This document shows positions 1 through 33,124 of a DNA stretch of 33,124 bases, piece after piece; position 1 is the stretch's first letter; each line of letters starts with the position of its first letter. The stretch is from the IMG/VR virus record IMGVR_UViG_3300021168_000067, positions 1 to 33,124 of that record; one strand, given 5' to 3'. The stretch is from a virus. The notes under the pieces were generated by a model. That model was given only the letters and a program-made list of their open reading frames with translations. It was not told the origin of the DNA and ran no database searches. Position numbers and translations under genes: made by a program.

Positions 1-172
1 ATATTATGAGGGCTAGTAGTAGGATGCAGATCATGCAGAACGAAGTTATAAGCGCATCGATACGATTAGACTTGAACAGCTTGACCAGAGCCAGCAACTC
101 GGCGTTATTGGTTTCCTGTGCATGCTGTTCCCACGCCTGTACATCTGACATATACCAGTTCCAGATCTTCAT
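1..172 (-). CDS. Partial small membrane protein, runs off the left edge
   Basis: The minus strand from ATG at 172 is open for 57 codons to the window edge, so the C-terminus is missing. The first 40 residues are polar (start MKIWNWYMSDVQAWEQHAQE) and the visible end becomes strongly hydrophobic (SFCMICILLLALII), as in a C-terminal membrane anchor. It begins 5 nt after the stop of the upstream gene, with only a weak purine stretch as ribosome site. I do not recognise the family. It could be a small membrane accessory protein, but no lysis function can be claimed. Confidence 0.5.
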   Translation of the reverse strand, partial: MKIWNWYMSDVQAWEQHAQETNNAELLALVKLFKSNRIDALITSFCMICILLLALII

Positions 173-177
173 TTGTA

Positions 178-534
178 TCACTCTGGTTTTGCTGTGTCAC
201 CGCGCTCATTTAGAATTGCCAGCTCGCACTGAATCGCATATGCAACCATGATCTCCCCAACGATCTCTCGCAAAACATCAGAAAGTTTCGGTTGGGTGTG
301 CGGCCAATGCGAATCTAAAATTGTTATCGCATCGCGGACACGTTGATTGTAAGTCACTGTGGTCATTTGTGCCCCCTCTGGCTTTACTCTTCCAATTTCT
401 TCACGTGCCTTGTTGATTGCTGGTGTCATGTGGTCATGTAACCAGTCTTCGATCTGCCAAGATTTATAGCGTTGACCTCCCGGCAAAGCTTCCCATGCGT
501 CGATCAGCATGTTTATGATTTCCCGGTCAGTCAT
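178..534 (-). CDS. Hypothetical protein, 118 aa
   Basis: Not recognised. The start at 534 is chosen over the ATG at 558 because AGGAGG lies 8 nt before it; the longer form has no such site. The protein is mixed polar (MTDREIINMLIDAWEALPGG...) with a predicted helical C-terminal half (LREIVGEIMVAYAIQCELAIL). The start lies 8 nt inside the end of the upstream gene, typical of translational coupling. No membrane segment, metal motif or catalytic signature is visible. Confidence 0.65.
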   Translation of the reverse strand: MTDREIINMLIDAWEALPGGQRYKSWQIEDWLHDHMTPAINKAREEIGRVKPEGAQMTTVTYNQRVRDAITILDSHWPHTQPKLSDVLREIVGEIMVAYAIQCELAILNERGDTAKPE

Positions 535-922
535 GTCTATGCCTCCTATGTCTTCCATAACGGCAACGCCAGAATGTATGATGATGCCGCGTGAACTCTA
601 CTTTCCAGCCGCCTTCACGCTCGCATACATTCTTACGGCGTGGAGGATCTGGCTCTTCAACTTTTTCTTGCTCTCTCTTTGGTGCAGCTTCTTTCTTTGG
701 TGGTATTATTTTTTGCACCGCTACTTTGCGCGGCGGTGATTCAGGCTGCGTCATCATTTCTAGATCATTAAAGGCCGAGATTATATTTTCGGCGCTCTTG
801 TCTCCTTTGTTGATTGTGACTAGTTTGCTTGGTGTCCGTGTACTCAAGTAATTGCGCAAGTAGACCACTGGACCAGCAAGCAATAACGCTAGCAACACTG
901 CGGCCATCTTGGGCGGTGACAT
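527..922 (-). CDS. Membrane-anchored protein with Lys/Pro-rich linker, 131 aa
   Basis: Residues 5-22 form one hydrophobic segment (MAAVLLALLLAGPVVYL), then comes a long charged linker rich in K, P and E (about 65-95). The end has a Cys/Trp motif, VCEREGGWKV...WRCRY, and a basic His/Arg tail. Small phage proteins with an N-terminal anchor and a C-terminal C...W-C motif occur in phages of rhizobia; this recollection is family-level only and gives no function. GGAGAAATAAA precedes the ATG, and the start follows the upstream stop after 1 nt (TAAAATG). The very basic last 15 residues overlap the next gene by 8 nt. Confidence 0.6.
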   Translation of the reverse strand: MSPPKMAAVLLALLLAGPVVYLRNYLSTRTPSKLVTINKGDKSAENIISAFNDLEMMTQPESPPRKVAVQKIIPPKKEAAPKREQEKVEEPDPPRRKNVCEREGGWKVEFTRHHHTFWRCRYGRHRRHRHD

Positions 923-923
923 T

Positions 924-1100
924 TTATTTCTCCATGAAGACTATGGTGGCTAACACACTCGCGGGCTTTATTCCTTCTTCAAAGCTGGCCAAGAATCTAT
1001 CCAGCTTTTGGATCAGCATTTCCCTGGTCAAGGGAGTAGGACTAGTGTGTTCTTCTTCATGATCTGAGAAGTAAACATTGCATTCCAGTTGATATTGCAT
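924..1100 (-). CDS. Small acidic hypothetical protein, 58 aa
   Basis: A 58-codon gene starting MQYQLECNVYFSDHEEEHTS and ending ASVLATIVFMEK. Its ATG shares a base with the stop of the upstream gene (TAATG) and its stop is 1 nt before the next ATG. AGGGGGAAAGAGTA precedes the start. It sits in an unbroken chain of overlapping genes, which is the main support that it is coding. Function unknown; no motif seen. Confidence 0.6.
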   Translation of the reverse strand: MQYQLECNVYFSDHEEEHTSPTPLTREMLIQKLDRFLASFEEGIKPASVLATIVFMEK

Positions 1101-1279
1101 TACTCTTTCCCCCTCTTGTCTGCATCATGCACTGCCAGCATGAGCGTTGTGAGATCATGGCGGCTGAGTCGCCGCAAGGTTTTCAGTTCAGCAGTCGGTT
1201 CACTGGTACGCCGGACCCACTCGCGAATATCCTCAGCCATATCCTCTTTACGTTCTTTTGGTTGCCAATGCGGAGTCAT
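1100..1279 (-). CDS. Small basic hypothetical protein, 59 aa
   Basis: A 59-codon gene (MTPHWQPKERKEDMAEDIRE...) rich in Arg, Lys and Glu and probably all helical. It starts with an ATGA overlap on the upstream gene and ends with a TAATG overlap on the next. GAGG lies about 9 nt before the ATG. Not recognised. The charged helical character would suit a nucleic-acid or protein-binding peptide, but that is inference. Confidence 0.6.
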   Translation of the reverse strand: MTPHWQPKERKEDMAEDIREWVRRTSEPTAELKTLRRLSRHDLTTLMLAVHDADKRGKE

Positions 1280-1536
1280 AGTCCATCCTCTAAGATTTGC
1301 TTTTCTGTTCGAGCGTTTGGGATATCTTTACTACCTACAGCACGATAAGCATACATCCAATTATCACCTTCCCAATTGGTGCTTGGTTGCATGCGCCGCT
1401 CTACAATTTCAAACCACGCCCAAGAACAATCTAGAAGTTGGACTGGACGCCAAGCAAACCAATGATGCCACCTCCATCTGGTAGGTTTATCTAGCGGATG
1501 TTTGAGGAAAAAATCAGGCGGCACTGTCAGTTTCAT
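1276..1536 (-). CDS. Trp-rich hypothetical protein, 86 aa
   Basis: Contains an unusual aromatic cluster (RWRWHHWFAWRPVQLLDCSW, about residues 20-39), giving nine Trp in 86 residues. It starts after a good AGGGGAGGAGAAAA ribosome site and ends in an ATGA overlap with the next gene. No known family recognised. Confidence 0.65.
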   Translation of the reverse strand: MKLTVPPDFFLKHPLDKPTRWRWHHWFAWRPVQLLDCSWAWFEIVERRMQPSTNWEGDNWMYAYRAVGSKDIPNARTEKQILEDGL

Positions 1537-1548
1537 TTTTCTCCTCCC

Positions 1549-1890
1549 CTATAGTAGGTCCCATTCGACACATGCTTCATGTGCTGCTTCGCCTGGTAAC
1601 AATCCCATTTTCATTCCACCAGCAAACCATTGCAGCCACTCATGCACAAGGCCATTTTTCTCTGCGATCTTGTAATACTTCCAAACAATATCCATTGTTT
1701 TATCATCCAGCGCTGTTCCTCTACCTTGCGGCATTTTCATCCCTCCACTTTCAGCCAGCGGCCATCTGCTTGTTTCTTTTTTGTGCATTTCTTCCCATTC
1801 TTTTTCTAATTCTTCTTTTGTGGTGACCGGAACTTTAGCAATTCTTTGATACATCTGTGTATCTTCTACCCATTGTTCTTTTTTTGCCAT
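1549..1890 (-). CDS. Hypothetical ORF, 113 aa, probably two small genes joined by a frameshift
   Basis: As it stands this is one 113-codon frame. Residues 1-40 are charged and helical (MAKKEQWVEDTQMYQRIAKV...). The C-terminal part from Met51/Met53 (ALDDKTMDIVWKYYKIAEKNG...EWLQWF...ACVEWDLL) looks like a complete small phage protein on its own. Directly before Met51 the DNA reads GGAGGGATGAAAATG, a ribosome site followed by a start at 1740 or 1734. In the +1 frame the preceding stretch encodes QADGRWLKVEG and then a stop, nearly identical to the C-terminus of the upstream gene. An A6 run at about residues 37-38 is the likely slip point. So the original arrangement was probably a 51-aa gene followed by a 61-63-aa gene. 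Confidence 0.55.
   Translation of the reverse strand: MAKKEQWVEDTQMYQRIAKVPVTTKEELEKEWEEMHKKETSRWPLAESGGMKMPQGRGTALDDKTMDIVWKYYKIAEKNGLVHEWLQWFAGGMKMGLLPGEAAHEACVEWDLL
1737..1890 (-). other. Alternative +1 reading: 51-aa protein ending GRWLKVEG
   Basis: If the A6 run within codons 36-38 (ATGCAC followed by AAAAAAG) had five A residues, or if ribosomes slipped +1 there, the frame starting at 1890 would continue as KKKQADGRWLKVEG and stop with TGA at 1739-1737. That stop overlaps the candidate ATG of the downstream part. The same C-terminal peptide ends the neighbouring gene at 1892. This may be a sequencing/assembly indel, a real mutation or programmed frameshifting; the sequence cannot decide. 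Confidence 0.4.
1738..1772. repeat. 35-bp direct repeat, copy A
   Basis: Matches 1893-1927 at 31 of 35 positions in the same orientation. On the minus strand each copy encodes DGRWLKVEG-stop and carries the GGAGGGATGA ribosome site for the next gene. The repeat suggests a local duplication of a gene end together with its downstream translation signal. Confidence 0.8.
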
Positions 1891-1891
1891 G

Positions 1892-2104
1892 TCATCCCTC
1901 CACCTTCAGCCAGCGACCATCCACTTGCTTTTCATATTTCTGGCCATAACCAGTTCCTAGTACGCCAATGCCGTGCTGCTTCCATGACACTTCACTCATG
2001 TTGGCCCATGGCCCCATTCTAGTTTTGGCGTCATACATGACTTTACCATCGTAAGGTAAACCGAAGTCATCTTTATCGCCAAGATGTCCTACCCAATAAG
2101 TCAT
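1892..2104 (-). CDS. Hypothetical protein, 70 aa, ends GRWLKVEG
   Basis: Sequence MTYWVGHLGDKDDFGLPYDG... then a Gly/Tyr-rich middle and the C-terminal VDGRWLKVEG. It looks like a small beta-rich protein. GGAGG precedes the ATG (GGAGGTAACAATG), and the TGA stop is one base from the next ATG. The C-terminal ten residues recur in another frame of the next ORF, so the two gene ends appear duplicated. Function unknown. Confidence 0.65.
   Translation of the reverse strand: MTYWVGHLGDKDDFGLPYDGKVMYDAKTRMGPWANMSEVSWKQHGIGVLGTGYGQKYEKQVDGRWLKVEG
1893..1927. repeat. 35-bp direct repeat, copy B
   Basis: Partner of 1738-1772. This copy forms the end of the 70-aa gene at 1892-2104 and the ribosome site of the gene starting at 1890. 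The four differences are t/c, g/a, t/c and g/a transitions. Confidence 0.8.
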
Positions 2105-2106
2105 TG

Positions 2107-2526
2107 TTACCTCCTGAGTTCTCGTGGTTGATACAGTTCAAGTATGTTGATTGCGCTATGCCCTGGATCGAACTCCTCGAACCAGACTTTGTCCCATTCT
2201 TTGATGCCATAAGCTTCGGCAATCATCTTCACTGCCTCGACCGATGGCAGCTTGCCGGGCTGATCGACCGATATTGAAAGATGGCGGCAGAATCCAGCTG
2301 GCTGTTCCTCGATGCTGATTGACGCGCGGAAGCCGATGGGGATAAGCAGATGCTCGCTTGGTGGACGCTCGAAGCCCGGTTTGCGGTCAATGAGTTTCAG
2401 ATGTTTTACCTCCTCGCGGAGCGCGCCTTCGCGCAACACACTGAATGGAATCGGTTTAGCTTCGGCGCGTGCAACTGCCGCTGCGATCTGGGCGCGGATT
2501 TCGCTGGTAATGATTAGCGCCCTCAT
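2107..2526 (-). CDS. Conserved phage hypothetical protein, 139 aa (DUF7694-like?)
   Basis: Start taken at 2526 (MRALIITSEIRAQIAAA), where GGAGGTAACG precedes ATG; the ATG at 2538 lacks a site. The centre (CRHLSISVDQPGKLPSVEAV, about residues 80-99) and the end (VWFEEFDPGHSAINILELY) recall a phage/bacterial family in which HLSIS is followed by a Pro-Ser helix, then by a conserved aromatic/His end. I associate this with DUF7694-type proteins, at low certainty. No catalytic function is known. The upstream gene ends inside this gene's ribosome site. Confidence 0.6.
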   Translation of the reverse strand: MRALIITSEIRAQIAAAVARAEAKPIPFSVLREGALREEVKHLKLIDRKPGFERPPSEHLLIPIGFRASISIEEQPAGFCRHLSISVDQPGKLPSVEAVKMIAEAYGIKEWDKVWFEEFDPGHSAINILELYQPRELRR

Positions 2527-2528
2527 CG

Positions 2529-2888
2529 TTACCTCCATGGGTCTGGGCTGTCAGCAAGATCATCATTGAACTCGCCGCCGTCTTTCAAAAAGTTAAGCGC
2601 ACATTCAGCATCATGCAGCGCATCTTGTGCCCGTTTCACTTCAGCTTCACCACGGCTTATTGCTTGTTCCCGCGTTAACTTCATACCATGCCCTTCTGTG
2701 CCACGTCTCATCGCGGTGTAGCACTTAGCATTACCCTGCTCACTGCATTGCGGGCATTCTGGACAGATGCATTGGTCTGGCACTTTACAGCACACCGCGC
2801 AGGGTACATCGTCTGTCTGATTATAGGGCGCATTAGGATCGTTCGCTGCGCCCGGTGGATAGCTCCAGCCAAACACGTGTCTAGGCAT
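2529..2888 (-). CDS. Cys-rich zinc-binding-type protein, 119 aa
   Basis: Start set at 2888 (MPRHVFGWSYPPG), about 7 nt after GAGGAG. Residues 31-55 hold a dense cluster (CAVCCKVPDQCICPECPQC, then KCY), enough for one or two zinc sites. The C-terminal half is a charged helix (LTREQAISRGEAEVKRAQDA). Similar CxxC-CICPECP phage proteins exist, without assigned function. An alternative in-frame GTG at 2990 preceded by GAGGAG would add 34 residues, reading through the structured gap upstream; I prefer the shorter form. Confidence 0.6.
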   Translation of the reverse strand: MPRHVFGWSYPPGAANDPNAPYNQTDDVPCAVCCKVPDQCICPECPQCSEQGNAKCYTAMRRGTEGHGMKLTREQAISRGEAEVKRAQDALHDAECALNFLKDGGEFNDDLADSPDPWR

Positions 2889-3069
2889 GTTCATTCTCCT
2901 CTTGTTGTTAGTAAGCAGACTGTATCGGACCGTGGTCTGCCAGCACGGAAAGAGAGCCTCGTGGTGTCCAGTCACGAGTTTCGTCTGCACGACTGCTCCT
3001 CTCGATAGGACAATTGCGTACAAGGAGCCCGTTTACCAGACGGAGTGCAGCCGCTGCCGATACTCAGTC
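2889..3069 (-). promoter_or_regulatory. Structured 181-bp gap between regulator and Cys-rich gene
   Basis: There is no clear separate gene. It contains two perfect 6-bp inverted repeats: GCAGAC/GTCTGC (2915-2920/2935-2940) and CTCGTG/CACGAG (2958-2963/2973-2978). On the minus strand it includes CCGATACAG, also found in the hairpin-rich gap at 25517-25657. Lying just downstream of the HTH regulator gene, it may hold a terminator, a 5' leader or an operator. No convincing -35/-10 pair and no T-run is seen. Confidence 0.35.
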
Positions 3070-3354
3070 TCAGCCGTTAACTATAATCTTTTCAAGGAAT
3101 TTGCAAGGGTCAACCTTCAATACTTCACAGATATGCAACAATCGTGCCGCGCTAATACGGTTGACTCCTTTTTCATATTTCTGGATCTGTTGAAAACTGA
3201 TACCGCACTCCAGACCCAACTGTTCTTGCGATACATCCAATCTTAAGCGTTCCTCCTTTATGAGTGATCCAATTACGTTATCAACAGCTGTGGTGGATCG
3301 TGGTTTCATTTTTCGTGGTTTCATTTTTCGTGATTTCATTTTTCGTAGTTTCAT
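3070..3354 (-). CDS. HTH XRE/Cro-CI family transcriptional regulator, 94 aa
   Basis: Residues 25-88 match the XRE helix-turn-helix fold: IGSLIKEERLRLDVSQEQLG (helices 1-2), CGISFQQIQKYEKGVNRISA (recognition helix and loop), then LLHICEVLKVDPCKFLEKI. Such proteins bind operator DNA as dimers. The N-terminal 19 residues are an unusual basic repeat of R-K-M-K-P/S units made by 15-bp tandem repeats, giving four in-frame ATGs. AAGGAG lies 7 nt before the first ATG (3354), which favours that start. Its target could be the operator-like repeats at 28726-28797, but that is inference. Confidence 0.85.
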   Translation of the reverse strand: MKLRKMKSRKMKPRKMKPRSTTAVDNVIGSLIKEERLRLDVSQEQLGLECGISFQQIQKYEKGVNRISAARLLHICEVLKVDPCKFLEKIIVNG

Positions 3355-3358
3355 TTTC
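3300..3358. repeat. 15-bp tandem repeat, about four units
   Basis: Units of the type GTGGTTTCATTTTTC start at 3300, 3315, 3330 and 3345 with single-base differences; the last unit is shortened. On the minus strand each carries an ATGAAA start-like triplet in the same frame and encodes one RKMKP-type pentapeptide of the regulator. Copy number may vary by slippage. Confidence 0.9.
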
Positions 3359-3364
3359 TACTCC

Positions 3365-3583
3365 TTACATGGATATCTTGTTTTTTAGTTTCAGGAACTC
3401 CGCTGATAGCGTATCAATGCGTGTAGAATACCCCATCCAGATCTTGGCCAAGTTAATATCCTGCCAATCTTCGGCAAGTCGCTCGGCCTTGCGACCACAG
3501 ATAAATGATAGACCAGACAGCATATCCTCCAGTCCATACTTATCCACCAACGCTTCCAGCATTTCCACCCCCGACGTATCCAT
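3365..3583 (-). CDS. Conserved small phage protein, 72 aa
   Basis: All-helical by appearance (MDTSGVEMLEALVDKYGLED, ICGRKAERLAEDWQD, then a K-rich end). The ICxxKAExLxxxWQD pattern recurs in small phage/rhizobial proteins of unknown role. It starts with a TAATG overlap on the upstream HTH-like gene and ends about 10 nt before the XRE regulator, so the three probably form one regulatory cassette. Confidence 0.6.
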   Translation of the reverse strand: MDTSGVEMLEALVDKYGLEDMLSGLSFICGRKAERLAEDWQDINLAKIWMGYSTRIDTLSAEFLKLKNKISM

Positions 3584-3861
3584 TACATTTTCCTCCAGAC
3601 TCTTTCATAGCCCAAGGCGCGTCCCGCCGCTTCCAATGTAGGATTGGTTGGACGCTTGGTCTTGCCGAAAAACCATGCTTGCATGCAGCCAAGTGAAGGA
3701 CCACCGCCATGAGTGATCTTGTTCAAGTTTTTGCTGCTTAGGCGCTCTTTGAAATGGTCCTCGACCAGAGTGCGTAGTATGTCTATGGCCGGATCCTTAT
3801 CCCGGAACACATAGCTCTTGTATATGGGAGTACGATATTGCCCGTTGGATTTCTTCTTCAT
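3583..3861 (-). CDS. Probable DNA-binding protein, HTH-like, 92 aa
   Basis: The C-terminal 50 residues (LSSKNLNKITHGGGPSLGCM, then AWFFGKTKRPTNPTLEAAGR, ALGYE) resemble the end of phage XRE-type repressors, where a recognition helix is followed by W-F/L-G-T-R-P and a final helix with RALG. The N-terminus is basic. It probably binds DNA. Its stop overlaps the next ATG, and it lies two genes upstream of the XRE regulator. A catalytic role is unlikely at this size. Confidence 0.6.
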   Translation of the reverse strand: MKKKSNGQYRTPIYKSYVFRDKDPAIDILRTLVEDHFKERLSSKNLNKITHGGGPSLGCMQAWFFGKTKRPTNPTLEAAGRALGYERVWRKM

Positions 3862-3863
3862 GG

Positions 3864-4211
3864 CTATTTCCTCACGATGTAGGTGGATGCTGAACCAGTG
3901 CCGCGTCGCCTTAGCACTTTGGCTTTGACAGCTTGTGTGAGCAGATATGTAGAACTCAATTTGGAACGGCCCATTGACTCAAGCCAATCCTGTGCCTGCT
4001 TTGGTATCACAGTTTCGTGGCCATTCTTTTGCAGATAGGCTGTGAACATGCTGAGCATGCTGCCATCGCTGGCAGCTTCGATCTTGCCGTTCTTTTTGAC
4101 TTCAGCGTTGATCACTGGTGTCACGTTGGGTTGACCGCGCACCTTGCCCGTTAAGGCACGCAATGCATCAGCCAACATCTTGTCATCTACAAAGCACTCT
4201 ATGCGGAACAT
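3864..4211 (-). CDS. Hypothetical protein, 115 aa, possible winged-helix end
   Basis: Starts MFRIECFVDDKMLADALRAL, a beta-alpha opening, then a Lys-rich middle. The C-terminal half (AQDWLESMGRSKLSSTYLLT, QAVKAKVLRRRGTGSASTYIV) looks like a winged-helix arrangement with a hairpin ending. It lies 2 nt from the HTH-like gene, supporting a regulatory or DNA-binding role, but no family is recognised. Confidence 0.6.
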   Translation of the reverse strand: MFRIECFVDDKMLADALRALTGKVRGQPNVTPVINAEVKKNGKIEAASDGSMLSMFTAYLQKNGHETVIPKQAQDWLESMGRSKLSSTYLLTQAVKAKVLRRRGTGSASTYIVRK

Positions 4212-4221
4212 TTGTTTCTCC

Positions 4222-4404
4222 TTAGTTTGGTTGGTTCAGCACGCCACCATTTAGATAGTTGACATAGCATGCAGCTTCTTCCTCTGTGTTGAAATCTTTC
4301 ATAGGCATCCATGCGGATATTGGTTCACCCATGCGCCCTACTTCTTGAGTGTAGTAACCAACAGTCCATAGGGGTTCGTCTTTCGTTTTTCTATAAGTGT
4401 GCAT
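4222..4404 (-). CDS. Conserved small phage protein ending LNGG, 60 aa
   Basis: Core PLWTVGYYTQEVGRMGEPIS then AACYVNYLNGG. The pattern W-x-V-G-x-Y ... eeAaxxVxxLNGG is common in small phage proteins of unknown function and predicts an alpha/beta fold. Two starts are possible: 4404 with AGGATATAGGATTT upstream, or 4431 adding nine residues with no good site. It is the first gene after the terminator-like hairpin at 4519-4550. Confidence 0.6.
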   Translation of the reverse strand: MHTYRKTKDEPLWTVGYYTQEVGRMGEPISAWMPMKDFNTEEEAACYVNYLNGGVLNQPN

Positions 4405-4431
4405 AAATCCTATATCCTTTCCATAGTCCAA

Positions 4432-4564
4432 GGTCCCGCCACATCCTGAGCATCAGGAGTATGTCAACTGCGCTCATTGCTGCGGCGGGATGCCCGGAGG
4501 ATGGTCCGGGTCTTTGGAAAAGAGTCGGCAGAGTCCCTTAGTCTGCCGACCAATAGGAAGAGCG
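4432..4564 (-). promoter_or_regulatory. Intergenic control region with hairpins and TTGACA
   Basis: Besides the terminator-like stem listed separately, this gap holds CCCGGA/TCCGGG (4493-4498/4505-4510) and CCTGA/TCAGG (4445-4449/4453-4457). On the minus strand TTGACA is present at 4467-4462, but the bases 17 nt further on do not resemble TATAAT. It is the best place for a promoter restarting transcription toward 4404. Confidence 0.35.
4519..4550 (-). terminator. Terminator-like hairpin after the 206-aa gene
   Basis: Perfect 9-bp stem GTCGGCAGA/TCTGCCGAC (4524-4532/4542-4550) with a 9-nt loop. On the minus strand it is followed by TCTTTTCC. It begins 15 nt after the stop of the gene at 4565-5185, as expected for an intrinsic terminator, although the T-run is interrupted. 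Confidence 0.6.
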
Positions 4565-5185
4565 CTAACTGATTTTGATAACGCCCAACTTTTTCAAATT
4601 GGCCAGAGTGGTTGGCAGAATATCCTTTTTTCTAATTGTTTCTACCGTCTGGCCAAGAGACTTCAGCACAACTTGAGTACGGGCATAAGACTCTGAACCT
4701 TCCCTGAAAGGATTTTCACCACTGCCCTTGGTGACTTTTGCAGTCGGGTCCAGCCGACTACGTGTCGCACTCTCACGAGTGGACACGGTCTTTTCTTTCC
4801 TGGTGCCCTTGGCAGCTACACGCTTTTTGCCGCCACGGACTTTGCTGGTTTCACGCTTCACCTTCTTCTCCTTCGTTTGCGGTTCCGGATCCGATCCCGA
4901 AGATTCTACTTCCGGCTTGGGCTTACGCTTGCGCTTGAGCTTTGTTGCTGCCGGTGCAGGATCTTCTACAGTAGGTTCCGGTTCCTGTTCGCCGTCATCT
5001 ATCATAGACGACCTCTTTAACGGCTCACGCCAAGTCCGCAACCTCTCTTGAGCCGCAGAAAGAAGTTGCTGTTCGGCGAATGTGAGCTCACTTCCTCGCC
5101 GAATTTCTTGTTCTAGAAACGCTACCCTCCGCTTCAGTTCGGCGTGTGGTAGAACGCTCCAGCCTCCTAATCTGTCCTCCTTCAT
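4565..5185 (-). CDS. Lys/Glu-rich protein with conserved C-terminal module, 206 aa
   Basis: Residues 1-60 are helical and charged. Residues 65-155 are low complexity, rich in K, R, E and P, and probably disordered. Residues 157-206 form a compact module (NPFREGSESYARTQVVLKSL ... LANLKKLGVIKI). The same layout (NP, R/K, G, aromatic-R, hydrophobic helix, final L..GLI/V) ends the 170-aa protein at 5755, so the two share a domain, perhaps nucleic-acid binding. GGGAG precedes ATG 5185. This start lies 98 nt inside the methyltransferase gene, an unusually long overlap. Function unknown. Confidence 0.65.
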   Translation of the reverse strand: MKEDRLGGWSVLPHAELKRRVAFLEQEIRRGSELTFAEQQLLSAAQERLRTWREPLKRSSMIDDGEQEPEPTVEDPAPAATKLKRKRKPKPEVESSGSDPEPQTKEKKVKRETSKVRGGKKRVAAKGTRKEKTVSTRESATRSRLDPTAKVTKGSGENPFREGSESYARTQVVLKSLGQTVETIRKKDILPTTLANLKKLGVIKIS

Positions 5186-5762
5186 GCTTTCTCCCTAGTA
5201 GCAGTACATACCATCCTTGATTGAATATGGGCACTTCATCTAATAATTGCCATCCTAATTTAGAACACAGCGAAGTGAATTTTTTCTGATCATGGGTAGC
5301 GGTATTGCTTTTCGCTATATATTTTTCTCCAAGCCTGATGGTCAAAATGATGCAATGCCTGGTGACGCGCGCTAGTTCGTGCAGGGCTTTCTGCATGGTG
5401 TCTTCTGGGACTAGATCCATGAATCGCACGCAGACACTGGCGTCCATGCTGTTGCTTTTGTGCGGTATTTCTCGTATGTCTCCTACCTCTAATGTTGCTG
5501 GTATGCGCTTGCGCTTGGCCAATGCCAGCATTTCCTCACTCGTATCATAGCCATAACAGTGCAGGCCGAGTTTCTGGTATAGCGCCAGGAATCGCCCGGC
5601 ACCTACTGGCACGTCCAACACCGATTTGAATTGGTGGCGTTGCAGAAAATCTTCAATCGCAGCATTCTCCAGATGCCATCGCTCCTGCTTCATTCTTTTA
5701 GCTTCATAATTTGCGGCCATTTTTCCCGCGTACTTGCGCGCCGTGCTTTCAGCGCTAACCAT
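5088..5762 (-). CDS. Class I SAM-dependent methyltransferase, 224 aa
   Basis: Rossmann methyltransferase signals in order: motif I VLDVPVGAGRF (48-58), acidic end of beta2 in GYDTSEEML (D73), GDIREIP (D95) and a motif IV-like VCVRFMDLVPED. The fold is that of small-molecule or macromolecule methyltransferases such as UbiE/COQ5 types. No DPPY or Pro-Cys motif is present, so it is not an ordinary DNA N6A, N4C or C5 enzyme. Substrate unknown. It starts in an 8-nt overlap with the upstream gene. The last 30 residues are Arg-rich and coincide with the downstream overlap, so the original stop may have been lost. Confidence 0.85.
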   Translation of the reverse strand: MVSAESTARKYAGKMAANYEAKRMKQERWHLENAAIEDFLQRHQFKSVLDVPVGAGRFLALYQKLGLHCYGYDTSEEMLALAKRKRIPATLEVGDIREIPHKSNSMDASVCVRFMDLVPEDTMQKALHELARVTRHCIILTIRLGEKYIAKSNTATHDQKKFTSLCSKLGWQLLDEVPIFNQGWYVLLLGRKHEGGQIRRLERSTTRRTEAEGSVSRTRNSARK

Positions 5763-6267
5763 CTTGTCCTCCCTTTGAGCGCACTTCTACCAAACCTTCA
5801 GTCACAGCATTTTTCAATGTTTCCAAATTCCCTCCAGCGGCAGCAAATTCTGCAACAGACTTGCCGTCAAATTTGAGCAGAAGCGCCATCCGCTCAAACT
5901 TCCCGGTCCCCACTTTACGCGGATTATGTTTTACTAGAGTCACGATATACCCATCTGGAGGCGTTTGTAAAGGGACTTTCTTTTGAGATGGTACCGATAG
6001 CGGCTTTGGCGTGGTCTTAGAAAAGAGTGGCTGCATTTCCGCTGGAGTTCTTTTCGCCAACTCCAAGCAGCGTTCACAGGTGGCCTTCTTATCATCCAGC
6101 ACAAACATTCCACGAGGCAAATTCTTGACTCCACAGATGGCAATGCCTGCACTGATTTCTTGCAGATCTACCCATTTGCTTGGTTGGCTTCTAGTCCAGT
6201 GCAAATGGATTTCAATAGGCTCTTCTTGCTTCCCTTTTAATTTTGGCGGCGCGGCGCTTTTCTTCAT
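5755..6267 (-). CDS. Hypothetical protein with CxxC and conserved C-terminal module, 170 aa
   Basis: Contains ICGVKN at about 45 and ATCERCLELAKR at about 63-74, suggesting one zinc site (C45, C64, C67 with one more ligand). A Pro/Lys linker follows, then a C-terminal module (HNPRKVGTGKFERMALLLKF ... GNLETLKNAVTEGLVEV) related to the end of the 206-aa protein at 4565. The ATG at 6267 has a poor ribosome site and lies 56 nt inside the upstream gene; an in-frame TTG further in is possible. Likely a nucleic-acid-associated accessory protein, but this is inference. Confidence 0.6.
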   Translation of the reverse strand: MKKSAAPPKLKGKQEEPIEIHLHWTRSQPSKWVDLQEISAGIAICGVKNLPRGMFVLDDKKATCERCLELAKRTPAEMQPLFSKTTPKPLSVPSQKKVPLQTPPDGYIVTLVKHNPRKVGTGKFERMALLLKFDGKSVAEFAAAGGNLETLKNAVTEGLVEVRSKGGQDG

Positions 6268-6412
6268 TGTGCGTTTTCACCAGTTGTGTGATGATGTTGC
6301 GGAATCGCTTATCGCCTGGGATTTCCTGTATAGTTCTCATTAGAGCTGATAGGTCTGGTTCTTTGAGATGCGTTCGTAGCATCAAATAAACCTCTTTCAT
6401 TGAATCATGCAT
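6212..6412 (-). CDS. Small basic helical protein, 66 aa
   Basis: MHDSMKEVYLMLRTHLKEPD, then a very basic end (EEKRRAAKIKREARRAY). AAGGA lies 8 nt before the ATG and the start overlaps the upstream stop. Its 3' end overlaps the next gene by 56 nt. Not recognised; the basic tail suggests nucleic-acid contact. Confidence 0.55.
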   Translation of the reverse strand: MHDSMKEVYLMLRTHLKEPDLSALMRTIQEIPGDKRFRNIITQLVKTHNEEKRRAAKIKREARRAY

Positions 6413-6665
6413 TGGTTATTTCCTTTCTAGTATCGTCCTCATAAGGCAGCCAATGAGAACGACCAGCATCCTCCGCAGCGCGGCGGTCAGCTACATCACG
6501 GTCCATTTGTTCAATAACGGCAGCGATCCCATGCATTATCGCGTGCTTGATTTCATTTGTCAGTTCTGGCCATTGCGGTAGAGCTGCTCGCCAAAACACT
6601 TCCGCAAGCTTCTCACGATACTCAATCCGCGCGATGACTCTCTCAGCTTGGTTATCTGCTCCCAT
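6405..6665 (-). CDS. Hypothetical helical protein, 86 aa
   Basis: AAAGGAGCATCCGG precedes ATG 6665. The sequence (RVIARIEYREKLAEVFWRAA, then IKHAIMHGIAAVIEQMDRDV) is almost wholly helical. The stop overlaps the following start. No family recognised. The 84-bp gap after the upstream gene (6666-6749) holds no clear signal beyond ribosome-site-like AAGGAG motifs. Confidence 0.6.
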   Translation of the reverse strand: MGADNQAERVIARIEYREKLAEVFWRAALPQWPELTNEIKHAIMHGIAAVIEQMDRDVADRRAAEDAGRSHWLPYEDDTRKEITNA

Positions 6666-6749
6666 CCGGATGCTCCTTTAATTCTAGTGGGCGGAGACGG
6701 CACGTGCGATCTCCTTTAAGCTTCGCATCCTTGAGAAGCACCCCAAATG

Positions 6750-6962
6750 TTATTTTCTTTCTGCCCTGCCAAGCAGTCGCCCGTTAGGTGCATAGAACTT
6801 GGTGACATTACCATAGGTGCTGGCGGTGCCTGCACTGCTTCCATCAGCATTGTAGAAGCGAGTCGTGGGCGCATCCCGTTGCTTGGTGCTTTCTGGGTAG
6901 GCAAATGAAGCAAAGACGAATGCCAGTATGATGGCCAAAACTACGATCAGGAACCAACGCAT
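6750..6962 (-). CDS. Exported or membrane-anchored small protein with two YxxxGr repeats, 70 aa
   Basis: Start at 6962 (MRWFLIVVLAIILAFVFASF) because AGGAG lies 8 nt before it, while the ATG at 6968 is only 2 nt away. Residues 3-22 are a signal peptide or anchor. The rest has two related beta-hairpin units, TRFYNADGSSAGTAS and TKFYAPNGRLLGRAE, a pattern seen in bacterial and phage exported proteins. It likely sits outside the inner membrane. Function unknown. Confidence 0.65.
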   Translation of the reverse strand: MRWFLIVVLAIILAFVFASFAYPESTKQRDAPTTRFYNADGSSAGTASTYGNVTKFYAPNGRLLGRAERK

Positions 6963-6964
6963 GA

Positions 6965-7285
6965 TCATATCTCCTTAAAGCCGAAGATATCAACCATCCA
7001 GACAATGCCAGTTTCATAAACAGCAATGTCGCCCACACACATGGAGATATGCCGCAGTCCCCTGCTAAGGATAAGATCCCGAGCCTCTCCATTAGATGAC
7101 CAATTTTCTCCTTGCATGCTGCTGTAGGCATCTTCAAGATCATTGGCCACAATTATCTTAAGCAATATGTGGGTCTTGTTCAAGTTTTTTGGATCAGGTA
7201 CTATCCCGTGTTTTTTCAGATGGTCAAAGCCCATAATCCCATCACTAAAGAATTCTGGGCGCATATACCAGATAGTTAGTTTCAT
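6965..7285 (-). CDS. Conserved phage protein with HxSMxVGD motif, 106 aa
   Basis: Starts MKLTIWYMRPEFFSDGIMGF after GGAGGAGCAA. Near the end is RHISMCVGDIAV (about 80-91), resembling the H-S-M-S-V-G-D signature seen in YodL-like and other small phage proteins. The family is conserved but lacks a defined role. It overlaps the upstream gene by ATGA, and its stop is inside the ribosome site of the next gene. Confidence 0.65.
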   Translation of the reverse strand: MKLTIWYMRPEFFSDGIMGFDHLKKHGIVPDPKNLNKTHILLKIIVANDLEDAYSSMQGENWSSNGEARDLILSRGLRHISMCVGDIAVYETGIVWMVDIFGFKEI

Positions 7286-7527
7286 TTGCTCCTCCTATAT
7301 GTGCCAAACGGATCGCACTGTCTAGCGAACTTGGCCAGCGGATGGATATCTGATTCACCGTTTTTCCATTCTTCGGCTAACTCAAGTTCTGCTATGGGAA
7401 TTAGGAACTCATGTATGTTGGTTCCCAGCCACTTGACATTAATCTTGCCATGGAGTATCTCAATCCGCGTTATCACACCACGATGCACTGGATCAGATTT
7501 CCTGGCGATGATGTCACCTCGTTTCAT
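7282..7527 (-). CDS. Hypothetical protein, small beta-barrel type, 81 aa
   Basis: MKRGDIIARKSDPVHRGVIT followed by VKWLGTNIHEFLIPIAELEL looks like a small SH3/Tudor-like beta protein with a charged tail. GGAGAAAGTAA precedes the ATG, which lies inside the end of the upstream gene. No catalytic motif; function unknown. Confidence 0.6.
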   Translation of the reverse strand: MKRGDIIARKSDPVHRGVITRIEILHGKINVKWLGTNIHEFLIPIAELELAEEWKNGESDIHPLAKFARQCDPFGTYRRSK

Positions 7528-7729
7528 TTACTTTCTCCATTTCACGAAGCTGGATAATGCCATCTTCGGCATAAGCTGTTTCATCGTGACGACGTATGCG
7601 CACATGACTGATGCTTTCGCTGTGCTTGCGAAGAGACTGCACCAGCATGCGGGCTTGCGTAGTGTTGGCAGCATAGAACCTGAACAAAGCAAAGCCTCCA
7701 TAGGTGACTGCTATGTATTCCTTTTCCAT
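7514..7729 (-). CDS. Hypothetical protein, 71 aa
   Basis: Start at 7729 (MEKEYIAVTYGGFALFRFYA) with AAGGAAACAAG upstream; the longer frame from 7771 is only the shadow of the preceding gene. A predicted alpha/beta protein (RMLVQSLRKHSESISHVRIR). It overlaps the genes on both sides by 14-19 nt. Not recognised. Confidence 0.55.
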   Translation of the reverse strand: MEKEYIAVTYGGFALFRFYAANTTQARMLVQSLRKHSESISHVRIRRHDETAYAEDGIIQLREMEKVNETR

Positions 7730-7875
7730 CTTGTTTCCTTTTCTAGTAATTGCATTGCAACATCGATCCATAGTTTCGCGTACTTATCGCCGCGTTTTGC
7801 ATCTAGAACAATTTCAGCCGCCTTGGCTGCAGAGTGTCCTAATTTCTTTAACGCTTCATATTCGGTCATTGTCAT
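7711..7875 (-). CDS. Small helical phage protein, 54 aa
   Basis: MTMTEYEALKKLGHSAAKAA, then EIVLDAKRGDKYAKLWIDVA. The pattern LGHSxAKAxEIxxDAxRGDxxAxxWI recurs in small phage proteins. An AAAAGGAAACCGAAA site precedes ATG 7875 (second ATG at 7869). It overlaps the next gene by 19 nt. Function unknown. Confidence 0.6.
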   Translation of the reverse strand: MTMTEYEALKKLGHSAAKAAEIVLDAKRGDKYAKLWIDVAMQLLEKETRWKRNT

Positions 7876-7889
7876 TTTCGGTTTCCTTT

Positions 7890-8612
7890 TTATTTCCTTT
7901 CCAACAAATGATTACTCCTACCGCCGCTGATTTGACGGTTGAGACTGATGCTGTCACCGGCCGCGCGTCCTGCTGCTGCATCAGCACCTTGCTTTATGCG
8001 CTGCTTTTTCAGCGGCACAGTAGTCCAGCGTGCATTCATATAAATCTTGTTCAATTGCTCCTCGTTCCTGTAGAGCGCAGGTAAGTTGCCAGGATTGCCT
8101 TGGGGATTGTAGACGGGCTGTGCCTTACCTGCTAGTTCTATATGTAGGATAAGCAATCGCTCGCTCAGCCGTGCATAGCAACCACGGCGAAAGTCATAGA
8201 TGTTGACCCCAGGATAGTTGCGGCCATAGGCCAAAGACAATCGCTCAGAAGTTTTAACCAAGTAAGCTGCCATCTCTTTGACCATGATTATGTTATGTTT
8301 CTTTCCAACCAAAGTCCAGGGTTGTCCCTTCTTGCTGCGTACAAGTGCCCTTATAAAGTAGAGCTTGCAAATGGCAAGGATTAGCGTGCGCTTTGCTGGA
8401 CTAGAATTCCAATTGCTTACATAGTCTTCATGACTTACTTGTTCTTGATCTTCAACCTTTAACTGTGCTTCCTCCAGGCCATGCGCTGCCAGCAATTCCG
8501 CTACCTTGGCGGCATAAGTCGCCGCCTCCGCTTCAGTAACGCCTTTATCATCCGCCTTGGCTTTCAAGGCGCGCAGCTTCCGCATCAAGCTGTTATTGAT
8601 TTCTTCTGTCAT
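7890..8612 (-). CDS. DUF2786/DUF7168-like phage protein, 240 aa
   Basis: Residues 10-50 (MRKLRALKAKADDKGVTEAE, AATYAAKVAELLAAHGL) match the DUF2786 helical domain found in phage and bacterial proteins. The following part (ICKLYFIRALV..., NIIMVKEMAAYLVKTSERLS, then G-C-YARLSERL and the end with GDSISLNRQI) fits the associated C-terminal domain, often called DUF7168. Biochemical role unknown. Start at 8612 is supported by CACGGAGAAGTCA upstream. Confidence 0.75.
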   Translation of the reverse strand: MTEEINNSLMRKLRALKAKADDKGVTEAEAATYAAKVAELLAAHGLEEAQLKVEDQEQVSHEDYVSNWNSSPAKRTLILAICKLYFIRALVRSKKGQPWTLVGKKHNIIMVKEMAAYLVKTSERLSLAYGRNYPGVNIYDFRRGCYARLSERLLILHIELAGKAQPVYNPQGNPGNLPALYRNEEQLNKIYMNARWTTVPLKKQRIKQGADAAAGRAAGDSISLNRQISGGRSNHLLERK

Positions 8613-8642
8613 TGACTTCTCCGTGAGCATTTGGTAAAATCT

Positions 8643-8936
8643 TTAGATGCATATTTTTATGAACAGAGTTTCTATCGCATTATGGGCATACTCCCCTTCT
8701 ATTATGTCACGGTTTGTTAAGTCTACTTGGTCGTTCTGGTCACCAATAGCAAACACGTCTATTTCCTCATCACTCAACGTGGCTAAAAATTTGTCAACAC
8801 GTTCCCAGTCTATGGTTTCACAAGTTGTGTCATCTTCAAAGTTTGTTGGCAACTTGAAATTCCGATCTGGAGCCATTCCTTGGTCATAGAACATCAAATT
8901 CACACAGTGGTAAACGTGTTGCAGCGGCTTGATCAT
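8643..8936 (-). CDS. Hypothetical acidic protein, 97 aa
   Basis: Start at 8936 (MIKPLQHVYHCVNLMFYDQG) after GGAGAGAGCA, a 5' module repeated at two other genes here. Acidic, no recognised domain (DEEIDVFAIGDQNDQVDLTN). It ends 30 nt before the DUF2786-like gene. Function unknown. Confidence 0.6.
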   Translation of the reverse strand: MIKPLQHVYHCVNLMFYDQGMAPDRNFKLPTNFEDDTTCETIDWERVDKFLATLSDEEIDVFAIGDQNDQVDLTNRDIIEGEYAHNAIETLFIKICI

Positions 8937-8989
8937 TGCTCTCTCCATCTTGTGCAGTAGTACATCGCCGATCTAAGTCACCGTCACGT

Positions 8990-9244
8990 TCATGTTTCTT
9001 CTTCTTTGATCAACGTTTCTCCTGGGCCTCGGAAGGTGTCTGGGTCAAATGATGGATCACGGTCGTTAGCAAAGTTAGAACATAGTGCTACTCCGAATTT
9101 GGAAATTGTATAGTGAACAATTATCCATCCAGCATCGAACCCTGTGACTACTGTCCTAGTTATAAAGTGTTCGTCTTTCTTTTCGTAGACTCGTCGACAT
9201 GCTGCTCTGCGCCCCTTCAAAGCAACTTTTTCTTTATACTCCAT
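8990..9244 (-). CDS. Hypothetical protein, 84 aa
   Basis: Start chosen at 9244 (MEYKEKVALKGRRAACRRVY) with GGAGACAAATAAA upstream. The frame is open further to 9328, but that part overlaps a strong terminator hairpin and is unlikely to be translated. Beta-rich middle (TRTVVTGFDAGWIIVHYTIS). Not recognised. It lies immediately after the terminator, so it needs read-through or its own promoter. Confidence 0.55.
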   Translation of the reverse strand: MEYKEKVALKGRRAACRRVYEKKDEHFITRTVVTGFDAGWIIVHYTISKFGVALCSNFANDRDPSFDPDTFRGPGETLIKEEET

Positions 9245-9270
9245 TTTATTTGTCTCCATGCTAACAGTGT

Positions 9271-9311
9271 AAAAAGACCCGGACCTAAAAGGGGGACCAA
9301 AAAGGTCCGGG
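9271..9311 (-). terminator. Intrinsic terminator on the minus strand
   Basis: Perfect 9-bp stem CCCGGACCT/AGGTCCGGG (9278-9286/9303-9311) with a 16-nt loop. It is followed on the minus strand by TCTTTTT, a clear U-tract. A second stem, CCGTCACC/GGTGACGG (9319-9326/9337-9344), lies just upstream in transcription order, after the stop of the gene at 9356. Confidence 0.8.
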
Positions 9312-9355
9312 CAAGTCACCGTCACCAAAGGGTTTAGGTGACGGAAGTCACTACT

Positions 9356-9694
9356 TTAACGCTTCCAACCTTTTTCCATATCGTGATAATCTGGATCCGG
9401 GTTATAGTCCTTAGTCTTGCGATATTCGTATGGGTCAACCCATCCATTCTTGTCCCTAAGCAACGCCACTCGCTTTTTGTCAGACTGGATAACACTCACG
9501 CGGGTTCCAAGATCCTTGGCCAGATACCTTCCAATATCATACTTGGCAAGAGGAGTGTTGTCAGGATTATTTCTACCAAACGCCAACTGGCAAGCATCGG
9601 CAGCACGCTCCGCCTTTTCGATACGACAGTTCATCAGGGTCCACGTTGGCGGTCCACTGCTTCCAGGCATCACTGCCCAATACTTCATAGTCAT
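9356..9694 (-). CDS. Hypothetical protein, 112 aa
   Basis: Start at 9694 (MTMKYWAVMPGSSGPPTWTL) after GGAGAGAGCA; the longer frame to 9769 has no site. N-terminal beta part, central helix (IEKAERAADACQLAFGR), and an acidic aromatic end (DYNPDPDYHDMEKGWKR). It directly precedes the terminator at 9271-9311 and so is probably the last gene of its transcript. Not recognised. Confidence 0.55.
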   Translation of the reverse strand: MTMKYWAVMPGSSGPPTWTLMNCRIEKAERAADACQLAFGRNNPDNTPLAKYDIGRYLAKDLGTRVSVIQSDKKRVALLRDKNGWVDPYEYRKTKDYNPDPDYHDMEKGWKR

Positions 9695-9881
9695 TGCTCT
9701 CTCCAAATGCGCGTGGTGCAGCGCACATTGTATAAAGTATGATTGCACCCTGAGCATCTGCCCTCTCACGACAGACGCCTAGCTGCAATCCATTCGGCCG
9801 CCATCTGTGCCGCACAGCATCTAGTAATCACCGCTTATCTTTGCTGATTGAGGTGAACGTTGGCTGGCATTGACACAGAGG
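9695..9881. other. 187-bp gap without a supportable gene
   Basis: Only very short frames occur here. A TATACAAT element on the minus strand near 9730 is at a plausible distance before the gene starting at 9694, but no matching -35 hexamer precedes it. I see no strong hairpin. Together with the two weak genes up to 10218 this is the least densely coded part of the leftward unit. Confidence 0.3.
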
Positions 9882-10037
9882 TTAGGCTGTTTGCAGATTG
9901 AAGAACAGGTTACTCACACTCCATTCATTCGTGCCGCACCACAACATTCGCATACGGCGCATACGCGCGCCGCATGTAATGCAGTGTTGCCTTACGAACG
10001 TGGCGTCGTCGTCAGTGGCATCGCTAGGGGCTTTCAC
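9882..10037 (-). CDS. Possible small zinc-binding peptide, GTG start, 51 aa
   Basis: From GTG 10037 the frame reads MKAPSDATDDDATFVRQHC, then ITCGARMRRMRMLWC, a C-x2-C plus a third Cys in a basic context, like small phage zinc fingers. The ribosome site is poor (AATAGG). It fills part of a 450-bp region otherwise lacking genes. Coding is suggested mainly by the CxxC/WC pattern, so certainty is low. Confidence 0.35.
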   Translation of the reverse strand: MKAPSDATDDDATFVRQHCITCGARMRRMRMLWCGTNEWSVSNLFFNLQTA

Positions 10038-10082
10038 CTATTCTGTTTTCAAACAGCTTTTCGCATCATTGTGTGCGAATCT

Positions 10083-10256
10083 TCAGCTTATGGGCGCAGG
10101 CCTCTTGTGCATCACCGCAGCGGGCCACTGCTTCCTAAGCACCGGAGCAGCAACTAGTAGTGTACCCCATAAAGCTACGAGTAGCAACAGGAATTTGTTT
10201 GCTTGGTTTGGTGGGCTTTTAGCTAAATTTCCAAGCACCGAAAAATGACATTCCAT
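10083..10256 (-). CDS. Possible small membrane peptide, 57 aa
   Basis: The frame from ATG 10256 contains a convincing membrane segment (KFLLLLVALWGTLLVAAPVL) followed by a basic stretch (RKQWPAAVMHKRPAP). It overlaps the end of the methyltransferase gene by 38 nt; an internal GTG at 10238 would shorten the overlap. The ribosome site is weak for both. Similar mini membrane proteins are abundant in this window, which supports it somewhat. Confidence 0.35.
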   Translation of the reverse strand: MECHFSVLGNLAKSPPNQANKFLLLLVALWGTLLVAAPVLRKQWPAAVMHKRPAPIS

Positions 10257-10800
10257 GGCAACCATTTCCATTTAGAAGTTCTATATTTCCTGGTCCTAAA
10301 TTTTCTGTGAGAAATTGCTCAGTCAGCATATGTGGATGACCTTCGTGGGGTGGTATGTTGATCCACTCAAAGAGTCTGATGGTCTTGGCCAAGGCGCGGG
10401 CATTATTCAGTATTTGTTTAGGATCATCCACGTGTTGCAGCACATTATAGATCCATGCTTCATCAAATTTGAATGCTTGCCAAAATTCGTTTTTAAGTTC
10501 TTCACCTTTCACATTCCAGAAAGTAATACGCGCAGCTTCATATCGCTTAAGAACCCATTCTGGCTGCGGTAAAGGATCTACCACAAAGCCAGTCACATTA
10601 ATAGCTTTCAAAAGTAAACTGACAGGACCACCACCGATATCTATTACAGTGGCACCGCGCATGTCTATATTGAAATCACTCCGCCAATCGCCGGTGAATG
10701 TTAATCCCATGCGCTTGGCGTAGACCATCTGCTTGGTCTCTTCGCCATAAGTGTTGCAACAGTTTCCCCAGAATTTTTGTTCAAAGTCAATCTTTTCCAT
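10219..10800 (-). CDS. Class I SAM-dependent methyltransferase-like protein, 193 aa
   Basis: Motif I is TVIDIGGGPV (51-60), followed by VVDPLP (D75) at the end of beta2 and the helix-strand FDEAWIYNVLQHVDDPKQIL typical of post-motif regions in UbiE/SmtA-like methyltransferases. The substrate cannot be inferred; it lacks DNA-methyltransferase catalytic motifs. Start 10800 is supported by GGAGAGAGCAT. It is not closely similar to the other methyltransferase at 5088-5762. Confidence 0.8.
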   Translation of the reverse strand: MEKIDFEQKFWGNCCNTYGEETKQMVYAKRMGLTFTGDWRSDFNIDMRGATVIDIGGGPVSLLLKAINVTGFVVDPLPQPEWVLKRYEAARITFWNVKGEELKNEFWQAFKFDEAWIYNVLQHVDDPKQILNNARALAKTIRLFEWINIPPHEGHPHMLTEQFLTENLGPGNIELLNGNGCHGMSFFGAWKFS

Positions 10801-10852
10801 ATGCTCTCTCCATTGCTTTCATCAATTCGGCAACAAGCAGTGCCTGTCAACA

Positions 10853-11035
10853 TCATATGCGCTCCGGTGGTTCGATAGCCTCAAGTATTGCTTCTTCGCG
10901 TGTCATGCCGCGAACGTTTTCACATTCGTCCGTGGACAATTGCTCGAACGTAATTCCTTGCTTGCCACATGCAGCACAGGTGCCAATAAATGGCAGCCCC
11001 TTCGGCGAAGTCCGATTAACGAGAAGATGTTTCAT
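10853..11035 (-). CDS. Conserved small zinc-ribbon-like phage protein, 60 aa
   Basis: Start 11035 (MKHLLVNRTSPKGLPFIGTC) after TGGAGCGCAT. Contains TCAACGKQGITF and DECENVRGMTREEAILEAIE; the C-x2-C-G ... eCeN-RGmt pattern is found in many small phage proteins. One zinc site is plausible (two Cys near residue 20 plus the later Cys). Its start overlaps by ATGA the stop of an upstream open stretch that lacks a normal start. Function unknown. Confidence 0.65.
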   Translation of the reverse strand: MKHLLVNRTSPKGLPFIGTCAACGKQGITFEQLSTDECENVRGMTREEAILEAIEPPERI

Positions 11036-11163
11036 ATGCGCTCCAGGTAGTCGAAGGGACGAGACCACATTGAATTCCAGTCGGGATGCTGGCGCACCGG
11101 CAGCGGCGGAATAAGCCGCAGCCTTGCCTCATCTGGAAGATAGCGAGAAACCGGTCTATCATG
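11032..11163 (-). pseudogene. Coding-like stretch without a normal start codon
   Basis: This frame reads HDRPVSRYLPDEARLRLIPP, then LPVRQHPDWNSMWSRP and FDYLERI, ending with a TGA that overlaps the next ATG. Composition and the coupled 3' end look genuine. Upstream it stays open only to a TAG near 11194 and contains no ATG, GTG or TTG before a GTG at 11097, which lacks a ribosome site. It may be a gene that lost its start or suffered a frameshift, or a 21-aa peptide from 11097. Confidence 0.35.
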
Positions 11164-11167
11164 AGAT

Positions 11168-11401
11168 TTATTTGATAACGGTGATGGTGACGGCTACCTT
11201 GGCACCGACTTTGAAATTAGTTGGTGGATCATCCTTCCCTAAGAACAACCATTCAGTGCTGCCTTCCAGCAGAATGGCCCATCCCATGTCTTCAGTCTTG
11301 GTTTCTATTTCACTGTTAGGGTTGTTTGGATCCTTCTTCCAGCTCCGCAGCAATTGTATCTTGCGTTCAAGCTTCTTGATGCTGGAATAGAATTTGATCA
11401 T
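11168..11401 (-). CDS. Small beta-rich hypothetical protein, 77 aa
   Basis: After a basic helical start (MIKFYSSIKKLERKIQLLRS), the body (GWAILLEGSTEWLFLGKDDP, KVGAKVAVTITVIK) resembles small phage beta-sandwich proteins that end with a G-x-x-V-x-I-T-I strand. ATGA overlap with the upstream gene. No function known. Confidence 0.6.
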   Translation of the reverse strand: MIKFYSSIKKLERKIQLLRSWKKDPNNPNSEIETKTEDMGWAILLEGSTEWLFLGKDDPPTNFKVGAKVAVTITVIK

Positions 11402-11619
11402 AGCGGATAGAGCTCCTTCAACTTATCGATGCCCAATTTTTCCTCACCGTCTTTGATTACTATGCGTTTGAGTATTCGTTCACCTCCAGCTGATGGGAAC
11501 ATGAGATTTCCTAGTTGATTTGTTTGCAACATGTCATTGACGCCTCCAGCAAAAGGAGGCCCATGCCAGATTTGTGCTTCGGCGCCTTTAGTTGATCTGA
11601 GATATACTAGTTCACTCAT
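11398..11619 (-). CDS. Hypothetical protein, 73 aa
   Basis: MSELVYLRSTKGAEAQIWHG, then a Gly/Asn-rich middle and a basic helical end (GIDKLKELYPL). The start lies 8 nt inside the upstream gene, the stop overlaps the next ATG. No recognised domain; support is by gene chaining and length. Confidence 0.55.
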   Translation of the reverse strand: MSELVYLRSTKGAEAQIWHGPPFAGGVNDMLQTNQLGNLMFPSAGGERILKRIVIKDGEEKLGIDKLKELYPL

Positions 11620-11782
11620 GATGATGCTCCTTTTCTAACTCCAGATTGCGTGCCATAGCACAGATGTGATCACAGCAATTCTGCACTGGCCTATGGACCA
11701 TGGAGAAAGCTGAATGGTTCCTGGCGAGTTCCGAAATCTTTTCAGCTAAATCACGTAGGTCTTTGCTTTCGGGCGTGCTCAT
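11612..11782 (-). CDS. Small helical protein, 56 aa
   Basis: Start at 11782 (MSTPESKDLRDLAEKISELA), overlapping the polymerase stop as ATGA, with GGAG 8-9 nt before it. C-terminal NCCDHICAMARNLELEKEHHHE has clustered Cys and His that could bind a metal. Translationally coupled to the DNA polymerase, hence maybe a replication accessory peptide; this is inference. Confidence 0.6.
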   Translation of the reverse strand: MSTPESKDLRDLAEKISELARNHSAFSMVHRPVQNCCDHICAMARNLELEKEHHHE

Positions 11783-13779
11783 TCTTTTTTCTCCATCCAA
11801 CTATCACCTATTTCTGCATCAACTTTCATGGGGAGAGCCAGTGGCACAGCAACACGCATGATCTCGGCAATTTCTTGTGCTTGCTTTTCATTCGCAATAC
11901 TGAAACATAGTTCGTCATGTATTTGCAGCACCGGGCAATATCCGGCACGCCATACGTCACGCATGGCTATCTTGGTCTGGCGCGCAGCGCCACCCTGTAT
12001 CAAAGCATTCATCGCTTTGTTGGTACGACTGCGATGTAACTTCTGCTGATACCATTTATTTTCTGGATCATGCACGCGGCGTTGCGCTTCATTCCAGCGG
12101 CAGTCTGCTTGATAATCTGGATTATTATCCTTTTCGTATTTAGCCCGCAATACATTCCACCAATCAAATCGTATTCGTGCACCATCCAACAGTACAATGT
12201 AGCCACGATCCTCTACTCTTTCCTTGCACTTGGTATAAAGCATCTTGACAAATGGCAGACGCTCATCATATTGATTCATAATGCGTGCTGCGGCCTCTTT
12301 GCTCTGCCCTATCATCATGGCAAACTTATCAACACCGGCACCATAGGCTTTCGCGAAATTGCAATCCTTTGCTGGCTTTCTTTCCAATCCTGTCATCTCG
12401 GCAACCATGGCATGAAAGTCAGTATTTGGATCTTCTTGATAGCGTTGCCTTGCCGCCGCTGCGCCCGATAGCTTCTGCAAATAAGCATAGTGTACCATAA
12501 GACGAAATTCCTGCTGACTGTAATCAACGCTCAGCCATCGTTCTCCATCTTCACCAATGAAGACACTGCGAATTTCTGCCATCTCTGGATCACGATGTGG
12601 TATCTGTTGTAACGGCGGATCAGCATAGCTGAACCTATAAGTGCGTGTGCCGCCACTGCTGTCTTCATCGTCGCCAGGACTTTCTCCACGATACTGATTG
12701 ATAGTTGGATGTATGCGTGAATCCTCTGTGCAGAAATCCATAAGGTAGCCTTTAACGAATTTCTCAGCAGCTTCTTCCCGGCTTTTGGCACGTGTAATTA
12801 ATCGCGGCAACCAATGAGGATGTTTCTTCATCCATTTGGCTTCAAAGCTGCCACGAGGAGAACCATCGCGGTTAGGCTTATTGGTATATGGATAAGAAAT
12901 TTGTTCAGCTTGGAAAACTCTTTCTAACCATTTGACACTGCGAATATCATCAATGCCAGTAGTCTTTCCTATTCTATCTGTCAGATCAACCAAGGCAACT
13001 TGACTTTGTTCCTTGAAGCGGTAATACAGTTGTTCACATTTGTCATAATCTATGCAGATGCCACGCTGGCGCATGGCATGGACCATGGGAACCAGTTCCA
13101 TTTCTAGATCATATGCGGCTGATAGTTCCTCCTTTATTATGATCGGCCGCAATGCATGCGCCAACGCGAGCGTGCCTAACGCGTCAGCTTCACCATAGGT
13201 GCCAACATAACGCGCGGGCATCTGATAGATGTCTTTTTTAGGATCAAATCCCATTGCTTGTGCATAATCGCGCAGCACCTCCTCTTGTTTTCCCGGCACA
13301 TTATAGGTCTTGCACAGAGTATCCAATCTGTAATTCAAACCTCCTTCATCAATCATGTAGGCCATGCAAGAGGAGTCATCAATTTGTTGAGGCGGCGGCA
13401 AGCCTAGATCACTGCTTATCCAGCCTATATCATAGGCAGCATTGTGATAAATGAAGCGAACTTTTTTCTGCAACAAGTGCCGCAGCCAACGCCGCACTTG
13501 GCCTCTATCAAAGTTGCTGCTCTCTGGGTGCGTGATTGGAATATATATTGAACTATAATCTTCTTCCTTCCAAGCAATAGCTATACCGCATATGTGTCCC
13601 GCCTTGGTTGCCCATCCCGGTCCCTTGTTTTCTTTCAATCCTATATCCTGAGTTTCACAGTCCAGGGCAATTTCTGCAACACTTGTCAGTGCTGGTAGTT
13701 CCTTTGGTGCGATCCAAGTGCTGTTAGGCAGCACGAATGAGAATGGTTGCTGGATGCCGCCTACGTTTTTCTTAAGCAT
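11779..13779 (-). CDS. Family A DNA polymerase with 3'-5' exonuclease domain, 666 aa
   Basis: Replicative phage polymerase. The proofreading domain has Exo I LDCETQD (D40, E42), Exo II YHNAAYD (N113, D117) and Exo III YGEAD (Y195, D199), all intact. Polymerase motif A is SVDYSQQEFR (D419, E424), motif B RKPAKDCNFAKAYG (R467, K471, F475, Y479) and motif C HDE (621-623). Phe at the E. coli F762-equivalent position predicts discrimination against dideoxynucleotides. There is no 5' nuclease domain, and the length is close to T7-type enzymes. AGGAGG lies 5 nt before the ATG. It is preceded by the modification gene block, whose products may supply its substrates. Confidence 0.97.
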   Translation of the reverse strand: MLKKNVGGIQQPFSFVLPNSTWIAPKELPALTSVAEIALDCETQDIGLKENKGPGWATKAGHICGIAIAWKEEDYSSIYIPITHPESSNFDRGQVRRWLRHLLQKKVRFIYHNAAYDIGWISSDLGLPPPQQIDDSSCMAYMIDEGGLNYRLDTLCKTYNVPGKQEEVLRDYAQAMGFDPKKDIYQMPARYVGTYGEADALGTLALAHALRPIIIKEELSAAYDLEMELVPMVHAMRQRGICIDYDKCEQLYYRFKEQSQVALVDLTDRIGKTTGIDDIRSVKWLERVFQAEQISYPYTNKPNRDGSPRGSFEAKWMKKHPHWLPRLITRAKSREEAAEKFVKGYLMDFCTEDSRIHPTINQYRGESPGDDEDSSGGTRTYRFSYADPPLQQIPHRDPEMAEIRSVFIGEDGERWLSVDYSQQEFRLMVHYAYLQKLSGAAAARQRYQEDPNTDFHAMVAEMTGLERKPAKDCNFAKAYGAGVDKFAMMIGQSKEAAARIMNQYDERLPFVKMLYTKCKERVEDRGYIVLLDGARIRFDWWNVLRAKYEKDNNPDYQADCRWNEAQRRVHDPENKWYQQKLHRSRTNKAMNALIQGGAARQTKIAMRDVWRAGYCPVLQIHDELCFSIANEKQAQEIAEIMRVAVPLALPMKVDAEIGDSWMEKKE

Positions 13780-13788
13780 TCATGCCTC

Positions 13789-14274
13789 CTAATGTCGGCA
13801 GTCTGGGCAGTCATCTGCATCTGCATAACCATGCGGACATGGGACATTTGGAGCATTTTTAAGAATTTCATACGCGGGTTGTCCTATCAATTTTCCGCGC
13901 TCGATCCCATCTAATCCGGTATCATCGTCATCTTGTTGTGCGTGATGGCCACCATCTTCTGCACTCTGTTTTTGACTTAAACGTGCACGATACTCTGCCT
14001 CTACTAGCAATAGATAACGACGTAGATCTTGAATTTCTGCAAGTGTAGTGCCATCTGCACCAGGAGTATCATCTTCATTTATGGCTGTGAAAACGTTGTA
14101 GCTGAACACTTCAACCATATTTTCTAAACGATCCCACTTTCTAGCGAGCATCATAAAGGCTCCGACTCCTCCACGCTTCTTCCAACTTCCGCGATATGTT
14201 CCTTCTTTAATTTCTAGTATTGTCACATCGTCAAGAGCTACTTGTTTCAGGTATTCCATATGCTTCATGTTCAT
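13789..14274 (-). CDS. Conserved phage protein with GTYRGSWKKRGGVGAFMM motif, 161 aa
   Basis: Start at 14274 (MNMKHMEYLKQVALDDVTIL) after AGGAGAGTGAA; the longer frame is the end of the upstream gene. Residues about 25-45 (GTYRGSWKKRGGVGAFMML, ARKWDRLE) and IQDLRRYLLLVEAEYRARL match a family widespread in phages, often beside nucleotide-metabolism genes. The C-terminal CPHGYADADDCPDCRH could bind zinc. No activity is known. It is coupled to the thymidylate-synthase-like gene by an ATGA overlap. Confidence 0.7.
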   Translation of the reverse strand: MNMKHMEYLKQVALDDVTILEIKEGTYRGSWKKRGGVGAFMMLARKWDRLENMVEVFSYNVFTAINEDDTPGADGTTLAEIQDLRRYLLLVEAEYRARLSQKQSAEDGGHHAQQDDDDTGLDGIERGKLIGQPAYEILKNAPNVPCPHGYADADDCPDCRH

Positions 14275-15272
14275 TTCACTCTCCTTTGGATCCACTCTTT
14301 GCAAGCCATGCGCCAGTCTGGTGCTGCGATGTCGTCCGCACACAACAATGCTTCTTTATATTTCTTTTGCTTGAAAGAATGAAACGCCAGTAACGCAGGC
14401 GTGGCCACTGTTGAGAACCATAGGTTACGATAGCGACCAACTTTTTGCAGATGAAATAATTCCCAATCAGACATGAAAGCATAAAGATCATCATCAATAT
14501 CTTTAGGTTCAGTAAACATCTGCAAGGCTTCGCTACTACCATCACTATAACGATCATCTAGCAATAATTCAGGACCGGCTTGTCCCACCAATTTGTTGAA
14601 CACATCCAAATAAGCGTGAGCATTGTTGCTTATCTGGTACATGACTCCGACAGGTAGGTTACAACGTGATGCCAGATATTCTTGCAAGATGCTGAAGTGT
14701 ACGGCGTTGGCACCATGCGCGCCCCATATCATGTCGTTAGACCGGCAACATACCGTCAGGTCTAATGCGCCATCATTGTTACGCACATAGGCGTGAGTGT
14801 TGCATGGTCGATCTTTCCAATCACCTAACAGATCATCACCATAGTCTCTTCGCACATCCCACATTTGCAACACACACTGCCGATCATGTGGATAATCTGT
14901 CAGTTTATCCACTATCACATTTAATTGATCAAAACCGAAAAAAGTACGCCAGCGACAACCATAAGCACCATGCAGCATGCCATCTTCTTCTGCGAATTGT
15001 TTGCTAAAATTCTTGATGAAATAATCCAATGGTCTTGCATCATAAAATCCAGACAGCATCCACAACGCTTCGAACATATGAAAAAATGGATTGGCATCAC
15101 GAACAGGACTGAACAGCACCCGTTCCCATGGCCGCTTGGTGACGGTGCACACCGGAACTGGACTTACTAATACTCTTCCGTTACGACTATCCTCAAACTC
15201 TGCAAAATCATTTAGATATTTGATTGTGACACTGAGTGCTTGGCATACGTTACGAACCTCCTGGACGTGCAT
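14271..15272 (-). CDS. Thymidylate synthase / dUMP (dCMP) hydroxymethylase family protein, 333 aa
   Basis: Family landmarks in order: ALWMLSG (W72), YGCRWR (105-110), catalytic Cys in RPCNTHAY (C157), CCRSNDMIWG (R177, S178, D180), GANAVHFSIL with N189 at the position of E. coli N177, and ISNNAHAY (H219, Y221) as in the synthase DAHIY. Known members methylate dUMP, or in some phages hydroxymethylate dUMP/dCMP. The retained Asn argues for a uracil substrate over cytosine. The His after the catalytic Cys of ThyA is Asn here, so activity may differ. Neighbouring kinase, radical SAM and HMUDK-like genes favour a 5-hmdUMP-making role, by inference. GGGAGGAAACG precedes ATG. Confidence 0.88.
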   Translation of the reverse strand: MHVQEVRNVCQALSVTIKYLNDFAEFEDSRNGRVLVSPVPVCTVTKRPWERVLFSPVRDANPFFHMFEALWMLSGFYDARPLDYFIKNFSKQFAEEDGMLHGAYGCRWRTFFGFDQLNVIVDKLTDYPHDRQCVLQMWDVRRDYGDDLLGDWKDRPCNTHAYVRNNDGALDLTVCCRSNDMIWGAHGANAVHFSILQEYLASRCNLPVGVMYQISNNAHAYLDVFNKLVGQAGPELLLDDRYSDGSSEALQMFTEPKDIDDDLYAFMSDWELFHLQKVGRYRNLWFSTVATPALLAFHSFKQKKYKEALLCADDIAAPDWRMACKEWIQRRVK

Positions 15273-15912
15273 CGTTTCCTCCCTGTTGCAACCAGTCGCG
15301 TATTGTTTGGAAGCTTCCCTGACGGCTGAGCAAGCGGCATTTTACACCTATCGTCCGAAGTTTGACAAATTCTTTTTTACTCTTGTCATCCAGTGCGATG
15401 ATGGTGTCTTGCTTTATGTTGTGGCCGCGGTCGTGTACGGCTTGTATGCACTTGGTTATTGGATGGTCTATGAACACAACACGAACATCCAATCTAGCTT
15501 GATGCATGATCTTGATACGTTCTAGGCTGTCGTTGAAATTCTTGCCCTCATACAATACATCGGCGCCTAGCTCATGATGCTTGAGAACCAACTCATAAGC
15601 ATAGTTCAAGCTTGGCAATGTGTCAATACCGCCATTCTGGATTTCGTAGTGGCCGGGAACAAACAAGCGACGTGTGGTATCTCCTTTGGATCTAGGGCAT
15701 TCTGTTTCTTCGCTAGGTTTATAACCTTTTGGGAAGCTGACTGTACAGCTACAGTCAGGATAAGAACAACTCCATGAGCATATGTAGCCCATGGGTTTTC
15801 GCTTGTTCACTTCCGGATAAGCTATCGCGATGCGCGTTGGATATAGATCCATAACCTTGCGCACGATCGTGCTCTTGCCAGAACCATTTGTACCTCGGAT
15901 ATTCACAATCAT
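15250..15912 (-). CDS. P-loop kinase, candidate 5-hmdU DNA kinase, 220 aa
   Basis: Walker A GTNGSGKST (7-15) is followed by a short beta strand, VPGHYEIQNGGIDTLP (85-100) with the Tyr-Gly-Gly-x-Asp-Thr signature of phage P-loop kinases, then ADVLYEGKNFNDSLERI (Walker B-like D/E). Residues 45-72 form a Cys-rich insert (C45, C49, C54, C56, C72) which may bind zinc. Kinases of this general kind phosphorylate 5-hydroxymethyl-dU in DNA in hypermodifying phages. Other small-molecule or polynucleotide kinases share the fold, so the substrate is inferred from its neighbours. It overlaps the thymidylate-synthase-like gene by 23 nt. Confidence 0.75.
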   Translation of the reverse strand: MIVNIRGTNGSGKSTIVRKVMDLYPTRIAIAYPEVNKRKPMGYICSWSCSYPDCSCTVSFPKGYKPSEETECPRSKGDTTRRLFVPGHYEIQNGGIDTLPSLNYAYELVLKHHELGADVLYEGKNFNDSLERIKIMHQARLDVRVVFIDHPITKCIQAVHDRGHNIKQDTIIALDDKSKKEFVKLRTIGVKCRLLSRQGSFQTIRDWLQQGGNDARPGGS

Positions 15913-16211
15913 TTTCTACCCTTCTTATAACAATCTGGACACTGATGTTTCCCAGCTATCATATGCCATATCAAATTCTTGAATGTTTTTATTGCTTGAT
16001 CATAATCCGCTGTTCCAACAGTAAATTTCTTTGGACAAAAATCACAGTTAAAGACTGTGCGCCCACGAACCGCACCTTTTGTTTTAGTCACTGTCATTGT
16101 CACTCGGTTTCCTCCATGCGAAGTTTTCTCTTTTCCCAAGCTAATCGCGTTGAATATTACGATATCGTGAATGATGACGTTGAAAATACCATGCCTCTTT
16201 TCGTTGATCAT
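15909..16211 (-). CDS. Zinc-ribbon protein, 100 aa (or 64 aa from an internal GTG)
   Basis: The core is CDFCPKKF ... IAGKHQCPDC, two CxxC knuckles forming a probable zinc ribbon. ATG 16211 overlaps the radical SAM stop (ATGA) with a purine-rich site. An internal GTG at 16103, 7 nt after GGAGG, would give a 64-aa version containing just the ribbon; the ribosome site there is the better one. Such ribbons often bind DNA or act as protein adaptors. Its position between the radical SAM and kinase genes suggests a partner role in that pathway. Confidence 0.65.
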   Translation of the reverse strand: MINEKRHGIFNVIIHDIVIFNAISLGKEKTSHGGNRVTMTVTKTKGAVRGRTVFNCDFCPKKFTVGTADYDQAIKTFKNLIWHMIAGKHQCPDCYKKGRK

Positions 16212-17239
16212 TTCTCCTTCCAAGGTATACGAAGAATCTTTTCTCTAGGGCCAGTTTTCATTGCTGCCACTATATCAGCTTTAGTTTGTTCATCAGGCTT
16301 GTGCAATTTACCTTTACCTAATAAATCTGGGAGCAAGCCTACTCTATAAGATCTATGATTACATCCATCACATACCGGGATTGCTTTCCTTTCACCACGA
16401 ATAAGCATTTCACGGGCAGCCCCTAAAGCATTTCCTTGCCAAATTTCCTCCATAGATTTTTCATTTATGTTACCACAATTATATGTTGAATCCCAAGTGT
16501 TGCAACAAATCGGAACATTACCGTCCCAGTGTACAACGAATTGCCTGAATGGATGATGACACCGTTTCCCATCCATACTATGATCTGGTGCAAAAGCTAA
16601 TCCAGCATAGTTGAAAACTTTACTATGATTACCAATCTTGCTTTCCTTGTCCTGTGCAGCAATATCTCGTATTTGTACTAATGTTCTAGTTCCGCGTGGC
16701 CGACGCATATGGGGATTACCTGCTTTGTCTTGTGGATATTTGTAAAATGTGAAACCTAATGGATGTTTTTGTCCTGAAACCAACTCTCCTTTTTCTACAA
16801 GAGCGGCTATTGTCTTCGGTACAAATTTCACAGTTTCATAATCATCTAGCCCAAGCACACTCAATCCAGCTTCAAATAATCCTGTTATGTTCGCTATAGG
16901 TCCTGGTTTGCGTAATAGACCGCTTGCATTGGTAAGCATGGTGATGTGTGCTTTAGGAAGATGTTTGCGAACGATGCCGACCATACCGATGTAGTCTGGA
17001 TGCATTGTAGGTTCGCCGCGCATGGCAAAACCAACACGGCAATTCCATTTCATTTCAGCTATCTGTTGCATCACTGTAGTGATGGTTTCTTTAGACATGA
17101 ACTTATATCCATGTCCTGGTTTATCTTGGATAGCTGGCATAGCACAGAACGGACAATGGATGGAGCATCCAAGAGTCAGCTCAAGCGTGACGTTGAATGG
17201 ATCTTCTTGTTTTCGATATGGTCGGCGCTTCATGTTCAT
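16208..17239 (-). CDS. Radical SAM enzyme with SPASM domain, 343 aa
   Basis: The radical SAM motif is CSIHCPFC (C25, C29, C32; CX3CX2C), followed by RGEPTMHPDY, the equivalent of the GGE motif, and a beta/alpha barrel. The C-terminal SPASM region has C227, C245, C246, C255, C290 and C293 in VVHWDGNVPICCNTW, GNINEKSMEEIWQG and PVCDGCNHR, for one or more auxiliary iron-sulphur clusters. SPASM enzymes modify peptides, sugars or cofactors. It is not QueE-like, since it is larger and carries SPASM. Here it may modify a base or a base-linked group; radical SAM enzymes occur in phage thymine-hypermodification loci. A second start at 17233 is equally possible. Confidence 0.9.
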   Translation of the reverse strand: MNMKRRPYRKQEDPFNVTLELTLGCSIHCPFCAMPAIQDKPGHGYKFMSKETITTVMQQIAEMKWNCRVGFAMRGEPTMHPDYIGMVGIVRKHLPKAHITMLTNASGLLRKPGPIANITGLFEAGLSVLGLDDYETVKFVPKTIAALVEKGELVSGQKHPLGFTFYKYPQDKAGNPHMRRPRGTRTLVQIRDIAAQDKESKIGNHSKVFNYAGLAFAPDHSMDGKRCHHPFRQFVVHWDGNVPICCNTWDSTYNCGNINEKSMEEIWQGNALGAAREMLIRGERKAIPVCDGCNHRSYRVGLLPDLLGKGKLHKPDEQTKADIVAAMKTGPREKILRIPWKEK

Positions 17240-17247
17240 GGTTCCTT

Positions 17248-17808
17248 TCAGTAAGGTATGTCTTCAGTGGTTCTGTCCATAATAAACTTTTGTTTTGTTA
17301 AGTCAATAGTGAGTCGCATCACTTTGGCTTGATACATGGCGTTGAGAAGAGTTTGCATCTTAGAATTTTGGAGATTGGCGTCCAAGTATTCACCAAGTAG
17401 AGTGTCTGGAGCATCATTGCGTACAATGTCTACTTCATATATGCTAGCATTAGAATTAATTGGTTCTTCATCTGATGTAGATCCATATTCAATAAAATTT
17501 CCTTCAATAGCATCCCAAGAAACTAAAACATAGTCAGCATCATCATGTGGTCGAATACCATGATCTACTAATTCGGAGGCTTTATCTATAGGAATTAGTT
17601 TGTATTTGTTTTGTATTTGAAACATCACATGAGTTAGCTTTTCTTTAATCGCTTGTGCAAAAGACTCAATGTTGACTGCTACGTTCATACTATAGATTTT
17701 AGAGATACAGTGTAATGCTGTTCCTTCTATTGTTTTATCTGGTTTGAAACAGATGATTTTACCATGTCTACCAATCTTGCCGTTTGGTCTATAGAATCCC
17801 ATTGACAT
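17248..17808 (-). CDS. Hypothetical protein, 186 aa
   Basis: Sequence starts MSMGFYRPNGKIGRHGKIIC and looks like an alpha/beta protein, richer in Asn, Ile and Asp and coded by more A/T-rich DNA than its neighbours. No motif recognised. It lies between the radical SAM and glycosyltransferase genes, with GGGAG before the start. It could belong to the modification pathway or be a separate acquisition. The 50-bp gap after it holds nothing clear. Confidence 0.6.
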   Translation of the reverse strand: MSMGFYRPNGKIGRHGKIICFKPDKTIEGTALHCISKIYSMNVAVNIESFAQAIKEKLTHVMFQIQNKYKLIPIDKASELVDHGIRPHDDADYVLVSWDAIEGNFIEYGSTSDEEPINSNASIYEVDIVRNDAPDTLLGEYLDANLQNSKMQTLLNAMYQAKVMRLTIDLTKQKFIMDRTTEDIPY

Positions 17809-17858
17809 TTTTAGTTCTCCCTAATTCAGGTTTGAGCGCAGATGTCGTTCAGAACCTA

Positions 17859-18803
17859 TTACATAGCACCCTCCAACTGTTTGTATGCTGCCTTGATCTT
17901 GCCGTGCAACCCATCACGCTCGGCCAAGGCGGTATTATACCACAACATCTGTTGCTCTTTCTTGATCTTGCTGCGCTCCTCCAACATACGCGCCGCATGC
18001 ACTGCATTGGACACCAGAAACTTTTCTGGATTGTATCCGGCGCGGCGCAACGTCATGCCTGCTTCTTCTTCAAACACCATGGGCAGGCCCGCACTCAGCA
18101 TTTCGTAGAACCTGTTTGGTGGTGAATGGTATTCGTTGTGTGATTTGCGATCCTCCAAATAAAGACCGAGGCCGCGCTCGCTCAGCCATTTAAGCAAGTC
18201 ATCAGCAATGCCTATGGCTTTGATTTTTTCATTGGCATAAGATTCAAATTTCTTGCTCGGGCTTGATATCGTAATATTGCATCTTGGATCTTTGAAGAAT
18301 TTGTCAAATGCCTTGATACGACCAACGCGATAACTGCCATAGTAGGCTACATCGTTCTCGTGCATGTTGCTAGGCAATGGCTTGGCCAGCATGCTCAGGC
18401 AATTCCAATTGATGTAGGTACTGAGTGGTGTTGCTTTGCTTTCCTTTTCACATGTCGTCCAGAATTCTAAGTGCGACTTGCCCATCTTGCGCCGCGCCAC
18501 GAACGCTTGACGGAACGGTGATTTTGCATCTCCATTGTTGATAGGAGGAACAATGGTGTAGTCTTGCTGGATCCAGACGATACGATTGGCTCCCAGGATT
18601 GCTAGACTTAGTTCTTTCAAATGTTTGCAAAAACCATAGGCACCATTGACTATGAACAAGAGGTCCAAGTTGGTGCAGTCAGCAATTTGGTCATCCCAGA
18701 TCAACGGTTTCTGCAACTCATTAGACAAGAACCTTGCGACTTTCGTGCTAGCCACCATTGAGCGCTCAGTGGCCGGGATGAAGCTGAAGATCACTGTTTT
18801 CAT
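17859..18803 (-). CDS. GT-B-type glycosyltransferase-like protein, 314 aa
   Basis: The best signature is near the C-terminus: HSPPNRFYEMLSAGLPMVFE (226-245), then AGMTLRRAGYNPEKFLVSNA. This is the NR-xYE-ALSAG-P pattern of the nucleotide-sugar-binding half of GT-B glycosyltransferases. The N-terminal half has alternating strands and helices (DLLFIVNGAYGF, ANRIVWIQQDYT, DVAYYGSYRVGR). Such enzymes transfer sugars to small molecules, proteins or, in some phages, to hydroxymethylated bases. Being beside the thymidylate-synthase-like and radical SAM genes, DNA-base glycosylation is the attractive role, unproven. The start overlaps the upstream stop by ATGA. Confidence 0.75.
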   Translation of the reverse strand: MKTVIFSFIPATERSMVASTKVARFLSNELQKPLIWDDQIADCTNLDLLFIVNGAYGFCKHLKELSLAILGANRIVWIQQDYTIVPPINNGDAKSPFRQAFVARRKMGKSHLEFWTTCEKESKATPLSTYINWNCLSMLAKPLPSNMHENDVAYYGSYRVGRIKAFDKFFKDPRCNITISSPSKKFESYANEKIKAIGIADDLLKWLSERGLGLYLEDRKSHNEYHSPPNRFYEMLSAGLPMVFEEEAGMTLRRAGYNPEKFLVSNAVHAARMLEERSKIKKEQQMLWYNTALAERDGLHGKIKAAYKQLEGAM

Positions 18804-19129
18804 GCTGATTGGCCTTTCTTCATTTCTGCAATTGTAGCTGGATCATCTTTACGATGAAGGCCGCGGTCTGGATCACCAGCACCATGCCGAACACGGTAGG
18901 TGTCGAACTCATCGGCTAGTGCCATGAGTCGTATACAGAACATGGCATTGTATCCTAAGCCTATACCAGCTTGCGCATAGGCCCGGAGTGCAGCTGGTGC
19001 CGCAGGATCACGTGCGCCTAGCACAAACCATTCGACGACAGTGCCATCGCGACGCTTGACTAGATACTTGCCTTCCGGCGTTGCTGGATTATCTCTGATT
19101 AGAGCAGTCAATGTTGGTTTCTCTTTCAT
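18800..19129 (-). CDS. Conserved phage protein, EGKYLVKRRDGTV motif, 109 aa
   Basis: Start 19129 after AAAGGAGGAAGAA. Residues 18-60 (EGKYLVKRRDGTVVEWFVLG, ARDPAAPAALRAYAQAG) and the end (EFDTYRVRHGAGDPDRGLHR, KDDP) match a family common in phages and rhizobial prophages. The activity is unknown. Coupled to the glycosyltransferase gene by ATGA. Confidence 0.7.
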   Translation of the reverse strand: MKEKPTLTALIRDNPATPEGKYLVKRRDGTVVEWFVLGARDPAAPAALRAYAQAGIGLGYNAMFCIRLMALADEFDTYRVRHGAGDPDRGLHRKDDPATIAEMKKGQSA

Positions 19130-19301
19130 TTCTTCCTCCTTTAGCACGTCGCCTACGTCTCGCTAAATTTTCACGCTCCCTCACACTCACCCGGTAGCGT
19201 ATGTCTGCCTCGATAGCGCGAATTTCCGCGCATTCAAAGCAATACTTTCGAAACCTGATGCGCTCTATTGGTGCGGCACACCGTTCACATTCACCTTTCA
19301 T
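19089..19301 (-). CDS. Small zinc-ribbon protein, 70 aa
   Basis: Starts MKGECERCAAPIERIRFRKY, then CFECAEIRAIEAD; two CxxC pairs give a complete zinc ribbon, followed by an Arg-rich tail (RERENLARRRRRAKGGRN). Likely a nucleic-acid or protein adaptor. Its last 40 bases overlap the next gene. The ribosome site is mediocre (GGGAAGATGCAAC). Confidence 0.65.
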   Translation of the reverse strand: MKGECERCAAPIERIRFRKYCFECAEIRAIEADIRYRVSVRERENLARRRRRAKGGRNERETNIDCSNQR

Positions 19302-20218
19302 GTTGCATCTTCCCATCGGTACTTCTGTTTCGGCATCTTATCTTCGAAGTTGGCTTGATGCCATTTCGAGTATTCGCACAAGCAATTTTGAATGTCTTGG
19401 GCATGCGGTTGCGGCATCTGCTCGGCCTTGAACATCGGCAATAATTTTTCTCGCAGCCTCCCTAGTTCTAGGCGGAATTCATCCTCTTTCCAAACATCCT
19501 TGCGATTGCGGCCACACACATAGTTAAGGCCACGCTTGCTTCCTGGTCCACTGGCAGCAAACGTATGCCAGTCTGATGCTTGACGAAGAGGCTCGTGGTA
19601 TTTTATATCAGCAATCACCTGTGCGGTCATGAAGCTGCCAAATCCTTGCATGCTGCCAAGCAACATGTGATACGAGTTGAGCGTATCGCCTGTCTTTGGT
19701 CGCAGTCTTTCTCGTGCTTTCCACAATGGTTCAATCACTTCATGTGCTAGATAAGCAACTTTTGGAATATGAAAAGAGTCTTTTGTTAAATAATCCATGT
19801 TATCAACACTCGTTCCGGCAGTTGATACCATGTAGGCACCATTAAAGATCTTGCCGCCAGTCTTATAATAGCGACCAAGCAATCGTAGAAAAGTTGTTTT
19901 GTTGAACGGCACTGGATAGCCAACTATTTCTAAACTTTCAGGTAGATTGAGTATACGAGCAACGCACATGGCGAACCATAGTTCCGGATCATTGCTGTGC
20001 GGATTGCGCCAATTTTCTCTGATCCAAACAGTAACCTTGTCATCTTCGCGGTAGATGTTGCAGAAGCGATAACCACTAAGAATAGGATCATTCGTCCATG
20101 GTGGTCTATCACCGGCTTGGCGGCGCATGTAAATCATGTATCGTTCATGAGCGAACGCGAATATACGTTCTACTGGATTCTTGATATTCTTGATCATACA
20201 CTCCATAGGATCTTTCAT
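19298..20218 (-). CDS. HMUDK_hel / alpha-glutamyl-putrescinyl-thymine pyrophosphorylase-like protein, 306 aa
   Basis: Residues 17-70 hold the distinctive pattern ERIFAFAHERYMIYMRRQAG, then PPWTNDPILSGYRFCNIYRE and DDKVTVWIRENW. I associate this with PF18723, the 5-hmdU DNA kinase helical domain or alpha-glutamyl/putrescinyl thymine pyrophosphorylase clade. Members have a helix-rich DNA-glycosylase-like fold and occur in phages that replace thymine by hypermodified forms. Later parts (LNSYHMLLGSMQGFGSFMTA and DWHTFAASGPGSKRGLNYVC) resemble the helix-hairpin-helix and Gly-Ser-Arg-Gly segments of that family. Start at 20218 follows GGAGG. It is the anchor for the hypermodification hypothesis; the match is from memory, not a search. 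Confidence 0.75.
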   Translation of the reverse strand: MKDPMECMIKNIKNPVERIFAFAHERYMIYMRRQAGDRPPWTNDPILSGYRFCNIYREDDKVTVWIRENWRNPHSNDPELWFAMCVARILNLPESLEIVGYPVPFNKTTFLRLLGRYYKTGGKIFNGAYMVSTAGTSVDNMDYLTKDSFHIPKVAYLAHEVIEPLWKARERLRPKTGDTLNSYHMLLGSMQGFGSFMTAQVIADIKYHEPLRQASDWHTFAASGPGSKRGLNYVCGRNRKDVWKEDEFRLELGRLREKLLPMFKAEQMPQPHAQDIQNCLCEYSKWHQANFEDKMPKQKYRWEDAT

Positions 20219-20397
20219 GTTTTGCCTCCCTCCTCGCTGATTTCTCCAGTTTCCCTATCAAATTCATAAGCTACACCTTGCACTATATCACCCGCTACTA
20301 ACGGCTTGCCTTTGCGCTTTAGTTCTATGACTCGTACATCATTGATCGTGACAGGACCGGTGTTGGTTTCTTTCGCAACGAATATATATGGTTTCAT
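20215..20397 (-). CDS. Small hypothetical protein, 60 aa
   Basis: MKPYIFVAKETNTGPVTIND then LVAGDIVQGVAYEFDRETGE; a small beta-rich protein. The ATG at 20397 overlaps the upstream HD gene's stop (ATGA), and its own stop is joined to the start of the HMUDK-like gene. No family recognised. Confidence 0.6.
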   Translation of the reverse strand: MKPYIFVAKETNTGPVTINDVRVIELKRKGKPLVAGDIVQGVAYEFDRETGEISEEGGKT

Positions 20398-20903
20398 GGT
20401 GCGCCCCATCGTGATAGATATTTGAACACAGCCATGCCATCTTCTGATGACAGACCCAACTTTTCCAGCGCGGCAAACGTGTCTGCTATGATGGGATGAG
20501 CGAACTGGTTTCCCATCAATAATTCCACGCGGCCAAATTCATGCATGTCTATCAGATCGCATGCTTTGGCGCGTAGCTTTTCTTCTGCAGTGATGTTAGG
20601 AAACATTCCTCCCATATTCTTGACAGCTTCAGTTTCTAGTGTGTTCATCGTATGCTTGAGGATGTCATTGTTAGCTTTGACTGGGAATGGGAGATCGCCT
20701 GTCACTAGTTCGCCGGCATCGTGCCAGATAAAGTAAGTAGTTATGTAGGCGTTCGGTGGTCCCCAGATTTCATCCCAGATACGCAAGCATTGCCAAGTGT
20801 GTTCACCCACTGTCTGACGTTGATGCGTCATCCAAGTGTGGTAACGCATAACGCTTCCGGCATAGCGCGGATTGTGCAGCACGTCATTGCGTTTCAGGTT
20901 CAT
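20394..20903 (-). CDS. HD-domain (d)NMP phosphohydrolase, YfbR-like, 169 aa
   Basis: HD-superfamily ligands are in place: H35 in TVGEHTWQ, H61-D62 in IWHDAGELVTGDLPFP, and D117 in CDLIDMHEFGR. The arrangement fits YfbR-type 5'-deoxynucleotidases, which dephosphorylate dNMPs using divalent metal, and related phage dNTP pyrophosphohydrolases. Start 20903 (MNLKRNDVLHNPRYAGSVMR) follows GAGGCGCTCAC. As first large gene of the modification block it could adjust the nucleotide pool, for instance removing host dTMP; that is inference. Confidence 0.82.
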   Translation of the reverse strand: MNLKRNDVLHNPRYAGSVMRYHTWMTHQRQTVGEHTWQCLRIWDEIWGPPNAYITTYFIWHDAGELVTGDLPFPVKANNDILKHTMNTLETEAVKNMGGMFPNITAEEKLRAKACDLIDMHEFGRVELLMGNQFAHPIIADTFAALEKLGLSSEDGMAVFKYLSRWGAP

Positions 20904-20913
20904 GTGAGCGCCT

Positions 20914-21057
20914 CTACATTTTATGAAATGCAACAGCAACTATGCAACCAGCTAGTCCCAGTGAAACGAAGACAGCCCAAGCGTCTTGCCACCAGAACCA
21001 AAGAAATAGCAAGCAGATGCCAAGTCCAAAATGGAATAAGCCAAGAAATAATTTCAC
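20914..21057 (-). CDS. Mini membrane protein with GTG start, 47 aa
   Basis: GTG at 21057 follows AAGAGGTGCGATT. The product is MKLFLGLFHFGLGICLLFLW, then FWWQDAWAVFVSLGLAGC and IVAVAFHKM: two membrane spans separated by a short QDA turn. It ends 11 nt before the HD gene start. It is easily missed because of its length and GTG start. Role unknown. Confidence 0.65.
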   Translation of the reverse strand: MKLFLGLFHFGLGICLLFLWFWWQDAWAVFVSLGLAGCIVAVAFHKM

Positions 21058-21071
21058 AATCGCACCTCTTT

Positions 21072-21410
21072 TTAACAAATTACTGTGATTGAATCAAGCT
21101 TTATGTAGTGTGGATCTAGCTCGTGAAAAGCGATATTAAAGTTGATCGTTATTTTCTCATCCTTCTTGAATGCTTGTTGTATTATAAAATCCATGGCTTG
21201 CTGCAATGTTCGCCATGGTTTGTCATAGGTGCCAAGTTGTGGAAGATCAACTGGATAAGATTGATCAATATAAAAATCATAACCACCTATATACAAAGTG
21301 GTTAGGTTCCGTCCTGATAAGACCGACAATGCTCGCACCGGCATCAAGGATGTATACGACACTATCGCAGGTGCAGCCAGAGCAAACAGTGTAGAGCGGC
21401 GCGTCAACAT
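21072..21410 (-). CDS. Exported phage protein with twin-arginine-like leader, 112 aa
   Basis: Residues 1-28 (MLTRRSTLFALAAPAIVSYT then SLMPVRALS) form an RR-containing signal like TAT leaders. The mature part (LYIGGYDFYIDQSYPVDLPQ, GTYDKPWRTLQQAMDFIIQQ) resembles the N-terminal cap of phage right-handed beta-helix proteins, where D-x-PW-x-T-L-Q-x-A precedes the coils; here no helix follows. Small RR-leader proteins with APAIV...SLMPV occur in phages of alphaproteobacteria. Start 21410 lies after AAGGAAG and overlaps the upstream stop. Function unknown. Confidence 0.6.
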   Translation of the reverse strand: MLTRRSTLFALAAPAIVSYTSLMPVRALSVLSGRNLTTLYIGGYDFYIDQSYPVDLPQLGTYDKPWRTLQQAMDFIIQQAFKKDEKITINFNIAFHELDPHYIKLDSITVIC

Positions 21411-21592
21411 TTCACATTCTTCCTTCGTTGGTGTTCTTCTATTACGGCATTTTCTACATGACAATACAGTTCATGTTCAAAGATTGGATCATAACAACCA
21501 TGTTGTTCTATGTATTCCACCATCGCCAGCACTGTTTCATACGGTACATTTAATTTCTGTGCGATAGCAAAGTACGGATATGACTGTGACAT
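21404..21592 (-). CDS. Small helical hypothetical protein, 62 aa
   Basis: MSQSYPYFAIAQKLNVPYET then VLAMVEYIEQHGCYDPIF. The first half resembles a short HTH (AIAQKLNVPYETVLAMVEYI), so DNA binding is possible, though a second helix pair is missing. It starts 3 nt after a mini membrane gene and overlaps the RR-leader gene by 7 nt. Confidence 0.55.
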   Translation of the reverse strand: MSQSYPYFAIAQKLNVPYETVLAMVEYIEQHGCYDPIFEHELYCHVENAVIEEHQRRKNVKC

Positions 21593-21595
21593 CTT

Positions 21596-21733
21596 TTAAG
21601 GACTCCACATCATCACGGCGTAAACAGTGGCAGCTACTAGCACAGCCAAGAAAAGTTGGAACACGCCTAGACGACCTGCCGCCGCCAAGGCTCCAATCGT
21701 AAATATGATCAGAGCCATTAGCAACGGTTCCAT
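21596..21733 (-). CDS. Mini membrane protein, 45 aa
   Basis: MEPLLMALIIFTIGALAAAG then RLGVFQLFLAVLVAATVYAV: two hydrophobic spans around a single Arg. The ATG shares its A with the stop of the upstream 301-aa gene (TAATG), a coupled start. Unrecognised; one of several such peptides in this window. Confidence 0.65.
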   Translation of the reverse strand: MEPLLMALIIFTIGALAAAGRLGVFQLFLAVLVAATVYAVMMWSP

Positions 21734-22638
21734 TAGTATGGGATTTTGTCTGGATCCCCGGCACCATCAGCACGGTCGGCTTCATCTATGCCCGCATCTT
21801 CAGGCGCTTCCATCTTTCGGCCACTTCGGAAAGCTTCAGCCAGTGCTTGGCCCATCATGTAGGCTCTGTTAGGATCATTGCCTACAATCTTTAATCCTTC
21901 CCGATGAGGTTTTTCCGGAAAGCCACTCAGATAGAACATTGGTTCACCCACATCTATGGTATACCATTGTCCTTGATTGTTGCTCTGCATGATTGTGGTG
22001 AGATGATACAGATGGCTCCATGCTGGCCATATATTGCTGTTGTTGGTGTTGCTTCCTCCTCGCACGCGGCGTTGCAGACTGGTACGCTTGGTCATCCAGG
22101 ATCTGCTGACTTTGTGCCCGGTGCTTTTGAAGGGGATGACATAAGGATATGGATTCCCATCGTGCCATACAAAGCCCGCTTCGTATCGTGTGTCCACACA
22201 ATCATTTCCAGTATCTGGAAAATAATAGCGTGGTCTGTTCTTTACCTTGTCGTCACGCGTCGCACCCTCTGGCAGCTTGCCACCATTGTAGTCGTAGCTG
22301 GCAATGAAGCCGCCACCTTGCGCTCGTGGGATCCATTCGGTCCACTTCTGATACATCACACACGGTTGAAAATCGATGCCGACTTTTCCCTGTATGATAG
22401 GAACATGGAAATTCTTGAGCCAGAAATCCCCGCTCCTCGCGTTTTCCATATGTGCTGGCCCGTCCAGAACCTGTGGACTCAATGGTTGTAGCACATAGAT
22501 AAGAGGTACTAGATTATCAGCAGCATCAGTGCTGACGCCTTTCCCCATGTCTTCGTCAAGAGCGCGCAGAACTTCTTCGCTGACTGGAATTTCTTTTTCC
22601 AGTTCTGTGCCAGTAGTAGTCGCGGGGGCTTTAGCCAT
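21733..22638 (-). CDS. Conserved phage protein, candidate ssDNA-binding or recombination factor, 301 aa
   Basis: The N-terminal 20 residues are flexible, then EEVLRALDEDMGKGV (21-35), a motif shared almost exactly with the primase linker at 29573-29617. The body (NLVPLIYVLQPLSPQVLDGP, GDFWLKN, WTEWIPRAQGGGFIAS, PYVIPFKSTGHKVSRSW) is beta-rich and typical of a phage family encoded among replication genes. The C-terminus is acidic (MEAPEDAGIDEADRADGAGD), as in many ssDNA-binding proteins, where such tails recruit partners. The function is inferred from context, not from a named domain. Encoded directly after the 206-aa coiled-coil protein. Confidence 0.65.
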   Translation of the reverse strand: MAKAPATTTGTELEKEIPVSEEVLRALDEDMGKGVSTDAADNLVPLIYVLQPLSPQVLDGPAHMENARSGDFWLKNFHVPIIQGKVGIDFQPCVMYQKWTEWIPRAQGGGFIASYDYNGGKLPEGATRDDKVKNRPRYYFPDTGNDCVDTRYEAGFVWHDGNPYPYVIPFKSTGHKVSRSWMTKRTSLQRRVRGGSNTNNSNIWPAWSHLYHLTTIMQSNNQGQWYTIDVGEPMFYLSGFPEKPHREGLKIVGNDPNRAYMMGQALAEAFRSGRKMEAPEDAGIDEADRADGAGDPDKIPY

Positions 22639-23259
22639 TTATTTCTCCTTCACTGGATTGAGCTTGACCATCTTGCTTACTGTAGCACCCAAGGTGGTCA
22701 GATCTTTGTCGCTGAGCGGCTTGCCATCTTGAAAGCGTTCCTTCACCACGGCTGTCAAAGTTTTCCATGGCACCGTTTCTTCTATTGTTGGAACGACCCC
22801 AAGTTTAGTTAATGCTGCCAATACTTTTTTCAGCAGTTTGTCTTGTCCTAGTCCTAGTTCTATAGTCAAAGTGGTTTTGATGATGTCTCCCAGCTTGTGC
22901 TTGCGCACCCATTGCAGCGCCGCTTTGCGCTGATTGGATGGCCAATCACTTTTGATCACTGCATGATAATGGTCATTCAGCTTGGCCTCATATGCTGGCA
23001 AGTTTCCTTGTGCAGCAATTTCCAAACGATTGAGACCTACTTGCATGAACATGGTGGGCAAAGCATCAAAGATCAGGTTGCGCTTCGTCTGATTTAGTTC
23101 GCTGATATGGTTTTCCAAATCAGCTATCTTGAATTCTATGTCGCGAACCTCCCTGATTTTATCACGTATGAATTCCAGCTTGTCGGCTGGCGGTTTGGCC
23201 GCCATGTCCTTTTCTATCTGCTCCAACAAAGCAGCGTTTGATGTTTTCTGTTCCATCAT
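22639..23259 (-). CDS. Conserved phage protein with N-terminal coiled coil, 206 aa
   Basis: Residues 20-65 are a likely coiled coil (KIREVRDIEFKIADLENHIS, ELNQTKRNLIFDALPTMF). Then comes QVGLNRLEIAAQGNLPAYEA and a helical C-terminal half (WPSNQRKAALQWVRKHKLGD). The GLxRxxxxAxGNLPAxxAK segment occurs in phage proteins encoded next to ssDNA-binding-like genes. Role unknown; co-encoding with the 301-aa gene suggests a joint replication or recombination function. Two adjacent ATGs; the first overlaps the upstream stop. Confidence 0.65.
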   Translation of the reverse strand: MMEQKTSNAALLEQIEKDMAAKPPADKLEFIRDKIREVRDIEFKIADLENHISELNQTKRNLIFDALPTMFMQVGLNRLEIAAQGNLPAYEAKLNDHYHAVIKSDWPSNQRKAALQWVRKHKLGDIIKTTLTIELGLGQDKLLKKVLAALTKLGVVPTIEETVPWKTLTAVVKERFQDGKPLSDKDLTTLGATVSKMVKLNPVKEK

Positions 23260-23432
23260 GCTGCACTCTGTGGATCTTCAAACCAGGAACAGAATTCTTC
23301 CAAGGCTATTTCCCAGCGGCTGTCTTGCTTGGCCACCTCCGTTATCGTTTTTCTTTTAGCTTTCCAGTTGCCTTCTTCATCAATAACTTCTCTGATGAGT
23401 GTGAGCAGCTGTTCGATCTTTTGGTTAGTCAC
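23256..23432 (-). CDS. Small helical protein with GTG start, 58 aa
   Basis: GTG at 23432, with GAGGAG about 8 nt upstream, gives MTNQKIEQLLTLIREVIDEE, then a charged helix and DSRWEIALEEFCSWFEDPQS. The stop of the previous gene overlaps (GTGA). The frame is open further upstream but without a ribosome site. Not recognised. Confidence 0.6.
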   Translation of the reverse strand: MTNQKIEQLLTLIREVIDEEGNWKAKRKTITEVAKQDSRWEIALEEFCSWFEDPQSAA

Positions 23433-23626
23433 TTTTGCTTCTCCTCTTGTATTAAATAAGAATGGTTGAGTAGAATCAGCTCTCCATGTTCTTCTGGCCA
23501 ATCCACTGTCAACCGATTTCTTTGCTGGTATACATAGCGATTGCCGAAGACTGCGCCATCAAAGCTAGAGCTGAGCAACACATAGCCTTGTCGTTGAAGC
23601 CACCACATTGCTAATCGGGTAATCAT
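23429..23626 (-). CDS. Hypothetical protein, 65 aa
   Basis: Start at 23626 (MITRLAMWWLQRQGYVLLSS), 7 nt after AGAGG. The first half could be amphipathic or membrane-associated; the second half is polar (RLTVDWPEEHGELILLNHSY). Ends in a GTGA overlap with the next gene. Not recognised. Confidence 0.55.
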   Translation of the reverse strand: MITRLAMWWLQRQGYVLLSSSFDGAVFGNRYVYQQRNRLTVDWPEEHGELILLNHSYLIQEEKQK

Positions 23627-23672
23627 CTGGCTACCTCTAGCATAGCACATCCGTTACTGTTAGCAACTTCTT

Positions 23673-25307
23673 TTAGTTGGATTTGGGCTTGAACGTTTTT
23701 AGTTCCTCTGTTTTGAGTGGTTTCCCATCTATGATGGATCGCATATAACGCCCTATTTCACCTTCCCCGACTATATCATCCTTATCCATTTTCTTGGCCC
23801 AGAACTCATCGGTAACTCCAACGTCCATTTCTTCCATCATGGCGTGATCTTTTCCAGGCACAGTTATTTTCACCAGATATCCAGCCCACGTAAATTCTCG
23901 CACGCCACGAAAGTGCAGCTTGGTCACGGTGCCATCGCTGCGCACATGCGGCCGCACCATATGGAACACTTTCTTGCGCACCCCATGTTCTGTCAGTTGA
24001 TAATCCCGGTCTTGAAAGAAATAACTCATGCGTCGTGGGTCAAGAGAGAACAAGGCATGCTGCCCTTTTTTGTTTATCACCGAGACACGGACCATGGAAA
24101 AGGCGGCATACTCCAAGTGTTCTACCAAGCCACAGAACAAATTGTTCAACAGCTTCCTGCTGCTGGTATGGTGCAACTTGGCCCAATCGTCGGCATGGTG
24201 CGGCAGTTTCCAGGCGCGTTGTGGTATGTGGTTCAATCCATATTTTTTGCTGTAGATGGGAAACATCTCTGTTGATATCGTGCGGAGTATTTCCACCTTG
24301 CCATCAGCGCTTACGAAGATAGGATATTCTTCAGGCACTCCGTATTTCATTTTCTTTTCTTCAGGCTTATCCCACCACACGGTCATTTTGTAAACATCAC
24401 CGCCATTCTTAGGCTGTACTTCCGGGGGTGCTTCGTGGTCCTGATATTTGACGAAGTACATGAACTTGGGAATCCATGTTCTATACTTATCCTTCTGTGG
24501 ATCTTTGCGATATTCACCACGTTCTATCTTTTCTATTTCCGGACTGGTGCCATAGGCCACGCATCCAAACGCTGGACGATGACGCAGGAACCACGATGAC
24601 GGCTCGGCAAATTTTCTGTATTCACTTTTAGGATGTTCTTTTTCTGGATCCCAGGTATCGGGAACGGCCAGATACGGCAGCAACATGGCACCAACATGAG
24701 TATAGAATTCGTAAGCGCCTTTGTCGTGCCTGCGCATCCGTTCTAGATAAACGTAGTAGCGTTCCAATTGGTCAAGCACAGTATCACGGAAATTAAACTC
24801 TCCAAATAATTCATGTGGATCATACAGCACTTCTGTCTTGCGATCGCTGTGATGTTTATCAACTAGATATTTGTCAGCTATACTGAAATGATCACCATCA
24901 TCGGTGTATTGAAGTTCTGGTTGTTTGACTTTCGGCTTGGGATTTCCTATGCGCTCTATCGGAGTTGGTGGCGTGCCTTGTGGCACCACGAACCTATCAA
25001 ACTTGCGTCGTCGTCGTTCATAGATGCGCGCTTCTTTGCTCATACCTCTCCGAGTGGCGCGATTGGGCTTGAACTCTGGTTGTTCTGGTTGTTCTGGTTG
25101 TTCATCCTTCTGGCGATCCTGCGTCCAGCACTGGCCGCATATATGCCCTTCGTTCTCTGTACCAAGAAGCACTGGATCTATCTGGTTGATTCCACAACGT
25201 GGGCACAGTTTTTTCTCGGCATCTTCTTTGGGTTCAGACGCTTGTGCTTTCTTCCATTTAAGTTTGGATACTAGTGAGCGAAACTTCTGCAACAGATTAC
25301 GCCACAT
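23673..25307 (-). CDS. Large zinc-ribbon protein of unknown function, 544 aa
   Basis: Start at 25307 (MWRNLLQKFRSLVSKLKWKK), 6 nt after GGAGG; an ATG at 25322 is also possible. A basic amphipathic N-terminus is followed by a zinc ribbon (CPRCGIN...HICGQCWTQD, about 35-63), a QPEQPEQPE repeat (about 71-79), a basic Arg-rich patch (RATRRGMSKEARIYERRRRK) and a large globular region without recognised motif. Aromatic-rich segments such as YRTWIPKFMYFVKYQDHEAP and HIPQRAWKLPHHADDWAKLH repeat no known catalytic pattern. It is the largest unassigned gene here, sited between helicase and replication-associated genes. Functions from DNA processing to virion association are possible. Confidence 0.7.
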   Translation of the reverse strand: MWRNLLQKFRSLVSKLKWKKAQASEPKEDAEKKLCPRCGINQIDPVLLGTENEGHICGQCWTQDRQKDEQPEQPEQPEFKPNRATRRGMSKEARIYERRRRKFDRFVVPQGTPPTPIERIGNPKPKVKQPELQYTDDGDHFSIADKYLVDKHHSDRKTEVLYDPHELFGEFNFRDTVLDQLERYYVYLERMRRHDKGAYEFYTHVGAMLLPYLAVPDTWDPEKEHPKSEYRKFAEPSSWFLRHRPAFGCVAYGTSPEIEKIERGEYRKDPQKDKYRTWIPKFMYFVKYQDHEAPPEVQPKNGGDVYKMTVWWDKPEEKKMKYGVPEEYPIFVSADGKVEILRTISTEMFPIYSKKYGLNHIPQRAWKLPHHADDWAKLHHTSSRKLLNNLFCGLVEHLEYAAFSMVRVSVINKKGQHALFSLDPRRMSYFFQDRDYQLTEHGVRKKVFHMVRPHVRSDGTVTKLHFRGVREFTWAGYLVKITVPGKDHAMMEEMDVGVTDEFWAKKMDKDDIVGEGEIGRYMRSIIDGKPLKTEELKTFKPKSN

Positions 25308-25321
25308 CTTAGTCCTCCCCA

Positions 25322-25516
25322 TTAGCTCCTAGGAAATCTGCAATTATTGCAGCGATGTCTCCATTCTTCGCTATTTCTGAGAGGAGGTAGAACGGTCCAC
25401 CCTTCGCTACGCAGTTTCTCTATGGCTTCATGAAAGTCAGCAGTTTCAGAAGCTAGAATTTCTTGGCACGTATCACACTCAAACTCTAGTTTGCCTTTGA
25501 TCCAGTGGAGGGTCAC
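25322..25516 (-). CDS. Small zinc-binding phage protein, GTG start, 64 aa
   Basis: GTG at 25516 with AGGAGG 6 nt upstream. The sequence is MTLHWIKGKLEFECDTCQEI ... GWTVLPPLRNSEEWRHRCNNC: two CxxC pairs about 40 residues apart, with the W-x-H-x-C-x-x-C end seen in a common phage/rhizobial family. One zinc site expected. Function unknown. Confidence 0.7.
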   Translation of the reverse strand: MTLHWIKGKLEFECDTCQEILASETADFHEAIEKLRSEGWTVLPPLRNSEEWRHRCNNCRFPRS

Positions 25517-25657
25517 ATCGGCCTCCTATATTTTGTCCCCTAGCTCTGCGTTGGCGACACCAGCCAGAGCTGAACGGTATGTGGAATACCGCAGAGGTCG
25601 GGGCAGCCTCTGTATCGGCGGCACCAGAGTGTCGTTCCAGACGCCGCGATCCGAATT
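25517..25657 (-). promoter_or_regulatory. Hairpin-rich 141-bp gap
   Basis: Three inverted repeats lie close together: AGCTCTG/CAGAGCT around a 16-nt loop, CGGTAT/ATACCG around GTGGA, and CAGAGG/CCTCTG around a 9-nt loop. The minus strand also has CCGATACAG, shared with the gap at 2889-3069. There is no T-run for a terminator, and no acceptor stem, anticodon arm or T-loop sequence for a tRNA. A structured 5' leader or processing site is possible. Confidence 0.4.
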
Positions 25658-25831
25658 CTATAGTCGCCCCATCAGTAGCAGCACTACAACTACAATTAGG
25701 ATGATGCCTAGGACACCGATGCCTCCGTGTCCAAAACCATATCCATATCCTCCTACATAGTTCCCGCCGAAGCCACCACCTAGCAGGAGCACGATAAGGA
25801 TGATGACTAAGACTATGCCGAGTGTGGACAT
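25658..25831 (-). CDS. Glycine-rich mini membrane protein, DUF3309-like, 57 aa
   Basis: Sequence MSTLGIVLVIILIVLLLGGG, then FGGNYVGGYGYGFGHGGIG and VLGIILIVVVVLLLMGRL. Two membrane spans flank a Gly/Tyr-rich loop, the layout of DUF3309 proteins, which often end in LLLGRI. GGGAG lies 7 nt before the ATG. Found in many alphaproteobacteria and their phages; role unknown. A longer frame on the same strand here is only its shadow. Confidence 0.75.
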   Translation of the reverse strand: MSTLGIVLVIILIVLLLGGGFGGNYVGGYGYGFGHGGIGVLGIILIVVVVLLLMGRL

Positions 25832-25842
25832 TAGAGTTCTCC

Positions 25843-26466
25843 CTATAGTTGGTCTTCTTCATCCAATTTTGGAGGATCTAAACGCAAACGTGATTGTCTC
25901 TGTTGTTCTTCCTGATCAAGGCGCTCCTTTTTCACTGTTGCTACACGATGAGCTGCTTCTGTTCTGTTAATAAAGTCCCGATCCTTTAGAATTTGCATCG
26001 GATGACTTTCATCGCAAATGAGAACACCGAAACAAGCTCCTCCTTTACTTGTGGATACTCGCATTTCATAGTCATTGGCAGGAACTCTAGGTACGAGTTC
26101 CTTTTTCTTGCCGTTTGGTTTCTCATCCCAAACATTGTAATGTGCAGTAATATAAGTCTCAGTGACATTAAGCAAGACTTTCCCAGGAAGATGCTCATTA
26201 AAGAACTCCTCATCTCCCTTTCGCGTGCCCATAGATTGCAGAAACCAACGTTGTGTACAATTTAAACAGGCATCCAAATAATTTTCTCCCCAAACCCTTT
26301 CAGCTAACTCTTCGGCAGTAACACAAACAGCACCACGATCTTTCCATTCTGCTGGATTATTCAACTTTTCAATGCCAAGATCAACGAACCCGTTGCTCAA
26401 AGCATCATGCTGCTTCGATGTTACTCTTTCATCAGCACCAGAAATCCATTCCTTTAGTCGTGTCAT
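25843..26466 (-). CDS. Hypothetical protein, 207 aa
   Basis: MTRLKEWISGADERVTSKQH and a globular alpha/beta middle (CLNCTQRWFLQSMGTRKGDE, VLLNVTETYITAHYNVWDEK), then a charged coiled-coil-like C-terminus (RVATVKKERLDQEEQQRQSR). It overlaps the DUF3102-like gene by ATGA. Base composition is more A/T-rich than the neighbouring zinc-ribbon gene. No family recognised. Confidence 0.65.
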   Translation of the reverse strand: MTRLKEWISGADERVTSKQHDALSNGFVDLGIEKLNNPAEWKDRGAVCVTAEELAERVWGENYLDACLNCTQRWFLQSMGTRKGDEEFFNEHLPGKVLLNVTETYITAHYNVWDEKPNGKKKELVPRVPANDYEMRVSTSKGGACFGVLICDESHPMQILKDRDFINRTEAAHRVATVKKERLDQEEQQRQSRLRLDPPKLDEEDQL

Positions 26467-27083
26467 TTTATTTTCCTCTCAGGTTGCTGGTTCACTTCTA
26501 GTAGAACTGGTTGTTTCAACTGTTTGACACAGTCCAACAAAGTTTCAGCGTAGAGTTGCACAGCATGTGCTAGACTACCGATACGACCTGCGTCAGCATG
26601 GTTACGAAATTCAATAATTTCTAATAGACAGGAATGATGATTGCCTTTAGCTAATTCATCATAATACTTTTGTTCTTTGATAACGACAGTGCTGATGTCG
26701 CGTTGTTTGCCCTTCGGTTTAGATTTACGAGGCACCAATTTCTTGGCATCTTTGCGCTCCATCTTAGGATGTACTTTGCCATTTTCGATTAATTGCTCAA
26801 GCTTGGGTCCTTCAATCCGTGCGAGCACATCAAGCGTTCCCCAAGCCGCTGGCAAATGCAACACGTGTGTTGCATTTCCAATAACAGGATGTTTAGAAAT
26901 GCGCATAAGTCTTGTAGCCGTGTTCCTATGAAAGGGTAAGTCTTCTTCTATCATAGGGATCCATTCACCATGATCTAAGTCTTCTTTAGCTTCAACTAGA
27001 AGTTCACCTGTTTTGATGATACCATCAACTGTTGATTGCCAAGCATCTGTGATTAGCTTGGTCCATTGCTTTCTTGTCGCCAT
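26463..27083 (-). CDS. DUF3102-like protein, 206 aa
   Basis: Residues 15-90 (WQSTVDGIIKTGELLVEAKE, DLDHGEWIPMIEEDLPFHRN, TATRLMRISKHPVIGN, HLPAAWGTLDVLARI) match the DUF3102-type helical domain, where GE-L-x-EAK-x-x-L-x-HG-x-W is the hallmark. The domain resembles DNA-binding helical bundles seen beside ParB-like and phage replication genes. GGAGAATCATC precedes ATG. It lies 16 nt after the SNF2 helicase gene, suggesting co-expression. Biochemical role not established. Confidence 0.75.
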   Translation of the reverse strand: MATRKQWTKLITDAWQSTVDGIIKTGELLVEAKEDLDHGEWIPMIEEDLPFHRNTATRLMRISKHPVIGNATHVLHLPAAWGTLDVLARIEGPKLEQLIENGKVHPKMERKDAKKLVPRKSKPKGKQRDISTVVIKEQKYYDELAKGNHHSCLLEIIEFRNHADAGRIGSLAHAVQLYAETLLDCVKQLKQPVLLEVNQQPERKIK

Positions 27084-27099
27084 GATGATTCTCCTGTTG

Positions 27100-28713
27100 T
27101 TAGATCAACCAGTCCTCATAGTTTGCGCCAGTGATTATCCTGGCTAGATCAAGCTTCTTGCGCAACGCCTTCACAATCTTTTCTTCTACCGTGCCACGTG
27201 TGATCAGATCAATATATGTCACGGTCTTAGTCTGTCCCACACGATGGTTCCTATCCTCTGCCTGATATCGGTGTTCCAGGTCATAGCTGTTGGCAGCGAA
27301 TATAACCAGATCGGCAACGTTCCAGGTGTTCCCTTTACCTCCAGTTTGAGGTGTGCTGAGCATGAACCGGCAATTAGGATCTCCAAGAAATCTTTTTTCA
27401 TCCTCTGCTCGTGTCTTAACATTTCCACCCCAAAAACAGGCCACGGCTTGCGGCCCATACATTAAACTACTGTCGCCGTTTTTCGCTGTGCGTATGGCGT
27501 GCGCCGTCTTGCGCAGTTCGCGATCGTACGTCACCCAGATGATCGCCTTGCCATCATGTTCTTCCAATATGTCTAGTATCGCATCAATGCGTCGGCTGGG
27601 AATATCCTCGATTTCCCCGTCTTCAGTTTTCACATGACCACATACAATCTGATGCAAGCGCACCATCTGCGATAGCACATTGATTGCTGATACATACTTG
27701 CCGCTTTTGAGCTCGGCCATTGCTTGATGACGTATGTCTTTGTAGATTTTTGTCTGCTCAGGAGTCAATGTTAAATCACGCGGCTCATATATCTTGGGCT
27801 TCAAGTCCAAGCAATCTTTCTTCATAACACGATAACAGTACGGCTCATACATCGTGCGCAATTCACTCAAGTTCCGATAATGATCTATTAATGGCACGCC
27901 TTCTATATAGCCCCCATTGTTGATTATGAAATCAGCGCGCTCCTGAATTGTCCAGTCCTTGGTGTCCGGCATACGTATTCTTTTCCTGGTACACATCTGG
28001 CGTAGCCGCATATCCACTATCGGCTCGGGTGGTGCATTCATCAATCGCAGTTTCGCATAGCGTGCCCGAAACGCCACGTAGCTGTTGAAGTTGAGTATTC
28101 GTGGATCCAGGAAATACATCTGCCAGAAAAGATCAAGCGGACTTCGTGGGACTATTAGTCCTGTTAAGATCCGCCGACTACGTGCGAACTTAGCTAGCCG
28201 CATGATTGCTTTGGTGCGACTACTGCGACCATGACGGATGGTCGTGCTTTCGTCTATCACCATCATTCCTTTACCAGCACTGAGAAACTGTCGGCACAAT
28301 AATTCAGTTTCAGTATCCTTGCCCCTGCTTAATGCTTCGATGTTTACGAATAAAGCACGTGGCACCTTGCCGTTGCTTTCTATCAGAGTAGCGCGTCTAT
28401 TTCTATCAGCTGCGGTTTTTCTATTATTCGCTATCAGCAATTTCTTCAGCAGCACCGGATCCAGATGAGTTTCCAATTCGCTTTGTTGATCGTCGCTCTT
28501 GCTTTCATACCAATTGCGTATGCAACCGTTCGGTGCGATTACTAATAAGTCTGTCAACTCATTCTTGTTGACTCTTTGCTGCCACTCGTACAACACCATG
28601 GCAGATTTTCCAGTTCCAGTTTCAGCCATGTGGGCAAAAGCCATAGGCTTGCGCAATGCCCGCTTCACAGCTTCTAGCTGATGCGTCATCGGAGTAGAAC
28701 GGCTGACAAACAT
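27100..28713 (-). CDS. SNF2/SF2-type DNA helicase, 537 aa
   Basis: Helicase motifs in order: Q-like HQLEAVKRAL (11-20), motif I AETGTGKS (30-37), motif Ia LLVIAPNG, motif II VIDEST (152-157; DEST replaces DEAH/DEAD), motif III LTGLIVPRSPLDLFWQ (LTG.P as in SNF2 proteins), motif V STPQTGGKGNTW and motif VI YQAEDRNHRVGQT, the classic SNF2 arginine-finger segment. It translocates on double-stranded DNA using ATP; phage relatives are thought to act in replication or recombination. It is the first gene of the leftward unit, starting just inside the repeat-rich divergent region. The ribosome site is weak. Confidence 0.93.
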   Translation of the reverse strand: MFVSRSTPMTHQLEAVKRALRKPMAFAHMAETGTGKSAMVLYEWQQRVNKNELTDLLVIAPNGCIRNWYESKSDDQQSELETHLDPVLLKKLLIANNRKTAADRNRRATLIESNGKVPRALFVNIEALSRGKDTETELLCRQFLSAGKGMMVIDESTTIRHGRSSRTKAIMRLAKFARSRRILTGLIVPRSPLDLFWQMYFLDPRILNFNSYVAFRARYAKLRLMNAPPEPIVDMRLRQMCTRKRIRMPDTKDWTIQERADFIINNGGYIEGVPLIDHYRNLSELRTMYEPYCYRVMKKDCLDLKPKIYEPRDLTLTPEQTKIYKDIRHQAMAELKSGKYVSAINVLSQMVRLHQIVCGHVKTEDGEIEDIPSRRIDAILDILEEHDGKAIIWVTYDRELRKTAHAIRTAKNGDSSLMYGPQAVACFWGGNVKTRAEDEKRFLGDPNCRFMLSTPQTGGKGNTWNVADLVIFAANSYDLEHRYQAEDRNHRVGQTKTVTYIDLITRGTVEEKIVKALRKKLDLARIITGANYEDWLI

Positions 28714-28725
28714 TCTAGGATATCT

Positions 28726-28758
28726 ATTTGCTAGTGATCGGAACGCATGCTAGCAAAT
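28726..28758. promoter_or_regulatory. Inverted repeat ATTTGCTAG/CTAGCAAAT, operator candidate
   Basis: A perfect 9-bp inverted repeat (28726-28734 and 28750-28758) lies directly upstream of the leftward helicase gene. Its core TTGCTA/TAGCAA recurs in the palindrome at 28780-28797, giving four half-sites in about 70 bp between divergent transcription units, an operator-like arrangement. Confidence 0.6.
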
Positions 28759-28779
28759 AATAATGAGAAGCGCAAGCCC

Positions 28780-28797
28780 CTTGCTATATATAGCAAG
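28780..28797. promoter_or_regulatory. 18-bp perfect palindrome CTTGCTATATATAGCAAG
   Basis: Perfect dyad with an A/T-rich centre containing TATATA, suited to a regulator-binding site overlapping a -10 element for either direction, or to a DNA-unwinding element. It shares TTGCTA/TAGCAA with the nearby inverted repeat. No consensus -35 is obvious. The rest of 28798-28874 shows A-rich sequence (CTATAAAAAAG) but no gene. Confidence 0.6.
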
Positions 28798-28874
28798 TCA
28801 CGTCGCTATAAAAAAGCTTGTACTCCAAATAAATCCGGCGCAGCATTGCCGCCCTAATCCCTCGCGAGCACCCC

Positions 28875-28991
28875 ATGTTAAACAGAATCTATGCAGCATT
28901 GGCAGCTTTGTTCATAGCTGGTGTCTTTGTTGCTGTCGGTGTGTTGATTGGTCTTGCGTTAGCTTCCAAATATTCAACCCTGTGCACATAA
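28875..28991 (+). CDS. Mini membrane protein upstream of primase, 38 aa
   Basis: ATG 28875: MLNRIYAALAALFIAGVFVA, then VGVLIGLALASKYSTLCT. One long hydrophobic span with a basic N-terminus. It ends 11 nt before the primase start; the primase ribosome site AAGGA follows its stop. The ribosome site of this peptide itself is weak (GCGAG). Its length and position match other mini membrane genes here. Role unknown. Confidence 0.5.
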   Translation: MLNRIYAALAALFIAGVFVAVGVLIGLALASKYSTLCT

Positions 28992-29002
28992 GGAAAACGC
29001 CC

Positions 29003-31207
29003 ATGACCGAGCTAAGGCAGTCGGCACATACCTATATCGAGCATAACTGGCCCGTCTTCCCCTGCAATCCCCTCAACAAGCGTCCACTCACAGCACACGG
29101 ACATTTGGATGCATCGCTGGATCCCAAACAAATAGACATATGGTGGACCATTACTCCCATGGCCATGCTTGGGGTGCCCATGGGTCTGCCAAGTGGTGTC
29201 TTCTGCGTTGATCTAGACATAAAGGATAAAATCAGCGGCGTCGAAATGTGGAACATGATGATTGCCAGTGAAAATGCTGGCGTCGATGCCGATACTCGTG
29301 TTCATAATACTCCGAGCGGCGGCAAGCATTACATCTTTATTTGGAAGGAAGGCATCCGCAATATCCCGTTGGGCAAACTTATGCCCGGAGTAGAAATCAA
29401 GGCAGATGGCGGTTATATCGTCGTACCACCGAGCCGGATGGCAGACGGACGTGAATACACCAGCAATGGAAAAGCCATAGCAGATGCACCTGAATGGTTG
29501 ATGCAACGTATCAATGAATATTTTGGTCTACGATCAGAAGAGCCACTCGACCCCGATGAAATAAAAACCAGTGAAGAAGTATTGCGCATGTTGGATGAAG
29601 ACATGGGCAAAGGAGTCAACCTCGAAGACTCTTATGATTTTGGTCAAGGACCTGACATTGATGCTATCAAGGCAGCACTAGACAGTATTCCGTCAGATGG
29701 ATATGAAGATTGGTATCGTCTCGGTGCTGCCATCTTCCGAGCATTAGGAGATAATGGATATACGACATTCCGGGATTGGAGTGCGAAAAGTAACAAGTTC
29801 AAAGAAAAAGAATGCCAGCGCAAATGGAAGCAAGTGAAGGACATCAAGGATATCAACATTGGCTCAGTGTTTTATTTTGCCGACATCAATGATTCCAGCT
29901 GGCGCGACCGATATGAACAACGAAAAGAACATCAGCGTCTGCAACAAGAGAAACAGAGACAGCAGACACAGGATGATGTGAAACCAAAAAAGTTTTCCAA
30001 ATTCCGTACGTATGCTTTGTTTCCCATCGACGAGTCGCGCGTGCCACTACGACCATGGCTCGTCCCTGGATTATTCATGCGAGGACATTTAACGGCGACA
30101 GCCGCGCCTGGAGGAACCGGCAAATCTATTTTCACATTATGTATCGCCATCATGCTTGCGACAGGAAGATCGTGGAGCAATTGGACACCACGTCAACAAT
30201 ATCGCACACTAATTATTAATCTAGAAGAAGACAGTGATGAAATGCGCAGGAGAGCATTTGCCGCTGCACAGCATAGCATGGGAATGAACGACAATAGAAT
30301 ATTGAAAGATTGGATAATCGCTGCAGAATATGATACTCGTCTAGTGATAGCCAAACAGAACAAGGTAACTCGTAGCCTTATACGAGAACCTGTTGTTGAT
30401 GATCTCAAGGAATTTATCCGCGATGAAAAATTCGACGTTATAATTATTGATCCGTTTGCAGAAACATATGAAGGTGAAGAAACTAATAGAGAGTTGAAAT
30501 ATGTTGGTAGTCTATGGAGAGAAGTAGCACGCGACACGCAAAGTGCTGTCTGGCTCATTCATCATGTTAAGAAATACGCGCAGGATCTGCAAGGAGATGT
30601 GGATGCATTACGTGGCGGTGGCGCGTTAGGCAATCTAATTCGTGCAGCTACCACGATGTTTAATATGACAAAGGATGAAGCACAATTATATGAGGTACTA
30701 GAAGAAGATCGCAAATTGTATGTTCGGTTCGATGATGCAAAAGGAAATTATAATCTACCGAACGCCAAAACTGTTTGGTTCAAAAAAGAAACTATGCAAC
30801 TTCAAAATGGATATGGGTCACTACCTAATGACAATGTCGGGGCGTTGATGCCTTGGAATGCGCCAGATAAGCTCGGGAATTTGACACAGGAAAACATTGA
30901 GAACTTGGTAAGTAAAATTGATCAAGGGATCATGGTTGAAAAAGGTATTGAATATTACACATTGAGCTCTACCAAGACATCAGGAAGTAGTCGTTGGGTT
31001 GGTTTCTTGATAGTTAAAGAATTAGGATGTTCAGACAAAACTGCTAGAGACATTATCAAAGCATTTGAACAACGTGAAATACTAGTATCGTTCCCATATG
31101 AATCTCCAGGTAAGCGTGAAACACGGCAAGGATGCGGGAGTAAAAGCAAACGTGCAACCATGCTACAGACGGTGAAAAAATCGACCAAGCCAGATACCCT
31201 ATTTTGA
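29003..31207 (+). CDS. Primase-polymerase / PriCT / RepA-like ATPase fusion, 734 aa
   Basis: Start at 29003 (MTELRQSAHTYIEHNWPVFP), 8 nt after AAGGA; the frame is open further upstream but that part looks non-coding. Residues 5-170 are a bifunctional primase-polymerase domain (CVDLD with D70 and D72; TPSGGKHY with H109; IKADGGYIVVPPS). Residues 215-295 fit PriCT_2 (DWYRLGAAIFRALGDNGYTT, WKQVKDI). Residues 345-560 are an AAA_25/RepA-like ATPase: Walker A APGGTGKS (368-375), Walker B VIIIDPF (479-485), SAVWLIHHVKK and ALRGGGALGNLIRAATTMF. The C-terminal tail is basic. It probably primes and unwinds at the phage origin. The linker carries EEVLRMLDEDMGKGV (191-205), shared with the 301-aa protein. 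Confidence 0.93.
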   Translation: MTELRQSAHTYIEHNWPVFPCNPLNKRPLTAHGHLDASLDPKQIDIWWTITPMAMLGVPMGLPSGVFCVDLDIKDKISGVEMWNMMIASENAGVDADTRVHNTPSGGKHYIFIWKEGIRNIPLGKLMPGVEIKADGGYIVVPPSRMADGREYTSNGKAIADAPEWLMQRINEYFGLRSEEPLDPDEIKTSEEVLRMLDEDMGKGVNLEDSYDFGQGPDIDAIKAALDSIPSDGYEDWYRLGAAIFRALGDNGYTTFRDWSAKSNKFKEKECQRKWKQVKDIKDINIGSVFYFADINDSSWRDRYEQRKEHQRLQQEKQRQQTQDDVKPKKFSKFRTYALFPIDESRVPLRPWLVPGLFMRGHLTATAAPGGTGKSIFTLCIAIMLATGRSWSNWTPRQQYRTLIINLEEDSDEMRRRAFAAAQHSMGMNDNRILKDWIIAAEYDTRLVIAKQNKVTRSLIREPVVDDLKEFIRDEKFDVIIIDPFAETYEGEETNRELKYVGSLWREVARDTQSAVWLIHHVKKYAQDLQGDVDALRGGGALGNLIRAATTMFNMTKDEAQLYEVLEEDRKLYVRFDDAKGNYNLPNAKTVWFKKETMQLQNGYGSLPNDNVGALMPWNAPDKLGNLTQENIENLVSKIDQGIMVEKGIEYYTLSSTKTSGSSRWVGFLIVKELGCSDKTARDIIKAFEQREILVSFPYESPGKRETRQGCGSKSKRATMLQTVKKSTKPDTLF

Positions 31208-31221
31208 TAAGGTTTTAAGCG

Positions 31222-31417
31222 TGCCCCAGTCACCCCCATGGACTGGGGCAAAGACTGGGGCAGACTGGGGCAAACTGTTCTAGCAAGCCCCCTTGCTTTT
31301 TGTCCCAGTCGGACGCTTGCCCCAGTCGTGCAAAGGAAGAACCTTTGCAAAAAGACTGGGGCAGCGCTTACCGTCGGCCGCTGGCCGCTAACGCTTGCGG
31401 CCTAGGCGACTGGGGCA
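31222..31417. repeat. Array of eight GACTGGGGCA repeats, candidate replication origin
   Basis: Copies on the plus strand: 31241-31250, 31253-31262, 31263-31272, 31354-31363, 31408-31417. Inverted copies (TGCCCCAGTC): 31222-31231, 31318-31327 and one with a single change at 31301-31310. Opposed copies can form 10-bp stems, for example 31222-31231 with 31241-31250, or 31318-31327 with 31354-31363 enclosing GCAAAGG/CCTTTGC. This 337-bp gap directly follows the primase gene, as iteron origins often do. A GGCCGC/GCGGCC stem lies at 31376-31402. Confidence 0.7.
31282..31301 (+). terminator. Short intrinsic-terminator-like hairpin
   Basis: AGCAAG-CCCC-CTTGCT followed by TTTT (31282-31301) within the repeat array, 75 nt after the primase stop. 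The stem is only 6 bp, so strength is uncertain; the plus-strand position after the primase fits a terminator or attenuator before the NusG-like gene. Confidence 0.5.
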
Positions 31418-31544
31418 AAAAGGCAAAGAGCGGGAGGCTTGCGCAGTTTTGGTGCAGATATAAATGTTCAGGAAAAATCTGGATCGCTTGCATCGCGCCG
31501 CGTTTTGCGTTACAAGGCCGACCCAATGCCGCAAGGCCGCGCCA

Positions 31545-32021
31545 ATGCCATGGATGGTCGTACGTACGGAGCCGCAACGTGAACTGGTAGCGCAACGCTA
31601 TGTCCAGCTGTTCGGGAAAGAAACCTTCCTACCACGATTTCGCGATTGGCGAAGCGGAAGAATCAAGTCACTCTATCCCAATTATCTGTTTGTTGAGTAT
31701 GATGGGAATTGGTCCTATCTTCGTCGAACCTATGGTGCGAAAGATCCAATTTTCGTAGATGGAGCTCCTGGTGTTGTTCCTGATGAACATGTTGAAGAAC
31801 TACAAGGAAGGCAAGACTCGGAAGGTTTGATATTGATAGACCTAGATGTTGGTCATGTCGTTACGGTAGTTCGAGGAAACGATATGCGAGGTTGGACTGG
31901 GATTTTTAATGGGATGACCGACAAGGATAGATGCGAAGTCTTGTTCAACATCATCGGTCCGCCCGTTTCCAAGATTGTAGATACTAAGAATATTCGGGCC
32001 GAGAGCCTACATCTTATTTGA
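31545..32021 (+). CDS. NusG-like transcription (anti)termination factor, 158 aa
   Basis: Start at 31545 (MPWMVVRTEPQRELVAQRYV), matching the NGN domain opening W-x-V-xxT-xx-ReexVa. The NGN core continues (FLPRFRDWRSGRIKSLYPNY, LFVEYDGNWSYLRRTYG). The C-terminal part (DVGHVVTVVRGNDMRGWTGI, then a final beta stretch) is a KOW-like domain. Length is close to bacterial NusG/RfaH. It would bind the RNA polymerase clamp. As first gene after the origin-like region and before HNH and (beyond the window) probable late genes, a role in late-operon antitermination is likely, by inference. AAGG lies about 10 nt before the ATG. Confidence 0.85.
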   Translation: MPWMVVRTEPQRELVAQRYVQLFGKETFLPRFRDWRSGRIKSLYPNYLFVEYDGNWSYLRRTYGAKDPIFVDGAPGVVPDEHVEELQGRQDSEGLILIDLDVGHVVTVVRGNDMRGWTGIFNGMTDKDRCEVLFNIIGPPVSKIVDTKNIRAESLHLI

Positions 32022-32083
32022 GCGTTGTTTAGTTTTCTGGTCACGACAACCGATAATCGTTTTGTCGGTATCGCCGGAGGTTC

Positions 32084-32176
32084 ATGTTGTCGCAGTTCAG
32101 TCAAGTGGGTTTGTGGCTGATTGTTATGGCTGCAATAATGTTTGGTGTTGTCGCTGTCTTTTTGTTCATTCGGTAA
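32084..32176 (+). CDS. Mini membrane protein, 30 aa
   Basis: MLSQFSQVGLWLIVMAAIMF, then GVVAVFLFIR: one membrane span with a short polar N-terminus. CCGGAGGTTC precedes the ATG. It resembles the 30-aa peptide at 32617-32709 in size, start (MLS) and hydrophobicity. Role unknown. The 66 bp following it is A/T-rich (TTATTATATATATTTAAAAG) and could contain a -10 element. Confidence 0.5.
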   Translation: MLSQFSQVGLWLIVMAAIMFGVVAVFLFIR

Positions 32177-32242
32177 GCTGCGCTGTGCCGTTATTATATA
32201 TATTTAAAAGTAGCCCTAACGACTGGCATTGAGGTAAAGATT

Positions 32243-32614
32243 ATGTCGCGTTCACAATTCAGTTTCATGTATCATCGCAAGCGATGGTTCATGCGCCGTC
32301 GTGCTCAGTTAAGGAAGGAACCGTTGTGTGTGATATGCTTGCAACGTGGCATAGCAACGCCAGCAACTATTGCTGATCATATCATTCCACACAAGGGTGA
32401 TTGGAATTCTTTTTGGACAGGTGATCTGCAATCGTTGTGCTTTACACATCATAACGGGAGCAAAAGGGAAATAGAAGAAAAAGGTTTTTGCAGCGATGTC
32501 GGTGTGGATGGTTGGCCGTTAGATCCTAATCATTATGCTAACAACAAAGCAGCATTGCGCACGCGCAACAAGAAGCCGATAGCTAAGAAGCACAATCTGG
32601 ATTTGTTAGGATAA
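32243..32614 (+). CDS. HNH endonuclease, 123 aa
   Basis: Zinc-HNH layout: CVICLQRG (first CxxC), IADHIIPHKGD (the catalytic DH-x-x-P-H segment), LQSLCFTHHNGSK (second knuckle with C and HH, Asn and Lys). Basic N-terminus (MYHRKRWFMRRRAQLRKEPL). Small HNH proteins of this type are commonly encoded just before terminase genes and assist DNA packaging in tailed phages, or act as homing-type nicking enzymes. The window ends 510 bp downstream, before any terminase is seen. GAGGTAAAGATT precedes the ATG. Confidence 0.92.
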   Translation: MSRSQFSFMYHRKRWFMRRRAQLRKEPLCVICLQRGIATPATIADHIIPHKGDWNSFWTGDLQSLCFTHHNGSKREIEEKGFCSDVGVDGWPLDPNHYANNKAALRTRNKKPIAKKHNLDLLG

Positions 32615-32616
32615 TT

Positions 32617-32709
32617 ATGTTGTCGCCATGGGGTGCCAGGATCTGGCTGTTGCTCTGTGCTGGAATTCTATTTGCTATTTGGATGCGTTGGATTCCAGGT
32701 TGGCACTAG
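32617..32709 (+). CDS. Mini membrane protein, 30 aa
   Basis: MLSPWGARIWLLLCAGILFA, then IWMRWIPGWH: a single hydrophobic segment with Trp-rich borders. The ATG lies 2 nt after the HNH stop, with AGGATAATT upstream inside the HNH gene. Role unknown. Confidence 0.5.
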   Translation: MLSPWGARIWLLLCAGILFAIWMRWIPGWH

Positions 32710-32842
32710 ATAGACTGTGCCTGCCATAGTAGCCCTTCCTTTAAGCAATGGGCGCGTGCCGTGCCTCTTAGTTATTTGTTCACAAGTATGCTTTGTTCTA
32801 TCCTCTGTGTCGTTATCGGTGATGTTCTTATTTGGACATCGC

Positions 32843-33045
32843 TTGTTTGGATATTCGTATACTGTTTGGAACAAAAGCAAATAGTCCTATTAGGAAATGG
32901 ACTAATAGGTGTCATGGGATGTGGACTAGATAGTAATGTCAAGTCTGTTGTTTGTTTGGATATGAAGGATGGATTTAGAATCTATGGATCTATTTGTTTG
33001 GAATTCGGGTTCGTATTTGTTTGGATGTCGCGTTGTTTGTTTGGA
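32843..33045 (+). repeat. TTGTTTGGA repeats in a gene-poor region
   Basis: Five exact TTGTTTGGA copies at 32843, 32952, 32994, 33017 and 33037; all but the third are followed by T. Variants CTGTTTGGA (32862) and TATTTGGA (about 32829) are also present. A CCTATTAG/CTAATAGG inverted repeat lies at 32886-32893/32902-32909. The region 32710-33124 (415 bp) holds no convincing gene. The repeats fall in differing codon frames, so they are a DNA- or RNA-level signal rather than a protein repeat. Confidence 0.65.
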
Positions 33046-33103
33046 TATCTCAATGGGGTGTCTGTCACAGTTTCCGGAGGGTGGGGGGACTGTTTGAATA
33101 GCA

Positions 33104-33117
33104 GCCCGAGCTCGGGC
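33104..33117. repeat. 14-bp perfect palindrome GCCCGAGCTCGGGC
   Basis: A GC-rich perfect dyad 7 bp from the right edge, after a G-rich run (GGAGGGTGGGGGGAC). It might be a binding site or part of a larger structure cut by the window end. Nothing more can be said from the visible bases. Confidence 0.5.
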
Positions 33118-33124
33118 GAGACGT

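Follow-up and report, generated by a model that had tools for sequence, protein, structure and literature searches.

The operator region oR of phage lambda is the divergent operator region of a phage Cro/CI-type (XRE) switch. Divergent transcription can also arise from bidirectional promoters that depend on symmetry of the -10 element, which are described as common in bacteria (PMC10268837); the commonest spacing of start points in such promoters is 18 bp, and PMC12825309 allows small variations. Here we consider a gap between two divergent replication genes in a virus record of 33,124 bases (the window), which is most likely a divergent control region of the ordinary phage kind, and which a sister phage has with a gene cassette set into it. 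A first-pass annotation of this DNA had read the gap as a divergent control region with four TTGCTA half-sites, a place for a transcription switch or for origin unwinding, and had put forward an XRE protein and an HTH-like protein as regulators to try; the divergent gap with palindromic, operator-like sites stands, and its most likely class was rightly named, whereas neither the unity of the four sites nor the XRE protein as evident regulator is supported. The features on which the argument draws are as follows.

27100 to 28713, minus strand: SNF2-type DNA helicase gene, first gene of the leftward unit (Pfam SNF2-rel_dom, 1.6e-14; PHROG 62, DNA helicase, 1.1e-84)
28725 to 28734 and 28750 to 28759, no strand assigned: inverted repeat with 10-bp arms, 100% complementary, and a 15-nt spacer (TTGCTAG...CTAGCAA)
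28740 to 28775, minus strand: weak candidate leftward promoter, with -35 TTGCGC (28775-28770), a 17-bp spacer and extended -10 TGcTAGCAT (hexamer 28752-28747)
28772 to 28784, minus strand: small terminator-like hairpin GCAAG-CCC-CTTGC with a poor T run, its CTTGC held in common with the left arm of the palindrome
28778 to 28786, no strand assigned: mosaic junction, where helicase-side homology to the sister phage ends (28780) and Prim-Pol-side homology begins (28778), with CCCTTG microhomology
28780 to 28797, no strand assigned: perfect palindrome CTTGCTATATATAGCAAG, 18 bp (9+9, no spacer, 100%)
28875 to 28991, plus strand: possible leader gene of 38 codons, hydrophobic by eye
29003 to 31207, plus strand: Prim-Pol / PriCT_2 / AAA_25 replication protein of the rightward unit (Pfam Prim-Pol, 5.8e-31; AAA_25, 1.1e-29; PriCT_2, 3.6e-15)
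31464 to 32021, plus strand: NusG/RfaH-like protein of the rightward unit (Pfam NusG, 1e-8)

The gap between the helicase start at 28713 and the Prim-Pol start at 29003 contains both the inverted repeat and the palindrome, and its description as a region between divergent units proved sound; it corresponds to the main divergence point in the sister-phage record. The listed open reading frame 28763-31207 shares the reading frame of the Prim-Pol gene; its initial 80 codons are non-coding in appearance (by eye), and the Prim-Pol domain starts at residue 8 when numbered from 29003. Neither PHROG nor Pfam gave a family for the possible leader at E 0.001, and it is kept in the sister phage except for a frameshift near the 3′ end. 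The 31464-32021 protein matches the RfaH model at 3e-11 with 43.5 bits, below the model cut-off of 144.5. Its gene is preceded by hairpins at 31222-31250 and 31282-31297, and in one remote locus (L023) a NusG-family gene likewise follows the Prim-Pol gene. Elsewhere in the window, thymidylate-synthase-like, radical SAM/SPASM, 5-hmdU DNA kinase helical domain and Pam3 gp34/gp33-like proteins are encoded at 14271-15272, 16208-17239, 19298-20218 and 21733-23259, and the phage may make hypermodified thymidine DNA; our literature search found no paper joining hypermodified bases with radical SAM. A DUF3102-type gene (26463-27083) contains a 24-bp inverted repeat, AAATGCAACACGTGTGTTGCATTT, at 26854-26877 (11-bp arms, 2-nt spacer).

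The palindrome is perfect over the 18 bp originally reported, and the inverted repeat is likewise real and perfect, although its arms are 10 bp rather than the 9 bp first given. TTGCTA occurs in the repeat at 28728 (plus) and 28751 (minus), 23 bp apart, and in the palindrome at 28781 (plus) and 28791 (minus), 10 bp apart; the two elements thus do have in common the four TTGCTA/TAGCAA copies that had been noted, which span 69 bp. The hexamer is not enriched across the window (24 found, 20.4 expected). Exact convergent pairs whose gap does not exceed 20 nevertheless number two, against a mean of 0.055 and a maximum of 1 in 200 dinucleotide shuffles, while pairs with one mismatch show no excess (five, against a mean of 2.4 and a maximum of 7). 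Shuffles never exceed three TTGCTA sites in 72 bp, where the window has four, and only 3 of 200 reach three. Thirty shuffles yield a mean of 0.1 perfect 18-bp palindromes (maximum 1), against one in the window, and a mean of 2.7 rows of inverted repeats with arms of at least 9 and a spacer of at most 16 (maximum 7), against 10 rows at seven places; long perfect inverted repeats are generally commoner in the window than in shuffles. A hexamer-free test, in which any hexamer in 2+2 orientation within 72 bp was counted, avoids picking the hexamer afterwards and gives a weaker result than the TTGCTA-specific tests: a cluster arises somewhere in 33 kb in 12 of 200 shuffles. As the cluster by itself is therefore only moderately surprising, the case for a control region rests on its position in the divergent gap and on the fact that the sister phage has the two elements as well.

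That phage, IMGVR_UViG_3300021478_000001 (G001), is the sole close relative found. Its 86,933 bases carry an exact 127-base end repeat, so that it is apparently circular with a map of 86,806 bases, and its tail sheath, terminase and capsid families identify it as a contractile-tailed phage. The open reading frames fall into two arms, one leftward (about 39 kb) and one rightward (about 47 kb), with the point of divergence at 18.2-18.4 kb and that of convergence at about 66 kb. The arms derive from mechanical calls, one set unweighted and one favouring the arm strand; in the latter set, 20 of the 152 kept frames still run against their arm. Window positions 27089-28780 correspond to 15021-16713 of the sister phage at 93.8% identity, and 28778-30508 to the stretch from 18271 at 97.6%, followed by 30509-33124 at 99.9%. 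Between these blocks the sister phage has 1,557 extra bases (16713-18271) with two leftward open reading frames (16937-17614 and 17562-18191) and, by eye, an apparent leftward terminator near 16745-16770.

The inverted repeat stays beside the helicase in that genome and the palindrome beside the Prim-Pol gene, with the two-gene leftward cassette between them. The palindrome is identical there, at 18273-18290, and marks the divergence of leftward and rightward genes in both phages; given 97.6% identity over 28778-30508, a stretch of 18 bases is more likely than not to be unchanged. In the repeat (16657-16692; core half-sites 16661/16684), the TTGCTAG/CTAGCAA cores and the 23-bp spacing are unchanged, one T is inserted outside the core and one spacer base is substituted. 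A search of the sister phage for exact convergent TTGCTA pairs with a gap of 20 or less gave no others. The proposal of one four-half-site module fails on this comparison, as the elements lie about 1.6 kb apart with genes between and each is kept with its own unit; they are accordingly two elements, one per transcription unit. With only one close relative found, conservation rests on two sequences. Each end of the insert carries CCCTTG, of which the window has one copy at the junction, so that a single deletion or insertion via microhomology would explain the difference, and the 69-bp clustering in the window is apparently a by-product of cassette gain or loss between the elements.

The helicase gene has another cassette difference at its 3′ end, where window positions 25843-27088 have no counterpart between matching blocks of the sister phage. 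The two-gene cassettes (window 25843-27083; sister phage 16937-18191, locus L005) differ and flank the helicase on opposite sides, and a comparison of their genes showed no clear homology. TTCTCC stands at both ends of the window cassette and is single copy in the sister phage. At 71.1-74.6 kb (L008:11080-14624), the sister phage also has a long array of 36-bp units with alternating motifs, ACGATACTnTC and ACGGTTCACTC, about 18 bp apart; this array looks non-coding because three translated stretches have stops in all six frames, and it falls outside the window, whose left end corresponds to about 76 kb of the sister phage. A genome-wide TTGCTA regulon was considered and rejected; 15 of 62 sites in the sister phage fall inside a gap or no more than 20 bp away from one (5.9 expected), and 4 of those 15 are the present elements.

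Half-sites 10 bp apart, as in the palindrome, and 23 bp apart, as in the repeat, correspond to about one and two helical turns, which is usual for dimer binding. Because each element is tied to a unit, lies upstream of the first gene of that arm and has half-sites one or two turns apart, the elements are best read as operators. We thus consider it somewhat probable that the region is a divergent promoter-operator region serving two replication units of a tailed phage, with two separate protein-binding sites and one operator per unit. The elements themselves, the gene layout and the association of each element with its own unit in the sister phage are directly observed. The inverted repeat at 28725-28759, a candidate operator of the leftward unit, would be the operator of the helicase unit, probably lying over the -10 and the start point, and a protein on it would cover both (start point about 28740). 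The palindrome at 28780-28797 is a candidate for either an operator or a symmetric promoter element on the rightward side, and would act as the operator of the Prim-Pol unit; its length lies within the size range of a Cro/CI (XRE)-type palindromic operator (about 14-18 bp). We infer that a dimeric DNA-binding protein recognising TTGCTA half-sites would bind one or both elements, perhaps one protein serving both, and would set the timing of the arms; where transcription starts, and whether regulation is positive or negative, are equally conjectural. A further reading, which we think quite unlikely, is that the palindrome is a portable divergent switch found where the rightward replication unit meets any leftward unit (the helicase here, the two-gene cassette in the sister phage), one TTGCTA-bound protein coupling both arms. 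If so, cassettes would be swappable at the divergence point with the coupling of the arms retained.

A standard sigma-70 scan gave no promoter in the helicase/Prim-Pol gap. The weak leftward candidate was absent from that scan and came from a loose one, in which it is one among several comparable matches; its predicted start, about 28740, is close to the centre of the inverted repeat at 28742, and its counterpart in the sister phage has -35 TTGCCT with the same 17-bp spacing and extended -10 TGcTAGCAT. Neither the standard nor the loose scan yielded a convincing promoter on the rightward side. A consensus scan placed overlapping terminator-like sites on the leftward strand at 28784-28772 and 28781-28766, between palindrome and helicase, and 17 such sites in 27000-33124 against 5.2 expected. 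The small hairpin has a shorter-armed counterpart in the sister phage at 16705. Its sequence, GCAAGCCC(C)CTTGC, recurs near-identically at 31283-31296 after the Prim-Pol gene, where a T run follows. The exact ops-like motifs GGCGGTAG and GCGGTAG, sought with the RfaH-like protein in mind, are absent from the gap; Rfam gave no match at gathering thresholds, and a tRNA search found none.

No regulator gene adjoins the sites. The XRE gene product (3070-3354) is a genuine HTH_3 protein by Pfam, and the only HTH-family protein among the 38 window proteins scanned, but its casting as the evident regulator was not sustained, as the gene lies about 25 kb away with no TTGCTA between 1841 and 8176. Autoregulation of the XRE gene through TTGCTA was rejected for want of a site near the gene (1841-8176 clear). 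Four tandem 15-bp repeats are found at its 5′ end (3298-3357). The other regulator that had been put forward, an HTH-like protein at 3583-3861, has no Pfam match to E 1 and no PHROG match to E 0.001.

Other explanations of the gap have to be set against the promoter-operator reading. That the gap is or contains a replication origin, with the palindromes bound by an initiator or unwound, would suit a site flanked by helicase and Prim-Pol genes, and the cumulative GC skew of the sister phage has its minimum at 18,631, roughly 360 bp from the palindrome at 18,273-18,290, and its maximum at 65,627. The minimum, however, coincides with a switch in gene direction, so that skew is confounded with transcription at that place. 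As for duplex stability, the gap is unusual only over 30 bp: a stretch of that length at 28806 belongs to the weakest 0.6% of the window. The helicase side in the sister phage has its weakest stretches in the lowest 2.2% (60 bp) and 4.7% (100 bp), but 8% (60 bp) and 11% (100 bp) of window stretches are weaker than those of the gap, and the figure at the palindrome of the sister phage is 13%. Positions 28500-29100 contain short two-copy families only and no iteron-type direct repeats, and the sister phage splits the four half-sites by about 1.6 kb; we consider an origin unlikely. It is quite unlikely, too, that RNA polymerase uses the palindrome as a symmetric, bidirectional site, with TGCTATATA serving each strand as an extended -10 and TTGCTA shared because an extended -10 begins with it, not as a regulator half-site. 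TGcTATATA is mirror-symmetric on both strands, TGcTAGCAT occurs in the repeat on the leftward strand, and starts in the symmetric register would be separated by 17 bp, within the 7-25 bp range used in PMC10268837. Judged by inspection against the geometry given in that paper, though, no register of TATATATA places the key -11A and -7T together, and the commonest start spacing of 18 bp is not an exact fit to an even-length palindrome, small variations being allowed in PMC12825309. By eye there is also no -35 in reach, the standard scan is without a match, and most TTGCTA sites in other gaps of the sister phage lack a T at -7.

A role of the inverted repeat as RNA, in which a 5′-leader hairpin just before the helicase start codon controls translation, draws on a fold of the 35-nt element at -10.2 kcal/mol (z -4.0), on a stem that ends 11 nt before the start codon, and on the lack, by eye, of a Shine-Dalgarno sequence before 28713. 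A good fold of this element follows from its being an inverted repeat, however, and the whole 90-nt leader is unexceptional (z -1.7; sister phage z -1.1). The inserted base shortens the stem in the sister phage (-8.6 kcal/mol, z -2.6) and is uncompensated, while the TTGCTAG core and the spacing are unchanged, and with a transcription start near 28740 the stem would not be made whole; we regard this role as very unlikely. The same comparison raises the question of whether cassette exchange alone accounts for the sites, as its scar and target, with no transcription role. The homology-block boundary does fall at the left edge of the palindrome, AACAGATC lies near both cassette ends in the sister phage (16726 and 18262), the other end of the helicase gene has the second cassette difference, and the junction sequence GCAAGCCCC(C)TTG also occurs at 31283, outside the divergence point. 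Both phages nevertheless carry the inverted repeat, which is not part of the junction; the strand of the sister phage on which AACAGATC lies has 6 copies of it, and the two cassette proteins there match no recombinase family, which leaves a pure scar highly improbable.

We searched more widely for relatives of the locus. Single-protein scans of viral_contigs with the Prim-Pol protein, the helicase and the 209-aa cassette protein of the sister phage matched the sister phage alone; genome_contigs gave no Prim-Pol relative, and the phages collection gave no match by DNA and 228 records by Prim-Pol protein, all below 60% identity. The exact 18-mer of the palindrome is absent from all viral_contigs contigs other than the sister phage, while the inverted-repeat pattern occurs in six viral_contigs contigs including it; the other five have no match to the five window proteins tried, and three of these have a near-identical AT-rich hairpin in common. 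Alignment scans gave 26 remote Prim-Pol loci besides the sister phage, and helicase loci taken as the best 80 of 577. When 111 loci (L012-L122) were compared, both window proteins were matched at 1e-4 only in L040 and L041, weakly; the helicases of these two are 27-28% identical to that of the window over short stretches, and those of L031 and L039 have no tblastn match at 1e-4. A Pfam scan of nine leftward upstream proteins in 8 of the 26 remote Prim-Pol loci (L017-L042) found SNF2 in four loci, which is a lower bound. L031 is directly divergent, L039 has one leftward frame between, L040 two rightward, and L041 one leftward and one rightward. Whole-record searches found SNF2 in 4 of 6 records and Prim-Pol in all 6, the six records being hand-chosen, four for layout and two as contrasts. 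Perfect inverted repeats (at least 8 bp, spacer of at most 20) were found within 400 bp upstream in 3 of the 26 loci (L021, L027 and L039), none with TTGCTA; the upstream sequence of L037 comprises 122 bases only. The divergent layout thus recurs, and the palindromes appear to belong to this lineage; the best reading is that the two elements are lineage-specific operators of a divergent replication region.

The gap is thus the main divergence point of a phage lineage without a close relative in the phages collection, which makes it the site at which to look for early starts, for a regulator and possibly for an origin. Comparing the two genomes corrects the four-half-site module, and illustrates that cassette gain or loss can cause clustering in one genome. 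Our literature searches found no paper joining phage divergent promoters with primase or helicase, none joining early promoters with GC skew, and likewise none for repressor half-site spacing.

Set beside known systems, the locus resembles the lambda oR type in having short palindromic operators, 17-18 bp with half-sites about one turn apart, between divergent units. It differs from that type in that the regulator gene is not beside the sites, which helicase and Prim-Pol genes adjoin instead, and in having just two elements of differing geometry, each tied to its own unit. With the -10-symmetry bidirectional promoters, as characterised in PMC10268837 and PMC12825309, it has in common a symmetric AT-rich element between divergent genes; relative to those descriptions, the -11A/-7T symmetry is missing, the palindrome is of even length and no -35 is detectable. 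The nearest likeness in gene order is with four remote viral contigs (L031, L039, L040 and L041), in which a leftward SNF2 helicase gene, there of 537-605 codons, is likewise paired with a rightward Prim-Pol gene; those contigs, unlike the window, have no TTGCTA inverted repeats upstream and carry 0-2 further open reading frames between the two genes.
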